A DNA stretch of 64,000 nt from Devosia sp. ZB163 (GTDB lineage Bacteria; Pseudomonadota; Alphaproteobacteria; Rhizobiales; Devosiaceae): positions 910,331-974,330 of the forward strand of contig NZ_JAQRMY010000001.1 in the NCBI RefSeq assembly GCF_028613635.1, written 5' to 3'. A model generated the notes under the pieces. The model worked only from the letters and a program-made list of their open reading frames with translations, searched no databases and was not told the DNA's origin. The position numbers and the translations under genes were made by a program. Below are positions 1 through 64,000 of the stretch, one piece after another; positions within the stretch are counted from its first letter, which is position 1; the number at the start of each line of letters is the position of its first letter.

Positions 1-1
1 C

Positions 2-193
2 GGGCCCGAGGCCGCCGGCAATCTCGATATCGGCGCGAGCCTTGTCGGGCTTTCCGTGAAGTTCGAGACGACGCTCATCGGCCTCGTCGGCGCCCTCATT
101 GCCTCGCTGCTGCTGGCGCTGATCGAAAGGCGCGAAGGCGAGATGATCGCCGAAACGCGGCATCTGCTCGCGGCGGGCAGCCATGTCCGATGA
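2..193 (+). CDS. MotA/TolQ/ExbB-family proton-channel subunit, 3-prime fragment
   Basis: Only the last 63 codons are in the window; the reading frame is open from base 2 to a TGA at 191-193. The fragment has the C-terminal layout of ExbB/TolQ/MotA proteins: a GASLVGLSVKFETTLIGL segment (compare the conserved GL..AF.TTL.GL motif), then a hydrophobic helix (ALIASLLLALI) and a charged cytoplasmic tail. In the family this subunit forms a pentameric inner-membrane ring around ExbD/TolR/MotB-type partners and uses the proton gradient to do work. The next gene overlaps it by 11 bp and encodes an ExbD-like protein, so the two are translationally coupled. Whether it powers an outer-membrane or secretion process cannot be read from this fragment. 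Confidence 0.75.
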   Translation, partial: GPEAAGNLDIGASLVGLSVKFETTLIGLVGALIASLLLALIERREGEMIAETRHLLAAGSHVR

Positions 194-668
194 GGACGAC
201 GACGACGATGGCCTGACGGCGCTGCCGGCGACGATGAGCGACATCCTCTTCAGCCTCGTCGCCGTCGTCATCGTCGTTCTGCTGTCCCTCGCGCCGGCGA
301 TCCGCACCCCGGGCGCGCTTGCCTCGCAGAAGTCCGACCTGCTGACGTCCCCGATCCTCGTCGAGAGCGAACCGGCCCTCGTCTTCGTTGCCGAAGCTGC
401 CGGGCTGCGCATCGGTCAGGGCGAAGAGCGCCTCGTGCCGCTCGATGCAATCCTCACCGATGCGGACCTGGCGCAGGCGCTGCGCGAATCCAACGAGGAG
501 GTTCTCCTCCTCGTCGCCGATGATGGGCAGGAGGCAGCGTTCCTGTTCAACAGCCTCGCGGGCGCGCACGGCATCGCCTCGATCCGGCAACTGCGTCTTG
601 ATCCCAAATGCCGCCACATCGCCGACCCTGTCCGGGTCGGCTGCACACCCTCGGGGGCGCCCGCATGA
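183..668 (+). CDS. ExbD/TolR-like proton-channel protein 1
   Basis: 161 residues. An acidic cytoplasmic N-terminus (DEDDDDD at residues 3-9) is followed by one membrane helix at about 21-40 and a periplasmic domain of about 120 residues with LVFVAEAAGLRI and beta-alpha-beta character. Asp20 lies just before the helix, where ExbD/TolR proteins carry the essential proton-carrying Asp. The gene overlaps the upstream ExbB-like gene by 11 bp and the next gene by ATGA, so the three form one operon. Family knowledge: ExbD works inside an ExbB pentamer. Divergence from classical ExbD is considerable, so the call rests on topology, the Asp and gene order. Two cysteines near the C-terminus could form a disulfide. 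Confidence 0.65.
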   Translation: MSDEDDDDDGLTALPATMSDILFSLVAVVIVVLLSLAPAIRTPGALASQKSDLLTSPILVESEPALVFVAEAAGLRIGQGEERLVPLDAILTDADLAQALRESNEEVLLLVADDGQEAAFLFNSLAGAHGIASIRQLRLDPKCRHIADPVRVGCTPSGAPA

Positions 669-1414
669 CTTCGTGGCGGCTCGACCTCACAGTCCTCGCC
701 GATCTTGCCGCGAGCATGTTCGCAGCCTGTTTCATGGTGCTGCTGATCTTTCTCAGCCTCGCGCAGAAGGCGGACACGCTCCCGGCCCGCCCGATCGAAG
801 CGACACGGGACCTGAACACCGTCGCGCGACAAGTTCAGGCGGCCGGAGAACTGGTCGATCTGCTGCACGATCATGCTGCGCTGGACGGCACGAGCATCGA
901 TCTCTTCGCAGACCGCATCGATGTTCGCATGGCGACAGGCACGACAAGCCTGCGGGGGGACGCGATTGCCTCGTTGGCAATCCCTGGCGGACCCGTCCGC
1001 CTCTACGTCTTCTCCAACGCGCTCTATCACGACGTCACGGCCGTCCTCGGCAACAGGCCCGTCACGGAAATGAGCGTGCCTCGCGCACTGCGGGATGCCA
1101 CCGGGGAGTGGAGGCCGGAGTTCCTCGCGCTCGATGCGGAGCGGGCAGAGCCGGTCCTGTTTCGCCAGCGACTTGCGCAACTCCTCGATGGCGGAACGGA
1201 GGGGGAGGGGAGCGCGGTCGGTGCCGATGGCATGCCGGCACCCGCCGCCGGCGCTTCCCTCGCGGAACGAATTGCCTCCGCACTCGGCGCCGTGGCCGCT
1301 ATCGGCTTCCCCATTCTCGGGGTCTGCGCCGTCCTCCTGATCGAGCGCCGCCGCTACAGGTCTGGACAAACCAATCCCCTCGGGAAACAATCGACTGTCC
1401 CTGATGGAGCCTGA
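665..1414 (+). CDS. ExbD-like membrane protein 2 with an extra C-terminal helix
   Basis: 249 residues from the ATG that overlaps the previous stop as ATGA; an in-frame start 57 bp upstream exists but the overlap start is preferred. Residues 14-34 form a membrane helix preceded by Asp13, again matching the ExbD/TolR proton Asp. A periplasmic domain of about 165 residues follows, and then, unlike ExbD, a second membrane helix at about 204-226 with a short basic tail (ERRRYR). An OmpA peptidoglycan-binding domain is not visible. It is a non-identical partner to the ExbD-like protein directly upstream, so the locus appears to encode one ring protein and two different rod proteins. Function is inferred from family and context only. 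Confidence 0.55.
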   Translation: MTSWRLDLTVLADLAASMFAACFMVLLIFLSLAQKADTLPARPIEATRDLNTVARQVQAAGELVDLLHDHAALDGTSIDLFADRIDVRMATGTTSLRGDAIASLAIPGGPVRLYVFSNALYHDVTAVLGNRPVTEMSVPRALRDATGEWRPEFLALDAERAEPVLFRQRLAQLLDGGTEGEGSAVGADGMPAPAAGASLAERIASALGAVAAIGFPILGVCAVLLIERRRYRSGQTNPLGKQSTVPDGA

Positions 1415-1417
1415 CCA

Positions 1418-1705
1418 ATGGTCGACCCGATCCAGCGTACCAGCAGCGTCCCCGTTCCGCAGTTCCAGACGGAGCAGGGGACGCAGGATCCCTTGCCCGT
1501 CAACGCGCCCCGCGAGCAGCAGCGCGTCGGGGACGACATCCGCGAGGACGACCGGCAGGACGATGGCGCCGCGTTCGAGGACTATCTCAACGACTCGAGC
1601 ATCCTGACGCTCGAAAAGGCCAAGCGCGGCCAGACCGTCGATACGGCGGGCGAAATCGAGTCTGCCAGCGTCTACTCGCAGCCGGGGCAGAAGACGCCGC
1701 TCTAG
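1418..1705 (+). CDS. Small acidic, probably disordered protein next to T3SS genes
   Basis: 95 residues, starting 3 bp after the preceding stop, so it is in the same operon as the ExbBD-like genes. It has no membrane segment or signal peptide. Composition is rich in Gln, Asp, Glu, Pro, Ser and Thr, with an Asp/Arg-rich middle (about residues 40-55) and few hydrophobic residues, which suggests disorder. I recognise no family. A Ser/Thr/Gln/Pro-rich N-terminus is compatible with a type III secretion signal, but that is weak evidence. It is followed, after 24 bp, by the convergent chaperone gene. It could be a secreted substrate or a regulator; the sequence alone does not decide. Confidence 0.5.
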   Translation: MVDPIQRTSSVPVPQFQTEQGTQDPLPVNAPREQQRVGDDIREDDRQDDGAAFEDYLNDSSILTLEKAKRGQTVDTAGEIESASVYSQPGQKTPL

Positions 1706-1729
1706 CGTACTTTCACGAAAGACTGGCTA

Positions 1730-2107
1730 TCAGGCGATGGCCGACCGGGCCGCGAACAGCTGCTGCATGCAGGTTTCGAGCGTCGGCAGGCTGATCTCGC
1801 TGTCGTCGATGCTGACCACGAACATCGCCTCGCCGTCACGGGTCAGCCCCGTCGACAGGAACCGCTCGCTGGTGAAGTCCGGCCCGGCCAGCGCCAGCAG
1901 CCGTTGCTCGATTTCCTCGTCCAGCCGATGCGGGCGGGCTGCGAGACTCAGCAATGTGCGCTGCCCGTCATCGGTGGACGTGAGCGTCAGCGTGCCCGAC
2001 CGCTCGAACACGAAGCTGTAGCTGCCATCCGCCGCCGGGGTCAGCGGCAGTTGCAGGCTCGCCGCGAAGCCTTCGAGCGCCTGAAGGGCCTGATTTGAGA
2101 ACGCCAA
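1730..2107 (-). CDS. CesT/Tir-type type III secretion chaperone
   Basis: 125 residues. The start is a TTG preceded by an AGGTGAG-type ribosome binding site; the nearby ATG is out of frame. The protein is small and acidic with the alpha-beta order of class I secretion chaperones: an N-terminal helix (ALQALEGFAASLQL), strands around SYSFVFE..TLTLTS and RTLLSLAA, a second strand pair (FVVSIDDSEISL) and a C-terminal helix ending near residue 120. Family knowledge: dimers of such proteins bind the N-terminal chaperone-binding region of one effector or translocator and keep it export-ready. It lies 25 bp downstream of the gatekeeper gene and is probably cotranscribed with it. Its cargo is unknown. 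Confidence 0.7.
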   Translation of the reverse strand: MAFSNQALQALEGFAASLQLPLTPAADGSYSFVFERSGTLTLTSTDDGQRTLLSLAARPHRLDEEIEQRLLALAGPDFTSERFLSTGLTRDGEAMFVVSIDDSEISLPTLETCMQQLFAARSAIA

Positions 2108-2132
2108 TTCATCTCACCTTGCTGGCCGCGGC

Positions 2133-3365
2133 CTACTGGCGCGCGCCGTCGCGTTGATCCTTGTCCTCGCGGGTGACGCGGCCCTCGTACTCGGCCTCTT
2201 CCTCCTCGACGAGCTCATCGAGCATCGAAAGCAGCGCGGTGCGTTGCTGCAGTCGCGCCTGGGGGTGCGGCATGACCTCGTCGGGCAGCTCGCCGTGCAT
2301 GCCGCGCAACCCGTTGGCAAAGGCGAGCTGGCTCGCCAGCGAGCACTTGAGGTAGCGCTGCAGCAGGGCGCGCGCTTCCATGGGCCCGGCGGCAGCGTTC
2401 GAGGCGAACAGCAGCATGCGCTCGGCGACGTCGGCCGGAGTGCCCTCCGGCCGCTCCCCCGACGTAAGCTGGCGGTCGGTCGTCTTGACCAGATCGAAGG
2501 CCATGCTGACGGTGCTCTGCATCAGCTTGAGCTTGGAGAGCTCGGTGAGCAGGGTGTGGAGGTAGGTGGAGTCGGTCGAAGGCCCGGTGCTCGCGAGGTC
2601 CTGCCCCGCCACCGACATGAACAGGCTCACCACTTCGTCGAAGTTCTTCATCATGTCGAAGCGCTGGAATGCCTGGAACAGCTGGCCCATGTTGCGCGTC
2701 TCGCGCAGCAGCGAGCGATAGGCTTCGCGCACCGCCGCCGGATCCGTCTCGAGCGTGACGGTGGCCTGTGCCGCTTCCTTGGCGGAGGCCAGTCCGGCGC
2801 GCACTTCGCGCCCGAGATCGCCCTTGCTGAACTCGGCATGCGCCTGCTCGAGCAGCATCATGAAGTCGTCGCTGGCGCCGGTCGTCGCGAAGAACTCGCG
2901 GGCGATGTCGAGTCCCGCGAACTGGTGCGTCACGTCGCCGTCGAACTGCTGCAACGCCTTGAGGATATCGTCGGTGGTGACGCCACCGCCACTGCCGCCT
3001 TCGTTCATCAGGCGCTCGAAATTCTCCAGCTGCTCGACGAGGCTGCGCAACTGGTCCTCGCGCGGCATGTCGGGCAGCTTGTCGTAATAGTCGGCGATGC
3101 GTGCGAGCGCCTCGAGCGTCGCTCCCGCGCCCTGGCGCACCTCGCGCCGGTCGAGGCTGCGCTTGTCGGCGCGATGCGCGACCGACATGCCGAGTTCCTC
3201 GGCGGCGTCCTGGAGCTTGGAGGCCTCGGTGCTGGTCGCAACCTGCTCGCCGCGATAGCTGCCGCGCACCTCGCGGGCGATCTCTGCGCCGGTGGGCGAG
3301 GTGACGTTGAGCGCGGCAACATTCTGCCGCAGGGTCTCGATCGAACCGGACATGGTTCCGCTCAT
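2133..3365 (-). CDS. sctW: T3SS gatekeeper, fused YopN/InvE-TyeA type (SctW)
   Basis: 410 residues, almost entirely helical and without membrane segments. The region of about residues 50-230 fits the HrpJ/InvE domain and about 280-385 fits a TyeA-like domain, so one protein covers the roles split between YopN and TyeA in Yersinia. In the family the gatekeeper plugs the export gate in the cytoplasm and orders secretion, translocators before effectors. The N-terminal 50 residues (Thr/Ser-rich, QNVAALNVTSPTG) look like a secretion signal plus chaperone-binding segment, which fits the chaperone gene directly downstream. A second ATG lies four codons in (3353). A factor-independent terminator separates it from the needle-like gene upstream, so it probably has its own promoter in 3366-3445. 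Confidence 0.8.
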   Translation of the reverse strand: MSGTMSGSIETLRQNVAALNVTSPTGAEIAREVRGSYRGEQVATSTEASKLQDAAEELGMSVAHRADKRSLDRREVRQGAGATLEALARIADYYDKLPDMPREDQLRSLVEQLENFERLMNEGGSGGGVTTDDILKALQQFDGDVTHQFAGLDIAREFFATTGASDDFMMLLEQAHAEFSKGDLGREVRAGLASAKEAAQATVTLETDPAAVREAYRSLLRETRNMGQLFQAFQRFDMMKNFDEVVSLFMSVAGQDLASTGPSTDSTYLHTLLTELSKLKLMQSTVSMAFDLVKTTDRQLTSGERPEGTPADVAERMLLFASNAAAGPMEARALLQRYLKCSLASQLAFANGLRGMHGELPDEVMPHPQARLQQRTALLSMLDELVEEEEAEYEGRVTREDKDQRDGARQ

Positions 3366-3445
3366 TGCTGGCGAACGATGGAGAAAGCTATCACGCTGTC
3401 CTGCCGCAGCCAGTCATCAACGTGACAGGGAGCGGCCGGGGCAAC

Positions 3446-3480
3446 GAAAAAGGCACACCCGCGATCGGCGGATGTGCCTC
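3446..3480 (-). terminator. Rho-independent terminator after the needle-like gene
   Basis: Read on the minus strand, the sequence forms a stem of GAGGCACA.CCGC pairing with GCGG.TGTGCCT, followed at once by TTTTTC. It lies 24-58 bp after the stop of the 102-residue gene (3504-3812) and upstream of sctW, so it separates the crp-like/96-aa/102-aa transcript from the sctW-chaperone transcript. Confidence 0.8.
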
Positions 3481-3503
3481 GGAACTCGTGCGTCAGCCCG
3501 CTA

Positions 3504-3812
3504 TCAGGCGACGTTGCGCGCGATCGACTTGAGCGTATCGGCGACGGTCTTCAGCATGTTGGTGCGCAGGTTGCTGATCGCCGACCAGGTATTCATCGCC
3601 ATCTGCATCGAGAACATCTTCTCGGTGTCGGAGAGGTTGGCGTTGGACTCGATTTCGCGGATGTCGGCCTCAACTGCCGACATCTGTGCTTGCAGTTCCC
3701 TCTGCCGCCAGATCAGGTCGAAACCGTTCGTACTGACATAATTTGCCGTATCGGCGCCGCCCGTTGAAGTAACTAGGTCACTGCCCCAATTTTGAATCGT
3801 GCTGCCAGGCAT
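3504..3812 (-). CDS. T3SS needle or inner-rod-like protein
   Basis: 102 residues. The second half is a helical hairpin: a helix at about residues 37-55 (QRELQAQMSAVEADIREIES), a short turn with NANLSD, and a long C-terminal helix (MFSMQMAMNTWSAISNLR onward) running to the end. SctF needle subunits and SctI rod proteins share this shape, including a C-terminal helix that packs in the filament. The length (needle about 80, rod about 100-140) and Asn/Ser/Thr-rich N-terminus do not settle which of the two it is. The start ATG follows the stop of the 96-residue gene after one base, so the pair is coupled and may be chaperone and subunit. A terminator follows it. Confidence 0.6.
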   Translation of the reverse strand: MPGSTIQNWGSDLVTSTGGADTANYVSTNGFDLIWRQRELQAQMSAVEADIREIESNANLSDTEKMFSMQMAMNTWSAISNLRTNMLKTVADTLKSIARNVA

Positions 3813-3813
3813 G

Positions 3814-4104
3814 CTATTCCCCCTTCTTTGCGGGTGCGGCCCCCAAGGTCCCGCCCGGAATTACTGTAATAAGTGACGAAATCCGTACCATGACAGCCTG
3901 AGCCGCCGCAAGCGCCTCGGAAAGCGCCGTGTGGCGCTCATATTCGCCGGGCGGAAGGCCGCCTGCGAGCTTGCCCGCAACCCCATCCTTCAGCTGCCCG
4001 AGTCGTGCAATGGTGGCGGCGGCAATATCCGCGCCATTCGGCCCGCGCAACTGCTCGCCCAGGTCGGTGAAGTCGAAGGCCTCTGCAATATCGTTCTCGG
4101 TCAT
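3814..4104 (-). CDS. Small helical protein coupled to the needle-like gene
   Basis: 96 residues from ATG at 4104, preceded by GAGGGA; longer in-frame starts would run into the Crp-like gene. It contains two probable amphipathic helices (GADIAAATIARLGQLKDGVA and HTALSEALAAAQAVMVRISS) separated by GGLPPGEYER, and a Lys-rich tail. No signal peptide or membrane helix. Two-helix proteins of this size next to needle genes in T3SS loci often serve as needle co-chaperones (SctE/SctG types), but I do not recognise a specific family motif, so this is an inference from position. It lies 19 bp downstream of the Crp-family gene and is probably cotranscribed with it. Confidence 0.5.
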   Translation of the reverse strand: MTENDIAEAFDFTDLGEQLRGPNGADIAAATIARLGQLKDGVAGKLAGGLPPGEYERHTALSEALAAAQAVMVRISSLITVIPGGTLGAAPAKKGE

Positions 4105-4123
4105 CAGGCCGGTTCCCTCATTA

Positions 4124-4819
4124 TCAGGCAAGTCCATCGTCGATGGCGATGGCTTCGAGACTGTCGCGATCGAGAATGAGGATGTTGCGATCGCGAATCG
4201 CGATCCAGCCCTCTTTCTCCCAGGCCTTGAGGGCCCGGTTGACATTGCCGCGCGCGCCGCGCGCCATCAAGCCGAGATCGGATTGTGTAACGAACGCGCC
4301 GACCTGGAGGACCTGGCGGCCCATGGTGTCGACCCTGTCGCCCAGCCCGTCGGCGACCCGGAGCAGGCACTGCGACAGGCGCGCCTGCAGGGTTTTGAGT
4401 CCGAGAATCCGGGTGAGCAGGATATAGGAGCGGTAGCGATGGGCGATCGTGCGCGCCAGTGCCTCGCCCAGTGCCGGAAAGCGCGCGCGGAGCGAGCGGA
4501 ACGTCGCAGCCGGGATACAGTAGACCGAACTGGTGCCGATCGAGGTCGCCATGTCGGCGTGCTGGCCATCCTCGAATATGCCCAGTTCGCCAAAACTCTG
4601 GCCGGCCGGCAGCACCCCGAACAGGATCGGCGAGCCGTCCTCGAGCAGGTAGGAAAGCCGCACATGGCCCGAGCGAACGAAGTAGAGATTGGTCGCGTCG
4701 TCGTCCTGCAGGTAGATGAACTCGTTCGGCCCGAGGATGCGATGCGTCGTCGCTCCGTCGAGCGCCGCCTCGGCCTCTGCATCGAGGCCGCCGAAGCTGG
4801 ACGCGCGGAAGTGCGGCAA
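4124..4819 (-). CDS. Crp/Fnr-family transcription regulator
   Basis: 231 residues. A cyclic-nucleotide-binding beta-barrel spans about residues 20-130 (FIYLQDDDATNLYFVRSG, GQSFGELGIFEDG), followed by a dimer helix and a winged helix-turn-helix at about 150-220 (TQSDLGLMARGARGNVNRAL recognition region). The FGELGIF segment resembles the phosphate-binding cassette of CRP, but the Arg-Ser/Thr pair that contacts cAMP is not clear, so the ligand is unknown. No N-terminal Fnr cysteines. It is the first gene of a leftward transcript with two small T3SS genes and is divergent from sctD, so control of this T3SS locus is the natural guess. Confidence 0.85.
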   Translation of the reverse strand: MPHFRASSFGGLDAEAEAALDGATTHRILGPNEFIYLQDDDATNLYFVRSGHVRLSYLLEDGSPILFGVLPAGQSFGELGIFEDGQHADMATSIGTSSVYCIPAATFRSLRARFPALGEALARTIAHRYRSYILLTRILGLKTLQARLSQCLLRVADGLGDRVDTMGRQVLQVGAFVTQSDLGLMARGARGNVNRALKAWEKEGWIAIRDRNILILDRDSLEAIAIDDGLA

Positions 4820-5091
4820 TGTGCTCAGCCGGCTGTAAATCGGATGCCCCCCAAGACGCCGCCGACGGTTCCGGAAGACACCGGGCGATCACGGCGACCG
4901 CATTTTCTCCGGAATGCCAAGACTTCGCAACGCTCAGCAGTGTCAAACTGCGACGATTTGCGAACAAGCGCGCGAACGATACACTAACCGACGGGGCCGT
5001 GGGGAAAACCGCTATCGATTCTCGCAAGAATCCGGTAGCCGTGAAGTTGACGGGTGCGTGGCGCGCGGCCGCGTGACTGGTGGGGCAGGTT
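4820..5091 (-). promoter_or_regulatory. Divergent intergenic region between crp-like gene and sctD
   Basis: About 270 bp between two divergent genes must hold both promoters. It contains several loosely related TTGCGA/TTCGCA-like words (around 4924-4968), which could be regulator half-sites, but I cannot define a clean palindrome or a sigma-70 promoter here. No convincing reading frame. Confidence 0.35.
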
Positions 5092-7242
5092 ATGGTGGAA
5101 GCCATAGATCCGACGGGGGTTGTTCTCAAGATATTGACCGGCGTCCAGGCCGGTATCGACATCGCACTACGCGAGGGTGACTACACACTCGGCTCGGGCG
5201 ACGAAGACGACATCCAGTTCTTCGATGTCAGCCTGAAGCCTGCTCATGCACGTCTCGCTATCCGCGCCGGCAAGATGCAGATCGCCGGCGGCGCCGGACA
5301 GGTGCGCACCCGCAATGGCATTGTGCTCGAAGCCGGCGGCGCGCCGGTCGATCTCGAGCCGCTCGACATCGTGACCGTGGGGACGACGCGCTTTGCGCTC
5401 GGACCACGCGTTGCGAACTGGGCGAGCATCACCGATGCCGAGCGCGACGACCCCGATGGGCTCTATTCCGCAAAGCCGCGCAAGGCCCAGCCCGCCAAGA
5501 CCCGCCGGCATTGGCCGGTGCTGCTTGCCATCGCCATTCCGCTCGGCGTTGCCTCGGTCGGGGTTGGCTTTGCCGCGCTCAATGCGCCCAAGGCCCCCAA
5601 GCCCGAAGAAGAGGCGGTACGCACCAGTCTCGCGATCGTCGAGGAGGCGCTGGCCGTATTCGATTTCCGCGCGCGGCTGACGCTGACCGAGGAACTGGAC
5701 AAGAGCCTCTCTCTCACCGGCTTTGTGGACGACGCCGCTCAGCGTCGCGGTGTTGTCGCGGCCGTGCAGGCCACCGGCATCCCCGTGCGCACCCGCCTCA
5801 CCGTGCTGGCGACGATCAGGGAGGAAGTCGCGAGCCTGCTCGAAACCGAGAATGTGGGCGTCGAGTTTGCGCTGTCGCCGGTCGGCGTGCTGACCCTCAC
5901 CGGCGTCATCCTCGATCCGGACCGCGCAACGAGCCTCGTCGAAATGGTTCGCGAGCAGGTTCCGGGCCTTGCATCGATCGATTCGCAGATCCGCACCGCG
6001 CCGACTTTGCTTGCCGAGGTCGAAGCCCTGGCGGACCGCGCCCAGATCAAGCCGCTCGTCCTGCTTCGCATCGACGGTCCGTTGATCGAGGCGAGCGGTG
6101 CGCTGCCGACCGAAAAGATCGATTCGTGGGCCGGGTTCCTGCAGTCCTACGCCACCCAGTTCGCGTCGATCATCCCGCTGCGATCCTTCGTGCAACTGCA
6201 GAGCCCGGGCGTCACGGTCGAGGCCGCCGCCGAGCAGCCCAAGGCCGCGCTCTATCTCGGTGCCGGCACCGGCGTCACCGGCGATGTCGCCATCGACCTG
6301 CAGCGCCTCAAGACCGGCAGCTTCGAACTCTCCGACGTCTTCGCCAACGAGATATCGAGCCAGCTCGCCGCGAGTGCGGAAGCTCGCGACGCCAGCCCGC
6401 GCGAGGAGCGGCAGGGGATCAACGTCGCGGGCCTGCTCGGGCTTCCCGTGGCAGATGACGAACCGGCGCCCTCTGAGGCGAGCTCCGAAGTGAGCCGCGA
6501 AACGCGCCCCGAAGCACCCACCGACGCAGGCTCCGAACCAACCTCCGATTCCCCGGGTGGCGGCCCCGTCATCCCCGCCGCCGATGTGAATCTGCTGGGC
6601 CGCGAACTCGTCACGCGCTGGCAGCAGGGCACTCTGGGCGATTCGTCCGCCGCTTCGGCGCTGGGAGAGGATTTGCGGACGCTCGAAAGCTCCAGCCTCA
6701 CCGGACCGGCCCAGCCGCTGGCAAAGCGCTACGCTCCGTTACTGGCAGGCGCCGTCCCCGAGGCCGATGCCTACGAGCCCTGCTGGTACCAGTCGCGTCT
6801 CAACCAATCCAACGTGACCGGCGCGCTGTTCTGGCTCGATCTGCTGAGCGTGTCCCGCGAGCTCTCGCTCGCCGATCTCGACCGCCCGACGCAGGCCCTG
6901 ATCCTCGAGGCGGCGCTCAGTCCGCAATGGACGGCCAGTTGTGCCGCCAAGGCTGCGGGCGGCGAGGTGCAGTCGCCCTATCTCTACGAGGTCTCGCGCA
7001 ACCCCAGCTTCGTCAGCTACATCGCTCGCGACATCGGCAGCTTCCCGATCGAGGTCGCCGGCGTCAACACGGCCGGCGATCGCTACATCCAGACCCGGGC
7101 CGGCCTGAAGATGGCCGAGGGGTCGGCTCCGGACGCGACGAGCCGGCTGGTGCTGGTGGGCGAGCTCGGCGCCGCCTTCCAGCGCGACGACGGCTATTCG
7201 ACCTACGTGTTCGATTCCAGCCTCAACTGGCGCACACAATAG
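5092..7242 (+). CDS. sctD: T3SS inner-membrane ring protein, SctD family, with large C-terminal extension
   Basis: 716 residues from ATG at 5092; a GTG four codons upstream is an alternative. Residues below are counted from that GTG. About 10-110 is a cytoplasmic FHA domain (GVQAGIDIALREGDYTLGSG); 145-167 is one membrane helix (HWPVLLAIAIPLGVASVGVG); about 175-430 is periplasmic with repeated ring-building (BON-like) modules. This order is that of YscD/EscD/PrgH, the outer of the two inner-membrane rings. Usual members are about 320-430 residues. Here a Pro/Ser/Glu/Thr-rich linker (about 465-505) leads to an extra domain of about 210 residues with no match I recognise. The gene is divergent from the Crp-like gene and convergent with the secretin gene, its expected outer-membrane partner. 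Confidence 0.75.
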   Translation: MVEAIDPTGVVLKILTGVQAGIDIALREGDYTLGSGDEDDIQFFDVSLKPAHARLAIRAGKMQIAGGAGQVRTRNGIVLEAGGAPVDLEPLDIVTVGTTRFALGPRVANWASITDAERDDPDGLYSAKPRKAQPAKTRRHWPVLLAIAIPLGVASVGVGFAALNAPKAPKPEEEAVRTSLAIVEEALAVFDFRARLTLTEELDKSLSLTGFVDDAAQRRGVVAAVQATGIPVRTRLTVLATIREEVASLLETENVGVEFALSPVGVLTLTGVILDPDRATSLVEMVREQVPGLASIDSQIRTAPTLLAEVEALADRAQIKPLVLLRIDGPLIEASGALPTEKIDSWAGFLQSYATQFASIIPLRSFVQLQSPGVTVEAAAEQPKAALYLGAGTGVTGDVAIDLQRLKTGSFELSDVFANEISSQLAASAEARDASPREERQGINVAGLLGLPVADDEPAPSEASSEVSRETRPEAPTDAGSEPTSDSPGGGPVIPAADVNLLGRELVTRWQQGTLGDSSAASALGEDLRTLESSSLTGPAQPLAKRYAPLLAGAVPEADAYEPCWYQSRLNQSNVTGALFWLDLLSVSRELSLADLDRPTQALILEAALSPQWTASCAAKAAGGEVQSPYLYEVSRNPSFVSYIARDIGSFPIEVAGVNTAGDRYIQTRAGLKMAEGSAPDATSRLVLVGELGAAFQRDDGYSTYVFDSSLNWRTQ

Positions 7243-7317
7243 GCGCTATCGCTTCGCCGGCACCGCGGGCGGCCGGGAGTCCTGCAGCCGTCGCGTAGGT
7301 GCTCGACTTCCGAGCAG

Positions 7318-7455
7318 TTACTGGACCCGAATATCTCCGAGTCTGGCTCTTGACGTACCAGCGGCCTGGTACCGGTTATGAACTGGGCGCCGCGTTCCAG
7401 GGCGACGACGGCAATTGACCAACGCCCTCGCTCCCACGTCCAACTGGCGCTCAGA
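7318..7455 (+). pseudogene. Decayed duplicate of the sctD 3-prime end
   Basis: The spacer between sctD and the secretin gene is not random. Bases 7379-7418 encode ELGAAFQGDDGN then a stop, against ELGAAFQRDDGY in sctD (copy around 7163-7196). Around 7431-7449 TCCAACTGGCGC matches CTCAACTGGCGC at the sctD terminus. Upstream, AGCGGCCTGGT at 7360 aligns with AGCCGGCTGGT at 7141, and similarity weakens toward 7318. Frameshifts and an internal stop show it is not expressed as protein. It looks like the remnant of a tandem sctD copy, or of a related gene, most of which has been deleted. Confidence 0.7.
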
Positions 7456-7459
7456 AGTT

Positions 7460-9706
7460 CTACTGAATCTGCGAGTTCTGCAGCAGCCTCGTGATGTTCT
7501 CGATCTCCGAGGAACTGCGCACGACGCGCGGCGTGATCAGCACCAGCAGTTCGGTCCGCTTCGCCGAACCCTTGTTCTGGCGGAACAGCCCGCCGATCAC
7601 CGGCACTTCGCTCAACCCGGCCACGCCCTCCTCGGTGAGTTGCTGGCGATCCTGGATCATGCCGCCCAGCAGCAGCGTGCGGCCCGATTGCGCGAGAATC
7701 TGCGAGGAGATATCGCGGGTCGCGACGACCGGCGTGAGGTTCGTGCCGTCCGACGCTGACGGCGTCGATACCGACTGCACGATCTTGAGGTCGACCGCAT
7801 TGTTGGCGTGGATGCGTGGCGTGATCTCGAGCACGACACCGGTATCGAGGATCTCGATATTGCGCGTGATCGTCGTGCCGCCCGTATTGGACGAGGTCTG
7901 CTCGCTCGTGGCGAACGGAATCTGGTCGCCGATCACCAGCCGCGCCGCCTGCCCGTCCACCACGGTGAGATAGGGCGACGAGACGACCTTGAGGTCGGTC
8001 ACCTGCCGCAGCGCCTTGACCACCGCCTCGACATTGATGTCGCCCACCGAGCCGCTGAAGCCGGCCATGCCGCCGCGCGACGCAGTGGCGTTGCCGGCCG
8101 GTATGCCGGAGCCGATCGAGAACCCGTTCGACTGCAGGAAGAACTGCACGCCCGTTTCGATCGTCTCGTTGAGCTCCACTTCGAGCACGGTCGCTTCGAT
8201 GATGACCTGCGCCTGGGCGACGTCGAGCGTCAGCGCCATTTCGCGGACGCGCTTGTAGACCGAGTAGGTCGAATAGACGAGAATCGCGTTCGTCCTCTCA
8301 TCGGCGACGATGCGCGTCTCGCCGCTCTGCGGCGCAGCGGTGGTCGAGGCGGCGAACGGCCCGTTGCCGCCTTCCTCCTGCAGCGCATCGGCCGGCATCG
8401 GGACGGCGAGCCCCGTGCCGTCGGCATTGTCGCTCGGGGGGGTGGCGCCCGGCACGGTGAGGCGCGACGCGACCCCGGTCGTCGGTCCCTTCGCGCCGGT
8501 ATCTGCCGGCGGGGCCAGCGCCGCCGTCGTCGAGCCGAACAGCTGGACGAGCTGCGGAACAAGGTCCGCTGCCTTGCGGTGCGTCAGCGCGACGACGCGC
8601 AATTCGCTGGCATCGGTCACCGACCGGTCGAGTTGCTGCGCCAGTTGCTGCACGCCCTGCATCAGCGCCGGGTCGGAGGCGCCGACGAGAATTGCCTGCT
8701 GGTTCTGCAGCGGAATGACCGAAACCCGTGAGTCGCCGCCTTCACTGAGCAGCTCGCCATAGAACTGGCCCAACTGGGCCGCGACCGCCTCGGGCGCACT
8801 GCGCCGCAAGGGAATGATCGCGACCTGGTCGCTCCCCACGGCCATCTGCGCAAGCTGGCGCAGCATCTGCTCGATCGAGGCGATGTCGTTCTGGTTGGCG
8901 CGCACCACGACCTTGTCCGACGAGCTCGACACCATGACGCTGACATTCTGGGGCAGCAGCTGCGAGGCGATGGACACCACCTGTGCGGCGTTGTTGCTGC
9001 CGAGCGCAATAATCTTGGTCGTATCGTCGCCGGGCCGTCCGGCATTCGAATTGGCCTGCAGCGACTCGATCAGCTCGGCCGGCCCGATCTGATAGACGCC
9101 ATTGATGAGGCGCATCACGAGCCCGTTCCGCGCCAGGAGGTCGCGTACCACCTGGATGACCCGGCTCTTGGGCAGGGGCGTCTCGATGCGGAAGTCGATA
9201 CCGGTGGGCAGGTCGGCGGGCGCGATGTAGTCGACCTGCAACGCCCCGCGCAGCAACTGCTCGAGAATGAAGTCCAGCGAGGCGTCGGTGAAATCGACCG
9301 AAACGGTTTCGTTGGGACTGAAGTCGGCCGACGCAGCGCTCAGGTCGCGCAGGTCGCTCTCGACGGCGCGGCGCTCGCCCTCATAGTTGACGCGCACCTC
9401 CCCGACAAAGCCGGAATAGGGTGCAAGCGTTGCCTGCACCGCAGTCTTGTTGAAGGCGGCCTCATTGATGACCGGCCCGCGACGCTCGGCCTCGCCATTC
9501 TCGAGCCGCGGCTTGGCAACACCCCCGAACCCCGACGGCGAAAGACTGGAGCAGGCCGAAAGGGCGGGCAGAACAAGCCCGAGCAGTACGCACGCAAGGA
9601 CTGTCCTCAAGCCCGGTCTGGCGAGATGTCGTTGCCGCGGCGTCCCCAAAACAGCACTGCCCTTCTTTCGAAAACGAGCAGGTTGCCAGCCAGAACGGCG
9701 CCACAA
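7460..9706 (-). CDS. GspD/PilQ-superfamily secretin, lipoprotein type
   Basis: 748 residues as drawn. A lipoprotein signal (VLACVLLGLVLPALSAC, lipidated Cys52) means the true start may be a later TTG at about codon 20. The mature protein has an N0-like domain (about 110-185), repeated N1-N3-type KH modules (about 210-500, with KIIALGSNNAAQVVS and QVAIIPL), an Ala/Pro/Gly-rich insert around 400-460 and a C-terminal secretin barrel. The barrel ends in VPVIGGLF and KRTELLVLITPRVV, the hallmark of GspD and PilQ. It forms the outer-membrane channel. No T2SS or type IV pilus genes are beside it and it faces sctD, so it is probably this T3SS's SctC, recruited from a GspD-like ancestor. Self-lipidation would remove the need for a pilotin. 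Confidence 0.8.
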   Translation of the reverse strand: MWRRSGWQPARFRKKGSAVLGTPRQRHLARPGLRTVLACVLLGLVLPALSACSSLSPSGFGGVAKPRLENGEAERRGPVINEAAFNKTAVQATLAPYSGFVGEVRVNYEGERRAVESDLRDLSAASADFSPNETVSVDFTDASLDFILEQLLRGALQVDYIAPADLPTGIDFRIETPLPKSRVIQVVRDLLARNGLVMRLINGVYQIGPAELIESLQANSNAGRPGDDTTKIIALGSNNAAQVVSIASQLLPQNVSVMVSSSSDKVVVRANQNDIASIEQMLRQLAQMAVGSDQVAIIPLRRSAPEAVAAQLGQFYGELLSEGGDSRVSVIPLQNQQAILVGASDPALMQGVQQLAQQLDRSVTDASELRVVALTHRKAADLVPQLVQLFGSTTAALAPPADTGAKGPTTGVASRLTVPGATPPSDNADGTGLAVPMPADALQEEGGNGPFAASTTAAPQSGETRIVADERTNAILVYSTYSVYKRVREMALTLDVAQAQVIIEATVLEVELNETIETGVQFFLQSNGFSIGSGIPAGNATASRGGMAGFSGSVGDINVEAVVKALRQVTDLKVVSSPYLTVVDGQAARLVIGDQIPFATSEQTSSNTGGTTITRNIEILDTGVVLEITPRIHANNAVDLKIVQSVSTPSASDGTNLTPVVATRDISSQILAQSGRTLLLGGMIQDRQQLTEEGVAGLSEVPVIGGLFRQNKGSAKRTELLVLITPRVVRSSSEIENITRLLQNSQIQ

Positions 9707-10117
9707 CTGCCACTCAGAAGTCGGAGAATCTCACCCCCAAGGCGAACCTCCTGTACGCTTTAGTACCCCCAGCACGCCCCGCGCCGTCAATAGCGATTAA
9801 CCAATAGTTAAGCGGAGTCTTCGGGACCTGCTCTGATTGAGCGAACAGTACCCAACGCTGAACCATCGCCCGTGCTGACGACGTTGCTTTTGGTCACGCA
9901 CTGCAAAATCTCGCTGCTAATCACGATCGAGAGCCGCCTGGGATCTTTCTTCAATCGAGGCAAGGACCGCGCAACGCGTCTAGCTACCCGATGGCGACCG
10001 AACATCCGTATCCCGATCAAAGGCAGCGATCGTCTATGGACAGGTCCCGCGTCCACAGCGCTCGGGTTGAGTCTAGGAAGCGCTCTCGTGTAGTGAGACC
10101 GCGCAGGAGGTTGCGGT
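9707..10117 (+). promoter_or_regulatory. Divergent intergenic region before the polysaccharide locus
   Basis: About 410 bp between the secretin gene (minus) and the acyltransferase gene (plus). No reading frame here looks coding. Bases 9795-9812 (GCGATTAACCAATAGTTA) are AT-rich and include a TTAACCAATAGTTA imperfect repeat, compatible with a promoter for the secretin. A strong ribosome binding site (AGGAGG, 10105-10110) precedes the acyltransferase start. No terminator or mobile-element end was seen at this T3SS-polysaccharide boundary. Confidence 0.35.
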
Positions 10118-11278
10118 ATGCATGATCAGGGAAGCAACGCCCGAATCTCGGAGTTGGACGGACTCCGAGGGCTGGCTATCGTCTTCGTCCTCCTGTGGCA
10201 CTTCGTGGGTGCACTTTCCGGCGATGACATCGTTCGCTCGCTGACGATATGGGGCAGAACGGGGGTCGACTTCTTCTTTGTGCTGTCTGGCTTTCTCATC
10301 ATCGGAATTCTGGTCGACGAAAGAGATAGCAAGCATCTGCTCAAGGTATTTTACTGGCGTCGATTCATGAGGATCTATCCGCCATACGCAATGCTGATTG
10401 CATTGTACTGGCTTTGTTATGTGTGGGTTGGTGAGAGTCCAGCGTTCAATACCAATGCAGGCGCAGTAGTGCAGCTGCTCGCACAGGTGACATTTACGTG
10501 GAACTGGCTGATGGCGGTCACGGATAGTGCCGTCGCACGGGGATTCTCCGTAACTTGGTCAGTTGCGATCGAAGAGTGGTTCTACCTCATAGCGCCATGG
10601 GTCATGATAGCCACACCGCGCCGATACCTCGTCCCGCTGCTGCTCGCGATTGGTGCAACCTCCATTCTGGCGAGGGGGGCGGCACACCTGCTATTTGGCG
10701 CGAACCATTCCCTCGCTCCTTATGTCCTGCCGCCTTTTCGGCTGGATGGGTTCTGTGCCGGTGGACTGCTTGCGTTGGCGATGCGGAATAAGCTTGCGAA
10801 GCAAGCATTGCTCAAGCACGCGTCGAAGGCCGCGAAATGCGCTCTTGCCTTTGTCATCTCGACGCCACTAACCATCGCGGTGATACAAAACGACCTCGAC
10901 CGGCAGATGTATCTGTGGGGGCACACGTATCTAACTGTCGGGTACGCGATAGTGCTCCTTTGGGCGATTCAGAGCGCTGGCGAGAAACGCACGAAATGGC
11001 TCCGCGTCAAGGCGCTAACGGAAGCTGGTCGGTACTCGTACACACTGTATCTGTTCCATCCCCTATTCATAAGCCTGTGCTTCACCTTGGCTGGAAAGCA
11101 AAGAGAAATTGTTGCCAGCTGGCAGGACGTGTTGCTTGCGGTGAGCGCGTTTGTGGTCAGCCTGCTGTTCAGTATTGTTTTCTACTGGGCCGTAGAAAAG
11201 CGCGCGTTGGCGCTCGGAAAGCGTATGGCGTACCGCGATGCTGCCTTCTCGGGCGAGCGTCAGGCCACCCAGTCCTAG
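10118..11278 (+). CDS. Acyltransferase family 3 membrane protein (OafA/WbpC type)
   Basis: 386 residues; start chosen by AGGAGG seven bases upstream. The N-terminus has the family signature RISELDGLRGLAIVFVLLWH with the conserved His28, then about ten membrane helices, including FFFVLSGFLI and a basic loop (YWRRFMRIYPPY) typical of O-acetylases. Such proteins transfer acetyl or other acyl groups from cytoplasmic donors to sugars of lipid-linked or polymerised glycans in the inner membrane. It lies at the edge of a polysaccharide locus, and the P. aeruginosa O5 locus also carries a family 3 acyltransferase (wbpC), so O-acetylation of the locus's own glycan is likely. It faces the C5-epimerase-like gene. 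Confidence 0.85.
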   Translation: MHDQGSNARISELDGLRGLAIVFVLLWHFVGALSGDDIVRSLTIWGRTGVDFFFVLSGFLIIGILVDERDSKHLLKVFYWRRFMRIYPPYAMLIALYWLCYVWVGESPAFNTNAGAVVQLLAQVTFTWNWLMAVTDSAVARGFSVTWSVAIEEWFYLIAPWVMIATPRRYLVPLLLAIGATSILARGAAHLLFGANHSLAPYVLPPFRLDGFCAGGLLALAMRNKLAKQALLKHASKAAKCALAFVISTPLTIAVIQNDLDRQMYLWGHTYLTVGYAIVLLWAIQSAGEKRTKWLRVKALTEAGRYSYTLYLFHPLFISLCFTLAGKQREIVASWQDVLLAVSAFVVSLLFSIVFYWAVEKRALALGKRMAYRDAAFSGERQATQS

Positions 11279-11320
11279 AAATTGGCGGTTTGCGGGGCTG
11301 GCGACGTCTGAGCTTGACGG

Positions 11321-13009
11321 TTACTGGCCTTGAGGCACGACGCTGCCCGAGTCCACGAGATACCGATACAGCGCCAGGGTATTGCCGAAGGTAACGACGT
11401 TACCCAGTTCCATCTCGAAGGGGCCTTGGTCAGGCAGGTTTTCCGGATCCGTCCACACGTGGATGGTCAGCTTTGACAACCGATCTGTCAGAGACTCGTA
11501 TTTTGGGAAGCCGACCTTCGACAACAGCACTAGGCTGGTTTCGCCCGCTCTCAAGCCCGGATAATAGCGTGTGGCACGCGTCCCATGGTCGTCTTCCACA
11601 GTGATCCCAATAGCGATGTCGCGGGAGGGCGATACCTCAATCCCAAACAAACTGGTCGTTGATATCGGGATTTCAGTTTCAAGGGCGATGTTTGCGCGGG
11701 TGCTGGTGTAGTGCGCAGGATCAGCCGCTGCAGAAAAGAGGGGGGCGACTGTCACGGTCCTGTCATCAATGGCAACTGCGTCGAACGCGACGCTCACGGT
11801 TGGGGTCAATGTAGCGTGCTGATCCCGGCGCTCAGGTAGCGGAGGCATCTCGAACAGGGTTGCTTGCACCCCATTGTCGCTTATCGCTTTGCAGGATGAG
11901 GGTGGGGCAGGCGGGGTAGCAACGATGAAGGCGCGTTTGAGGAATTCCTCGCCCTGACGATGCGGGAAGTTCGACTCGGTTCGCCACAGCTCGCCGTTTG
12001 GCAGCTTGCATTCCAGGCTGACGGGGTAAGTGTCCAGTAGATATGGATGCGGCGCTCCTACGTGGGAGAAAAGCAGCTTTCCGTCGTCCATCGCGTGTAC
12101 TGGATACTGTAAAGCCAGATCGCGTTGCCTCACCAGTTGCATTTCAGTAAAGAGCTTCTCGCCTGTTAGTGCAGCGAGTGAGGAGAGTTGGACGCTCTCG
12201 AAAATCACGTAGTGGGGAGGAGAAACGGAGGCCTCATTCAGCATGTACAGCGACCAGTCGGGGATCGCATTGAAGGCGTCCGCCTTGGCCCTAGTACCTG
12301 CTACGGCGCATTGATATGCCTCCACTAACTCGGGATCCTGCGTAGCAGATGCGAGTAGGTAAAGTGCCTGCATTCCATATAGATGGCCGTTGAGTACGAA
12401 GTACTCGTCATTGACACTCATGTTTGGCCAGCTGAACTCCGACAGCCAGCACCCACTTGCATCTCTCCAGATTGAGCCTCCCGCTGTTGGAGACTTTATC
12501 GCCTGTCGGAGCGCCGCGAGGGCGAGCGTGCGCAAAGTTACGTCCTCGAGCACCTCGGAGGCCGCATACAGCGCCAGCGGAGTAGCAAAGCCATCCATAC
12601 CCGACCACCAGCCACTCTTTAGGTCTTCATAGTCAAAGTCATAGTTCCACCGCACGATCTGCCCGCCCTCCCGAAGAACGTTGGGCCACTTGAGTAGAGT
12701 GTCGACACCGGCGCGTGCGTCGTCTCCCAGTTCGGGGTCTCCGGTCCTGGCGTAGTCGTAGAGACGGCGATAGAGATGTTCGGCGACGCGGAGTGGATCT
12801 CCTTTGGCAGTCATGGCCTCCCAATCTGTCGCAACCTCACGTGTGGTCGGGTAGAACCAAAAGAACGGCGCGACCAAAGGAAGTGCGACGTCGACGACTG
12901 AAGATGATTGCTTGACCGGCAATGCATCCCAGCGCGGAGCGGGACTTGAGCTGGTCCACCAAGCCAGCGTCAATGCCGAGATTGCGAGAGCTGCAACAAG
13001 AATCGGCAT
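11321..13009 (-). CDS. Membrane-anchored D-glucuronyl C5-epimerase-like protein
   Basis: 562 residues from ATG at 13009; a TTG four codons upstream is possible, and longer frames run into the glycosyltransferase gene. Residues 2-18 form an N-terminal membrane anchor. About residues 100-340 match the C-terminal catalytic domain of heparan/heparosan glucuronyl C5-epimerases: GWWSGMDGFATPLALYAAS, WLSEFSWPNMS and YFVLNGHLYGMQALYLLA, an alpha/alpha barrel. The C-terminal 200 residues form a beta-rich domain. C5-epimerases invert uronic acids in finished polymer outside the cytoplasm, consistent with the anchor. The neighbouring genes make diacetamido-mannuronic acid, so conversion to the L-gulo epimer is an attractive inference. 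It could instead be a lyase or hydrolase using the same fold. Confidence 0.65.
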   Translation of the reverse strand: MPILVAALAISALTLAWWTSSSPAPRWDALPVKQSSSVVDVALPLVAPFFWFYPTTREVATDWEAMTAKGDPLRVAEHLYRRLYDYARTGDPELGDDARAGVDTLLKWPNVLREGGQIVRWNYDFDYEDLKSGWWSGMDGFATPLALYAASEVLEDVTLRTLALAALRQAIKSPTAGGSIWRDASGCWLSEFSWPNMSVNDEYFVLNGHLYGMQALYLLASATQDPELVEAYQCAVAGTRAKADAFNAIPDWSLYMLNEASVSPPHYVIFESVQLSSLAALTGEKLFTEMQLVRQRDLALQYPVHAMDDGKLLFSHVGAPHPYLLDTYPVSLECKLPNGELWRTESNFPHRQGEEFLKRAFIVATPPAPPSSCKAISDNGVQATLFEMPPLPERRDQHATLTPTVSVAFDAVAIDDRTVTVAPLFSAAADPAHYTSTRANIALETEIPISTTSLFGIEVSPSRDIAIGITVEDDHGTRATRYYPGLRAGETSLVLLSKVGFPKYESLTDRLSKLTIHVWTDPENLPDQGPFEMELGNVVTFGNTLALYRYLVDSGSVVPQGQ

Positions 13010-13172
13010 GCGCAAATGTCTCAAGGAAGTGCTCCGATAGTATGAGTTGCCATTTCCGGCATTAGTGCGCCGCCCGGCTACAATGATTGCTAGCGTCGAG
13101 CTGTCGCGAGCCTCGGCTGGCGGCGTGCCGGGCGCTGACTGCCGTCCGGCGCTGTCGAGGCTCCGCTCGGGT

Positions 13173-14462
13173 CTATGAGATTGCGACGATGCTCGGGGTG
13201 CCGCCACTGCCTTCGGAGCGTGATTGACCCGGTCCCTTGTTGTCTGGACCGAGGCACAAGTCCAGGTAGTCGCGGCCGAGCCTGGCATAGCTGCGGTTGG
13301 CGATCAGCCACTCGCGGCCGGCCATCCCGATTGCTTGGCGCTCCGCTTCCGGCATCGCGGCGTAGCGTTCGATTTCGGCGCGAAGTGCAGCGACGTCCCC
13401 TGCCGGCACATAGCTTCCTGAGGCCGCCTCATTGATCATTGAGGGGTAGCCTGAGTAGGAGGCGACAACTGGCCTGCCTGCCAGCATGTAGTCTGTTACC
13501 TTGTTCAGGGATTGGCCAAACTTCCAGATCTTGGAGGGGCGCACCGAGAAGTAGAGCAGATCGCATCGTTCAAGGACCGAGTGCACCACGTTTTTGGGTA
13601 CGCCCGGTGCAAAGGTGACGTTCGCGAGGTCGGCGCATTCACGCTGGAACGTCTCTTTCAGCCCGCCTTCGCCGACAACCAGAAATTGAACGTTGCTGTT
13701 GTCCTGCATGCGTCTGGCGCAGGCGAACAGCGTCTCCAGTGCGTTTGCCATGCCAATAGTCCCGGCGTAACAGACGATAAACTTGTTCTCCGGGAGGTAC
13801 TGCCGTGCGTAGTCTTCGGGCATGGGAGCCGCCTGTGCGGCGGCCCCTTCATCCACGCCCATAGGAATGCAGAACACGGGCGCAGCCGATCCAGCCACCT
13901 CGGCAACGTGTTCCGCAAGGTTGGGCATGGTGCCGACGACGGCGTCGCTGCGCCTATACGCTAGTCTCTCTATCCATCCCAAAGTCAGGACGAATGGATT
14001 GTACGGACTGAATCCGCCTTCCTCGATGACTGTGAGGGGCCAGATGTCGCGCACCTCGAAGATAAGGCGACAGCCGTAGCGGCGCCGGAGTAGCAGGCCG
14101 TTGAAGATCGTCAGCAAGGACAGGCTGGACACGATGATCGCGTCGGGGCGGGGTAGGCCGTCCTTCGGCAGGCGCCAGAGCCGCCACTCGAAATCGAGCC
14201 AGCTAATGGCGCGCGAGATCGACTTGGAGCCTCGGTACTTCTTAGTGCGCAACCTGGTGACCTCAACCCCGTCCACAACCTCACGCGCCTGTGCGCCGTC
14301 AACTGCCCGAGGACTCGTAAGGTGGTTGGAGTCAGAAGTGAGGATGACACAGCGGTTGCCGTTCTTCCTTATCTCTCGCATTATCGAGAAGGCGCGGGTG
14401 CTCCACTTTTGTTCGCGCGGCAGCGCAATATACTTCGAGACGTACCAGATGCAGGCGTTCAC
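13173..14462 (-). CDS. Glycosyltransferase family 4 (WbpJ/WbuB-like)
   Basis: 429 residues with a GTG start. The N-terminal Rossmann-like domain holds KYIALPREQKWSTRAFSI and RLIFEVRDIWPLT, typical of the WbuB/FnlB-associated GT4 group. The C-terminal domain has the donor-binding run VCYAGTIGMANALETL, FLVVGEGGLK, NVTFAPGVPK and LNKVTDYMLAGRPVVAS. There are no membrane spans, so it is a cytoplasmic or peripheral enzyme. Related proteins transfer N-acetyl-fucosamine-type or aminouronic sugars to the lipid-linked unit. The position matches wbpJ in an O5-like gene set. The C-terminal tail (GPGQSRSEGSGG) is low complexity. The actual donor and linkage cannot be told from the sequence. Confidence 0.8.
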   Translation of the reverse strand: MNACIWYVSKYIALPREQKWSTRAFSIMREIRKNGNRCVILTSDSNHLTSPRAVDGAQAREVVDGVEVTRLRTKKYRGSKSISRAISWLDFEWRLWRLPKDGLPRPDAIIVSSLSLLTIFNGLLLRRRYGCRLIFEVRDIWPLTVIEEGGFSPYNPFVLTLGWIERLAYRRSDAVVGTMPNLAEHVAEVAGSAAPVFCIPMGVDEGAAAQAAPMPEDYARQYLPENKFIVCYAGTIGMANALETLFACARRMQDNSNVQFLVVGEGGLKETFQRECADLANVTFAPGVPKNVVHSVLERCDLLYFSVRPSKIWKFGQSLNKVTDYMLAGRPVVASYSGYPSMINEAASGSYVPAGDVAALRAEIERYAAMPEAERQAIGMAGREWLIANRSYARLGRDYLDLCLGPDNKGPGQSRSEGSGGTPSIVAIS

Positions 14463-14630
14463 GTTGCGAGCTCTTCGCTTGGCTGGGGGGTGTTGTTGAT
14501 CGTCCTAGCGTATCAGTGAAGTCGAGCCCCACTGCATCGAGATACCATTTGATGTTGAGGTAGTGCGTCCGTTCTCGTCCTCAACAGGGCAAGCGCCTCT
14601 TCTCGAGTAGGAAGGTGGGTGGTGAAGTCG

Positions 14631-15713
14631 CTATCTTATGTGCTGACTTAGGATACTTACTATCTCGGGCGCCGCGTTGCCGTGGCCATAGAGTGAATCG
14701 CCCTCGCCTCGGCGCTCTCGCGCGGCCAGGATAGCTTGTGCTACGGCGACGGTATCGGTGGGAGGGGCAAGTGTGTTCCAACCGCAATCCAGCAATTCTA
14801 CCCACTCGGTTTCATCGCGCAGCGTCACGCAAGGGACACCCTGGAAGTAGGCCTCCTTCTGAACGCCGCCGGAGTCGGTGGCAATGACTGCAGCGGCGCC
14901 TTCGAGACGGATCATGTCGAGATACCCGACGGGCTCGACGACTCGAATCCGGTCAGGCCAACGGCCGGCTCGGTCTAGAGCCGCGCGGGCGCGCGGGTGC
15001 AGGGGCAGGACCACAGGGAGCGTCCGTGCTACCATCTCAAGAGCGTCGATGATCGTGAGCAGGCGCGCAGGATCGTCGGTGTTCTCGGCCCGGTGAACCG
15101 TCGATAGCACGTACTGGCCCTCCGACAGGGCAAGGCGCGCTAGAACGCTGCTCACACTACGCGCACGCTGGCCGAATTGGCGGATAGCGTCGAACATGAC
15201 ATCGCCGACGTCGTGCACGCGCTCTGCCGGCAGACCCTCGCGCGCTAAGTTCCGCGCCGCTGCCGCCGACGGGACGAAAAGCAGGTCCGCCAGATGATCG
15301 GTAAGGACGCGGTTCTGTTCTTCGGGCATGCGCCGATTGAAAGAGCGTAGGCCGGCTTCCACATGAACAATCGGAATGTGCATCTTGCTGGCGGCAAGCG
15401 CGCCGGCGAGCGTCGAGTTGGTATCGCCATAGACAACGACTGTGTCCGGCTTGAGTTCAAGGAACGCCTGCTCGAGTGCAGCTAGCATGGCGCCGGTCAT
15501 CGCCCCGTGAGTGCCACCCGATATTCCTAGGAAGCGGGCCGGTTTCGCGATCCCGAGTTCTTCGAAGAACACGTCCGACATGTTGGCGTCAAAGTGCTGA
15601 CCAGTGTGAACAATGGCCTCTTCGAACGTACCGTTCGCTGCAATCGCACGCGACAGGGGTGCGGCCTTGATAAACTGGGGGCGTGCACCGACCACCGTGA
15701 CGATGCTCTTCAC
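14631..15713 (-). CDS. wbpI: Non-hydrolysing UDP-aminosugar 2-epimerase (WbpI/WecB family)
   Basis: 360 residues, full length for the family. Conserved parts are GARPQFIKAAPLSRAI (4-20 region), YGDTNSTLAGALAA, HVEAGLRSFNRRMPEEQNR, TVHRAENTDDP and the uridine-binding SGGVQKEAYF. The His of TVHRAEN and the Asp and Glu residues of the first motifs are the usual catalytic set. WecB converts UDP-GlcNAc to UDP-ManNAc; WbpI does the same inversion on UDP-2,3-diacetamido-2,3-dideoxyglucuronic acid. With wbpA, B, D and E in the same locus, the WbpI reaction is more likely. The start overlaps the glycosyltransferase stop by 4 bp, so it ends the hisH-hisF-wbpG-GT operon. Confidence 0.85.
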   Translation of the reverse strand: MKSIVTVVGARPQFIKAAPLSRAIAANGTFEEAIVHTGQHFDANMSDVFFEELGIAKPARFLGISGGTHGAMTGAMLAALEQAFLELKPDTVVVYGDTNSTLAGALAASKMHIPIVHVEAGLRSFNRRMPEEQNRVLTDHLADLLFVPSAAAARNLAREGLPAERVHDVGDVMFDAIRQFGQRARSVSSVLARLALSEGQYVLSTVHRAENTDDPARLLTIIDALEMVARTLPVVLPLHPRARAALDRAGRWPDRIRVVEPVGYLDMIRLEGAAAVIATDSGGVQKEAYFQGVPCVTLRDETEWVELLDCGWNTLAPPTDTVAVAQAILAARERRGEGDSLYGHGNAAPEIVSILSQHIR

Positions 15714-16870
15714 GGCAGTATGCTCCGGCCGGTCGGGGAGGCTTCAGCAGCTGTAGGTTGATCCCTTAATAGCCGCTCGTACAGGCTTGTCAGTTGCTGT
15801 TCCTCGACGGTCCAGTTGTAGCGCTGGTGCACCGCCCGACGGCCATTCTCGCCGAGGCGGCGAGCCAGCAGAGGGTTGGCTGCGAGCGTATCGATTGCCC
15901 GCGCGATGGCCCTTGGGTCTTCGGGATCTACGCAGATACCGCAGTCGCTGTGCTCGATTATGTCGCGCCATAGCGGAAAGTTTGATCCGATCACGGGAAT
16001 ACCGGCCGACATATACTCGAACATCTTGTTTGGCTGCGCGTCGATGTGGTTTGGCAACGGCAGGAATGTCACGATTCCTGCCAGCGAGCGGGCCATCACA
16101 TCACGCACACCGCTGCGCGGGATCTGGCCGAGCTCATCGACCGCGCCCCAGCCGGAGTTCTGCACGAGTCTGTCGCGCAAGCCCCTTTCCCCAAACTCAC
16201 CCGCAAGCGCGAGGCGCACGCCGGTACTGCATAGATGCAGGGCAGAGACGACTTCGTTGAGGCCGCGGATGGAGGAGACCCCGCCGACGTAGCAGACGAC
16301 CGGCTCCTTGTTGTCCCACGAGACGGGCGTCTCCAGCTCACCCAGCAGAGGATAGTTGTTGATCACGGTGGTGGGCACGCCCATGTCGCGGAATTTCTGG
16401 CCGATCTTGGGAGTGGCGCCGACTACGTGGTCGATCCGCTTGCAGGCGTAGGTTTCAAAAGCGCTGGCGGCCAATGAGATGGCTCGACGCAATGCAGGCT
16501 TGATGTATGGCTTCGAGAGAATCTGCCGCGGAAAATCCTCATGCGCGTCGAAGACAACCTTGCGTCCGTCGCGCTTGAGCGCGAGCCCCGCGGGCAGGAG
16601 CTCCGGATCGTGCAGGTGATAAATGTCGGCACGTAGCCTACGGGCGCGTGCGAGTACACGTCGTGTCGCGGTCAGTGCCCGACCCATCCTGCCGCCGGGC
16701 TTGCCCACGTCATGGACCTCAACGCCGTCGTGAATGGCGTCACCAAGACCGTCTGCGACAATCAGCGACACGTGATGTCCGCTCGCCAGCAGGCTACGGC
16801 ATTGTTTGACGAAGATCCTGACATCGTTTCGCGGGTGCGCCGACGTCAGGTGTGCAACCCGAAACGTCAC
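15710..16870 (-). CDS. Glycosyltransferase family 4 (WbpH-like)
   Basis: 386 residues, GT-B fold. N-terminal motifs: FRVAHLTSAHPRNDVRIFVKQC (HPRxDxRIF is typical of this GT4 branch), IYHLHDPELLPAGLALK and VVFDAHEDFPRQ. C-terminal motifs: PVVCYVGGVSSIRGLNE, NKMFEYMSAGIPVIGS, and YNWTVEEQQL near the end. Cytoplasmic, with no membrane helices. It is embedded, with 4-bp overlaps on both sides, between wbpI and wbpG, the same position as wbpH in P. aeruginosa O5. It probably adds one of the diamino-mannuronic acid residues to the lipid-linked unit, but the sequence does not define the donor. Confidence 0.82.
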   Translation of the reverse strand: MTFRVAHLTSAHPRNDVRIFVKQCRSLLASGHHVSLIVADGLGDAIHDGVEVHDVGKPGGRMGRALTATRRVLARARRLRADIYHLHDPELLPAGLALKRDGRKVVFDAHEDFPRQILSKPYIKPALRRAISLAASAFETYACKRIDHVVGATPKIGQKFRDMGVPTTVINNYPLLGELETPVSWDNKEPVVCYVGGVSSIRGLNEVVSALHLCSTGVRLALAGEFGERGLRDRLVQNSGWGAVDELGQIPRSGVRDVMARSLAGIVTFLPLPNHIDAQPNKMFEYMSAGIPVIGSNFPLWRDIIEHSDCGICVDPEDPRAIARAIDTLAANPLLARRLGENGRRAVHQRYNWTVEEQQLTSLYERLLRDQPTAAEASPTGRSILP

Positions 16871-18006
16871 GAATAGATCCTTACGTCGCGCCCGCGTACA
16901 CGACGATAGAGTTGCTGAGCCTGCTTGATGGCCCGTTGCATTCCGTCCCAGTTGGCAAAGTCGGAATACGAGCGCTTTGGGCCGGCCATGTAGCGTGCAA
17001 AATCGTCTCTACTTATACCCAGCTTCTTGCAGAAATATGCTAGGTCGGAGTCGAGGTCCTTGGCTGCATAGAGGTGCTCCTCTAGCGACTCGGCAGCCTC
17101 GTCGCGGCTTATCTGACCCGAGACGATCAGGCTCGACAAATGCGGGCGGCGCTTGTCGTAGCCGAACCTCTCAGGCAGGTAGTAGTTCTGAAACAGCTTA
17201 GTAAAGCGCGACTCTCCGTGCTTGCGGCCATAAGGGCGCCAGCCGATCGACACCAGCGTGTCGACAGCCTGCTGTTTGTCGTACTTCATGAAGTTGAGCG
17301 GCCGAACGGTCCGCATGCCGTGCACGAACGGATACGTCAGATAGTATTCCAGGAAGCTGACGGTCGGATAGGCCTTTAGCGCGCGTGTTCCGAAGCGCCT
17401 GTGGATTGCCTTGAGGTTAATCGCATCCATGGCGCTGCCGTGCCAGCTGTCGGGGAAAATACCCTCCGTCGCGATGTTGCCGCCGCTCATGACGTAATTC
17501 ACGTTGTTGCGGACAGCGTAGCGGTAGAGGCTCGCAAAGAAGGCGTGGTCCTGCGGTACGTCTTGGTTGGAGACCCCGGACTTGAGGTAGGACAACTGAA
17601 GATCGCGCATCTCCTCCCAGTCGATGACGATTGTGTGCAGGTCGTAGCCGCATGCCTTGACGATGGTCTCGACATTGGAGACCGCGAGTTCGCTGTTCCA
17701 GCCAGCATCGACATGCACGACCAGCGGTCGCAATCCCCATTCCTTGGCGCGCAAGGCTAGGTAGGAACTGTCGACCCCGCCGCTCAGGCCAATTATGCAG
17801 TCATACTCCTTTGCGCGGCCGGCAGCCTTGATTTCGTCGAGCTTCTCAGCCCATAGGCGCTCGCCTTCTGCGTTGGGAAACCAGCGCCGGCGTGTCTCGA
17901 CCTCGAACTTGTGACAATGGCTGCAGACACCTTCTTCGTCAAAAGTGATCTGCGGATCCGAGGTATCCATCACGCAGCGAGTGCACACTTGGTAGGGGCG
18001 AGTCAT
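16867..18006 (-). CDS. wbpG: N-acetyl sugar amidotransferase WbpG
   Basis: 379 residues. An N-terminal CxxC (CTRC) and a second CxxC (CSHC, near residue 30) suggest a zinc site. The PP-loop SGGVDSSYLALRAKEWGLRP at about residue 85 marks an ATP pyrophosphatase that adenylates a carbonyl oxygen. In P. aeruginosa and Legionella/Campylobacter relatives, WbpG-type synthetases use ammonia delivered by HisH2/HisF2 to turn an N-acetyl group into an acetamidino group on a nucleotide-linked or lipid-linked sugar. HisF2 and HisH2 genes follow directly upstream with 4-7 bp overlaps, so the complete three-protein machine is present. Predicted product: the amidine derivative of the locus's diacetamido uronic acid. 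Confidence 0.9.
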   Translation of the reverse strand: MTRPYQVCTRCVMDTSDPQITFDEEGVCSHCHKFEVETRRRWFPNAEGERLWAEKLDEIKAAGRAKEYDCIIGLSGGVDSSYLALRAKEWGLRPLVVHVDAGWNSELAVSNVETIVKACGYDLHTIVIDWEEMRDLQLSYLKSGVSNQDVPQDHAFFASLYRYAVRNNVNYVMSGGNIATEGIFPDSWHGSAMDAINLKAIHRRFGTRALKAYPTVSFLEYYLTYPFVHGMRTVRPLNFMKYDKQQAVDTLVSIGWRPYGRKHGESRFTKLFQNYYLPERFGYDKRRPHLSSLIVSGQISRDEAAESLEEHLYAAKDLDSDLAYFCKKLGISRDDFARYMAGPKRSYSDFANWDGMQRAIKQAQQLYRRVRGRDVRIYS

Positions 18007-18764
18007 CTATTCTGCATCAGCCTCTCGAGCGTCGCATAAGGTGGATATGTGATGAGCACGGCGCGATGCTTGCCGTGGTAGACGAAGAACGCGCCTGCAG
18101 CCACCGCGCTGGCACCTGCCTCGATAGCGACTCGGATGTCATCTAGACTCCCTACTCCCCCCAGCGCAACCAGCGGAACCTCGATGTCATTGGACGCAAT
18201 GCGGATGAGATCGGCATCAACCCCTTGCATAGTCCCATCCCGATCCACAGCATTGAGCACTACCTCGCCTGCCCCTGCACCGACGACGCGACGGAGGTGG
18301 CCCTGCCAGTCTCTCTCCGTGCGGCCGCTCGCCGACCAATAGAGCTTGTATCCGGAGCCCCAGCTCTTCTTGACGTCAACTGCGGCCACTACTGCCTGAC
18401 TGCCGAACTTCGTGGCGATACGTGTAATCAGCTCAAGGTTTCGGGCGGTGGCAGTCTGTAGGCTCACCTTCTCAACCCCAAGGGCAAAAAGCCGCTCTGC
18501 ATGCTCGATCGTGGAAATGCCTCCGCCGTAGCAAAAGGGCATGAAGCACTCTGCGGCCAACTCCTGGATGGCTTCGAAATTCGGGGCGCGCCGCTCGCGT
18601 GACGCGGTGATGTCGAACACCAGCAGCTCGTCGACTTCCTTCTCGTTGAAGATGCGGATGGCGTTGAGGGGATCGCCGACATAGCGTGGACTGGAAAACC
18701 TGGTCGTCTTTACCAAGCCGCCGTTACGCAGCAGCAAGGTAGGGATGACGCGATGTCTCAGCAT
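18003..18764 (-). CDS. hisF: HisF-like ammonia-channel subunit of the amidotransferase (HisF2)
   Basis: 253 residues, complete beta/alpha barrel. VIPTLLLRNGGLVKT replaces the IxCLDVxxGRVVKG start of true HisF: the catalytic Asp11 of imidazole-glycerol-phosphate synthase is Leu here, while the second one, Asp130, is kept in VAAVDVKKS. Phosphate-binding parts such as CYGGGIST and VPLVALGGVGSLDD are kept. Loss of Asp11 argues against a histidine-pathway role and fits the WbpG-linked paralogue group, which passes ammonia from HisH to WbpG. It overlaps wbpG by 4 bp and hisH by 7 bp. Confidence 0.88.
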   Translation of the reverse strand: MLRHRVIPTLLLRNGGLVKTTRFSSPRYVGDPLNAIRIFNEKEVDELLVFDITASRERRAPNFEAIQELAAECFMPFCYGGGISTIEHAERLFALGVEKVSLQTATARNLELITRIATKFGSQAVVAAVDVKKSWGSGYKLYWSASGRTERDWQGHLRRVVGAGAGEVVLNAVDRDGTMQGVDADLIRIASNDIEVPLVALGGVGSLDDIRVAIEAGASAVAAGAFFVYHGKHRAVLITYPPYATLERLMQNR

Positions 18765-19381
18765 GCGTAGGCCGCGAAGCGGCTCAACAGCTGCATGCCA
18801 AACTTGTGACTCTTTTCGGGGTGGAACTGTGTGCCCCAGACATTGCCCCGCCCGTAGATGCAGACAAACTCCTCACCATAGCGGCACGTGGCGATCACGT
18901 CTTCGGAATTATTGCAGCGCGCGTAGTAGGAATGCACAAAGTAGAATCGCCTCTCCTGTTCATCCTGCTCAACCAGCGGGTTGGGGCGCTTCACGTCGAT
19001 AGTATTCCAACCCATATGCGGCACCTTGAGGCGCTCGCTTGTCCGATGGTCGGAGAACTTGACGAAAGAGGCGTCGACAAATCCTAACCCCTCGCAACCG
19101 GGCGCCTCCTCACTCTCCTTCGCCAGAAGTTGCATGCCGAGGCAAATGCCGAGTATGGGGGTACGCTCCGCGACGACCTTTTGCTTGAGAGCGTCGACCA
19201 GCTTGCACTCATGAAGAGCCCGCATTGCGGTGCCGAACGCGCCGACGCCTGGCAGTACCAGGGCTTTGGAGCGCTCTACCTCATCGGCCGTCGCGACGAG
19301 GTCGACCTCGATGCCGACGTGGCGGAGCATGTTCACGACCGAACCAACGTTGCCGATGCCGTAGTTCACTATTGAAATCAT
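18758..19381 (-). CDS. hisH: HisH-like glutamine amidotransferase subunit (HisH2)
   Basis: 207 residues, class I glutamine amidotransferase. It starts with ISIVNYGIGNVGSV and carries the nucleophile Cys in GICLGMQLL (about residue 79) and the His-Glu pair in TQFHPEKSH near 185. It releases ammonia from glutamine for the partner HisF2, for use by WbpG. It is the first gene of the leftward operon hisH-hisF-wbpG-GT4-wbpI, and its promoter must lie in the 75 bp shared with the divergent wzy-like gene. Histidine biosynthesis is unlikely because no other his gene is nearby and the HisF partner lacks a catalytic Asp. Confidence 0.88.
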   Translation of the reverse strand: MISIVNYGIGNVGSVVNMLRHVGIEVDLVATADEVERSKALVLPGVGAFGTAMRALHECKLVDALKQKVVAERTPILGICLGMQLLAKESEEAPGCEGLGFVDASFVKFSDHRTSERLKVPHMGWNTIDVKRPNPLVEQDEQERRFYFVHSYYARCNNSEDVIATCRYGEEFVCIYGRGNVWGTQFHPEKSHKFGMQLLSRFAAYAC

Positions 19382-19456
19382 ACTATTAGCTTCGAACTGA
19401 CTCGCTGCAGCCTAGGACACACAAATGTTTCGACTAACCCATGATCTAATGTCAAG

Positions 19457-20827
19457 GTGGCGGTCGTTCCTGGAAGTGAGGCGTTCCTTGGTCGTGTTTG
19501 GTTGATATTGACGATGTGGGCGAGACGCGCAATGGGTCCTGCAGTCGGATTCGTACTAGAAAATCCGCTAGTATCGTTCTTTTCTGCGGTATTCATGATT
19601 CATGCGGCGTCGGTGATCTATGTTACTGGCGATGATTACATATACTATACAGCATTGTATGGTGTCCTGGTATGGGTGTCGTACCTGTCATCGAGGTCGT
19701 TGACTGGGTCATTTGTCTCCGGGGTCACCGGGCGAGTCGCTGACATCTTGAGGCTGCCGGATAGGCCGCTGGCAAGCACGCTCGTGGATATTTTTGTATT
19801 TTTGTTCCCCGTTGTTTACTTCGGGGTGGCGGGGCGAGTGCCGGCCTATGACATGCTGCTTAGCGCAGATTATTTTGCTAACGCAGGCCTGAGGCATGAA
19901 TTCCACGACGGCATTCCAACCCTCCTTAGCTACGCGGGAGAGTACTACATCAAGGCTATAGCGCCGCTGTGGTTGCTTTATTCATTTATCTTTCGCCGCA
20001 AGGCATATTGGCTGCTGGCTGTATATCTAGGGCTGTTCGCCCTCGGAATGATCACCAAATCGGTGGTGGTGATCATTTTCGTGCCGACATTGCTCTTCCA
20101 GGTCTTCGGAAAGAAGCTGGCTCACGCCGCCATCACTGCGCTGATCATACTTGGCGTGATCTACGGGAACATTCTTCTGCAGGACAAATCGCTCTCGGCT
20201 CCTCTTTCTCTTGATATCACTGAGCAGAGCCCACATATCACTGAGCAGAGCCCACGCCCCTCGGACGAACTCTCATCAACCGAGGAACCGGCAGGCGAAG
20301 CCTCGCTAGTTGAGCGCGCGTCTGGCGTGGCCCGAGGCGTCTACGTCGCGAGCGAAGCGATCCTTGCTCGGCTATTCTACAAGAACGGGTTGACCGTCAA
20401 GTTCTGGATGGAGAGCTACTCGACCGATTTTCCTTCAGAGAAAGGGTGCGGTTACCGCTGGTATGCGTCTCTAGTAGGCTGTGAGTTTGTCTACATTCCC
20501 GAGAAGATATGGCTGAAATACTTCCCCGAGCTGCATGCCCGTGGCATTGGAGGTAGCGTCTCAGCGGCGAACTACATCAACGGATACGCCAACTTCGGAA
20601 CGCCGGGAGTGCTTGCGTCTGGCGTGCTCACGGGCCTGCTGCTCGCCTTGCTGACCGCCGCGTTTCCTAACCCCGTAACAGCACTGGCCGTAAATGCGGC
20701 GGCCATTGCCCTGACCTTCGAGAACACACTCAGCATACTGCTTAACTCCGGGGGCTGGGGGTTGTTCGTCGCCTTGGCCGTGCTCTTTCTGCCGCGCCGT
20801 GCGACCGAGTACAGGCTGCGGGGATAG
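19457..20827 (+). CDS. Wzy-like polysaccharide polymerase (polytopic membrane protein)
   Basis: 456 residues with a GTG start; ATG at 19514 or 19532 may be the true start because the GTG has no good ribosome site. About ten hydrophobic helices are split by a large polar loop (about residues 255-350) holding a tandem TEQSPHITEQSP repeat. A second polar stretch contains YRWYASLVGCEFVYIPEKIW. Wzy proteins have this topology with two large periplasmic loops and almost no sequence conservation, so the call depends on topology and position: the locus has a Wzx flippase and would otherwise lack a polymerase. It is the only rightward gene inside the locus and is noticeably AT-richer than its surroundings. 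Confidence 0.65.
   Translation: MAVVPGSEAFLGRVWLILTMWARRAMGPAVGFVLENPLVSFFSAVFMIHAASVIYVTGDDYIYYTALYGVLVWVSYLSSRSLTGSFVSGVTGRVADILRLPDRPLASTLVDIFVFLFPVVYFGVAGRVPAYDMLLSADYFANAGLRHEFHDGIPTLLSYAGEYYIKAIAPLWLLYSFIFRRKAYWLLAVYLGLFALGMITKSVVVIIFVPTLLFQVFGKKLAHAAITALIILGVIYGNILLQDKSLSAPLSLDITEQSPHITEQSPRPSDELSSTEEPAGEASLVERASGVARGVYVASEAILARLFYKNGLTVKFWMESYSTDFPSEKGCGYRWYASLVGCEFVYIPEKIWLKYFPELHARGIGGSVSAANYINGYANFGTPGVLASGVLTGLLLALLTAAFPNPVTALAVNAAAIALTFENTLSILLNSGGWGLFVALAVLFLPRRATEYRLRG
20214..20255 (+). repeat. Perfect 21-bp tandem duplication inside the wzy-like gene
   Basis: Two adjacent identical copies of a 21-bp unit beginning ATATCACTGAGC (20214-20234 and 20235-20255). The unit adds seven residues (I-T-E-Q-S-P-H frame) to a polar loop. 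In-frame tandem repeats like this can expand or contract by slippage. Confidence 0.9.
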
Positions 20828-20853
20828 TGTCCCGGCTAGACGGCAAGCCTGCG

Positions 20854-22182
20854 CTATCGGTCAGTTGCGTTCGTTGCTGCCATCTGTAGCGACAGGAAGG
20901 TGTACGCGGCGTAGAGCACGCTGCCGACCAGCGAGAGCCCCAACAGTGTATTCTTAGCGTCGAATAGGTAGCCACCGATCGACAAGGTGGCGAGGAAAGT
21001 CGCCAGAAGTAACCATTGCCAGGCCATCAGCAGGCGCAAGCGTTCGGCGAGGTAGAACGACCAACTCAGTGGCGATGCGATGAACTGCAGGCAGACGAGA
21101 GGCGCCAGTATCTGGCCGTACACGCCGGCCTCTCGCCACTGGGGCCCCATGAACAGCTCAAACAGCAGTGGGCCCAGCGCGAGAAGGGTCGCGAACAGCA
21201 CCACGGCGAGTGCGGCGAGCGCCCGGAAAGTCATGTTCATTGTGTTCACGAAACTGCCGGTGTCGTGGCGTTCGCTGGCGGCGCGCTGCCGGAAGGTCTC
21301 GCCCAGCCCTTGAACCAAAACAGCCGTCCCTGCCCAAATGCGCTGGAACATCGTCAGGTATCCTGCTGCTGCGGCTCCGAAGAAGGTCGAAAAGAACAGC
21401 ACGGGCAGGTTGGTAGCCAGGGTGTTGGCCAGGTCCGATGGCAAGGAGAACAGTGGGAAATCGCGGTACTTTCGCGCCTGGGCGACGATGTCGGCGCCAG
21501 TAGGGATCGCGGTAGCGTTACGTCGGAGATACAGCGACACGCCCAGCGCAAGGCAACTTGCGAGGTAGCCCGCCGCCGCTGCTGCTGCCAGTCCGGCAGC
21601 CCCAGCACCCAGGAGGCCGAATACCACCGAGGCCAGTGCGGTCGTAGTCGCGCTGGCGATACGGGCCATGCTCGAAAGTGCAAACCGGCGACCACGGATG
21701 GCCCAATTGATTAGGATTTGCGCGCTGCCGGCGAACGAGGTGGAAACGACCACCAGTATCGCCAGTTCCGCATGCTGACGTATCAGAGAGACATTCATCA
21801 GCCAGGCTACGCAAACAGCTCCGCCCAACAGGGCAGTCGTCGCAAGCACGAAACAGGCAGCCACCATCGCTACGGCGATGGCATCGGTTTCCCGCTTGGG
21901 CAGGAGGATGGCTGCCTCGTAGCGCCCCGTCGATGCAATGGTGCCCAGTCCCGTAGCCGCAGCTGTGACGCCAAGCAGTCCGAAGTCCTCCGGCGAGTAC
22001 AGGCGCGCAAGGATGGGCAGGATCAGGACAGGCAGGGCAGCAGCTGCAAGCAGGCCTAGCGTGTTCGTGAGTGTGTCGCGCGCGTAGCTGTTCTCGCGCA
22101 GGACTGCAGCCAGCCATTTGCGAACCGCGCCAGCCGCTTTGGTGAGATCCTCAGGCAACTGAGTCGCGCAGAGCCGCGGCAA
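20854..22182 (-). CDS. wzx: Wzx-type lipid-linked oligosaccharide flippase
   Basis: 442 residues, about twelve membrane helices, polysaccharide-biosynthesis (MOP/MVF) exporter family. Typical features are an N-terminal RDTLTNTLGLLAAAALPVLILPILARLYSPEDFGLLGV, an FQRIWAGTAVLVQGLGETFRQRA loop and a helical C-terminal half. It flips the undecaprenyl-linked repeat unit to the periplasm. The start is TTG either at 22182 or at 22158; both overlap the wbpE 3-prime end, indicating coupling. It closes the leftward wbpA-wbpB-wbpD-wbpE-wzx operon and converges with the wzy-like gene. Confidence 0.88.
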   Translation of the reverse strand: MPRLCATQLPEDLTKAAGAVRKWLAAVLRENSYARDTLTNTLGLLAAAALPVLILPILARLYSPEDFGLLGVTAAATGLGTIASTGRYEAAILLPKRETDAIAVAMVAACFVLATTALLGGAVCVAWLMNVSLIRQHAELAILVVVSTSFAGSAQILINWAIRGRRFALSSMARIASATTTALASVVFGLLGAGAAGLAAAAAAGYLASCLALGVSLYLRRNATAIPTGADIVAQARKYRDFPLFSLPSDLANTLATNLPVLFFSTFFGAAAAGYLTMFQRIWAGTAVLVQGLGETFRQRAASERHDTGSFVNTMNMTFRALAALAVVLFATLLALGPLLFELFMGPQWREAGVYGQILAPLVCLQFIASPLSWSFYLAERLRLLMAWQWLLLATFLATLSIGGYLFDAKNTLLGLSLVGSVLYAAYTFLSLQMAATNATDR

Positions 22183-23272
22183 TCATGTGTTGAGTGTCCG
22201 CGGAGAGGTAAGGGTGGAAAGGCAGGCTGAGCACGGTTTCGGCAGCCAGCTCGGACTGCGGTAGTGGCGATCCCATCCGGCAGAGCGAGGCATAGGCTGG
22301 CTGCTTATGGAGTGGTACCGGATAGTGGACCGCTGTGGGAATGCCTTTCGCGCCTAAGGCAGAAACCACCGCCTCGCGATCGGCAACCCGGACGGTGAAC
22401 TGGGCCCACACGCACGTGTTGCCCCGTCGGACCGTCGGCAGGCCGATGGCGTTGTGACCGGCCAACAGTTCGAGATACTGTTGGCCCAAGGCGATGCGCT
22501 GGTCGATCTCCCACTCGAAGCGTTCGAGCTTGGCCAGAACGATGGCGCACTGCAGCGTGTCCATGCGACCGCCGACGCCGATGCGAGTGTGCCAGTAGCG
22601 GCGCTCCTGGCCGTGGGTACGGATCTCGCGAGCAATCTGGGCCAGTCGATCGTCGTCCGTCAGCAGAGCCCCACCGTCTCCATAGCAGCCAAGCGGTTTG
22701 GAAGGAAAAAAGCTGACGCAGCCAAACTTGGACAGCCCCGAGGAGCGGCGGCCGTGATGGGTAGCGCCAAGGCTCTGAGCAGCATCTTCTATGATTGGAA
22801 GGCCGTGGCGATCGGCAATCGCCTGCAAGGCCAGCATATCCGATGTCTGACCATAGAGCGAGACAGGGATTATCGCCCTGGTCTTGTGGGTGATCGCCTG
22901 TTCGACCAGCGCAGTATCGATATTGTAGGTGTCGGGTTCGATATCAACGAAAACCGGCGTTGCGCCGACCAGCACAATCACTTCTGCAGTGGCGGCAAAG
23001 GTAAAGGGGGAGGTGATCACCTCGTCGCCCGGGCCTACGCCCAGCGCCATGAGGGAGATCAACAACGCTTCGGTGCCGGACGAGACGCTGACGCAGTGGC
23101 GCACGCCGACATACTCGGCAAGTTTACGCTCCATTTCGGCGACTTCCGGGCCCATGATGTACTGTGCATGGTTGAGCACGGTCTGAATACGGGCATCGAT
23201 GCTCTGCTTGAGCAGGGCGTACTGTGTCTTGAGATCGATGAAGGGAAGCGCCTGGGTCATAGTCGCCTGCAA
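22151..23272 (-). CDS. wbpE: DegT/DnrJ/EryC1 aminotransferase WbpE
   Basis: 373 residues, PLP-dependent fold I. Conserved: [16 protein letters not shown] at the start, [50 protein letters not shown], and the PLP lysine in [15 protein letters not shown]. WbpE transfers an amino group from glutamate to C3 of the 3-keto uronic acid made by WbpB, giving UDP-GlcNAc3NA. It overlaps wbpD by 16 bp. The order wbpB-wbpD-wbpE is exactly that of the characterised P. aeruginosa pathway, which supports this specific substrate over other sugar aminotransferases of the family. Confidence 0.92.
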
Positions 23273-23817
23273 GTATCCTCGGTGATTTGGTAGGTGGTCC
23301 CGGCCTCATCCGTGACGACGCCTGTGCCATTGAGGCGTGTGCCGCTTTCCGACATCCAACCGACGCGCCGGGCTGGGACCCCGACCATGAGGGCATAGTC
23401 CGGCACGTCCTTGGTGATCACGGCGCCGGCGCCAACAAAGGCAAACTCGCCAATGGTGACACCGCAGACCACGGTACAGTTGGCGCCGAGCGTCGCGCCG
23501 CGCCGCACGACTGTCGGCCGATACTCGCTCTTCCGACTGACTGCCGAGCGCGGATTATGGACATTGGTGAAGACCATGCTCGGACCGCAGAACACGTCGT
23601 CTTCCAGCCTTACAGCGTCATAGACCGAGACGTTGTTCTGGATCTTCACGTTGTTGCCAATAACAACATCGTTGCCCACAAAGACGTTCTGTCCCAGCGA
23701 GCAATCGCTGCCGATCTGGGCGCCGCCGCAGACGTGCACCCAGTGCCAGATGCGTGTGCCATCGCCCACAATCGCGCCGTCGTCCACGATCGCCGTTGGG
23801 TGGATCGTGACCATCAA
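23257..23817 (-). CDS. wbpD: Hexapeptide-repeat N-acetyltransferase WbpD
   Basis: 186 residues, left-handed beta helix with many [LIV]-G-x-x-x-x hexapeptides ([40 protein letters not shown]). The conserved [18 protein letters not shown] loop is the signature of WbpD/WlbB proteins. It acetylates the 3-amino group of UDP-GlcNAc3NA with acetyl-CoA to form UDP-2,3-diacetamido-2,3-dideoxyglucuronic acid. Start ambiguity is one codon only (two ATGs in tandem). It overlaps both neighbours (4 and 16 bp). Confidence 0.92.
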
Positions 23818-24875
23818 TAGTCAAGTGGCAGGTTGATGCGCTGCCCGTCGCGGGCAGATTTGTAGATGGCGATCAGCGTCTCGAGGCTCTTGAGGCCCTC
23901 GCGACCATCGGTTTCCGGCTCGCTCTCGCCGCGCAGAACGCGAATGACATTGTCATAGTAGAGCGGGTGGCCAAACCCATAGACCGAAGTGGTTTCGTAG
24001 CTTGCACTGGCGACATGGGCGTCGTCCTCGTGCGGTTCTGCGAATTCCCAGTGCTGTATCTCGTTCACGGCCACACCGCCAATTCGGACCGTGCCTGACT
24101 CTCCGATAATGGTAATGCTGCCCTCGAGATTCTTCGGGTAGGTCAGCATGGTCACGTTCATGGACCCCATGGCACCGGACCGCCACTTGATGCTTACCAC
24201 GCCGGTGTCTTCCACCTCGATATTGCGCGCCAGGGTGCCGGTATAGGCATAAAGGCTCTCGATTGGGCCAATCAGCCAGTCTAGCAGATCAACATAGTGG
24301 CTAGCCTGGTTCATGAAGGCGCCGCCATCGAACTCCCACGTGCCGCGCCAGCTGGCGGCATCGTAGTAGTCCTGCGGGCGCGTCCAGAAGACATTGATAT
24401 TGACCATGTAGATGCGGCCAAAGCGCTTCTGATCTACCGCGTGCTTGAGCATTTGCAGAGTCGCGTTGCGACGGTTCTGCTTGACCACGAAGAGCCGGAC
24501 GTTTGCATCGTCACAGGCCTTGACCATATCGAGGCCGTCTCGCCAACGCGTCGACATCGGCTTTTCCGTTATGACGCTACGACCCGACGCAGCAATCTGC
24601 TGCGCCTGCGCGCTGTGCAACCCACTCGGCGTGGTCAGTACGACCACGTCGGCCGCCGTGCTCTTCAACAGTTCGTCCAGGCTGCCGTGGCCCCTGGCGC
24701 CAGTCTTCTCGACGGCCTTCGCCAGCGCCGTCGGGTCGATGTCACACACATCCACGAGTTCAGCCCGATTGCCATGCTGAGCTATTGCCGCAAAGTGATT
24801 CTGCGCGATCCGCCCGGCGCCGACGAGAGCGATGCGAATGTTGCGGTCGGTGATCGGAGGGGGAAACAGACGCAT
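23814..24875 (-). CDS. wbpB: Gfo/Idh/MocA-type UDP-GlcNAcA 3-dehydrogenase WbpB
   Basis: 353 residues. N-terminal NAD-binding Rossmann fold with [17 protein letters not shown] near residue 15 and [21 protein letters not shown]; the EKPMSTRW motif carries the catalytic-site Lys. The C-terminal beta-sheet domain includes [20 protein letters not shown] with the conserved His. WbpB oxidises C3 of UDP-GlcNAcA, coupled to 2-oxoglutarate recycling of its tightly bound NADH, ready for WbpE. It overlaps wbpD by 4 bp and follows wbpA after 3 bp. Confidence 0.92.
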
Positions 24876-24878
24876 GGA

Positions 24879-26204
24879 TCAGGACTTCACAACATTGGGG
24901 GCGGGCTCCAGGTATCGCCCGCGAGTGTCGACGATGAGCCTGGCATGCTTGAGGATGTGCGCGAAGTCATACTCGTCGTGGTCCGTTGCGAGCAGCACGC
25001 AGTCGTAACTCTTCAGGCTCGCTGCGCTCAGATCGACGCTGGACAGATCGAAATGAGTGTGATTCCGAAGCTTGGGGAATGTCGGCACGTAGGGGTCGTT
25101 ATAAGCGATGGAGGCGCCAAGCGCCTGAAGCTTCTCCATCAGGATGACGGACGGTGACTCGCGCATGTCATCGACATTTTTCTTGTAGGCGACGCCCAGC
25201 ACGAGAACCGAGGAACCGCTTACGGCCTTGCGTTGACGGTTCAGCGCGTCGGTGACCTTGGCAACGACATAGTCCGGCATGTTGGAGTTGACCTCGCCGG
25301 CCAACTCGATGAACCGGGTCGTGACGCCATATTCGCGGGCTTTCCAGGTCAGATAGAATGGGTCGATCGGAATGCAATGACCACCCAGACCTGGACCGGG
25401 ATAATAGGGAACAAAGCCGAATGGTTTGGTGGCTGCGGCTCGGATGACCTCGTGGATGTCGATCCCCATGCGGTCGGCCACGATCTTCATTTCGTTGACG
25501 AGGCCGATGTTGACCGCCCGGTGGATGTTCTCCAGCAGTTTTGTCATCTCGGCTGCGCGCGTCGAGGTTACCGGGACCAGCTTGTCAATCACTTGGCCAT
25601 AGAGCGCCAATCCGACATCGAGACACGCGGGGGAATAGCCCCCGCATACCTTGGGGATGGTGTTAGTGCTGAACTTGGCGTTGCCCGGATCCTCGCGCTC
25701 GGGCGAGTAGACCAGGAAGTAGTTTTCACCGACCTTGAAGCCGCTCGATTCGATACGCGGCAGCAGCTCCTCATCCGTTGTCCCAGGATAGGTGGTGCTT
25801 TCAAGCGACATTACCTGGCCTTCCCGCAGGTGGGGCAGCAGAGAGTCCACGGTGTCAAGCACGAAGCTTAAATCAGGTTCGCGGTGTGCGTCGAGCGGGG
25901 TGGGAACGCACAGGATCAAAGCGTCTACCTCGGCAGCCCGGCTGAAATCCGTAGTTGCCTCGAAGCCATGGTCGATCGCGTCGAGCAAGCGATCCTTCGA
26001 AATGTGCTTGATGTAGCTTTGGCCGCTGGACAGCTTCTCGACTTTCTCCGCGTCGATGTCGAAGCCAACGACCTTGTAGCCGACCTCAGCGTAGCGCAGT
26101 ACCAGCGGCAGGCCCACATAGCCCAGCCCGACAATGCCGATCATCGCTGTCTTGTCGGCAAGGCCTTGAACCAGCTTGGATTTCGAAGAGTTATCTAGCG
26201 CCAT
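24879..26204 (-). CDS. wbpA: UDP-N-acetylglucosamine 6-dehydrogenase WbpA
   Basis: 441 residues from ATG at 26204, with GAGTGGG upstream; a longer in-frame start adds 20 low-quality residues. UDP-glucose/GDP-mannose dehydrogenase family, three domains. [21 protein letters not shown] binds NAD. The catalytic Cys lies in [17 protein letters not shown], and the C-terminal UDP-binding domain has [19 protein letters not shown]. It oxidises C6 of UDP-GlcNAc to the uronic acid, the first committed step to the diamino uronic acids of this locus. First gene of the wbpA-B-D-E-wzx operon. Confidence 0.93.
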
Positions 26205-26407
26205 TACCCACTCGACCTGATCTTTTGCTGCCGCTCGCGCGGCGTTTCTTCCCCGGCTGGCCATTGTTCGCCGGGGCCTTGACCGTCTCGTTGCCTCTGC
26301 ACATCCGATTGCCGCGACCTTGCGCGGAATAGCGTGGACATCAGGATTCGGAAATCGATCTGTGGCGCGATGCTCGGATCTAGACGCCGCAACACAGACA
26401 TATCCAG

Positions 26408-27397
26408 CTAGTTGGAGAGAGCGAATTCCGAGCCGGATTTATGTATCGCTTCCCTGATGCCCATGCTCTCCGAGAAGGCGAAAGTCGACTGGAATGCGCT
26501 GCTGTCGATGTCAAGATCGCCAAACAGGCTCTGGGCAAGGCGACGCCGTCCAAGCAGGATGAGTGGGCCGTTCAGCAGCTGGGTGGGCATGGGGAACAGC
26601 GCCTGCTGTTTGCCCATCGCTTTTCTCAGCAACGACAGGACCTCCGCAAGAGACAGGTTCTCGGCGTTGGCAACGCAGTATGCCCCCGACCTCTCGTGGC
26701 TCCAAGCATGGTTGGCCAGGTGGTCGAGCATTTCGGCCAGCGTGTCGACGCCGATATACGCACGCCGGTTGCTGGTGCTGCCAAACGGGAGAGGGGCGCC
26801 GGTCAGCGCGAGCCGCTGCAGGGAGCGCCAATTCCCCGGCGCATCTGCTCCTACCACCAGTGGAGGGCGAAGGGACACGGCAAAGATGCCGTGCGCTGCC
26901 AGTACGGCGACATGTTCCTCGGCCATGCGCTTCGACAGTCCGTACGGTCCAGCGGGGCGGGGCCGCGTTGCCTCGCTGATTCGACCGGGAGCAGCATTTT
27001 CAGTCACAGCGGCAATGCTGCTTAGCAGTAGAAACCCCTGCACGCCGGCATCGATGGACGCGACGGCGAGGCGTTTGGTAGCCTCCACGTTGGCTGCCAT
27101 GTAACGGGCAGGATCCGCCGATTTCACATGTGCGAGGCCGCCAAGGTGTACGACTGTGGCCGCATCTTCGAGCGCTACTGCAAGCTGGGTCGACTGTTCG
27201 ATCGGGCCGGTCTCGACGATGCGGATTTGGGCATGATCGCGCCACGACGCGGGGCACTTCCGCGCGCTCTGCACCAGCAGCGTCACGTTCCGCCGCATGG
27301 CGATCATGCGGGCAACAACATGACGACCCACAAATCCCGTGGAGCCAGTGATCGCCATTCTGCCCACCCGGGGCGGCGGGAGTGAAGTTTGCCTCAT
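26408..27397 (-). CDS. NAD-dependent sugar epimerase/reductase (WbpK/WbpV-like)
   Basis: 329 residues from ATG at 27397; a second ATG at 27358 starts exactly at the Rossmann motif ([14 protein letters not shown]) and is a real alternative. Extended short-chain dehydrogenase with the active-site [11 protein letters not shown] and a LSSIAAV strand. It resembles 4-keto reductases such as WbpV/WbpK that finish UDP-N-acetyl-fucosamine or -quinovosamine before the initiating transferase. The matching dehydratase (WbpM) and initiating transferase (WbpL/WecA) are not in the window, so they must be elsewhere. The final 30 residues are unusual and unassigned. Confidence 0.75.
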
Positions 27398-27858
27398 GAG
27401 TTGAGACCCACGGTGCCGTCCTGAGCGATGCGAACGGTGCGGAGCAGTGGTGCGTAGCCGCGAGTCCACCAAGCACAAAGCCGAAAAGGTCCCGTTTGGA
27501 TCGTCACGATGTCAAGCGCGACTGGGATCGCTCATCTGGCTGGTCGAGTAAGCAGGGATATCCGTGCGCGATCACGTCAATCATCGGAAATAGAGGGTGT
27601 GCAGCATTGTATGAGCCCACCCCTAGCATGACACATACTGGATGTCATGAGGCTAAGCACAATGCCTGACAGCTCATGCGCCGCCCGCGGCGATGCTCGT
27701 CGCAACTTGGTGGGGGACGCTAGGTGTCTGACGCGTATAGAAGAACTTCGTAGTCGAGGAAGTTCTGGTAAGTACGATTGTGGTAGCCGGGGCGGGGACC
27801 TGGGAGCAGGCCGGTCGCACCACTGGCTGATGCCGCCGACTCACCCCGCGGTCGCCCC
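27398..27858 (-). other. Gap between polysaccharide and ABC-transport loci with an inverted repeat
   Basis: About 460 bp without a convincing gene. It holds a perfect 7-bp inverted repeat, CATGACA-N9-TGTCATG, at 27627-27649. This is the right size for a dimeric regulator site, but it is not placed at the start of any leftward gene except the reductase, about 230 bp away. The left end, next to the ABC transporter stop, must hold that operon's terminator, but I see no clear hairpin with a T-run. Confidence 0.4.
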
Positions 27859-28881
27859 TCAGCCCCCCACCACCACCGGCGCAACTCCCGGCAACCTGAA
27901 CACTGCCGACACATCCTCATCCGGAGCGATTGGCGAGTCGCGGTAGAGGAAGCAGCTGGCGAGGCGTTGGCTGTCCGGCATGTATTTGGGCGGGGCGCTT
28001 TGCCAGCATTGGTCCATCACGTGCGGGCAGCGTGGGGCGAAGCGGCAGCCTGCGTTGGGGCGGCTGCTGTTGGCCTCGGAGACGGGGATTTCCTCGTTGC
28101 CCCAGGCGCGGTCGAGGTCGGGCAGGGGGATCGAGGAGACGAGGAGCTGCGAGTAGGGGTGCCGCGGCGCCCCGATGACGCGTTCGACCGCGCCGGCCTC
28201 CGCGATCGCCCCGCGATACAGCACGAGGATGTTGTCGCAGATCTGGAAGGCCGTGGTCAGGTCGTGCGTGATGTAGATGATGGAGATGCCGAGCTCGCGG
28301 TTGAGCGTGCGCAGCTCGTCGAGGATGGTGGCGCGCAGCGAGGCGTCGACCATCGAGACCGGCTCGTCGGCGACGATCATGCGCGGCCGGAGCAGCACCG
28401 CCCGGGCGACCATCACGCGCTGGCGCTGGCCGCCGGAAAGTTCGTGCGGGAAGCGGCCGAGCGTGTCCTGCGGCCTGAGGCCGACGCGCTTCAGTGCATC
28501 CTCGATGAGGCTGCGCGCCTTGGCCTCGCTGTCGGCCAGCCGGTAGCGCTTCACCGGCGTCGTGAGCACGTGGTCGATGCGATAGAACGGATTGAAGACC
28601 TCGAACGGATCCTGGAAGACCGGCTGCACCTCGCGGCGGAACTGGCGCTGCTCGGCCGAGGACATCTTGGCGATGTCCTTGCCGCGGTAGAACACCTCCC
28701 CCACGGACGGGTTGATGAAGCCCAGCAGGATGCGCGCGAGCGTGGTCTTGCCGCTGCCGCTCTCGCCGGCAATGGCGGTCATCGACGGGTTCGTGTCCGA
28801 CAGCGACATGGTGACGTCGCTGAGGGCGGTGAAGCTGCCGTAGGTCTTGGTGACGCCTTTGAGTTCGATCAGCGCGCTCAT
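27859..28881 (-). CDS. Opp/Dpp-type ABC transporter ATPase (DppF/OppF position)
   Basis: 340 residues from ATG at 28881, which overlaps the stop of the upstream ATPase gene by 4 bp. Walker A GESGSGKTT at residues 39-47, Q-loop VFQDPFEVFNPF, signature LSGGQRQRV, Walker B MIVADEP, H-loop ITHDL. The C-terminal oligopeptide-transporter extension has NAGCRFAPRCPHVMDQCW, whose cysteines usually bind an iron-sulfur cluster in this family. Last gene of the iclR-mutarotase-dehydratase-SBP-permease operon. The partner genes suggest a carbohydrate or sugar-acid oligomer as cargo, not peptides. Confidence 0.9.
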   Translation of the reverse strand: MSALIELKGVTKTYGSFTALSDVTMSLSDTNPSMTAIAGESGSGKTTLARILLGFINPSVGEVFYRGKDIAKMSSAEQRQFRREVQPVFQDPFEVFNPFYRIDHVLTTPVKRYRLADSEAKARSLIEDALKRVGLRPQDTLGRFPHELSGGQRQRVMVARAVLLRPRMIVADEPVSMVDASLRATILDELRTLNRELGISIIYITHDLTTAFQICDNILVLYRGAIAEAGAVERVIGAPRHPYSQLLVSSIPLPDLDRAWGNEEIPVSEANSSRPNAGCRFAPRCPHVMDQCWQSAPPKYMPDSQRLASCFLYRDSPIAPDEDVSAVFRLPGVAPVVVGG

Positions 28882-29909
28882 GGACGGGCCTCGTGGTGCT
28901 GGGCTCTGGCCGTGACGGGCAATGGCGGCAGGCTCTGGTGTTCGGGATAGAGGTGGCACGAGGCTCTCTGGCCGGGTGCAACGTCCTGCAGCAGCGGCGT
29001 CTCGGTGCGGCAGCGCTCGAAGGCGAAGGGGCAGCGCGGGTTGAAGCTGCATCCCGGCGGCAGGTCGACGAGCGGCGGCGGCAGGCCGGGAATGCCCGTC
29101 AGCGCCTGCTTGACCTCGATGCCGGGGAGGCTCTCCACCAGCAGCTTGGTATAGGGGTGCTTGGGGTTCTCGATCATCTGCCGGACCGGCCCGATCTCCA
29201 CCAGCTTGCCGGCATACATCACGCCGACGACGTCGGCGAACTGGGCGATGAGGCCCATGTCGTGGCCGATCAGGACCACCGCGGCGCCGAGCCCATCCTG
29301 CAGGCGCCCGAGCGTCTGCATCACCTGGCGCTGCACCACCACGTCGAGCGCGCTGGTCGGCTCGTCCGCGACGATCACCTTGGGCGCGAGCGAGGTGGCG
29401 ATGGCCATGGCGGCACGCTGCTTCATGCCGCCCGACAGCTCATGCGGGAAGCGCTTGGCGACGCTCGGGTCGAGGCCGACGCTGCGCAGCAGTTCGGCGA
29501 CGCGGGCATCGAGCTCGGCCCGCTTCATCCTCGGCTTGTGGGCGAGGATGGCGTCGATCATCTGCTCGTCGAGCTTCATGACCGGGTTGAGCGAACTCAT
29601 GGCGCCCTGCGGGATCAGCGCGATGTCCCGCAGCCGGGTTTCCCGGAGCTCCCTGGGGCTCATGGCGAGGATGTCGCGGCCGTCGAGCATGACCTTGCCC
29701 CCGGCAATCCGGCCGGGTGCGCGGGTCAGCCGCATCAGGGCGGTGGCCATGGTGGTCTTGCCCGAACCGGATTCGCCGATGAGGCCCAGCCGTTCGCCCG
29801 GCTTGAGCGAGAACGAGACGTCGTTCACCGCCTTCGCCGGTCCCTTGCCGGTGTCGTAATGGACGTGCAGGCCCTCGACGACGAGGATGGGTTTGTCTTT
29901 GTCGGTCAT
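28878..29909 (-). CDS. Opp/Dpp-type ABC transporter ATPase (DppD/OppD position)
   Basis: 343 residues from ATG at 29909; longer frames upstream are artefacts reading through the permease gene. Walker A GESGSGKTT at 45-53, signature LSGGMKQRA, Walker B VIVADEP followed by TSALDVV, H-loop LIGHDMGLIAQ. The C-terminal extension has FNPRCPFAFERC with cysteines for the family's iron-sulfur site. Works as a heterodimer with the downstream ATPase at the inner membrane, powering two permeases. Overlaps the next gene by ATGA. Confidence 0.9.
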   Translation of the reverse strand: MTDKDKPILVVEGLHVHYDTGKGPAKAVNDVSFSLKPGERLGLIGESGSGKTTMATALMRLTRAPGRIAGGKVMLDGRDILAMSPRELRETRLRDIALIPQGAMSSLNPVMKLDEQMIDAILAHKPRMKRAELDARVAELLRSVGLDPSVAKRFPHELSGGMKQRAAMAIATSLAPKVIVADEPTSALDVVVQRQVMQTLGRLQDGLGAAVVLIGHDMGLIAQFADVVGVMYAGKLVEIGPVRQMIENPKHPYTKLLVESLPGIEVKQALTGIPGLPPPLVDLPPGCSFNPRCPFAFERCRTETPLLQDVAPGQRASCHLYPEHQSLPPLPVTARAQHHEARP

Positions 29910-29920
29910 CAGCGGGCCTC

Positions 29921-30784
29921 CTAGCGCCTTGCCAGTCTGGGGTTGGCGAAGCGGTCGAAGCCGACGGACGTCAGGAACAGACCGATGAAGATGAGGGCGA
30001 TCATCAGGATGGGCGGGCTCCACCACCACCAGTAGCCGCGCAGCACCGCGGAGGATTGCTGGGCCCAGTAGATCGTGTTGCCGAGCGTCATCTCGTCGAG
30101 TGCGCCAAGGCCCAGCGCTTCGAGGCCGATGACGGCGAGGATCGAGCCCGACACGGTGCCGACGAAGCTGGCGACGATGTAGGGCATGATGTTGGGCATG
30201 ATCTCGGTGAACAGGATCTCCCACGGGCCCTCGCCGTTGACGCGCGCCACCTCGATATAGGCCTTCTCGCGGACCGTCAGGACCTGCGCCCGGACGGTGC
30301 GCGCGGTGAACATCCAGCCCAGCGAGGCGACGACGAGCGCCATCACGAAGGTCGACATGCGATCGATGTTGCCGGCGATGATCACGAGGATCGCGATCGC
30401 CGGAACGGTCAGCAGCGCGTCGGAGATGACGCGGATGACCGCATCGATCCAGCCGCCGAAATGGCCGGCGATGAGGCCGAGCACGGTGCCCATGCCGACG
30501 CCGATGAAGCCGGCGATGAGGCCCATCTTCAGGGTGTTGGGCGTGGCGTAGATCAACAGGGTCCACATGTCGCGGCCCTGCGAGTCCGTGCCGAGGAAGT
30601 AGTCGCCGCCCGGCGGCCGCCGCGGGCGGACGGCGCCGACCTGCGCGTTGGCAGCGTCGGTGAAGAACGGGCCGATGATGCCGAACAGGACCACGGCGGT
30701 GATGATGACCAGCCCCAGCAGCAGGAGGGCGCTGAGGCGGCCCTGCTGGATGTTGCGCTGGACGGAGGCGAAGAACCGGTTCAT
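29921..30784 (-). CDS. Opp/Dpp-type ABC transporter permease (DppC position)
   Basis: 287 residues, six membrane helices, with an N-terminal OppC_N segment (LLLLGLVIITAVVLFGIIGP). The periplasmic loop GGDYFLGTDSQGRDMWTLLIYATPNTLKMG is the classic DppC signature. The EAA-type coupling motif around EKAYIEVARVNGEGPWEILF contacts the ATPases. Overlaps the upstream permease by 4 bp. Confidence 0.9.
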   Translation of the reverse strand: MNRFFASVQRNIQQGRLSALLLLGLVIITAVVLFGIIGPFFTDAANAQVGAVRPRRPPGGDYFLGTDSQGRDMWTLLIYATPNTLKMGLIAGFIGVGMGTVLGLIAGHFGGWIDAVIRVISDALLTVPAIAILVIIAGNIDRMSTFVMALVVASLGWMFTARTVRAQVLTVREKAYIEVARVNGEGPWEILFTEIMPNIMPYIVASFVGTVSGSILAVIGLEALGLGALDEMTLGNTIYWAQQSSAVLRGYWWWWSPPILMIALIFIGLFLTSVGFDRFANPRLARR

Positions 30785-31785
30785 CGGCGGATCCGCGGAT
30801 CGAGAAGGGGATAGAGCAGGTCGACGATGAAGAGCAGCACCGCCAGCGTGACGATGAGCATCAGCACTACGCCCTGGATGACGAAGTAGTCCTGGCCGCG
30901 GATGGCGACGTAGAGCAGGTTGCCCAGCCCCGGGTAGTTGAAGATCACCTCGACCAGCACGGCGCCGGAAACGACCGAGCCGAGCGACAGCGCCAGCGCC
31001 GTGATCTGCGCCAGCAGCGCGTTGCGCATGCCGTACCAGAAGAAGATCCGGCGGGGGTGGAGGCCCTTTGCCTCGGCGAAGGTGATGTAGTCCTCACCCA
31101 GTACGTTCACCATCTGGCTGCGCATGCCGAGCGCCCAGAAGCCGATATTGCCCAGGATGATCGCCATGCTCGGCAGGACCGCGTGGCGCAGCACGTCCTG
31201 CGTCGTCGCCCAGTCGAGGCGCATGATGCGGGTGGTGGCGACGCCGCCGGCGGGCGGGAACCACTTCAGCACCACCGCGAAGAAGTAGATGAGGATGATC
31301 GCGAGCAGGTAGAACGGGATCGAGGTGAGGATCATCATCATCGGCACGAGCGTCTTGATGCCTCGGCCGGCGCCGGGCCACGCCATGCGGGCGCCGAGCA
31401 GCGATCCGGTGACGAAGGCGATCAGCGTCGCCACGGCGAGCAGGCCGACCGACCATGGCAAGGCGTTGCCGATCATGGTCGAGACCTTCTCGGGGAAGTT
31501 CGCGAAGGACACGCCGAGGTCGAAGCGGAACAGGTCGACCCAGTAGTTGATGTACTGCTCCCACAGCGGCGCATCGAGGCCATACTTGGCCCGGTAGGCA
31601 GCCGAGACCGCCTGGATGTCGACGCTCTGGTTGCCGCCGCCGGCCTGCAGGCGCGCGAGCGCCGTCTGTACGGGGTCACCGGGCAGGAGGCGCGGGATGA
31701 TGAAGTTGATGCTCACCGCCACGAAGATGATCAGCAGGAACTGGCTGAATCTCGTGAGCAGGTAGCGTTGGAGTTCCTTCGACAT
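30781..31785 (-). CDS. Opp/Dpp-type ABC transporter permease (DppB position)
   Basis: 334 residues, six membrane helices. N-terminal LTRFSQFLLIIFVAVSINFIIPRLLPGDPV is diagnostic of DppB/OppB. The region around residues 45-85 is longer than usual (LQAGGGNQSVDIQAVSAAYR) before YGLDAPLWEQYINY. The coupling helix includes EDYITFAEAKGLHPRRIFFW. Followed after 81 bp on the upstream side by the binding-protein gene. Confidence 0.9.
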   Translation of the reverse strand: MSKELQRYLLTRFSQFLLIIFVAVSINFIIPRLLPGDPVQTALARLQAGGGNQSVDIQAVSAAYRAKYGLDAPLWEQYINYWVDLFRFDLGVSFANFPEKVSTMIGNALPWSVGLLAVATLIAFVTGSLLGARMAWPGAGRGIKTLVPMMMILTSIPFYLLAIILIYFFAVVLKWFPPAGGVATTRIMRLDWATTQDVLRHAVLPSMAIILGNIGFWALGMRSQMVNVLGEDYITFAEAKGLHPRRIFFWYGMRNALLAQITALALSLGSVVSGAVLVEVIFNYPGLGNLLYVAIRGQDYFVIQGVVLMLIVTLAVLLFIVDLLYPLLDPRIRR

Positions 31786-31866
31786 TGGGCCTCGCTGCAG
31801 GTCCTAAAGGGGGTGGAGCAGGCAGGAGGGCCTGCCTGCTCCGGCGCTCGGGAGGAACGCTTCGGG

Positions 31867-33624
31867 TTACTGCGCGCCGGTCGGCTGCAGGGTGTGGATC
31901 ACCACGTTGAAGGCTTCCCACGGGGTGTAGGGCGCCACATAGGCGTTCTCTGCGGACGGCCAGCCGGTCCAGTAGGTGTTGTTGAAGGTCACCACGTGGA
32001 ATTCCTCGAGCAGGTCGATCTGCGGCAGGTCGCGCAGGGCGATGTCGAGGGCCGCGACGGCGTCCTTCATGTAGGCCGAGTCAGGATTGGTGTCGGCGAC
32101 GACGCTTTCCATCCGGTCGATGATGGCGTCGTACTCCGGGTTGGAGTAGCGGGTGGCCGCCACCGCGTTCGGGATGTTCGTGCCCTCGGGACGAGCGAAC
32201 TTGCTGTGGTAGTGCTGCAAGGTCTCGAGCGGCTCGCTGAGGCTGCCGCAGTGCACGAAGATCATGGTGTCGAAGTTGCCCGATTGGATGTCCGGCAGCC
32301 AGGTGTCGTCCACCGGGGCCTGTACCGCATCGAAGCCGGCGTTCTTGAGCTGCTGGGTCAGCGGCGCGAGGATGGGCTGGATGAAGGCCGGCGTGCGGAC
32401 GTTCACGGTGACGGGCTTGCCGTCCTTGGCCCAGACGCCGTTGGCATCCTTGGCATAGCCGCCCTTGGCCATGTACTCGTCCACGAGCTCCTGCGAGGGA
32501 TTGTGGAGGTTGTACTTGTCCAGCACTGCCTGCAGCGGGCTGCCTTCGCCGAGCCAGGTACCGGCCATGTAGCCGGAGAAGGCGTAGGTCACGACCTTCT
32601 GCGAGCCCTCGTAGCCGATGTCGTTCAGCTCGTCGCGATCGATCGCGTGGTTGATCGCGTAGCGCAGGTTGACGTCGTTCCACGGCGCCCGGAGCTGGTT
32701 GAACACGAGCGAGTAGTCGCACCCGTCCGGAGCACCCCAGTTCGGCCCTTCGGCGTTCCACGAGCTCAGCTTGTCGTTCTGGGCGCGTGCCGCCTCGAAC
32801 GTGCCGATGAGCAGCTGGCGCCCGCCGTCGATCTGGTTGGCGATGTGGAGCTGGCCCATGGCGTCGTCGCTCGAAACCGGCACGAGCATGATGCGCTTGG
32901 GCGCCGGCAGGTCCTGGAAGCCGGTCTTGGCGCCCCACCAGTCGTCGCGGCGATCGAAGATCTCCTGCTGGTTGCTGGACAGCACCAGCTTGTAGGCGCC
33001 GGTGCCGAGCGGCCAGCCCTTCTCCAGGTCGTAGTTGGTGAAGGCGACGATATCCTGGCCTTCCCAGATGTGCTTGGGCAGGGTGGGGTAGTGGTTCTCG
33101 TGCCCGAGCGCGAGGAAGTCGCGGACGAAACGCGGAGCCGGCTTGGTGAAGTTGATCGTCAGGTTGTGCGCGTCGGTGACGGTGACGTCCTTGACCCACT
33201 CCTTGAAGGCCGACGAAGCGCCGATTTCCGCCGGTGCGTCGCGCAGGGCCTCGAGCGTGAACTTCACGTCATCGGCGCTGAAGGGCTGTCCGTCGGACCA
33301 TTCGACGCCCTCGCGCAGCTTGATGGTCGCCGACAGGAAGTCAGGCGCCAGCTCGTAGCTCTCGCCCTGCCAGGGGATGATCTCGCCCGTGGTCAGGTTG
33401 GTGTAGAACAGCATCTCGTTGACGGTGAACTGCATCGCGTCGCGCTGGTGCGTGATCGACGACACGTAGGGGTTCCAGTTCTCGATGTTGGCGAACTGGG
33501 CCGGCTGGTCGCCCCATGGGGTCAGCACCAGGGTCTCGTTGCGCGGCATGTCCGCGACCTGCGCGAATGCCGTCGAACCCATCAGCAGCGCGAGCGCGCT
33601 GCCGAGCAAGAGTGCACGTTTCAT
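31867..33624 (-). CDS. Extracytoplasmic solute-binding protein, family 5
   Basis: 585 residues; start fixed by AGGAGG five bases before the ATG and a Sec signal peptide (KRALLLGSALALLMGSTAFA, cleavage near residue 21). The fold fits SBP_bac_5: TATIKLREGVEWSDGQPFSADDVKFTLE is the conserved motif near residue 110, and YAINHAIDRDELNDIGYEG follows. It delivers substrate to the DppBCDF-type importer encoded downstream. Family 5 proteins bind peptides but also oligosaccharides; the linked rhamnonate dehydratase and mutarotase point to a rhamnose-containing glycan or sugar acid. The highest expression in the operon would be expected here given the strong ribosome site. Confidence 0.88.
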   Translation of the reverse strand: MKRALLLGSALALLMGSTAFAQVADMPRNETLVLTPWGDQPAQFANIENWNPYVSSITHQRDAMQFTVNEMLFYTNLTTGEIIPWQGESYELAPDFLSATIKLREGVEWSDGQPFSADDVKFTLEALRDAPAEIGASSAFKEWVKDVTVTDAHNLTINFTKPAPRFVRDFLALGHENHYPTLPKHIWEGQDIVAFTNYDLEKGWPLGTGAYKLVLSSNQQEIFDRRDDWWGAKTGFQDLPAPKRIMLVPVSSDDAMGQLHIANQIDGGRQLLIGTFEAARAQNDKLSSWNAEGPNWGAPDGCDYSLVFNQLRAPWNDVNLRYAINHAIDRDELNDIGYEGSQKVVTYAFSGYMAGTWLGEGSPLQAVLDKYNLHNPSQELVDEYMAKGGYAKDANGVWAKDGKPVTVNVRTPAFIQPILAPLTQQLKNAGFDAVQAPVDDTWLPDIQSGNFDTMIFVHCGSLSEPLETLQHYHSKFARPEGTNIPNAVAATRYSNPEYDAIIDRMESVVADTNPDSAYMKDAVAALDIALRDLPQIDLLEEFHVVTFNNTYWTGWPSAENAYVAPYTPWEAFNVVIHTLQPTGAQ

Positions 33625-33737
33625 CTTTCCTCCTTGGTCGTTCCCTCGACCGCTATGGTTGTTCGGGCCGCTGGCAGTTTCTTCGCACCGTCCAGCGACC
33701 CAACTCTTCGTTCCGGTTGCGCTCCGCGAAGCGCCCC

Positions 33738-34922
33738 CTAGAGGGCCATTTCCTCGATGGCCTTCTTGGACAGGCCGTGGCCGAAGCCCGGCTCGTCGCT
33801 GACGACGACATAGCCGTCCACGGGGACCGCCATGCCGGGGTAGTTGTTGGTCTGCTTGAGCGGGATGCCGGGGGCCCCGCCGACGAAGAACTCGCCCCAG
33901 CGCGAGTTGGGCGCCGAGTAGTTGAAGTGCTGGCCGTAGGGCGTGTTCATGCCGGCGTGGCAGATCACTTCGAGGCCTGCGGCATCGGCGATCGAGGTGA
34001 TCTTCTGCACCGCCGTGAAGCCGCCGACCCAATTGATGTCGGGCTGGAAGATATCGACGACGCGATCCTTGGCCGCCTCGAAGAAGGTGTAGGGCGTGTA
34101 CCAGTGCTCACCGGTGGCGAGCGTCTGCCACGGCAGGCGTTCGCGCAGCGCCTTGTGCGAGGTGTGATCCTCGGGGATCAGGCAGTCTTCCATCCACTTG
34201 AGGTTGAACGGCTTCAGCCGGTGCGCGAGACGCACTGCGAACTCGACGTCGAAGGCCATCCAGCAATCGAGCATCAGCTCGACATGCGGGCCGATCAGCT
34301 CGCGCGCCTTGCCGACGAAGGCTTCATTCTTGTCGAGCGCCTCGAGGCCGTCCGCCGTGCCGTAGGGGCAGGCCAGCTTGGTCGCCTTGAAGCCGAGCTC
34401 CATGTGCCAGTCGGTGTCGTTGCCCGTGGCGTAGCAGAACTGCTTGTCGCGAGCGGCGCCGCCGGCGAGCTCATATACCGGCAGCTTCAGCACCTTGCCC
34501 TTGAGGTCCCAAAGCGCGAGGTCAATGCCGCTGATGGCGTAGGAGGCGAGGCCCGACGAGGAATAGGGCGACGTGATGCGCATCATCATGTCCCACAGCT
34601 TCTCGGTGGCGAGCGCGTTCTCGCCGTTGAGCAGCGGGCCGATGTGGTCGTTGATCAGGCTGATGGTCGGCTGGCCGTAGCCGGTGACGCCGAAGCCCCA
34701 CGAGCCGTCGTCGGCGGTGACGAGGACGCCGACTGCCGGGAAGCTGCCGAGCCAGCTCGAGCGCAGCGCCTTGTAGCGCGGATAGCGCGACATCGGGTTG
34801 GCGACCTCGGCGTCCTTGGTCCAGGGCGGACGGCGCGCGGTGCTCTTTTCCTTGTTCTCGTCGTAGGTGCCGCCTGCAATCGGGTTGGTGATGGCAAAGG
34901 CTTCAATACTCTTGATCTTCAA
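33738..34922 (-). CDS. rhmD: L-rhamnonate dehydratase-like enzyme (enolase superfamily)
   Basis: 394 residues. Follows L-rhamnonate dehydratase along its length: N-terminal PMSRYPRYKALRSSW, DLALWDLKGKVLKLPVYELAGGA and ATGNDTDWHMELGFKATKL. Magnesium ligands lie in LMLDCWM (Asp), KWMEDCL (Glu) and ATGEHWY (Glu); the catalytic His is in VICHAGMN with its Asp partner in IFQPDINW. The reaction removes water from L-rhamnonate (or a close 6-deoxy or related sugar acid) to a 2-keto-3-deoxy acid. It sits between the mutarotase and binding-protein genes. Substrate might also be L-lyxonate or L-mannonate, which the same fold accepts. Confidence 0.82.
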   Translation of the reverse strand: MKIKSIEAFAITNPIAGGTYDENKEKSTARRPPWTKDAEVANPMSRYPRYKALRSSWLGSFPAVGVLVTADDGSWGFGVTGYGQPTISLINDHIGPLLNGENALATEKLWDMMMRITSPYSSSGLASYAISGIDLALWDLKGKVLKLPVYELAGGAARDKQFCYATGNDTDWHMELGFKATKLACPYGTADGLEALDKNEAFVGKARELIGPHVELMLDCWMAFDVEFAVRLAHRLKPFNLKWMEDCLIPEDHTSHKALRERLPWQTLATGEHWYTPYTFFEAAKDRVVDIFQPDINWVGGFTAVQKITSIADAAGLEVICHAGMNTPYGQHFNYSAPNSRWGEFFVGGAPGIPLKQTNNYPGMAVPVDGYVVVSDEPGFGHGLSKKAIEEMAL

Positions 34923-34988
34923 TTCTCACTCCTCATGGCGCGGCCCTGTCGTGCCGGCTCACCTAGAATTTCGTGTCGGCGCCGTCTC

Positions 34989-35294
34989 TCAATCGAGCCG
35001 GAACATCTCTTCGACGGGCCACGATTTCGGGCGCGCGTCCGGATAGGTCTCCATGTGCGGCTCCATCCACGTCCACCACTTGAGCACCACCGGATCGATG
35101 CCGTCGGTCTGCGAGGGCGCGTCGTCGGGCTTTTCGAGGTAGGCGAACAGCAGCAGCTCGTGGCGGTAGATGGTGTAGTTCGAGACGCCCTGGCTCTTGA
35201 GCAGGGCAACCATCTCGGGCCAGATCTCGTCGTGCTTGCGCTTGTATTCGGCCTCCTGGCCGGGCTTCAGTTTCATGACCCACGCCGAACGCAT
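34989..35294 (-). CDS. rhaM: L-rhamnose mutarotase-like protein 1 (RhaM/RhaU family)
   Basis: 101 residues from ATG at 35294, with a purine-rich AGGAGGAAG just upstream. Family signatures: WVMKLKPGQEAEYKRKHDEIWPEM, NYTIYRHELLLFAYLE and WWTWMEPHM. The conserved His of KRKHDEIWPE is the catalytic residue of RhaU. RhaM/RhaU interconverts the anomers of L-rhamnose in the cytoplasm. Located between iclR and rhmD in the same operon. A second, diverged paralogue lies at 37553-37882. Confidence 0.85.
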   Translation of the reverse strand: MRSAWVMKLKPGQEAEYKRKHDEIWPEMVALLKSQGVSNYTIYRHELLLFAYLEKPDDAPSQTDGIDPVVLKWWTWMEPHMETYPDARPKSWPVEEMFRLD

Positions 35295-35308
35295 GGCTTC
35301 CTCCTGTT

Positions 35309-36073
35309 TCACTGGTCCTTGAGCGGCGGCCACGCGCCGGCATAGCCGAGCCTCTGGCTGACCTGTCCGCATGCTTCGTTGAGCCGGGCCACCAGGGGCA
35401 CGATCACGTCGCCCGGTGCCTTTCGCGACGGGCCCGAGATGCTGATCGCCGCAACCGGTCGACCGAGCCGATCGATGACCGGGACCGCGACGCAGAAGAC
35501 GCCGACGACGAGTTCCTGGTCGTCGATCGCGTAGCCGCGCGCCCGGATCTGGCTCAGTTCGTCGAGCAGCGCATCGGCATCGACGATCGTGTGCTCGGTG
35601 AAGCGGGTAATCGGCAGGCGGGCGATGCGCTCGCGCTCGGCCTCGGGCAGGTAGGCGAGCATGGCCTTGGCCGAACCGCCGCTATGCAGCGGTCCACGTG
35701 CACCGACGCGCCAGTCGAGCTGCATGCGGTCGTTGCCGCGCACCTTGTCGACGCACACGCAGCCATCGCCCGAGAGCACGTTGACGTTGACCGTTTCGCC
35801 GAAGGCGCTGGCCATGGCCTCGCAGTACGGTCGGGCGAGACGGTGGATGCCGATGCCCTCGAGCTGCAGGTCGACGATGCCGAGCAGCCGGTGGGCGAGC
35901 CGCCAGGCGCCGCGGGCGTCACGCTCCACGACCTCCTCGGCGGCGAGATCGTTGAGGAGCCGATGGATCGAGCCGACGGGCAGCTCGAGCGCCGACGCCA
36001 CGGCGCGCACGCCGAGCGCTTCCTTCTTGGCGAGGAGATCGAGCACCTGGATCGTGCGCCGGACAGTCGACAT
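35309..36073 (-). CDS. IclR-family transcription regulator
   Basis: 254 residues. Winged HTH at residues 1-65 (TIQVLDLLAKKEALGVRAVASALELPVGSIHRLLNDL) and an effector-binding domain from about 80, with GARGPLHSGGSAKAMLAYL and the typical DQELVVGVFCVAVPV and ISISGPSRK segments. First gene of the leftward catabolic/transport operon, 14 bp before the mutarotase gene. A TTCCA/TGGAA inverted repeat about 145-170 bp upstream is a candidate operator for autoregulation. The inducer is probably a sugar acid intermediate. Confidence 0.92.
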   Translation of the reverse strand: MSTVRRTIQVLDLLAKKEALGVRAVASALELPVGSIHRLLNDLAAEEVVERDARGAWRLAHRLLGIVDLQLEGIGIHRLARPYCEAMASAFGETVNVNVLSGDGCVCVDKVRGNDRMQLDWRVGARGPLHSGGSAKAMLAYLPEAERERIARLPITRFTEHTIVDADALLDELSQIRARGYAIDDQELVVGVFCVAVPVIDRLGRPVAAISISGPSRKAPGDVIVPLVARLNEACGQVSQRLGYAGAWPPLKDQ

Positions 36074-36216
36074 CGCGGCTAGCCCTCACGCCCGGTGAGG
36101 CAGCGTGGTGCCGGTTGCAGGGCGCAAGATTCCATCGTCCGCGAACCGGCTGTTGTGCCGGCCCGACAGGATAAATCCGATCGCATTGAAGTTCTCCTCG
36201 GCCGCGCCCCGTGGTG

Positions 36217-36243
36217 TTCCACATTTGGAATGCGACGTTCCAA
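36217..36243 (-). promoter_or_regulatory. Candidate IclR operator (TTCCA / TGGAA inverted repeats)
   Basis: Three half-sites: TTCCA at 36217-36221, TTGGAA at 36225-36230 and TTCCAA at 36238-36243. TTGGAA-N7-TTCCAA is a perfect inverted repeat and TTCCA-N4-TGGAA another. E. coli IclR binds TGGAA-N5-TTCCA type sites, so this is the right word in roughly the right spacing. It lies about 145 bp upstream of the iclR-type gene. Confidence 0.6.
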
Positions 36244-36427
36244 GTCTGAGGAAGTACTCCATGCTCGTCAATGCTTTAGGTGTTCGACTTTCGACGGACG
36301 GATGCCTGGGCGCGTGACAGGAGTTGGCAATTTCAGTCAGAATTTGCCTGCAGGCCGCACCGCGCAACCTGAGGAACGTAAGTCAGCCAGCGCCCCAACG
36401 GCGGCATCGAGTCGCAAAAAGGTGTCG

Positions 36428-36462
36428 CCTCCCTCCCCCTTGGCGGGGGCGAGGGAAGGGGC
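36428..36462. repeat. GC-rich REP-like palindrome
   Basis: A CCCTC-CCCC stem pairs with GGGG-GAGGG around a TTGGC loop. The sequence class (CCCTCCCCCTTGGCGGGGGC) is like the element at 59718-59831. It sits in the intergenic space between the convergently placed nucleoside hydrolase stop and the iclR promoter region. It may double as a transcription barrier after the hydrolase gene. Confidence 0.55.
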
Positions 36463-36529
36463 GTCCGGATCACCGATGGCAGGGAGGGGACAGCGCCTGT
36501 CGCGCTGCCCAGTCGCAGGTCCTGCTGCT

Positions 36530-37456
36530 CTAGAGCTTGCCCGAAGCCGTCGCCGCCCGGAGCTTCGTGATGAAGTCGCGCATGATGGGCGTGCGGTTGA
36601 CATAGGTGACGTAGCGCATCACGTGCCGCGACCGGTCGGCGCTGTACGTAACCTGGTCGGTGAGGACCGGCGTCGGCACGAGGACGCTCGGAGTCCAGCT
36701 GTCATCGAGCACCCACGCGACCGCCGCCATGTCCCAGATCTCCTTGGACCAGCCCATGTGGTCGTCGCCATATTCCTTGAACCGCATGGCGAGGAACTTG
36801 CCGATCTCGCCGCACGGTTCGACGTAGTGCTCGATCTCCGGCACCGTGCTGTGAAGGTGCGACGTCACGCCCATGCAGGGCACGACCACCAGCGGCACGC
36901 CGCTGTCGAACAGCACCTGTGCGCCGCCCACATCCTGCCTGAGGTTGAACTCGCGCTGGTGCGGCCACTCGAGCGCATGCCCGCCGAGCCAGACGACGAC
37001 CGTGCGGTCGATGATGTCAGGCGCCTTGAGCAGCGCCGAGGCGACGTTGCTGATCGCGCCGATGGCGATGACGTAGAGCGGATCGTCGATCGAGCCGGCC
37101 CGCGCCCGGGCGATGAGATCGTCCACCGCTTCGGCCGGCCGCGCCACCTTTTGCGGCCCGACATAGTCGGTGACGCCGCGGAAGACAAAACCTTCGCCCG
37201 GTACGTTGAGCCGCTTCAGCAACTCGAGGATCTCGCCGTAGCTCAACTCCATGCCGTGACCCGGCCCGTCCGAGCGCGAGTTGTGGAACGGCGCGGCGTA
37301 GATCGCCTGCAGGTCGATCCGCTCGGGCGACAGCACCGCCTGCACCAGCGCATACTGGTCGTCGATCTCGTTGTAGGTGTCGGTATCGAGCACCGCACGC
37401 AGCCGGCCGGCTCGCGGGGTCAACAGTTTCAGCCGGTCGGCATCGGACAGGGGCAC
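36530..37456 (-). CDS. Inosine-uridine-type nucleoside hydrolase
   Basis: 308 residues. The calcium-binding cluster DTDTYNEIDDQYALV near residue 25 fits the DxDxxxxxDD signature of nucleoside hydrolases. IGAISNVASALLKAPDI and the later NLRQDVGGAQVLFDSGVPL complete the NH fold, which hydrolyses N-glycosidic bonds of nucleosides to base and ribose. The usual His near residue 240 is not obvious, so activity or specificity may differ from IU hydrolase. It ends the leftward cluster GntR-dehydratase-mutarotase-hydrolase. Neighbours are sugar-acid genes, so the substrate may be a nucleoside taken up by the nearby ribose-type ABC importer. Confidence 0.8.
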   Translation of the reverse strand: MPLSDADRLKLLTPRAGRLRAVLDTDTYNEIDDQYALVQAVLSPERIDLQAIYAAPFHNSRSDGPGHGMELSYGEILELLKRLNVPGEGFVFRGVTDYVGPQKVARPAEAVDDLIARARAGSIDDPLYVIAIGAISNVASALLKAPDIIDRTVVVWLGGHALEWPHQREFNLRQDVGGAQVLFDSGVPLVVVPCMGVTSHLHSTVPEIEHYVEPCGEIGKFLAMRFKEYGDDHMGWSKEIWDMAAVAWVLDDSWTPSVLVPTPVLTDQVTYSADRSRHVMRYVTYVNRTPIMRDFITKLRAATASGKL

Positions 37457-37552
37457 GTCAAAGGTCTCCTCTTAGTCGGCCCATTGTTGCGGTGCACGGC
37501 CGCAACCGGGCTCTTGATGGTCGGCGGCCCGCCCTCCCGGCGGGCCCTCCCC

Positions 37553-37882
37553 TCACTCGGTGTGGAACACTTCCTCGAGGCCGGCCCACCACTCGCCCTC
37601 GGCGCGCGTGTCGAGCGGCTTCTGCAGCGGCGAGCAGACGGCCCACCATTCCTGCGTGCGCGAGTCCTTGGCCATCTCCGCCATGTCGGCGTCGTGGTCG
37701 GTGCCGACATACTCGTAATAGGCGAACATCACGTTCTCCGGCTCGCGCAGGAAGATCGTGTAGTTGCGGATGTTCGAGTTCTCGATCTGCTTGAGCACGT
37801 CGGGCCATACGGCCGCATGCAGCCGCTTGTACTCGGCAATCGCCTCGGGCCTGAGCCCGATCATCGAGCCATAGCGCTTCAT
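37553..37882 (-). CDS. L-rhamnose mutarotase-like protein 2 (RhaM family)
   Basis: 109 residues. Shares the family plan of the 34989-35294 protein: EAIAEYKRLHAAVWPDVL (catalytic His in the same place), NYTIFLREPENVMFAYYEYVG and WWAVCSPLQ. Identity between the two is modest, so they probably serve different sugars (rhamnose, fucose or other 6-deoxy or pentose). Located 15 bp downstream of an enolase-superfamily gene, in the same order relative to the dehydratase and regulator as in the rhmD operon. Confidence 0.8.
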   Translation of the reverse strand: MKRYGSMIGLRPEAIAEYKRLHAAVWPDVLKQIENSNIRNYTIFLREPENVMFAYYEYVGTDHDADMAEMAKDSRTQEWWAVCSPLQKPLDTRAEGEWWAGLEEVFHTE

Positions 37883-37897
37883 CCTGTTCTCCTCGTT

Positions 37898-39004
37898 TCA
37901 GGTGATGGTGGCCCGGCTGCCATCCATGGCCATGCGGTCGATCGCGGCGAAGTCCCAGTCGATCCCGAGGCCCGGCTCGGACGACGGAATGGCGCGACCA
38001 TCGCGGATGGTCATGGTGGTGCCGGTGAGTTCGTCGAGCTGCGGGATGTACTCCACCCAGCGTGCATTCGGGATCGCGGCGCAGAGCCCCACGTGCAGCT
38101 CCATCAGGAAATGCGGGCAGACCGCGATGTTGAAGGCCTCCGCCATATGCGCAACCTTGAGCCACGGCGTGATGCCGCCGACCCGACCGACATCGACCTG
38201 GACGATCGAGCAGGCGTGGCGCTCGAGATACTCGCGGAAATGCATCGCCGAGTAGAGGCTCTCGCCCACCGCGATCGGGATCGAGGTGTGGTCGACGAGC
38301 CGCGTATGCCCCGAGATATCCTCGGCAGTCAGCGGCTCCTCGAACCAGCCGATATCGAGCGGCTCGTAGGCGCGCGCTCGCCGGATCGCCTCGTCGACAT
38401 TGAAGCGCTGGTTGGCGTCGGTGAAGATCTCGAAACCCTCGCCCACTGCCTCGCGCACGGCGCGGATGCGCTTGACGTCCTCGTGGATGGGCCGCCCCAC
38501 CTTCAGCTTGCAGCCACCGAACCCGTTCGCCTTGGCCCGCAGCGCATCCTCGACCAGCGCCGAGGTCTCGAGATGGAGCCACCCGCCTTCGGTCGTGTAG
38601 AGCGGGATCGATTCCTGCGCCCCGCCGGCAAGGATGTGCAGCGGCAGCCCGAGCTTGCGCGCCTTGAGGTCCCACAGCGCCGTATCGATCGCCGCGAGCG
38701 CGATCGAGGTGATGGCGCCTGTAGTGGTGGCATGCGTGAGGAACAGCAGGTCGCGCCAGATCCGCTCGATCTCCATCGCCTCGCGTCCGATCAGCGCCGG
38801 CACGAGCGTGCGCCGCAGCAGCTCCATCACCGAGTGTCCGCCGGTGCCGATGGTGTAGCTGTAGCCCGTGCCGACGGCGCCATCGCTGTCCGTGATCCGG
38901 ACGATCGGGGTCTCCTGCGACACGAAGGACTGGATCGCGTCGACCCGTTTCACCTTGGGCACGAGGTCGACCAGCAGGATTTCGACGCGGGTGATCTTGC
39001 TCAT
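37898..39004 (-). CDS. Enolase-superfamily (mandelate racemase/MLE group) sugar-acid enzyme
   Basis: 368 residues. Barrel residues expected for the group are visible: KLKVGRP (KxK), DANQRFN (Asp), WFEEPL (Glu), AVGESLY (Glu) and a late CPHFLMELH with a His. The KxK plus His set is typical of mandelate-racemase-type chemistry; dehydration or epimerisation of a carboxylic sugar acid is likely. N-terminal capping domain is complete (VEILLVDLVPKVKRVDAI). I cannot assign the substrate. It lies between the second mutarotase and the GntR regulator gene, 13 bp from the latter, in one operon. Confidence 0.82.
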   Translation of the reverse strand: MSKITRVEILLVDLVPKVKRVDAIQSFVSQETPIVRITDSDGAVGTGYSYTIGTGGHSVMELLRRTLVPALIGREAMEIERIWRDLLFLTHATTTGAITSIALAAIDTALWDLKARKLGLPLHILAGGAQESIPLYTTEGGWLHLETSALVEDALRAKANGFGGCKLKVGRPIHEDVKRIRAVREAVGEGFEIFTDANQRFNVDEAIRRARAYEPLDIGWFEEPLTAEDISGHTRLVDHTSIPIAVGESLYSAMHFREYLERHACSIVQVDVGRVGGITPWLKVAHMAEAFNIAVCPHFLMELHVGLCAAIPNARWVEYIPQLDELTGTTMTIRDGRAIPSSEPGLGIDWDFAAIDRMAMDGSRATIT

Positions 39005-39017
39005 GTTCGTAGTCCTG

Positions 39018-40055
39018 TCAGTCGGCAAGGATGAGATAGGGCGGGCGGATGCTTTCGGGGATCGGCGGCAGCTGCGAGAGCATGTCGAGACACGGTGCCA
39101 GCGAGCGCCTGAGGTGCGCCTCGAGCGCTGCCGCGGCCCCATCGACATCCTCGTCGAGCAGCGCGCGGTACACCGCCTCGTGGTCGCGCATCATGTTGCC
39201 GATCTCGGCCGAGTTCTGGAAGTCGGCGAAAGTCGAATGTGTCACGAGGATCAGGCGCTGGCTGCGCTTCAGTGCCGCGAGCAGCACCGGGTTGGGGCAG
39301 GGCGCCAGCGTATGGGTATGGAGATCCGCCTCGACCCCCTCGAGCTCCAGCGGCGCGACCGGCGGGCCGCTGATGCGAGCGACCCGTGCGAGCCGCGCCT
39401 CGAGATCGGCCCGCTTCAGCATCGGGTAGGCCTGGCGCAGCGCCTGCGGTTCGAACAACCAGCGCATCTCGAAATGCCGGGCGAAATCCTCGGCGGAGAA
39501 CGGTCCGGCATACCAGCGCTTGTTGCTGTCCTGCTCGATCACGCCGGCGAGTTCGAGCTGCGCCAGCACCTCGTGGGCGATGGTGCGGCTTACGTCGTAG
39601 GTCTGTGCCAGCGCGCTCTCGTTCAGCATGAAGCGGCCATAGCCGAGGCAGCCTGCCACTGCATGCTCGACCTCGGGGTAGATCTGCTCGCGCCGTGTAG
39701 GACTGGCGGTGCCCGCGCCCACCCCTTCGGGCAACACGAGGCCGGCTTCGACGAGGTCCATGCGCAGCGGCTCGCTGCCGCCCGGCACGAGATAGCCGCG
39801 CCCTCCGAAGCTGTCGACCAGCCCCTGCTCGGCAAGCTCCGCGAGTGCCGCGGCGGCAGGAATGCGGCTCACTCCGAACAGGCGTGCGATGGCAGTGGGG
39901 CCGACGACGAGGCCCGCGGGCAGGCGCCCATCGAGCAGATGGTCCCTGAGCACGCCGTGGATCGTCGCATAGAGCGGCGCCGGACGCGCGCCCGTGGCTT
40001 CGACCGCCCGCGTCGCGCTGAGGCGCGTCGGGTTTCCCTCTCTGGCGTCGGTCAT
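39018..40055 (-). CDS. GntR-family regulator with two winged-helix domains
   Basis: 345 residues from ATG at 40055, with GGGGAG eight bases upstream. Residues 28-92 form a GntR wHTH (PLYATIHGVLRDHLLDGRLP, IARLFGVSRIPAAAALAEL, FGGRGYLVPG). Residues 122-186 form a second one of the same plan (ALAQTYDVSRTIAHEVLAQL, DSNKRWYAG). From 187 an all-helical FCD effector domain follows with EMRWLFEPQAL, HTFD-like HSTF and HEAVYRALLDEDVDGA. Ordinary FadR/FCD regulators have one wHTH and about 230 residues. It is divergent from the ribose-type importer and adjoins the dehydratase gene, so it probably controls both. Confidence 0.85.
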   Translation of the reverse strand: MTDAREGNPTRLSATRAVEATGARPAPLYATIHGVLRDHLLDGRLPAGLVVGPTAIARLFGVSRIPAAAALAELAEQGLVDSFGGRGYLVPGGSEPLRMDLVEAGLVLPEGVGAGTASPTRREQIYPEVEHAVAGCLGYGRFMLNESALAQTYDVSRTIAHEVLAQLELAGVIEQDSNKRWYAGPFSAEDFARHFEMRWLFEPQALRQAYPMLKRADLEARLARVARISGPPVAPLELEGVEADLHTHTLAPCPNPVLLAALKRSQRLILVTHSTFADFQNSAEIGNMMRDHEAVYRALLDEDVDGAAAALEAHLRRSLAPCLDMLSQLPPIPESIRPPYLILAD

Positions 40056-40112
40056 TCGTTTCAACTCCCCGTCCACACAAGTCCGCATGCCGGGCAAAAA
40101 GTCAACTAACGA

Positions 40113-40159
40113 ATATTGCGTGCGATATCCGATCGTGTTACCGATTGCTCGTTCGGTGA
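40113..40159. promoter_or_regulatory. Two candidate regulator sites in the GntR-importer divergent region
   Basis: ATATTGCGTGCGATAT (40113-40128) is an imperfect palindrome. TTACCGA-N8-TCGGTGA (40138-40159) is a second inverted repeat with one mismatch. Both lie in the 144 bp between the divergent regulator and binding-protein starts, the usual place for FCD-GntR operators. A strong GAGG ribosome site follows for the binding protein. Confidence 0.45.
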
Positions 40160-40199
40160 CGCCCGGAGGGAATGTGGCGTGCCGACGAGGGAGGATTTC

Positions 40200-41228
40200 A
40201 TGAACATCATTTCGCGCGGCGGTCTCGCCGCCCTGCTGGCGTGCTCGGTTGCTTCTGCCCCGCTCGCGGCGGTCGCTTCCGACAACCGGATCGTGCTGAC
40301 GCCCGGTGGCCCGCACCCCTATTTTGCACCGTGGGAACAGGCCGCGGCCGATGCGGCCAAGGACTTCGGCATCGCCGCCGTCGAGTACAAGGTCCCGTCC
40401 GAGTGGAAGCTCGAACTGCAGACCGAGCTGGTCGAAAGCTCGGCCGCCCAGGGCTACACCGCCTTCGGTATCTTCCCGGGCGACGCCGTCGGCGTGAACT
40501 CGGTGGTGGGCGAACTCAAGTCCAACGGCATCCCGTCGGTGGCTCTGGGCGGCTGCGCTCAGGATCCGACCGACATGGCTTTCTGCATGGCGACCGACGT
40601 CTATGCCTCGGCCTATCTCGGCACCAAGTCGCTGATCGAAGCCATGGGCGGCAAGGGTGCGGTCGTGCATCTCGCCGGCCTGCTCGTCGACCCCAACACC
40701 ACCCTGCGCGTGCAGGCAGTTGAGAAGGCCGTCGCCGAGACCAATGGCGCCGTCACGCTCCTGCAGACTGTCGGCGATACCGACAACCAGGAGCAGGGCG
40801 ACCAGAAGATCAACGCGCTCCTCGCCGCGCAGAAGGACCAGATCGGCGGCATGATCGCCACCGGCTACATCTCGTCGGTCGTGGCTGCCACGGCGCTCAG
40901 GAACCTCGGCGACAAGCGCATCAAGTTCATCGGCATCGACGACGACAAGATCGTGCTCGATGGCATCCGTGACGGCTTCGTCGCCGGCACCATGGCGCAG
41001 AACCCCTATGGCCAGGGCTATATCGGCGCCTACGCGCTCGATCTGCTCGCCGGCGGCTGCACCGTGAAGGCCGATGCGCCCTTCATCCAGACTCCGCAGA
41101 CCGCCCGCTTCATCGACTCGGGCACGCTGCTGATCTCGGCCGACAACATCGACTCCTATGGCGACGACCTCAAGAAGCTGACCGGCGAACTGCAGGCCAG
41201 CTTCAAGGACAAGTTCCTCGCCTGCTGA
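40200..41228 (+). CDS. Ribose-type sugar-binding periplasmic protein
   Basis: 342 residues, Sec signal peptide (SRGGLAALLACSVASAPLAAVA, cleavage near 24-26). Type I periplasmic binding fold (Peripla_BP_4): SDNRIVLTPGGPHPYFAPW after cleavage, then GYTAFGIFPGDAVGVNSVVG and IKFIGIDDDKIVLDGIRDG, the hinge signature of RbsB/XylF relatives. Substrate is a sugar or nucleoside-like ligand, delivered to the permease pair and ATPase encoded next. Transcribed divergently from the GntR gene. Confidence 0.88.
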   Translation: MNIISRGGLAALLACSVASAPLAAVASDNRIVLTPGGPHPYFAPWEQAAADAAKDFGIAAVEYKVPSEWKLELQTELVESSAAQGYTAFGIFPGDAVGVNSVVGELKSNGIPSVALGGCAQDPTDMAFCMATDVYASAYLGTKSLIEAMGGKGAVVHLAGLLVDPNTTLRVQAVEKAVAETNGAVTLLQTVGDTDNQEQGDQKINALLAAQKDQIGGMIATGYISSVVAATALRNLGDKRIKFIGIDDDKIVLDGIRDGFVAGTMAQNPYGQGYIGAYALDLLAGGCTVKADAPFIQTPQTARFIDSGTLLISADNIDSYGDDLKKLTGELQASFKDKFLAC

Positions 41229-41316
41229 CCTCTTTGGCCGGCCTCCGGCGGACAGCGATTGTTCGCCGGAGCCAGCCGTTGCATCCTCATCCCAGAGTTC
41301 TAAGCGTGAGTCCGGC

Positions 41317-42330
41317 ATGACCGTGCAGGAACCTATCGCCGCGCCGTCTTCGAAATGGTCCCTCTCGGGGCTCCTGTTGCGCGGCTCCACCCAGTTCGGC
41401 CTGCTCGTCATCCTCGTGGTGATGTGGGTGGTGCTCTCCAGCATTGCGCCGGGCTTCCTGTCGCGCTTCAACCTCAACAGCCTCGGCCGCTCGGTCGCCA
41501 TCGACATCGTCATCGGCTTTGCGCAGATGGTCGTGCTCGCCACCGGCGGCATGAACCTCGCGGTCGGCGCCATCGGCATCTGCTCGGTGATGGCCTTCGG
41601 CTACCTGCTGCAGGTCCTCGGACTACCCATTCCCGTCGCCATCGCGGCGACCCTGCTGATGGGCGCGGCCATGGGCTGGCTCAACGGCATCGCCATCGTC
41701 AGGACCGGGGTCAACAGCTTCGTCGTCACCCTCGCCAGCGCCAGCCTCTTTTCCGGCGCCATGCTCATCCTCACCCGCGCCGTGCCCTACAACGCGCTGC
41801 CCCCGGCCATCGGCGAGTTCGGCAAGGCGGCGGTCGGACCGGTTCCGGCCCTCCTGATCGTCGCCGTCGCCATCGGCATCGCGCTCTACGTCCTGTTCAG
41901 GCACACCGTGCTCGGCCGCGAGCTTCTCGCCGTCGGCGCCAGCGAGCGCGCGGCGCAGATGTCGGGCGTGCCGGTCGGCCGCACCATCACCATCGCCCAT
42001 GTCCTCTCCGGCATGCTCGCCGCCGCCGCCGCCATGATGCTGACCGCGCGCCTCGCCGCCGCCATGCCGTCCGTTGCCGGTGACGACTGGCTGCTGCCGT
42101 CCTTCCTCGCTCCCGTCATCGGCGGCACGGCGCTGGCCGGCGGGGCCGTCTCTGTGATCGGCACCGTGCTCGGCGCACTGCTGGTCTCGACCATCCGCTC
42201 GGGCCTGCTCATCCTGCAGGTGGGCAATTTCTGGCTGCCGCTCTTCCTCGGCGCCTTCCTCCTCGCCGCCATCCTGCTCGAGCGCTATCGCGCCCTCCTG
42301 GTGCAGCGCCATCGCACGAGGAACGCATGA
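41317..42330 (+). CDS. Ribose-type ABC permease 1
   Basis: 337 residues, about nine helices. BPD_transp_2 (RbsC) family: MVVLATGGMNLAVGAIG, GLGLP-like helix, GWLNGIAIVRTGVNSFVVTLAS and GREL(L)AVGASERAAQMSGVP, then GTALAGGAVSVIGTVLGALLVSTIRSGL. Overlaps the second permease by ATGA. With it forms a heterodimeric channel. Confidence 0.9.
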   Translation: MTVQEPIAAPSSKWSLSGLLLRGSTQFGLLVILVVMWVVLSSIAPGFLSRFNLNSLGRSVAIDIVIGFAQMVVLATGGMNLAVGAIGICSVMAFGYLLQVLGLPIPVAIAATLLMGAAMGWLNGIAIVRTGVNSFVVTLASASLFSGAMLILTRAVPYNALPPAIGEFGKAAVGPVPALLIVAVAIGIALYVLFRHTVLGRELLAVGASERAAQMSGVPVGRTITIAHVLSGMLAAAAAMMLTARLAAAMPSVAGDDWLLPSFLAPVIGGTALAGGAVSVIGTVLGALLVSTIRSGLLILQVGNFWLPLFLGAFLLAAILLERYRALLVQRHRTRNA

Positions 42331-43283
42331 ACGAGCTCTTCTCGCGCGTCATCAGGGTGCAGTGGTCGGGCCTCCTCGCCGTCTGCATCCTCGCTGTCCT
42401 CGCGCTGACCATCGTGTCGCCGAACTTCCTCTCCGAGTACAACGCCTTCGTTTTCCTGCGCAGCCTCTGCGTCTCGCTGCTCGTCGCCTACAGCCAGATG
42501 GTGATGCTTGGCGTGGGGCAGATGAACCTCTCGATCGGCGCGCTGGGCGGGCTCGTCGCCGTGATCGTCGGCGGTCTGATGGATGCCTGGGGCGTACCGA
42601 CGCTCCCGGCCATCGCCATTGCACTCGCCGCCGGCGGCGTCGCCGGCCTCGTCAACGGCTGGCTCACCGTGCGCACCGGCATCAACGGCTTCATCGTCAC
42701 GCTGGCCACGGGTTCGGCCTTCGCCGGCATCAACCTCGGCATCACCAAGGCCATTCCGTTCTACAACCTGCCGGCCGATTTCGTCGCCTTCGGCAATGGC
42801 CGCCTGGGCCCGATCCCGAACCTTCTCATCGTGCCCTTGATCGTCTCGGTGCTGCTCGTCGTCTTCTTCTCGCGCACCGTCACCGGCCGGCACATGCTGG
42901 CCGTGGGCGGCAACAGCCACGCCGCCGAACTCTCCGGACTCTCGCCCAACAAGGCGATCATCGAGGCGCATGCGCTCTCGGGCCTGCTCGCGGCGGCCGC
43001 CGGTATTCTTGCCGTGGCCCAGCTCGGCTCGGCCCAGCCCAGCATCGGCGCCGACTGGCTTATCATCTCGTTCGCCGCGCCCATCATCGGCGGCGCGAGC
43101 CTCGCGGGTGGGTCGATCTCGATCACCGGCACGCTGCTCGCCGTCGTGCTGATCGGGCTCATCCAGAACGCCATGGTGCTGCTGCAGGTCGACCCCTACT
43201 GGGTCACGTTCCTGCTCGGCGCCCTGATCCTCGCGGCCGTCTGGCTCAATCGCTATCGCGCCGTGCGCGTCGGGGAGGACTAA
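42327..43283 (+). CDS. Ribose-type ABC permease 2
   Basis: 318 residues, same family as its upstream neighbour. QMVMLGVGQMNLSIGALGG, VNGWLTVRTGINGFIVTLATGS and HMLAVGGNSHAAELSGLSP are the RbsC-type landmarks. The two permeases are paralogous but clearly different, which indicates a heterodimer. The ATPase gene starts 3 bp downstream. Confidence 0.9.
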   Translation: MNELFSRVIRVQWSGLLAVCILAVLALTIVSPNFLSEYNAFVFLRSLCVSLLVAYSQMVMLGVGQMNLSIGALGGLVAVIVGGLMDAWGVPTLPAIAIALAAGGVAGLVNGWLTVRTGINGFIVTLATGSAFAGINLGITKAIPFYNLPADFVAFGNGRLGPIPNLLIVPLIVSVLLVVFFSRTVTGRHMLAVGGNSHAAELSGLSPNKAIIEAHALSGLLAAAAGILAVAQLGSAQPSIGADWLIISFAAPIIGGASLAGGSISITGTLLAVVLIGLIQNAMVLLQVDPYWVTFLLGALILAAVWLNRYRAVRVGED

Positions 43284-43286
43284 GCC

Positions 43287-44834
43287 ATGGGTCTCCTCGT
43301 CGAACAGGCCAGCAAGTCCTTCCCGGGCGTCCGCGCCCTCAGCAATGCCTCGCTCGAACTCGCCGACGGCGAGATCCATGCCCTGATGGGCGAGAACGGC
43401 GCCGGCAAGTCGACGCTCATCAAGATCATCACCGGTGTCCACCGCCCCGACGGCGGACGCCTCCTGCTGCACGGCGAGGAGGTCGCGTTCCACGCCCCGC
43501 GCGAGGCGATCAATCGCGGCATCGCCGCCGTCCACCAGGAGCGTAACCTCATCCCCCGCTTCTCGGTCGCCGAGAACCTGATGCTCGAGCGCCTGCCGAC
43601 ATCGCGCGGCCTCGTCGACTTCGCGGCCGTCGAACGCGAGGCCAGAAAGATGCTCGAGCTTGTCGGGCTCGACATCGATCCGCGCATCGAGGTGCGGCGG
43701 CTGAGCGTGGCGCAGATGCAGATGGTCGAGATCGCCAAGGCGCTCGGCCACCGGGCCCGCGTGCTGCTGCTCGACGAGCCCACTGCCTCGATCAGCGACA
43801 ACGAGGCCGAGAGCCTCTTCCGCCTCGTGCGCCAGCTGAAGGCGCAGGGTACGGCCATCCTCTTCGTCAGCCACAAGCTCGAGGAAGTGCTGTCGCTCTG
43901 CGATCGCGTCACCGTGCTGCGCGACGGCGAGACCACGCTCGCGGGCGCCAGCATGAAGGGCATGGCGCGCGGCGACCTCATCGAGGCGATGATCGGCCGC
44001 AAGGACCGCGCCGTGGTCGCCCGGCACCGCTCCGTCGCGGCCAACCCGGTCGTGTTCGAGGCCCGCGGTGTCGCCACCGCCTTCGGCCACCGCGACATCG
44101 ACCTGACGCTGCGCAAGGGCGAAATCCTCGGCCTCTACGGCCTCGTCGGCGCCGGCCGCACCGAACTGGCGCGTGCCCTCATCGGCAAGGACAAGGTCAC
44201 CTCGGGCGAAGTGCGGATCAAGGACCAGCCGGTCCGCATCCGCTCGGTCGAGCAGGCGATCCGCCAGCACCGGCTCGGCTATGTCAGCGAGGACCGCAAG
44301 TTCGAGGGCGTGATCCTCGCCCACCCGATCCGCAGCAACATCGCCTCGACCGTCTGGAACCGCATCGCCGCGGCGCTCGGCTTCATCACCGCAAAGCGCG
44401 AGGATCGGGTCGCGATGCCGCTCGCCACCCAGCTCGAAATTCGCACGCCCAACCTCGACCAGCTGGCGGGCAACCTGTCAGGCGGTAACCAGCAGAAGGT
44501 GTCGCTCGCCAAATGGCTGGCCGCCGAAGTCGACGTGCTCATCATCGACGAGCCGACGGTCGGCATCGACATCAAGACCAAGGGCTACTTCCACGAACTC
44601 ATCACCGGCCTCGCCGATGGCGGCCTCTCGATCATCCTGGTCTCGAGCGACATGCCGGAGATGGTGGCGCTGGCCGATCGCATCCTCGTCATGCACGACA
44701 AGCGCATCGTCGCCGGCTTCGACAACAGCCACGACTACGACACCGTGAGCCGCAGCATCATGGCTGCGATCCACGCTCAGTCGGGGGAAAGTGTCGAGAA
44801 GCCGGGGCAGGCCATGGCCGACGCCACGGCCTAG
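43287..44834 (+). CDS. Ribose-type ABC ATPase with two nucleotide-binding domains
   Basis: 515 residues, RbsA/XylG type. First domain: Walker A GENGAGKST at 35-43, LSVAQMQMV signature and VLLLDEPTASI Walker B. Second domain (from about 250): degenerate Walker A GLVGAGRTE as usual for the family, LSGGNQQKV signature and LIIDEPTVGIDI Walker B. Powers import by the upstream permeases. The C-terminal tail beyond residue 490 is variable. Closes the four-gene importer operon. Confidence 0.92.
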   Translation: MGLLVEQASKSFPGVRALSNASLELADGEIHALMGENGAGKSTLIKIITGVHRPDGGRLLLHGEEVAFHAPREAINRGIAAVHQERNLIPRFSVAENLMLERLPTSRGLVDFAAVEREARKMLELVGLDIDPRIEVRRLSVAQMQMVEIAKALGHRARVLLLDEPTASISDNEAESLFRLVRQLKAQGTAILFVSHKLEEVLSLCDRVTVLRDGETTLAGASMKGMARGDLIEAMIGRKDRAVVARHRSVAANPVVFEARGVATAFGHRDIDLTLRKGEILGLYGLVGAGRTELARALIGKDKVTSGEVRIKDQPVRIRSVEQAIRQHRLGYVSEDRKFEGVILAHPIRSNIASTVWNRIAAALGFITAKREDRVAMPLATQLEIRTPNLDQLAGNLSGGNQQKVSLAKWLAAEVDVLIIDEPTVGIDIKTKGYFHELITGLADGGLSIILVSSDMPEMVALADRILVMHDKRIVAGFDNSHDYDTVSRSIMAAIHAQSGESVEKPGQAMADATA

Positions 44835-44853
44835 CCGCCGGTGCGATGGGGCT

Positions 44854-45294
44854 TCAGTCCGGGTGCCAGGAGAAAAGGCTTCCCGCCCAGGCCAGCAGGC
44901 CGCCGCCCGAAACGTGGCGGCGCAGCCGTGCCGCGAGGTTGCGGCCGGTCATCGTGCCCATGTAGTGGCAGTCGCAGAGCAGCCGGTGAGCATCCTCATC
45001 GGTCATCTCGAAATAATCGAGAGCGTCGCCGAGTCGGGGACCGGCGAGACCGTCAGCACGCAGCACCGGATCGCGATACGCGAGGGCGAGCGGTGTGTTG
45101 TCGCCGCCGTAATAGGCCCGGCGCTCGTCCTCCGGCAGGTATTCGATCCGATACAGCGCTTCCAGCGGGCCGGAATACCGATCGAGCAGATCGGCCCAGC
45201 GCGTGATCCGCTCGCGGCGGGTCAGCGGGGTCACTGGATTCGCGGCAACGATCGCAGCTGCCTGGCGCAGTTCTTCGGGGCTTTGATGCTTCAT
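44854..45294 (-). CDS. Hypothetical protein, 146 residues
   Basis: Start at 45294 supported by GGAGG four bases before the ATG. Soluble, mostly helical, with SPEELRQAAAIVAANPVTPLTRRERITRWA and an ALYRIEYLPEDERRAYYGGDNTPLA segment, then FEMTDEDAHRLLCDCHYMG with two nearby cysteines, and a C-terminal RRHVSGGGLLAW. I recognise no family. It stands alone between the importer operon (convergent) and the third enolase-superfamily gene (divergent). Confidence 0.6.
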   Translation of the reverse strand: MKHQSPEELRQAAAIVAANPVTPLTRRERITRWADLLDRYSGPLEALYRIEYLPEDERRAYYGGDNTPLALAYRDPVLRADGLAGPRLGDALDYFEMTDEDAHRLLCDCHYMGTMTGRNLAARLRRHVSGGGLLAWAGSLFSWHPD

Positions 45295-45592
45295 GACGTC
45301 CTCCGTGGGCTTGGCACAGCCGTTTCCGTGGGCGAATTGTGCATCCGGTGTCCGTGTGCCTGTTTGGCCCGCGGGGCGACCAGTGGCGCTTAGCCTGGCC
45401 CTGCATGCCCGACGACGTTGCCCCCCAAAGTCGCCACAATCACGGCCAATCCCGAAGATGTGAGCGGACGCGAGGGGACCGTACGGGCCGATGGCGAAGC
45501 TGTGGGACTCGGCCATAGGAATCATTCCCCCCGACCGCCAAAAGCGGCTATACGCATGAACTGGTATGGTAGGGATTTTGAGGAGCTTCCCG

Positions 45593-46798
45593 TTGAAGAT
45601 TACAGACCTGAAGTGCGCGATCATCGCCAACAGCCCGGTGATCCGCATCACCACCGATGAGGGCATCACCGGTTGGAGCCAGATCGAGACCCCCAAGCCC
45701 TACGTGAAGCCGCAGGTGCTCCAGCTCAAGGACTGGATCGTCGGCCAGGACCCGCGCGACGTCGAGCGCGTCATGCGCCGCATCCGCGTGCGCGGCGGCT
45801 TCAAGCCGTTCGGCTCTGCCGTTTCGGCGATCGAGCATGCGCTGTGGGACATCGCCGGCAAGGCGGTCAACGCCCCGGTCTACCGCCTGCTCGGCGGCAA
45901 GGTGCGCGATCAGGTCCGCACCTATCGCACGCTCTACCAGGCCGAGGTGCCCGGCGGCGCCGACCACACGCCCGAGGGCTACAAGCGCTGGGCCGAGTAC
46001 GGCAAGTCGCTGAAGGGTGAGTTCACCCTGTTCAAGCTGCCGACCGCCTTCCACTCGTCCATGGTCCGCGACTTCCCCGACTACTTCTACGGCGAAGTCC
46101 AGCACGATGCGCCGTTCCCGTACCCGCACAAGGGCACGATGACCAAGGAAGGCTTCGACCACCTCGTCGCCTGCATCACCGCCGCCCGCGAGACGCTCGG
46201 CAAGGGCTACAACACCGCCGTTGACGCCGGCCCGGGCTTCATGCCGCTCGATGCACTGCGCCTCGCCAAGGCCGTCGAGCACCTGCACCTGATGTGGATC
46301 GAGGACTCGGTCACCGGCGACTACAGCCCTTACGTGAACCCCGACGTCTACAAGGACGTGACGCATCACACGACGACGCCGATCCACACCGGCGAGCAGA
46401 TCTACCTGCGCCAGCACTACAAGCAGCTGATCGAAAGCCATGCGGTCAACGTCATCGGCCCCGATCCCTGCGACATCGGCGGGCTCGCCGAGATCAAGTG
46501 GGTCGCCGAGCATGCGGACCTGCACGGCATCGCCATCGCGCCGCACGGCACCGCCAACGGCATCCTCGGCCTCGCCGCGCTGATCCAGGTCTGCGCCACC
46601 ATGCCGGACAACCTGATCGCCTTCGAGTACCCGGCCCGCTTCGAGCCGTTCTGGTACGACATCACCGAAGGCTTCGACGGCATGCCCGTGAAGGGCGGCC
46701 TGATCGACGTGCCGGATCGCCCGGGCCTCGGCGTCAACCTGATCGCCAAGGAAGCCAAGAAGTATCTCGAGGAAGGCGACGAGGACTTCTTCGACTGA
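45593..46798 (+). CDS. Enolase-superfamily (mandelate racemase/MLE group) enzyme, second type
   Basis: 401 residues from TTG at 45593, preceded by GAGGAG seven bases upstream; this gives KITDLKCAII as the N-terminus, the usual enolase-superfamily start, while an in-frame ATG 27 bp upstream has no ribosome site. Metal ligands: TAVDAGPGF (Asp), LMWIEDSV (Glu), HTGEQIY (Glu). Later DPCDIGGLAEIKW and IAIAPHGTANGILG place an Asp-His pair as in galactarate/galactonate-type dehydratases. Substrate is not predictable beyond a sugar acid. It is monocistronic and convergent with the acetyltransferase gene. Confidence 0.8.
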   Translation: MKITDLKCAIIANSPVIRITTDEGITGWSQIETPKPYVKPQVLQLKDWIVGQDPRDVERVMRRIRVRGGFKPFGSAVSAIEHALWDIAGKAVNAPVYRLLGGKVRDQVRTYRTLYQAEVPGGADHTPEGYKRWAEYGKSLKGEFTLFKLPTAFHSSMVRDFPDYFYGEVQHDAPFPYPHKGTMTKEGFDHLVACITAARETLGKGYNTAVDAGPGFMPLDALRLAKAVEHLHLMWIEDSVTGDYSPYVNPDVYKDVTHHTTTPIHTGEQIYLRQHYKQLIESHAVNVIGPDPCDIGGLAEIKWVAEHADLHGIAIAPHGTANGILGLAALIQVCATMPDNLIAFEYPARFEPFWYDITEGFDGMPVKGGLIDVPDRPGLGVNLIAKEAKKYLEEGDEDFFD

Positions 46799-46836
46799 TC
46801 GACCGAACCGGGGACGCCGCTGCGGCGGCGTCCTCC

Positions 46837-47670
46837 TCAGCCCAGCTCCAGCGTGGTGATGCCGAACACCTTGCCGGCGTCGACCACCGGGGCAGGGCCC
46901 CGGTACATCCGGGCCGTCGTGAAGCCCGGCGTCATGCCCAGGGCGACGAGCGCATCGCGGAAATGCGGCTGCGTGACCGGCACATCGATCTGCACCGGCC
47001 CATCCGCCTCCGCCACGAGATCGGCGAGAATGGCGAGCGCCGCGTCGCCGGAGCCTGCGAATAGCGGCCCGATCTTGCAGTCCGCCACGCAGCGACGCAG
47101 CACCCCGTAGCCCACGAGCCTCCCGCCCTCCATCAGCGCCCGGAACACCCGCGGCGGCTTGATCCAGGTTGCAAGGAACGCGCGACGCTCCTCCGGAAAG
47201 CAGACCCGGTCGAGCGCCGCGATCTTCTCGAACGATGCCTCCCCGACAGTTCGTCCCGCCGCCGCGCCCAAGTCCGGCCGCCCGCTGAGACGTACCGTCT
47301 CATAGGCCTTCACGAACCCCTTGCCGGCATAGTTCGCCTGCTGCTCCGGTACCCCGTCGAGCCCGATCGTGCGCCCTGCAAGCCGCGCCATGCCCGCATC
47401 CCACACGGAGCGGCCATGCCCGCGGCCCCGGAACTCGGGGCGGCAGATATAGAGCCCGATGAAGCCGAAACTCGCCCCGTAGCGGACCGCCGAAATACCG
47501 GCGACGAACGCGTCATCGACGAAAGCTCCGAGAAACCCCTCCGGATCGGCCGCGCGGAACGCCGCCGCGTCGCCGATGCCCGGGTTCCAGCCCTCCGCGG
47601 CCGCCCAGCCGACCAGCGTCGCGACCTCCGGTCCCGAGAGTGTGCGAACGTGCCGGCTGCCATCACTCAT
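46837..47670 (-). CDS. GNAT-family N-acetyltransferase with a C-terminal domain
   Basis: 277 residues. N-terminal GNAT fold with the acetyl-CoA loop CRPEFRGRGHGRSVWDAG (Q/RxxGxG/A type) around residue 78. The C-terminal half (from about 140) resembles the second GNAT-like domain of YitH-type acetyltransferases (RAFLATWIKPPRVFRALMEGGRLVGYGVLRR). Substrate unknown. Stands between the enolase gene (convergent) and the kdp promoter region (divergent). Confidence 0.8.
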   Translation of the reverse strand: MSDGSRHVRTLSGPEVATLVGWAAAEGWNPGIGDAAAFRAADPEGFLGAFVDDAFVAGISAVRYGASFGFIGLYICRPEFRGRGHGRSVWDAGMARLAGRTIGLDGVPEQQANYAGKGFVKAYETVRLSGRPDLGAAAGRTVGEASFEKIAALDRVCFPEERRAFLATWIKPPRVFRALMEGGRLVGYGVLRRCVADCKIGPLFAGSGDAALAILADLVAEADGPVQIDVPVTQPHFRDALVALGMTPGFTTARMYRGPAPVVDAGKVFGITTLELG

Positions 47671-47734
47671 GCATCACCTCCGAACGGGGTGACGGCGACG
47701 GTAGCACTCCGGCTCAACCGCACAAGCAGCGCCC

Positions 47735-47752
47735 CCTTATGAAATCCTTATG
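47735..47752 (+). promoter_or_regulatory. Direct repeat CCTTATG, period 11 bp, upstream of kdp
   Basis: CCTTATG at 47735-47741 and again at 47746-47752, separated by AAAT. OmpR/PhoB-class regulators bind direct repeats with an 11-bp period, and KdpE belongs to that class. It lies about 80 bp before the first kdp micro-ORF and KdpE is encoded at the end of this operon. Confidence 0.55.
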
Positions 47753-47830
47753 TGCCTGCCCCGCCTTCGCAATCGAACCCTGAGGGGCCAAGCCCGACAT
47801 ATCCGCCAGTCTCAATCGTGGAGCGTCGAC

Positions 47831-47914
47831 ATGCTCGATCTCGTCTACCTGGCGCTCGGCGCCGGGATCCTCATCGCGCTCGGCATCTATGCCCGGGCCA
47901 TCGGCAAGCTCTGA
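47831..47914 (+). CDS. 27-residue membrane peptide upstream of kdpF
   Basis: ATG at 47831, 27 codons, TGA at 47912. One hydrophobic helix (LDLVYLALGAGILIALGIYA) and a basic end (RAIGKL). The gene is followed after 10 bp by kdpF. Similar very short hydrophobic ORFs precede kdpF in other proteobacteria, so it is probably translated, but its role is unknown. It could be a second KdpF-like stabiliser or a leader peptide. Confidence 0.5.
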   Translation: MLDLVYLALGAGILIALGIYARAIGKL

Positions 47915-47924
47915 GGTGCAGCCC

Positions 47925-48011
47925 ATGTTCGAGCTCGTTCTCGGTTTCGTCGTGGTTGCCGGGCTCGCGATCTACCTGGTCGTGACGCTCATCGCGCCCG
48001 AGCGCTTCTGA
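47925..48011 (+). CDS. kdpF: KdpF, small subunit of the potassium-transporting ATPase
   Basis: 28 residues, one membrane helix, ending in the typical LIAPERF (KdpF proteins end with a PERF-type motif). KdpF stabilises the KdpABC complex in the membrane. It is placed directly before kdpA, as expected, with a hairpin element between them. Confidence 0.85.
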   Translation: MFELVLGFVVVAGLAIYLVVTLIAPERF

Positions 48012-48012
48012 A

Positions 48013-48055
48013 GCGGGATCAGGAAAAGTTGCAGACTTTTCCGGTTCGATCCCGC
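48013..48055. repeat. Two-arm palindrome between kdpF and kdpA
   Basis: GCGGGATC (48013-48020) and GGAAAAGT (48022-48029) pair with ACTTTTCC (48035-48042) and GATCCCGC (48048-48055) around a TGCAG loop. Similar GGATC..GGAAAAGT palindromes are scattered in intergenic regions of Rhizobiales. Inside an operon it could stabilise or process the mRNA; no T-run follows, so it is not a simple terminator. Confidence 0.75.
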
Positions 48056-48123
48056 GCCAACAGACAAGAAGGGTCCGCAGCAGCTTCCGGGAAGCTGATG
48101 CGGCCTAAGCGGAGTTCCTTCCA

Positions 48124-49833
48124 ATGACCCTTATGGGATGGCTGCAGATCGGCCTCATGGTCGCTGCGGTCGCGCTGGTGGTCAAACCACTCGGCATCTA
48201 CATGGCGCGCGTGTTCACGGGGGAGCGCACGTTCCTCACGCCGGTGCTCTCGCCCGTCGAGACGCTGTTCTACGGCATCTCCGGCGTCGACCGGAAACGG
48301 GAGCAGGGCTGGCTCGGCTACACCTTCGCCATGCTCGCCTTCGCCATCGCGGGTTTCGTCACGCTCTACCTGATCCTGAGGTTCCAGGATCTGCTGCCGC
48401 TCAACCCGCAGGGCTTTGCGGGCGTGGCACCGGACCTCGCCTTCAACACCGCGGTCAGCTTCGTCACCAACACCAACTGGCAGTCCTATGCGGGCGAGTC
48501 GACGATGAGCAATTTCAGCCAGATGGCTGGGCTCGCCGTGCACAACTTCGTCTCGGGCGCCACCGGCATCGCGCTGGCCATGGCGCTGACCCGCGCCTTC
48601 ATGCGCTCGGGCGCCGAGACCGTGGGCAATTTCTGGGTCGATCTGACCCGGGCGACGCTCTACATCCTGCTGCCCATCGCCATTCTCATCACCATCGCCT
48701 TCATGGCCCTCGGCCTGCCGCAGACCCTCGATGGCTCGGTGACCGTGACGACGCTCGAGGGCGCGCAACAGACGCTCGCCATCGGCCCCATCGCCAGCCA
48801 GGAAGCCATCAAGCAGCTCGGCACCAACGGCGGCGGGTTCCTCAACGCCAATGCCGCGCATCCGTTCGAGAACCCCAACATCATCTCGAACTTCATCAAC
48901 ATCTTCGCCATGCTGGCGGTGGGCGCATCGCTGGTCTACTCGTTCGGCGAGATGGTGAAGAACCGCCGCCAGGGCTGGGCCATCCTCTCGGTCATGGGCA
49001 TCCTGCTGCTCACCGGCATCTGCTTCATCTACTGGGCCGAAACCTACGGCAATCCCATCCTCAGCAGCCTCGGCCTCGATCCGTCCATGGGCAACATGGA
49101 GGGCAAGGAGGTCCGCTTCGGCCAGGCCGCGACGGCGCTCTACGCCGGCGTCACCACCGGTGTCTCCGACGGTGGCGTCAACGGCATGCACGGCTCGTTC
49201 ACCGGGCTCGGCGGGCTCGTGCCGATGTTCCTCATCCAGCTCGGCGAGATCCTGCCCGGCGGCGTCGGCTCCGGCCTCTACGGCATGCTGGTGTTCGCAG
49301 TCCTCGCCGTCTTCGTCGCCGGCCTCATGGTCGGCCGCACGCCGGAGCTGCTCGGCAAGAAGATCGAGGCGCGCGAGATGAAGTACGCCATGCTCGCCGT
49401 CCTCGTCCTGCCGCTCTCGATCCTCGGCTTCACCGCACTGTCGGCCGTTCTCCCCTTCGCCGTCTCCTCGATCGGCACCGGCGGCCCGCATGGGCTGAGC
49501 GAGATCCTCTATGCCTTCACTTCGGCGACCGGCAACAACGGCTCGGCCTTCGGCGGCCTCTCGGCCAACACCCCGTGGTTCAACACCACGCTCGGCATCG
49601 CCATGCTGCTCGGCCGCTTCGCCTACGTCGTGCCGGTGATGGCGATCGCGGGTTCCCTCGTCACGAAGACCAAGGTGCCGGCCTCCACGGGCACCTTCCC
49701 CACCGACCGGCCGCTCTTCGTCGGCCTCCTCATCGGCATCATCCTCATCCTGGGCGGCCTGCAGTTCTTCCCCGCACTCGCCCTCGGCCCCATCGTCGAG
49801 CATTTCCTGATGCTCGCCGGCCAGACCTTCTGA
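48124..49833 (+). CDS. kdpA: KdpA, potassium-binding subunit
   Basis: 569 residues, about ten membrane helices, with the four K+-selectivity-filter loops of the family. [17 protein letters not shown]-like [42 protein letters not shown] and [20 protein letters not shown] are the recognisable filter regions. KdpA forms the channel through which K+ reaches KdpB. The longer overlapping frames on either strand here are shadows. Confidence 0.97.
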
Positions 49834-49840
49834 GTTCAAA

Positions 49841-51889
49841 ATGGCCACCAAAGCGAAAACCCTCTCGATCCTCGACCCGGCCCTCCTCGGGCCGGCCCTG
49901 ATCGGCGCCTTCAGAAAGCTCGACCCGCGCCAGCTGGTCCGCAACCCGGTGATCTTCGTCACCGAGATCGTGGCCGTGGTCGTCACCATCATGTTCGTCC
50001 GCGATCTGCTGAGCGTGCCATCCGAAGCTGCCTTCTCCGGCCAGATCGCCGCCTGGCTCTGGTTCACCGTGCTTTTCGCGACCTTCGCCGAAGCCGTCGC
50101 CGAAGGCCGCGGCAAGGCGCAGGCCGACAGCCTCCGGCGCACCAAGTCGCAGCTCGTCGCCAAGCGGCTGAAATCGGGGGAGGGGATGGCCTACGACACC
50201 GTCCCCGCCACGGACCTGCGCATCGGCAACGTCGTCCTCGTCGAAGCCGGCGACATGATCCCCGGCGACGGCGAAGTGGTCGAGGGCGTCGCCTCAGTCA
50301 ACGAAAGCGCCATCACCGGCGAGTCCGCTCCCGTCATCCGCGAGTCGGGCGGCGACCGCTCGGCGGTCACCGGCGGCACCACCGTCCTCTCGGACTGGAT
50401 CAAGGTGCGCATCTCCACCATGCCCGGCGAAACCTTCGTCGACCGCATGATCGCGCTCATCGAGGGCGCCAAGCGCCAGAAGACGCCCAACGAGATCGCG
50501 CTCTCGATCCTTCTCTCGGGCCTGACCCTGGTCTTCCTCATCGCCGTCGCTACGCTCTCCGGCCTCGCCGCCTATTCGGGGACCATCGTCGGCATCACCG
50601 TGCTCGCCGCGCTCTTCATCACCCTCATCCCGACGACCATCGGTGGCCTCCTCTCGGCCATCGGCATCGCCGGCATGGACCGGCTCATCCGCTTCAACGT
50701 CATCGCCACCTCCGGTCGTGCCGTCGAGGCCGCCGGCGACGTCGATACGCTGCTGCTCGACAAGACCGGCACCATCACCTTCGGCAACCGCATGGCGACA
50801 GAATTCCTGCCCGTCCCCGGCGTCAGCGAGAAGGACCTCGCCGAGGCGGCCCAACTCGCGAGCCTCGCCGACGAGACCCCCGAGGGCCGCTCGATCGTCG
50901 CCCTCGCCAAGGCTGATTTCGATCTCGCCGAACGGGATGTCATCGCGCTCGGCGGCAAGCCCATCGCCTTCTCCGCCGAAACCCGCATCTCGGGCGTCGA
51001 CCTCGGCCCCCGCTCGCTCCGCAAAGGCGCGGTGGATGCGATCCTTCGCTTCGCCGGCCTCGCCGCCGCCAACGCCCCGCAGGCGTTCAACGCCGCGGTC
51101 GAGGCCGTCGCCCGCACCGGCGGCACCCCCCTCGGCGTCGCCGACGGCAACCGGCTGCTCGGCGTGGTGCATCTGAAGGACGTCGTGAAGCCCGGCATCA
51201 AGGATCGCTTCGCCGAACTGCGTGCCATGGGCATCAAGACCGTGATGGTCACCGGCGACAATCCGATCACTGCCGCCGCCATCGCCTCGGAGGCCGGTGT
51301 CGACACTTTCCTCGCCGAAGCCACGCCCGAGCAGAAGCTCGACTACATCCGCACCGAGCAGAAGGGCGGCCGGCTCATCGCCATGGCCGGCGACGGCACC
51401 AACGACGCCCCGGCGCTCGCCCAGGCCGATGTCGGCGTCGCCATGCAGACCGGCACCCAGGCCGCCCGCGAGGCCGGCAACATGGTCGATCTGGATTCCT
51501 CGCCCACCAAGCTCATCCAGATCGTCGAGATCGGCAAGCAGATCCTCATGACCCGGGGCTCGCTCACCACCTTCTCGATCGCCAACGACGTCGCCAAGTA
51601 CTTCGCCATCATCCCGGCGCTGTTCGTGGTGACCTACCCGCAGCTCAACGCCCTCAACATCATGGGCCTGACCTCGCCGAGGTCCGCGATCCTCTCGGCC
51701 ATCATCTTCAACGCGCTCGTCATCGTCGCCTTGATCCCGCTCGCCCTGCGCGGCGTCTCCTACAAGCCGGTCGGCGCCGCGGCCCTGCTGCGCCGCAACC
51801 TGCTCGTCTACGGGCTCGGCGGGCTCATCGTGCCGTTCATCGGCATCAAGCTGGTCGACATTGTCGTCACGGCTCTCCATCTGGTGTGA
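49841..51889 (+). CDS. kdpB: KdpB, P-type ATPase subunit
   Basis: 682 residues, type IA P-ATPase. Phosphorylation motif [11 protein letters not shown] at Asp307 (same number as in E. coli), actuator ITGESAPV, and hinge VTGDNPITA followed by [21 protein letters not shown]. It hydrolyses ATP to drive K+ through KdpA. It follows kdpA after 7 bp. Confidence 0.97.
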
Positions 51890-51898
51890 GGCAACAAA

Positions 51899-52477
51899 AT
51901 GCTGCAGTCCATTCGTCCCGCCATCGCCATGACCGCGCTGTTCACCCTGCTCCTCGGCCTCGCCTATCCCCTCGCCATGACCGGCATCGGCCAGACCGCC
52001 TTCCCGGCAGCCGCCAATGGCAGCCTGATCGTCAGGGAGGGGGTCGCCGTCGGCTCCGCCCTGGTCGGCCAGAACTTCAGCGAGCCCCGCTACTTCTGGC
52101 CGCGCCCCTCGGCCGCCGGCGCTGGCTACGATGGCATGGCCTCGTCGGGTTCCAACCTCGGCCCCACCAGCCAGAAGCTCAAGGACCGGACCGCCGAGAC
52201 CGTCGCCGCGCTGCGGGACTCCGGCATTTCCGCTCCGCTGCCCGCCGACGCCGCCACTGCCTCGGGCTCGGGACTCGATCCCGACATCTCTCCCGCCTAT
52301 GCTCGGCTGCAGGTGGCCCGCGTCGCTGCGGCGCGCGCGCTGCCGGACGATAGGGTAGCCCAGTTGGTCGAGCAGTCCGTCGAGACCCCGCTGTTCGGCT
52401 TCCTGGGCGAAGAGAGGGTCAACGTGCTGAAGCTCAACCTGGCGCTCGACGCACTGGCCTCCAGCCCGGCGAACTGA
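51899..52477 (+). CDS. kdpC: KdpC subunit
   Basis: 192 residues, one N-terminal membrane helix (ALFTLLLGLAYPLAMTGIGQ), then a periplasmic domain with the family motifs LVGQNFSEPRYFWPRPSAAG and SGSGLDPDISPAYA. It raises the ATPase's potassium affinity. Its stop codon overlaps the kdpD start (52477). Confidence 0.96.
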   Translation: MLQSIRPAIAMTALFTLLLGLAYPLAMTGIGQTAFPAAANGSLIVREGVAVGSALVGQNFSEPRYFWPRPSAAGAGYDGMASSGSNLGPTSQKLKDRTAETVAALRDSGISAPLPADAATASGSGLDPDISPAYARLQVARVAAARALPDDRVAQLVEQSVETPLFGFLGEERVNVLKLNLALDALASSPAN

Positions 52478-55167
52478 TGGTTGCACACGACACCGAGCGA
52501 CGACCCGATCCCGATGCCCTGCTGGCGCTGAGCGCCGCGGGGCAGCGCGGCAAGCTGACCGTGTTCCTCGGCGCCGCGCCCGGTGTCGGCAAGACCTACT
52601 CGATGCTCAATCGCGCCCGGCGGCTCAAGACCGCCGGGATCGACGTTGTCATCGGGCTGGTCGAAACGCATGGCCGGGCCGAGACGGCGGCCCTGCTCGA
52701 AGGCCTCGAGGTCCTGCCGCGTCGGACCGTCGAATATCGCGGGCACCAGCTCGAGGAGTTCGACATCGACGCCGCGCTGGTCCGCAAGCCCCAGCTCCTC
52801 GTCGTCGACGAGATGGCGCACTCCAATCCCGAAGGCAGCCGCCACCCCAAGCGGTATCAGGACATCGAGGAACTGCTCGGCGCCGGCATCGATGTCTGGA
52901 CCGCCCTCAACATCCAGCATCTCGAAAGCCTCAGCGATCTCGTCGCCCACATCTCGGGCGTCGACGTGCGCGAGATCGTCCCCGACATCGCCTTCAAGAA
53001 GGCCGACGAAGTCATCCTCGTCGACCTGCCCCCCGTCGAACTGATCGAGCGGCTGAAGGAGGGAAAGGTCTACCTGCCCGAGAACGCCAAGCGCGCCATC
53101 GAGGGTTTCTTCCGCCCCGCCAATCTCACTGCCCTGCGCGAACTCGCCCTGCGCCGCACTGCCGACCGGGTCGACGACCAGATGGTCGACCTGCTGCGCC
53201 AGGGGGCCATCGAGGGGCCATGGGCGACGGCCGAGCGGCTGCTTGTCCTCGTCGGTGGCGATGCACTGTCCGAGCGCGTCGTACGCACGGCGAGCCGTCT
53301 CGCCTCCGGCCTCAACGCGCCCTGGACCGTCGTCTCCCTCAGCGGCCCGGATGATCCCCTCGATATCGCCGCCGCCGAACGCCTCGATGCCACCATGCGG
53401 CTCGCCGAGCGGCTTGGCGCCACCACGCTGAGGGCCACCGGCGAGGATTTCGTCACCGAGATCCTGCGCATCGCCCGCCGCGAGAACATCACCCAGATCG
53501 TCGTCGGCCGCCCGCGCCGTTCGCTGCTCGCCCGACTGACCCGCCGCGCCTTGCCGGATGAGCTGCTGGCGCGCTCCGGCGACATTAATGTCCACATCGT
53601 CGCCGGCGAGGAGGAGGAGCCGGACGAACTGGCGCTCGCCGGGTTCTCGATTGCCTCGCGCTCCACGCGCCGCTGGCTCATCACGCTGGCCACGGCCATT
53701 GGCGCAGTAACGCTGGCGACCTTGATCGGCACGTCGCTGACCGCCTTCATACCGCTGCAGAACGTCTCGCTGCTCTACCTGCTGGCCGTGGTCGTCTGCG
53801 GCGTATTCAACGGGCGGCTGGCGGCCATCATCGCCTCGGCACTCGCCTTCCTCGCCTACAACTTCTTCTTCATCGATCCCCTCTTCACCTTCACGGTGGC
53901 CGCGCCGCACGAGCTGTTCGGCCTCGTCATCTTCCTCACCGCCGCCATCTTCGCCGGTGAACTGGCGGGGCGTCTGCGCGAGCAGACCGAACGCGCGCGC
54001 CGCCAGGAGCGCGCGACCCAGATCCTCAACGACTTCAGCCGCAAGCTCTCGGGCTCGACGCGCCTCGATACCGTCCTCGATGCGACGACCGCCCATCTCT
54101 ACGGAGCGCTCGGCATGGGAGCGAGCCTGCTCGTTATCGAGGAAGGCGAGCTGACGGTCGGCAGCATCTGGCCGCCCGACCTCACCCTCGATTCCACCGA
54201 TCTCACTGCCGCTCGCTGGTCCTTCGACAAGCGCGAACCGGCCGGTCAGGCGACCGGTACCTTGCCCCAGATCGGCTGGCAGTTTCGTCCGGTCATGCAG
54301 GGCCGGCTCGCCATCGGCGTGCTCGGGCTGAAGCGGGATGCAGGCAAGGGTCCGCTCCTCCCGCACGAGGAGCAGGTGGTGCGCGGCGTGCTGGAACAGA
54401 CCACCGTCGCCATGGACCGTGCCCGCCTCGCCCGCGAGAACATCCGCACCGCCGCCCTCGAGGAAAGCGAAAAGCTCCACTCGGCGCTGTTCGCGTCGCT
54501 GTCGCACGACCTCAAGACGCCGCTTGCCACCATTTCCGGCGCCGCCTCCAGCCTGCGCGAACTCGGCGACCGCATGGACGCCGACACCCGTGCCGATCTC
54601 CTCGCTTCGATCGAGGAAGAGGCCGGCCGCCTTGGCCGGTTCGTTGCCAATCTCTTCGACATGACCCGCATCGAGGCTGGTACCCTCAAGCCGAGGCGCG
54701 AGGGCCTCGATGCCGGGGACGTCGTGAACACCGCGATCGATCGCGCCCGCCGCCTCTATCCCAGCCACACCTTCGAGGTCAGCCTCGCGCCCGATCTGCC
54801 CGCCGCCCGCGGCGACGCCAACCTGCTTCACCAGGTGCTCTTCAATCTGGTCGACAATGCCTGCAAATATGGCGGCGAGAACGGGCCGGTGGCAGTGTTC
54901 GCACGAGGCGAGGGCAAGGACGTGGTGATCTCGGTGACGGATCAGGGCAAAGGCATTCCACCGGGGGAACTCGAGCGCATCTTCGAGAAGTTCTACCGCC
55001 GCACGCGTGACGATGGCCGCGCCGCCGGCACGGGGCTGGGACTTTCGATCGCCCGCGGCTTCATCGAGGCCATGGGCGGCACGCTCAAGGCCGAGAGCCC
55101 CGCGGCCCGCAAGCGCGGCACCCGCCTCACCATCCGGCTCCCCGCCGAGAACGGGGCCGGCCGGTGA
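52477..55167 (+). CDS. kdpD: KdpD sensor histidine kinase
   Basis: 896 residues. N-terminal KdpD domain with Walker A GAAPGVGKT (residues 32-40), then a USP-like domain with a WTVVSLSGPDDPLD start at about 290. Four membrane helices span about 405-505, a GAF-like region is near 530-650, and HisKA has the phospho-acceptor His in LFASLSHDLKTPLATI, with HATPase boxes NLVDNACKYGG and GTGLGLSIARGF. It senses low K+ or ionic stress and phosphorylates KdpE. Overlaps kdpE by ATGA-like coupling. Confidence 0.96.
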   Translation: MVAHDTERRPDPDALLALSAAGQRGKLTVFLGAAPGVGKTYSMLNRARRLKTAGIDVVIGLVETHGRAETAALLEGLEVLPRRTVEYRGHQLEEFDIDAALVRKPQLLVVDEMAHSNPEGSRHPKRYQDIEELLGAGIDVWTALNIQHLESLSDLVAHISGVDVREIVPDIAFKKADEVILVDLPPVELIERLKEGKVYLPENAKRAIEGFFRPANLTALRELALRRTADRVDDQMVDLLRQGAIEGPWATAERLLVLVGGDALSERVVRTASRLASGLNAPWTVVSLSGPDDPLDIAAAERLDATMRLAERLGATTLRATGEDFVTEILRIARRENITQIVVGRPRRSLLARLTRRALPDELLARSGDINVHIVAGEEEEPDELALAGFSIASRSTRRWLITLATAIGAVTLATLIGTSLTAFIPLQNVSLLYLLAVVVCGVFNGRLAAIIASALAFLAYNFFFIDPLFTFTVAAPHELFGLVIFLTAAIFAGELAGRLREQTERARRQERATQILNDFSRKLSGSTRLDTVLDATTAHLYGALGMGASLLVIEEGELTVGSIWPPDLTLDSTDLTAARWSFDKREPAGQATGTLPQIGWQFRPVMQGRLAIGVLGLKRDAGKGPLLPHEEQVVRGVLEQTTVAMDRARLARENIRTAALEESEKLHSALFASLSHDLKTPLATISGAASSLRELGDRMDADTRADLLASIEEEAGRLGRFVANLFDMTRIEAGTLKPRREGLDAGDVVNTAIDRARRLYPSHTFEVSLAPDLPAARGDANLLHQVLFNLVDNACKYGGENGPVAVFARGEGKDVVISVTDQGKGIPPGELERIFEKFYRRTRDDGRAAGTGLGLSIARGFIEAMGGTLKAESPAARKRGTRLTIRLPAENGAGR

Positions 55168-55847
55168 GTGAAGGTCGCATCCTCGTCGTCGATGACGAAC
55201 CCCAGATCCAGCGCTTCCTCAAGCCCGCCCTCACGGCTGCCGGCTACCAGCCCATCGAGGCGCTCACCGCAGCCGATGCCGAGCGGCTCGTCGCCACGGC
55301 CGCACCCGACCTCGTCATTCTCGACCTTGGCCTCCCCGACAAGGACGGCAAGGACGTGATCCGCTCGCTCCGCAGCTGGAGCAAGCTGCCCATCGTCGTC
55401 CTCTCCGCCCGCGACCGGGAGATCGAGAAGATCGAGGCCCTCGACCTCGGCGCCGACGACTATGTCGAAAAGCCCTTCGGCATCGGCGAACTGCTGGCCC
55501 GCATCCGGACCGCGCTCCGCCGCCGCGATGCCGGCAGCCTCGCTGCGAGCCGCTTCGAGGCGGACGGGCTCAGCATCGACTTCGCTCGGCGCATCGTGCT
55601 GCGCCAGGGCGAGCCGGTCCATCTCACGCCCAAGGAATACGATCTCCTCAGCCACATGGCGCGACACGTCGGACTGGTGATGACCCATCGGCAATTGCTC
55701 AATTCGGTCTGGGGCCCGGCCCATGTCGAGGACGTGCACTACCTGCGTGTTTTCATCGGCCAGCTGCGCACCAAGATCGAGCGCGACCCCGCCCAGCCGG
55801 CCCTTATCCGCACCGAGCCGGGTGTCGGCTACCGCTTCGCGCAGTAG
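55164..55847 (+). CDS. kdpE: KdpE response regulator
   Basis: 227 residues, receiver plus OmpR-type winged helix. Acidic pair Asp10-Asp11, phosphorylated Asp54 in VILDLGLPDKDG, Lys in EKPFGIGELLAR; C-terminal HTH with LTPKEYDLLSHMARH and HVEDVHYLRVFIGQLRTKIE. It activates the kdp operon under K+ limitation; the 11-bp-period repeat before the operon is a candidate site. Confidence 0.96.
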   Translation: MSEGRILVVDDEPQIQRFLKPALTAAGYQPIEALTAADAERLVATAAPDLVILDLGLPDKDGKDVIRSLRSWSKLPIVVLSARDREIEKIEALDLGADDYVEKPFGIGELLARIRTALRRRDAGSLAASRFEADGLSIDFARRIVLRQGEPVHLTPKEYDLLSHMARHVGLVMTHRQLLNSVWGPAHVEDVHYLRVFIGQLRTKIERDPAQPALIRTEPGVGYRFAQ

Positions 55848-55871
55848 GTGTGTGAACCGTTCCAAATTGCG

Positions 55872-55918
55872 TTGACAGTGCCGCCGCCGCTGTTGAAAAC
55901 TCGCCCTCTCTGAGAGGG
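55872..55918 (+). promoter_or_regulatory. Candidate promoter with overlapping palindromic operator
   Basis: TTGACA at 55872-55877, a 17-bp spacer and GAAAAC at 55895-55900 form a plausible sigma-70 promoter. Immediately after it lies the perfect palindrome CCCTCTC-T-GAGAGGG (55904-55918), well placed to act as an operator at the transcription start. It would drive the operon that starts with the dioxygenase relic at 56197, leaving a leader of about 280 bases. Confidence 0.45.
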
Positions 55919-56196
55919 ACAAATCCCCCAGGATCGGCCGGAGACACGTCATGGGCCCAGGGTACTAACCGGGCGGCCCAGCCGGGGTATGCGGTAAAGC
56001 GTGCGCTACGCGCAACTTCTGTGGTCGGACCGCTAGACCAACCGCCACTGCTTGTTGCGACCTTCTGTGGGACCCATCCCAGGTTCAACCGCGCGGTCCC
56101 GGTTGTTGGCAGGTTGTGTCCTCACTCCTTCCGCATCGCTCCGCACCGAATTCCCGAGAAGGGAAAGGTGGATTTGGCGTTGGAAGGACGCAGTCG
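55919..56196 (+). other. Long leader/intergenic stretch before the dioxygenase relic
   Basis: About 280 bp with no convincing gene. GC-rich with several short self-complementary runs (for example GGGCCCAGGG near 55953 and CCGGGCGGCCCAGCCGGGG near 55968), so structured RNA is possible, but I match no known riboswitch consensus. Confidence 0.35.
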
Positions 56197-56655
56197 ATGA
56201 ACCAGCAGGTGGGTGCGAAACCCGCACTGACCGACATGGAGGAGTATCTGTTCGACCTGAACGGATACCTGGTCCTCAAGGGTGCGCTCACCCCGCAGCA
56301 GGTCGCCGCCTGCAACGCCACCTATGACGAGATCGAGGACGCCGCGAAGTCGATCAAGGGCCGCGGCTGGTGGGGCAATGTCGCTGTCGACAATTCCGGC
56401 CAGCAGGAGGCCATCGAGTGCCGCCTCGAGAAGGGCGACGCGCTGCTCTTCGTCGATGCCATCGCGCATGGCTCGGCGCGCCGCACCAACCCCGGCAACC
56501 GCCGTATCGCAGTCTATCGCTACGGGCCGAGCTGGGGCCATTTCCGTCTGCACTACCGGCCGAGCCCGGAACTGCTCGATCGCCTCCCCCCGCGGCGACG
56601 CGGTCTCGTCTACCCGCACGGCGAAGTCGTCCTGCCACCCGGCCGCGCCGCCTGA
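56197..56655 (+). pseudogene. Phytanoyl-CoA dioxygenase (PhyH) remnant with internal deletion
   Basis: 152 residues in an intact frame. Residues 15-52 match the start of PhyH-type 2-oxoglutarate dioxygenases (YLFDLNGYLVLKGALTPQQV), and residues 75-112 match the end of the catalytic core (LEKGDALLFVDAIAHGSARR followed by NPGNRRIAVYRYGPSW), with the distal iron His91 and the co-substrate Arg. The middle of about 120-150 residues, including the HxD iron ligands, is missing; the join lies near residues 54-74. The protein is about half the usual 270-300 residues, so it is very likely non-functional. It is followed by a glycoside hydrolase gene. Confidence 0.65.
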
Positions 56656-56729
56656 CACTGCACCAGATCCGGGCGTCGCGGGCAACGCGGCGTCCACCGG
56701 GCCAATGTGCCCAAAGCGAAAGGTTCGCT

Positions 56730-58358
56730 ATGCTCGCGAGGCTACGTTCCGAAGATATCGTCGAATCCGCCCCCCGGACGGAGGCTGCCGATGCTGCGCT
56801 GCTCGATGAGTGGCGGGCATCGGGCGTGCGTTTCGTCTCCTCGTCCGAACGCCAGCAGTCCCGCTACGATCAGGCCGTGCGCGAGTTGCTCTCCTGCATC
56901 CGCCCGGCCGGCACGTCGGGTCCCATCCTCCATGAGGGTGGCATCTATGCCGGCTGCTGGCTCGAAAGCACCGGCACCATCAGTGCCGAGCTGTTGAGCC
57001 GCTTCCTCCCCAGCGTCGCCGAGCGCACCTTTCTCGCCTTCGCCGACAGCCAGCGCGACGACGGCCTGTTCCCCTACAAGCTCACCGACGACGGCCCCGT
57101 CTTCTCGCAGATCCAGCTCGTCAGCCCGCCGGCCCGATCGGTGTGGACGCACTACCGGCTCCACGGCAACGACCACGTCTTCCTCGAGCGGATGTATGGC
57201 GCGCTGGCCCGCTACGACGATTGGCTCGCCCGCTGGCGCAACACGCGCCAGACCGGCGCCGTCGAGGCCTTCTGCGCCTATGACACCGGCCACGACCTCT
57301 CCCCGCGCTTCTGGCATGTGCCCGACAGCCCCCATCGCAACGATCCCGTGCGCCACGATCCGGCCAATCCGATCCTGCCCTTCATCGCCCCGGACCTCAC
57401 CGCCGCCGTCGCCTGCGGGCGCGAGTACCTCGCCGCCATGGCCGCCGACCTCGGCGAGTCCGACAGCGACTGGCACAAGAAGGCGTTCGCCAGCGAAAGG
57501 GCACTCTTCCGCCAGTGCTGGGATGACGAGGACGGCTTCTTCTACGACCGCGATTCCGAGGACCGCTTCGTGCGCGTGCAATCGGACGTGCTGCTCCGGG
57601 TCGTCGCCGCCGAGATCGGCAGCCGCGAGTTCTTCGACGGCATCCTCGAGCGCTACCTGCTCAACACGCGCAAGTTCTTCGCCAAGTATCCCTTCACCTC
57701 GATCGCCCTCGACGATCCGCGCTACGACCCCGGCTACGACTACAACAGCTGGGCCGGTCCCTCCAACTTCCTCAGCCTCATCCGCGCGCCGCATGCCTTC
57801 GAGCATCACGGCCGCCATGTCGAGCTGACCTGGGCGATGCAGCCGACGCTCGCGGCGCTGTTCCGCGGCACGCGCTTCCCGCAGACGCTGCATCCCCACA
57901 CCGGCCGCGAGGGCTTCACCGAGACCTACTCGCCGGCCATCCTGTGCATGCTCGATTTCGTCGAGCGCCTGTGCGGGATCATGCCGCGCACCGACGGCAC
58001 GCTCTGGTTTACCTGCCTCACGCCGGCACAGATCGAGCATCGCGACCAGGTGCACGAGACAGGCTATGCCCGCACCGTCGACGGCCGCGCCTTCGAGCTC
58101 GTCAACACCGAGCAGGGCAGCATCGCCTATCGCGACGGCAAGGTGCTGTTCGAGGCGCCCCGCGGTGTCCGCGTCGTCACCGACAGGCGGGGGGAATTGC
58201 GCAGCCTCATCGGCATGGTGGCGCACGGCGTCGATGGCGTCCTGCGCTTCGGCAACACGAGGATCGAGTTCAACGCGGCCGCCAACGAGCGGCTGTGTCT
58301 GGAGGAGGGCCGGCTGGTGAGCGTCGATGCGCCCGGTCTCGTTCCACCAACGTACTGA
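56730..58358 (+). CDS. Six-hairpin-type glycoside hydrolase (GH63/MGH1-like)
   Basis: 542 residues from ATG at 56730; longer frames upstream read through the dioxygenase relic. No signal peptide, so cytoplasmic. Alpha/alpha-barrel features include GIYAGCWLESTGTISAELLS, FADSQRDDGLFPYKLTDDG, AFCAYDTGHDLSPRFWHVPD, DEDGFFYDRDS and DYNSWAGPSNFLSLI, with a beta-rich C-terminal end. The acidic pairs and Trp-rich motifs resemble trehalase/GH63 and mannosylglycerate-hydrolase-like enzymes. It probably hydrolyses the oligosaccharide brought in by the ABC importer downstream. The exact linkage is unknown. Confidence 0.7.
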   Translation: MLARLRSEDIVESAPRTEAADAALLDEWRASGVRFVSSSERQQSRYDQAVRELLSCIRPAGTSGPILHEGGIYAGCWLESTGTISAELLSRFLPSVAERTFLAFADSQRDDGLFPYKLTDDGPVFSQIQLVSPPARSVWTHYRLHGNDHVFLERMYGALARYDDWLARWRNTRQTGAVEAFCAYDTGHDLSPRFWHVPDSPHRNDPVRHDPANPILPFIAPDLTAAVACGREYLAAMAADLGESDSDWHKKAFASERALFRQCWDDEDGFFYDRDSEDRFVRVQSDVLLRVVAAEIGSREFFDGILERYLLNTRKFFAKYPFTSIALDDPRYDPGYDYNSWAGPSNFLSLIRAPHAFEHHGRHVELTWAMQPTLAALFRGTRFPQTLHPHTGREGFTETYSPAILCMLDFVERLCGIMPRTDGTLWFTCLTPAQIEHRDQVHETGYARTVDGRAFELVNTEQGSIAYRDGKVLFEAPRGVRVVTDRRGELRSLIGMVAHGVDGVLRFGNTRIEFNAAANERLCLEEGRLVSVDAPGLVPPTY

Positions 58359-58384
58359 TCATCAAGCGCAAGAGGGAGGAGACC

Positions 58385-59674
58385 ATGACTACACTGAACC
58401 GTAGGACGTTCCTCGCCGGGACGGCGGGACTGGCTCTCGCATCCGCGACCGGCGGCGCCTTCGCACAGGACAAGGCCCGCGTCCGCCACTTCTGGTGGGG
58501 CAACCCCGAGCGCGACAAGCGCACCTTCGCCGTCATCGACATCTTCAACGGCAAGCACCCCGAGATCGCCGCCGAGGGCGAGACGCTGGGCTTTGCCGAT
58601 TACTTCACCAAGCTCACCACCCAGATCGCCGGCCGCAGCATGCCCGACGTCATCCAGCAGGGCTACGGCGTGCTCTTCGAGTACATCGCCAACGGCGCCG
58701 TGGTGCCGCTCGACGACTATGTCGGCAAGACCCTCGACATCTCGAAGATGGACCAGAGCGCCATCGCCGCCGGCACCGTGAACGGCAAGTTCTACGCCCT
58801 CTCGATCGGCGCCAACTCGCACGTCGCCATGTACAACAGGCGCCTCTACGAAGCGGCCGGCATCAAGGTCGGCGAGAACTTCGACCCCTTCGCCTGGACC
58901 TATGACGACGTCGCCCGCATCGGCAGGGCCGTCAAGGACGCGACCGGCATCGCCGGCACCGACGACAACACCGCCGACTACCAGAACTTCTCCGATTTCG
59001 TCGGCCAGAAGGGCGTCCAGATGTTCTCGCCCGAGGGCGAGTACCAGGTGACCCAGGAGATCGTCGAGGAATACTGGGCAACCTGGAAGACCATCCGCGA
59101 TGCCGGTGCCACCCCGCCGGCGCAGGAGACCGCCGGGCTCGCAGGCGTCGCCGACCTCGCCCAGACCGGCCTCGTCACCGGCAAGTCCGCCACCTCCTAT
59201 GCCTGGTCCAACCAGCTCGTCGGCACCCAGGCGCTGATGCAGGACCCGATCGGGGCGGCCATGTATCCCAACACCCCGGCCATGGTGCCCGGCTCGATCA
59301 TCCAGCCCAGCCAGTTCGTCTGCCTCACCCGCGATTCCGCGTCCCCCGAGGCGGCCACTACCTACATGAGCGCCTTCGTCAACGATCTCGACATGACCAG
59401 GGTGCTCGGCCTCGAACGCGGTATCCCGTCCAACGCCGACGTGCGCACCGCGCTCGATCCGCAGCTCAGCGACATCGAGCGCGTCTCGGTCGAGTTCTTC
59501 GCCGGCATCCAGGGCAGGACCGCCGTGCTTGCACCTCCGCCGCCCGCCGGCGCCAACGAGATCGAGCAGACCTTCGAACGCCTCGCTGTCGAAGTGCTGA
59601 TTGGCGGCCGCTCGCCCACCGAGGTGGCGGCCGACTTCCTCAACCAGGCCAAGGGAATCCTTATGCGGGCGTAG
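58385..59674 (+). CDS. Tat-exported ABC sugar-binding protein (family 1)
   Basis: 429 residues; start confirmed by GGGAGGAG before the ATG. The N-terminus NRRTFLAGTAGLALASATGG is a twin-arginine signal ending in AFA. The rest is a SBP_bac_1-type protein: VRHFWWGNPERDKRTFAVID, DYFTKLTTQIAGRSMPDVIQ, YALSIGANSHVAMYNRRLYE and PSQFVCLTRDS. It binds a sugar or oligosaccharide and hands it to the MalFG-type permeases encoded after the REP-like element. Confidence 0.9.
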   Translation: MTTLNRRTFLAGTAGLALASATGGAFAQDKARVRHFWWGNPERDKRTFAVIDIFNGKHPEIAAEGETLGFADYFTKLTTQIAGRSMPDVIQQGYGVLFEYIANGAVVPLDDYVGKTLDISKMDQSAIAAGTVNGKFYALSIGANSHVAMYNRRLYEAAGIKVGENFDPFAWTYDDVARIGRAVKDATGIAGTDDNTADYQNFSDFVGQKGVQMFSPEGEYQVTQEIVEEYWATWKTIRDAGATPPAQETAGLAGVADLAQTGLVTGKSATSYAWSNQLVGTQALMQDPIGAAMYPNTPAMVPGSIIQPSQFVCLTRDSASPEAATTYMSAFVNDLDMTRVLGLERGIPSNADVRTALDPQLSDIERVSVEFFAGIQGRTAVLAPPPPAGANEIEQTFERLAVEVLIGGRSPTEVAADFLNQAKGILMRA

Positions 59675-59717
59675 CGCATCGAAAGGCGGACACGGTCACC
59701 GTGTTCGCCACATCGTC

Positions 59718-59831
59718 CCCTCTCCCTGTGCGGGAGAGGGCCAGGGTGAGGGGGCCTTGCACCAGGCTCCCTGCTGGAGGAAGGCCTCCTCACCCGTCGC
59801 TGCGCGCCGACCTCTTCCCCCAAGGGAGAGG
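59718..59831. repeat. REP-like element with two inverted GC-rich palindromes
   Basis: A first hairpin has CCCTCTCCC (59718-59726) pairing with GGGAGAGGG (59732-59740). A second is CCTCTTCCCCCAAGGGAGAGG at 59811-59831. GGTGAGGGG and CTCACCCGTCGCTGCGCGCCGACC between them are the usual filler of this widespread bacterial intergenic repeat. It sits between the binding-protein and first permease genes and may tune the ratio of their transcripts. Confidence 0.75.
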
Positions 59832-59855
59832 TGACGTAACAGAGGGGCAGGGAGC

Positions 59856-60749
59856 ATGCACAAGTTCATCCGCAGGAACATCGCGGGCTATGCGTTCCTC
59901 CTGCCCTGGCTCGTCGGCTTCCTGCTCCTCGCCATCGGACCGATCCTCGCCTCGCTCTACCTGAGCTTCACCAAGTACAACGTCATCAACCCGCCGCGCT
60001 GGATCGGGCTCGACAACTACGTCTTCATGTTCACCATGGACGACCGCTTCAGGAAGGCGCTGTCGGTCACCTTCACCTTCGTTGCCATCAGCGTGCCGGC
60101 CAAGCTCTGCTTCGCCCTCGCCGTGGCCATGGTGCTCGACAAGGGCATCCGCGCCATCGGCCTCTACCGCGCGCTGTTCTACCTGCCCTCGATCCTCGGC
60201 GGCTCGATCGCCGTCGCCATCCTCTGGCGTCAGCTCTTCAACTATGACGGCGTCATCAACGCGCTGCTGCGCACCGTCGGCATCGAGGGGCCGTACTGGC
60301 TGGCCGACCCCAACTATTCGCTGTGGACCCTGGTCGTGCTCGCCGTCTGGCAGTTCGGCTCGCCCATGCTGATCTTCCTCGCCGGCCTCCGCGCCATCCC
60401 GCAGGATCTCTACGAAGCAGCGGAGATCGATGCCGCCGGCCCGGTCAGGACGTTCTTCGCCATCACCGTGCCGCTGCTCGCCCCGGTGATCTTCTTCAAC
60501 CTGGTCCTCCAGATGATCGAGGCCTTCAAGAGCTTCTCGGGCGCCTTCATCATCTCGGGCGGCACCGGCGCCCCGCTCGACTCGCTGCTCTTCTACACGG
60601 TGTACCTCTTCAACGAGGCCTTCTCGTTCCTGAGGATGGGCTACGCCTCCGCCCTCGCCTGGGTGCTGCTGATCATCATCGCCGCCTTCACCGCCATCGC
60701 CTTCTGGACCTCGAAATACTGGGTCCACTACGAGAGCCAGAGGGGCTGA
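59856..60749 (+). CDS. Sugar ABC permease, MalF type
   Basis: 297 residues, six membrane helices. N-terminal NIAGYAFLLPWLVGFLLLAIGP and LYLSFTKYNVINPPRWIGLDNY are diagnostic of MalF/UgpA-type permeases. The EAA loop is QDLYEAAEIDAAGPVRTFFAI. The next permease starts 2 bp after its stop. Confidence 0.92.
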   Translation: MHKFIRRNIAGYAFLLPWLVGFLLLAIGPILASLYLSFTKYNVINPPRWIGLDNYVFMFTMDDRFRKALSVTFTFVAISVPAKLCFALAVAMVLDKGIRAIGLYRALFYLPSILGGSIAVAILWRQLFNYDGVINALLRTVGIEGPYWLADPNYSLWTLVVLAVWQFGSPMLIFLAGLRAIPQDLYEAAEIDAAGPVRTFFAITVPLLAPVIFFNLVLQMIEAFKSFSGAFIISGGTGAPLDSLLFYTVYLFNEAFSFLRMGYASALAWVLLIIIAAFTAIAFWTSKYWVHYESQRG

Positions 60750-60751
60750 CC

Positions 60752-61660
60752 ATGGCCGATGCCACGCTCGCCGCCGCCCCGCTTTCGAACACGCGTGAGA
60801 TCGCCCGCGCCATCTGGGCGGAGAAGGCAAAGCGCGCCCGCCGCGCCGCGCTGCTCAAGCACCTGTTCCTGATCGGCTGTTCGCTGATCATGATCTACCC
60901 GCTGCTCTGGATGGTCGCGAGTTCGCTCAAGCCCAACAACCAGATCTTCGGCGATCTGTCGCTGTGGCCGTCCGAGTTCCGCTGGGACAACTACACCTCG
61001 GGCTGGAACGGCATGTCGGTCAGCTTCTCGACCTTCTTTGCCAACTCGCTCTTCGTCACCGTCCTCTCGGTGATCGGCAACGTGCTGAGCTGCTCGTTCG
61101 CGGCCTATGCCTTCGCCCGCCTCGAGTTCACCGGCAAGAACATCTGGTTCGCGCTGATGATGATGACGCTGATGATCCCCTATCACGTCGTCCTCATCCC
61201 CCAGTACCTGACATTCCTCAACCTGGGCTGGGTCGACACCTACCTGCCGCTGATCGTCCCGCAGTTCCTTGCGGGCGACGCGTTCTTCATCTTCCTCATG
61301 GTGCAGTTCTTCCGCCAGCTGCCGCGCGAGCTCGACGAGGCGGCGATGATCGACGGTTGCTCCGCCTTCAAGATCTACTGGGCCATCATCATGCCGCTCT
61401 CGATCCCGGCGATCGCGACGGCTGCCATCTTCTCGTTCATCTGGACCTGGGACGATTTCCTCGGGCCGCTCGTCTATCTCAACGACGTCAAGGACTACAC
61501 CGTGCCGCTGGCCCTGCGCATGTTCAACAGCCAGGACAGCGTCACCCAGTACGGGCAGATGTTCGCCATGAGCGTCCTCTCGATCCTGCCCATCTTCGTC
61601 TTCTTCATCATCTTCCAGCGCCTCATCATCCGCGGCATCGCGATGAGCGGGCTCAAGTAG
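60752..61660 (+). CDS. Sugar ABC permease, MalG type
   Basis: 302 residues, six membrane helices. LIMIYPLLWMVASSLKPN is the typical first-helix end; EAA loop RELDEAAMIDGCSAFKIYWAI. Partner of the MalF-type permease encoded just upstream. The ATPase gene follows after 11 bp. Confidence 0.92.
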   Translation: MADATLAAAPLSNTREIARAIWAEKAKRARRAALLKHLFLIGCSLIMIYPLLWMVASSLKPNNQIFGDLSLWPSEFRWDNYTSGWNGMSVSFSTFFANSLFVTVLSVIGNVLSCSFAAYAFARLEFTGKNIWFALMMMTLMIPYHVVLIPQYLTFLNLGWVDTYLPLIVPQFLAGDAFFIFLMVQFFRQLPRELDEAAMIDGCSAFKIYWAIIMPLSIPAIATAAIFSFIWTWDDFLGPLVYLNDVKDYTVPLALRMFNSQDSVTQYGQMFAMSVLSILPIFVFFIIFQRLIIRGIAMSGLK

Positions 61661-61671
61661 AAAGTCGGACC

Positions 61672-62730
61672 ATGGCGGGCGTGACGCTCAGCGAAGTGCG
61701 CAAGGCCTATGGCGGCCTCGAGGTCATCCACGGGGTCGACCTCGAGGTGACACCGGGCGAGTTCCTCGTGCTCGTCGGCCCCTCGGGCTGCGGCAAGTCC
61801 ACCCTGCTGCGCATGATCGCCGGGCTCGAGGAGATCACCGACGGCACGATCGCCATCGGCGACCGCATCGTCAACGACGTGCCCGCCAGCCAGCGCATCC
61901 TCTCGATGGTGTTCCAGTCCTACGCGCTCTACCCGCACATGAGCGTCAGGAAGAACCTCGCCTTCGGCCTCACCAACCTCAGGATGCCGCGCCCCGAGAT
62001 CGAGCGCCGCGTCGCCGAGGCTGCCCGCATCCTGCAGATCGGCGAACTGATGGAGCGCAAGCCCAGGCAACTGAGCGGCGGCCAGAAGCAGCGCGTCGCC
62101 ATCGGCCGCGCGATCGTGCGCGAGCCGCAGCTCTTTCTCTTCGACGAACCGCTCTCCAACCTCGATGCCGAGCTCCGCGTCCAGATGCGCGTCGAGCTCG
62201 CCAACCTCTACAACCGGCTGGGAACGACGATGATCTACGTCACCCACGACCAGGTCGAAGCCATGACCATGGCGACCCGTATCGCAGTGCTGTCCAAGGG
62301 CAATGTCGAGCAGGTCGGCACGCCCTACGAGCTCTACAACTTCCCGCGCAACCGCTTCGTCGCCACCTTCATCGGCTCGCCGAAGATGAACATGATCGAC
62401 GCCGTCGCCACTTCCGGCACGGCCGCGTTCGATGATCTCGGCGCGCTCCCGATCGCCGCCGCGGATGGGCCGGTCAGCATCGGCGTCCGCCCCGAGCAGG
62501 TCGCCATCGGCGGCGAGGGTGAACTCACGGCCGAAGGCACCGTCTCGCTGGTCGAATACCTGGGCAGCGAGATTTTCGTCCATGTCCGTCTCGCCTCGGG
62601 CCGCACGCTCCTCGCCAAGGCCGACGGCAAGGCCCCGCACAAGCTGGGCGACCGGCTACCCGTCGCCATAAGGCGCGAAAACCTCCACCTCTTCGACGCC
62701 GCCGGCCTCGCCCTGCCGCGCGCCGCCTAG
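61672..62730 (+). CDS. Sugar ABC ATPase, MsmK/UgpC type
   Basis: 352 residues. Walker A GPSGCGKST at 36-44, Q-loop VFQSYALYPHMSVRKNLAFG, signature LSGGQKQRVA, Walker B LFLFDEPLSNLDAELR, H-loop YVTHDQVEAMT. The C-terminal OB-like (TOBE) domain contains FIGSPKMNM and IGVRPEQVAIG. It completes the importer operon. No regulator is adjacent. Confidence 0.93.
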   Translation: MAGVTLSEVRKAYGGLEVIHGVDLEVTPGEFLVLVGPSGCGKSTLLRMIAGLEEITDGTIAIGDRIVNDVPASQRILSMVFQSYALYPHMSVRKNLAFGLTNLRMPRPEIERRVAEAARILQIGELMERKPRQLSGGQKQRVAIGRAIVREPQLFLFDEPLSNLDAELRVQMRVELANLYNRLGTTMIYVTHDQVEAMTMATRIAVLSKGNVEQVGTPYELYNFPRNRFVATFIGSPKMNMIDAVATSGTAAFDDLGALPIAAADGPVSIGVRPEQVAIGGEGELTAEGTVSLVEYLGSEIFVHVRLASGRTLLAKADGKAPHKLGDRLPVAIRRENLHLFDAAGLALPRAA

Positions 62731-62756
62731 ACCCCACCACAACTGCCTCGGCAACG

Positions 62757-62789
62757 CCCTCATGGCCGGGACAAGCCCGGTGATGAGGG
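62757..62789. terminator. Palindrome between convergent genes (probable bidirectional terminator)
   Basis: CCCTCAT-GG-CCGGG pairs with CCCGG-TG-ATGAGGG around an ACAAG loop. It lies 27 bp after the ATPase stop and 17 bp after the isomerase stop, where both transcripts converge. No T-run follows. Confidence 0.55.
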
Positions 62790-62805
62790 GGCGATCAGGG
62801 GACGG

Positions 62806-63606
62806 TCAGGCTGCCGGCACCGCTTGCAGGTACGGCTTCATCCACCCGAGCCCCTCGCTCGTGCCACCAAGCGGTCGGTACTCGCAGCCGATCCAGCCGT
62901 CATAGCCGAGCCGGTCGAGCTCGCTCAGCACGAACGCATAGTTGATCTCGCCGGTCCCCGGCTCGTGCCGGCCGGGCGTATCGGCGATCTGGATGTGGCC
63001 GATCTGCTCGCGCAACCGCTCGTAGGTCGGCACCAGGTCCCCGCGCATCACCTGCGCATGGTAGATGTCGTACTGGATCTTGAACGCCCCCGGTCCCGCC
63101 GCCGCGAGCAGCCGCTCCGCATGGTCGGTGGTCGATACGAAAAAGCCCGGCATGTCGCGCAGGTTGATCGGTTCGACGAGCAGCTGCACGCCGGCCTCGC
63201 GAAACCGCGGCGCCGCATATTGAAGGTTCGCCACCAGCGTCGCTTCCAGCACCTCGGACGCAACACCGGCCGGCACAATCCCGGCAAGGCAGTTCACCTT
63301 CGGGCATCCCAGCACGCGCGCATAGTCGAGCGCCACCTCCACCCCGGCGCGGAATTCCTCGATCCGGTCCGGATGGCACGCAATGCCGCGCTCGCCCGCG
63401 CCCCAGTTTCCCGCCGGCATGTTGAACAGCGCCTGCTCGAGCCCGTTCGTCTTCAGCAGCCCGGCGATCTCGCCAGCCGGCGCGACATAGGGCGACACAT
63501 ACTCGACCGCCTTGAAGCCATCGCGGGCCGCCGCCGCGAAGCGCTCGAAGAACGGCAACTCGGGATAGAGGAACGAGAGGTTCGCAGAGAATTTCAGCAT
63601 GTGCAT
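62806..63606 (-). CDS. Hydroxypyruvate isomerase-like TIM-barrel enzyme (Hyi/OtnI family)
   Basis: 266 residues; two ATGs two codons apart (63606 and 63600), MLKFSANLSFLYPELPF being the conserved start. AP endonuclease-2 (xylose-isomerase-like) barrel with LLVEPINLRDMPGFFVS (Glu), QYDIYHAQVMRGDL (Asp, His), HIQIADTPGRHEPGTGEINY and WIGCEYRPLG (Glu). The family isomerises hydroxypyruvate with tartronate semialdehyde, or 2-oxo-tetronate. No other glyoxylate- or tetronate-pathway gene is in the window. A small-sugar-acid pathway would fit the surrounding sugar catabolism. Confidence 0.85.
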   Translation of the reverse strand: MHMLKFSANLSFLYPELPFFERFAAAARDGFKAVEYVSPYVAPAGEIAGLLKTNGLEQALFNMPAGNWGAGERGIACHPDRIEEFRAGVEVALDYARVLGCPKVNCLAGIVPAGVASEVLEATLVANLQYAAPRFREAGVQLLVEPINLRDMPGFFVSTTDHAERLLAAAGPGAFKIQYDIYHAQVMRGDLVPTYERLREQIGHIQIADTPGRHEPGTGEINYAFVLSELDRLGYDGWIGCEYRPLGGTSEGLGWMKPYLQAVPAA

Positions 63607-63869
63607 TCGTACCCGTCGTGCCGATTACCCGACACCTGCATGTCGACGGTTCTGGCCCTGTGCTTCCGACTGCCGACAACCCAAGCGACCGGCCGCGCAT
63701 ACAGATCACCTCCCGCTGTGGAACGCCATCGTGGCAGCCGTGATACCTCGCCCAAATCGGTCGCCGGCTCCGCGCTGCTCATCCTGATCGGGGCCTGACC
63801 GCGCCGTTCACAGCGGGTTCACTTGCCCGCGCATATTTGCCCGCCCCACAACGAGCCATCAGCGAGTTT
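63607..63869. promoter_or_regulatory. Divergent intergenic region between isomerase-like and oxidoreductase genes
   Basis: About 260 bp with the promoters of two divergent genes. No clear palindrome or sigma-70 pair stands out. The small frames here lack coding character. Confidence 0.3.
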
Positions 63870-64000
63870 ATGGGAATGGACAAACGCTTTCCGCTTGAAG
63901 ATCAGATCGACATGCTGGCCTCGGCCCTGCGCGGCCGGGTGATCGCACCGGGCAATGCCGATTACGACACCGTGCGCCTGACGGCGGCGGGCAACTTCGA
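63870..64000 (+). CDS. FAD-linked oxidoreductase, 5-prime fragment
   Basis: About 43 codons before the window ends. Start is ATG at 63870 or 63876. LRGRVIAPGNADYDTVRLTAAGNF fits the very N-terminus of the BBE-type FAD_binding_4 oxidoreductases (L.G.v..P.d..Yd..R), which bind FAD covalently and oxidise sugars or similar alcohols. The call depends on this short motif only. Confidence 0.6.
   Translation, partial: MGMDKRFPLEDQIDMLASALRGRVIAPGNADYDTVRLTAAGNF

What the first reader, a model, noticed from the sequence alone, without database searches (positions are those of the whole stretch)
11321..13009. Candidate C5-epimerase for diamino uronic acids in a polymer
A membrane-anchored protein with the catalytic fold of D-glucuronyl C5-epimerases (GWWSGM, FVLNGHLYGMQALYLL) lies in a locus that makes 2,3-diacetamido-mannuronic acid. 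C5 inversion of that residue gives the L-gulo isomer, which is known in some P. aeruginosa O-antigens. Precedent: alginate mannuronate-to-guluronate conversion. As far as I know a heparosan-epimerase-like enzyme for diamino uronates has not been described, so this may be a new activity.
Basis: inference. Interest (0 to 1): 0.75.

Follow-up and report, generated by a model that had tools for sequence, protein, structure and literature searches.

The report
Sugar-flipping enzyme for bacterial coats
A bacterial relative of the enzyme that finishes our heparan sulfate turns up beside genes that make a rare surface sugar, and once on a virus lodged in a bacterial genome, so it probably flips that sugar into a different form and changes the cell's outer coat.

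The parts
11321..13009 (-). candidate C5-epimerase, 562 aa; N-terminal hydrophobic anchor, helical toroid domain about 34-303, beta-rich C-terminal domain about 304-562
12437..12439 (-). codon of E191, equivalent of human Glce E499
   Evidence: alignment; position by arithmetic
12434..12436 (-). codon of F192, at the place of human Y500 (Tyr in L010, L034 and the prophage copy)
12389..12391 (-). codon of N207, equivalent of human N510
12245..12247 (-). codon of Y255, equivalent of human Y560
12209..12211 (-). codon of Y267, equivalent of human Y578
10118..11278 (+). AT3 acyltransferase, convergent with the epimerase, 42-nt gap
   Evidence: PF01757 E 3.3e-37; gap
13173..14462 (-). glycosyltransferase
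14631..15713 (-). WbpI-type UDP-GlcNAc3NAcA 2-epimerase
15710..16870 (-). glycosyltransferase
16867..18006 (-). WbpG/WbuX amidotransferase
   Evidence: TIGR03573, 318.9 bits over 203.2
18003..18764 (-). HisF2-type acetamidino modification protein
   Evidence: NF038364, 334 bits over 310
18758..19381 (-). HisH-type glutamine amidotransferase
19457..20827 (+). multi-TM protein, candidate Wzy polymerase (no family match)
   Evidence: 6 hydrophobic segments; no Pfam or NCBIfam match
20854..22182 (-). Wzx-type flippase
22151..23272 (-). WbpE aminotransferase
23257..23817 (-). WbpD N-acetyltransferase
23814..24875 (-). WbpB 3-dehydrogenase
24879..26264 (-). WbpA-type UDP-GlcNAc 6-dehydrogenase
   Evidence: PF03721, PF00984, PF03720; TIGR03026

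Best explanation
The protein is a membrane-anchored periplasmic uronate C5-epimerase of the glucuronyl C5-epimerase (Glce) superfamily. The operon makes UDP-ManNAc3NAcA and, through WbpG/HisF2/HisH, its 3-acetamidino form. Glycosyltransferases build these into a lipid-linked unit that Wzx flips. On the periplasmic side the enzyme removes the C5 proton of the D-manno uronate in the unit or growing chain and returns one on the other face, giving the L-gulo residue, as Glce does for GlcA to IdoA. The neighbouring acyltransferase probably acts on the same chain. Shown here: family, fold, four of five catalytic residues, gene order, recurrent linkage to this pathway. Inferred: location, reaction, substrate, product.
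Against: Y500 is Phe in the window. No sequence match to solved Glce by phmmer. The model segment 249-266, which holds Y255 and borders Y267, has pLDDT below 50, and the C-terminal domain is poor. G1211 and G1278 have no WbpB orthologue at E 1e-60, so their exact sugar is unsure (a Gfo/Idh gene lies near in L034). L012 and L046 are not in Wbp loci. L048 is a weak partial member (28.4 bits). No glycan structure and no activity are known for any member discussed here except Glce itself.
Confidence: 0.62

Rival explanations
1. It is a C5-epimerase, but for another uronic acid in the same chain: GlcA, or GlcNAc3NAcA to the L-ido form.
For: Characterised Glce members act on GlcA (PMC13308652 passages). 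UDP-GlcNAc3NAcA is an intermediate of the same route and could also be built in.
Against: In the annotated part of the locus the one NDP-sugar 6-dehydrogenase found is WbpA, and WbpI makes the manno form. The link is to the Wbp genes rather than to a GlcA route. A UDP-glucose dehydrogenase elsewhere in the genome was not searched for.
Confidence: 0.18
2. It is a carbohydrate-binding or assembly factor that has lost catalysis, or an altered enzyme of the same toroid class (lyase or hydrolase).
Against: E499, N510, Y560, Y578 equivalents are kept, and Y500 is also replaced in 4 other aligned members (L033 Ala, L012 Gly, L046 Phe, L048 Met). Three close long-form relatives keep Tyr. Glce stands 5.6 Z units above the next fold.
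Confidence: 0.15
3. The link to Wbp genes is only that of a gene that drifts among glycan loci and tells nothing about its substrate.
For: Glycan loci gather many modifying genes; L012 and L046 lie elsewhere; other members sit in other glycan settings (L011 beside glycosyltransferases).
Against: 8 of 10 followed members lie in loci of this one pathway in different gene orders. A convergent acyltransferase partner recurs in five loci, one a prophage.
Confidence: 0.05

Closest known systems
[quoted passage not shown] 6HZZ, 6I01, 4PW2) and the bacterial RED-C5epi of Bermanella marisrubri
   Same: Same superfamily (PF06662), same toroid fold, four of five catalytic residues; acts on a polymer-bound uronate (for the window inferred)
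   Different: Substrate and setting differ; Y500 is Phe; D139 and E271 replace A446 and H582; a beta-rich domain follows the toroid instead of preceding it; RED-C5epi itself was not compared here, only named in PMC13308652 and PMC12834895
Alginate mannuronan C5-epimerases (AlgG and kin)
   Same: Would work alike: polymer-level D-manno to L-gulo uronate inversion (PMC13308652 passage; AlgG's periplasmic place is recalled)
   Different: Other family (right-handed beta-helix, recalled); substrate without amino groups
Halobacterium salinarum Agl32
   Same: A C5-epimerase acting on a short glycan in a surface-glycan locus (passages)
   Different: PMC13308652 reports that none of Glce's catalytic residues is in place there; the window keeps four of five
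Phage D3 serotype conversion of P. aeruginosa (Iap, Wzy-beta)
   Same: A prophage changes an O-antigen built from mannuronates with acetamido and acetamidino groups (PMC4815439 passages)
   Different: No C5-epimerase is named in the passages read; the prophage copy here is on another phage

Membership tests
Glucuronyl C5-epimerase superfamily (PF06662) | Profile match over the curated cut-off | tested here: met
   93.6 bits over 23.3
Glucuronyl C5-epimerase superfamily (PF06662) | Glce-type toroid fold | tested here: met
Heparan sulfate Glce (EC 5.1.3.12) | Catalytic E499, N510, Y560, Y578 | tested here: met
   E191, N207, Y255, Y267 by alignment
Heparan sulfate Glce (EC 5.1.3.12) | Catalytic Y500 | tested here: not met
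   F192; so it is not filed as Glce proper
Heparan sulfate Glce (EC 5.1.3.12) | Converts GlcA to IdoA in heparosan-type chains | not testable with these tools
   needs an assay
Wbp route to UDP-ManNAc3NAcA (context) | WbpA, WbpB, WbpE, WbpD, WbpI in the locus | tested here: met
Acetamidino modification of the Wbp sugar (context) | WbpG/WbuX with HisF2 and HisH | tested here: met
   TIGR03573, NF038364, TIGR01855 over their cut-offs; TIGR01855 is the general HisH model
Alginate C5-epimerase | Beta-helix fold | tested here: inconclusive
   Pfam lists only PF06662; a family not listed by the fold searches is not excluded

The most novel reading that the evidence does not exclude
A mobile two-gene cassette, a Glce-type C5-epimerase plus a convergent AT3 acyltransferase, remodels O-antigens built on 2,3-diamino uronates. 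It sits in bacterial O-antigen loci and on a prophage, where it would make the phage a serotype converter that inverts a sugar's configuration within the assembled chain. An enzyme of this kind could explain L-gulo diamino uronates in strains, such as P. aeruginosa serogroup O2, whose biosynthesis clusters are identical while their sugars differ.
Probability: 0.4. Interest if true: 0.85.

Novelty: new variant of a known kind. Interest (0 to 1): 0.68.

Why it matters
L-gulo diamino uronates are reported in surface glycans: PMC3210612 says the hexuronic acid in the CPS and O-chain of Listonella anguillarum and V. ordalii should be revised to gulo (passage), and PMC4815439 draws guluronic beside mannuronic acid in P. 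aeruginosa serogroup O2, states that the biosynthesis clusters are identical, and places the genes for the difference elsewhere (passage). The passages I read name no epimerase. A Glce-type enzyme tied to ManNAc3NAcA loci and present on a prophage makes that question testable, would extend a family characterised on GlcA to a new class of sugars, and suggests that a phage can switch a coat by flipping one stereocentre in place.

Tried and rejected
Scan of genome contigs with the single window protein: 11 pattern matches, no relative. Window protein against plasmids and phages: no match. Prophage protein against phages and plasmids: no match. First viral scan, with a three-sequence alignment: 63 pattern matches, no relative. 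Two later viral scans returned only the same prophage contig.

PF06662 searches gave 21 distinct genomes at E 1e-3 or better. I followed the 11 with E of 4e-6 or better. G635 (L003) was dropped: its protein is a Thioredox_DsbH/DUF255 protein with a partial C5-epim_C match of 26.2 bits, which is over the cut-off; no Wbp gene lies in its 20 kb (L006), so counting it gives 8 of 11. L048 was kept although its match is also partial (28.4 bits); without it the count is 7 of 9. The other ten (G887, G926, G987, G1011, G1048, G1089, G1401, G1444, G1505, G1529; E 1.7e-4 to 9.5e-4) were not followed; five of them pass the cut-off with neighbours in the frame. The ten counted include the window (given) and G1211 (found with an alignment that holds the window); without both it is 6 of 8. 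L007, L008, L009, L011 and the prophage are outside this count. One search examined 74 genomes although 400 were asked for.

Rejected: that D139/E271 mark the acetamidino substrate, since L033 has WbpG and HisF but A446, Q447 and H582. Foldseek's top rows with rmsd above 20 A (such as Cry toxins, xanthanase, IBDV VP2) were set aside as poor superpositions. The viral structure library was not searched.

Literature; lists were capped (20 of 34, 20 of 114, 12 of 1,808). No title listed is about an enzyme for L-GulNAc3NAcA. One search found 0 papers with any of five spellings of the sugar, so the held library covers this chemistry poorly and the absence is weak evidence. Only passages were seen of PMC13308652, PMC7725333, PMC12834895, PMC3210612, PMC4815439 and PMC10622841. 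Debarnot 2019 (PMC6452739) is not held; its residue list is second-hand from PMC13308652.

Full report
OBSERVATION. The open frame 13288-11321 (-) holds a 562-aa protein from the Met at 13009. Pfam's only match is C5-epim_C, PF06662, E 1.4e-26, residues 117-291; no NCBIfam model matches at E 1e-3. phmmer against the PDB finds nothing significant (best E 0.33, an unrelated protein), so the likeness to solved Glce is at profile and fold level.

LOCUS. On the minus strand run WbpA, WbpB, WbpD, WbpE, Wzx, then HisH, HisF, WbpG, a glycosyltransferase, WbpI, a glycosyltransferase and the candidate. Gaps within the two gene runs are -32 to +3 nt; the last two are 168 and 163 nt. A plus-strand multi-TM gene (19457-20827), a candidate Wzy, sits between Wzx and HisH. 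PDB searches place the enzymes: WbpI on UDP-2,3-diacetamido-2,3-dideoxy-glucuronic acid 2-epimerase (E 3.8e-127; the next enzyme type 3.7e-81), WbpE on P. aeruginosa WbpE, WbpD on 3mqg, WbpB on 3q2i and 3q2k. This is the five-enzyme route to UDP-ManNAc3NAcA described in PMC10622841 (passages). WbpG and HisF2 match TIGR03573 and NF038364, 'acetamidino modification protein', so part of the sugar should carry a 3-acetamidino group.

DISTRIBUTION AND LINKAGE. PF06662 is rare: 1 of 136 genomes of the window's family, 1 of 385 of its class, 3 of 398 of its phylum, 9 of 397 of its order, 4 of 74 in the family of L010's genome, 8 of 292 in that genome's class; samples overlap and each includes its centre. 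Of 21 distinct genomes I followed the 11 with E of 4e-6 or better, dropped one thioredoxin-type protein, and looked at the surroundings of the other ten. Eight lie with Wbp genes: the window; L010 (WbpI 60%, GT 55%, WbpG 66%, HisF 55%, HisH 44%; the contig ends beyond WbpI); L034/L036 (WbpI 58%, WbpG 66%, HisF 55%, HisH 42%, WbpD 73%, WbpE 60%); L033/L037 (WbpB 71%, WbpD 71%, WbpE 62%, WbpI 58%, WbpG 51%); L035 (WbpB 65%, WbpD 70%, WbpE 65%, WbpI 56%); L045 (WbpA 35%, B 67%, D 77%, E 53%, I 52%; a Wzx gene adjoins); L047 (B 65%, D 77%, E 54%, I 49%); L048 (A 57%, D 55%, E 43%, I 56%, the WbpI match starting 68 nt from the epimerase frame). Two do not: L012 (Bosea) and L046. Without the given window and the ascertained G1211 it is 6 of 8; without weak L048, 7 of 9; with the dropped G635, 8 of 11.

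CONTROLS. In Burkholderiaceae 6 of 74 genomes have WbuX over its cut-off (8 at E 1e-3) and 11 of 74 a WbpB orthologue at E 1e-60; the union is 16, and all 4 epimerase genomes are in it (hypergeometric 0.0016; 0.0073 without G1211). This takes no account of relatedness, nor of the genes lying within a few kb of each other. WbpB is missing at that threshold from G1211 and G1278; in L034 a Gfo/Idh dehydrogenase gene of another kind lies about 3 kb from the epimerase, which may or may not serve. WbuX occurs in 27 of 136 genomes of the window's family, so most genomes there with an amidotransferase of this kind lack the epimerase.

PROPHAGE AND ACYLTRANSFERASE PARTNER. A viral-contig scan with window plus L010 found one relative among 84 pattern matches: L013, in IMGVR_UViG_2657245016_000003, 30% identical over residues 36-518, E 2e-77. 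Before it are tail fibre, endolysin and Rz-like spanin genes; after it a convergent acyltransferase gene matching PHROG 'O-acetyltransferase' and 'O-antigen acetylase' models, then an integrase. The window's Wbp genes have no match in the 32 kb held. Short DNA stretches match an Achromobacter phage (85%), a Bordetella phage (81%) and, over 65 bases, two Rhizobium phages (85%); a host near Bordetella or Achromobacter is a guess. The epimerase and an AT3-type acyltransferase gene are convergent neighbours in five loci: window (42-nt gap), L010, L034, L033 and L013. In L010 the acyltransferase lies in two overlapping frames. In L009 the two genes are neighbours on the same strand. No such relative was found in L045, L046, L047, L048, L035, L012, L011, L008 or L007.

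MECHANISM. The N-terminal anchor, the Wzx setting, the acyltransferase partner and the prophage copy without its own sugar-nucleotide genes favour action after flipping, on lipid-linked units or chain. The chemistry follows from the family: proton removal at C5 and return on the other face (PMC12834895 passage, names Tyr578 and Glu499; both equivalents are present). C5 inversion of D-ManNAc3NAcA gives L-GulNAc3NAcA. PMC3210612 reports a gulo revision for L. anguillarum and V. ordalii (passage); PMC4815439 shows guluronic and mannuronic forms in P. aeruginosa serogroup O2 with identical biosynthesis clusters (passage). I did not find the gene in P. aeruginosa and had no means to search its strains one by one.

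LIMITS. No activity or glycan data; Y500 is Phe; the C-terminal domain is poorly modelled; other uronates from elsewhere in the genome were not excluded; the host and O-antigen of the prophage are unknown. G863, of the same order, has a contig of the same length, 323432, as Bosea sp. CS1GBMeth4, which suggests the order that holds Bosea.

Noticed in passing
window 19457-20827 (+): Multi-TM gene on the opposite strand inside the operon, no family match; a 25% relative lies at L033 2004-3065, and L034 4580-5884 holds another hydrophobic protein without family between WbpG and HisF. Candidate Wzy polymerases.
   Followed up: partly
L013 4869-9141: Prophage end with epimerase, O-antigen-acetylase-like gene and integrase: looks like a lysogenic-conversion module.
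   Followed up: partly
L008 1298-10462 (Priestia megaterium plasmid NZ_CP151784.1): A classical-type C5-epimerase gene among a DegT aminotransferase, GNAT acetyltransferase, glycosyltransferases, a 2-epimerase 49% identical to the window's WbpI and a nucleotide-sugar dehydrogenase: perhaps a Gram-positive parallel.
   Followed up: no
L047 6735-8564 (-): Asparagine-synthase-like amidotransferase gene near an epimerase and Wbp genes, perhaps making uronamides.
   Followed up: no
L035 6673-8034, L048 9155-10732, L012 9326-11053: Members with extra sequence of roughly 100 residues between the Y560 and Y578 regions; L035 and L048 lie in Wbp loci.
   Followed up: no
L010 10573-12674 (-): The acyltransferase and its SGNH domain lie in two overlapping frames, while in L034 they are one frame: a frameshift or an assembly error.
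   Followed up: no
window 26408-27478 (-): NAD-dependent epimerase/dehydratase gene upstream of WbpA with a 32% relative in L033.
   Followed up: no
window 7460-9706 (-): Secretin gene (PF00263) close to the glycan locus.
   Followed up: no
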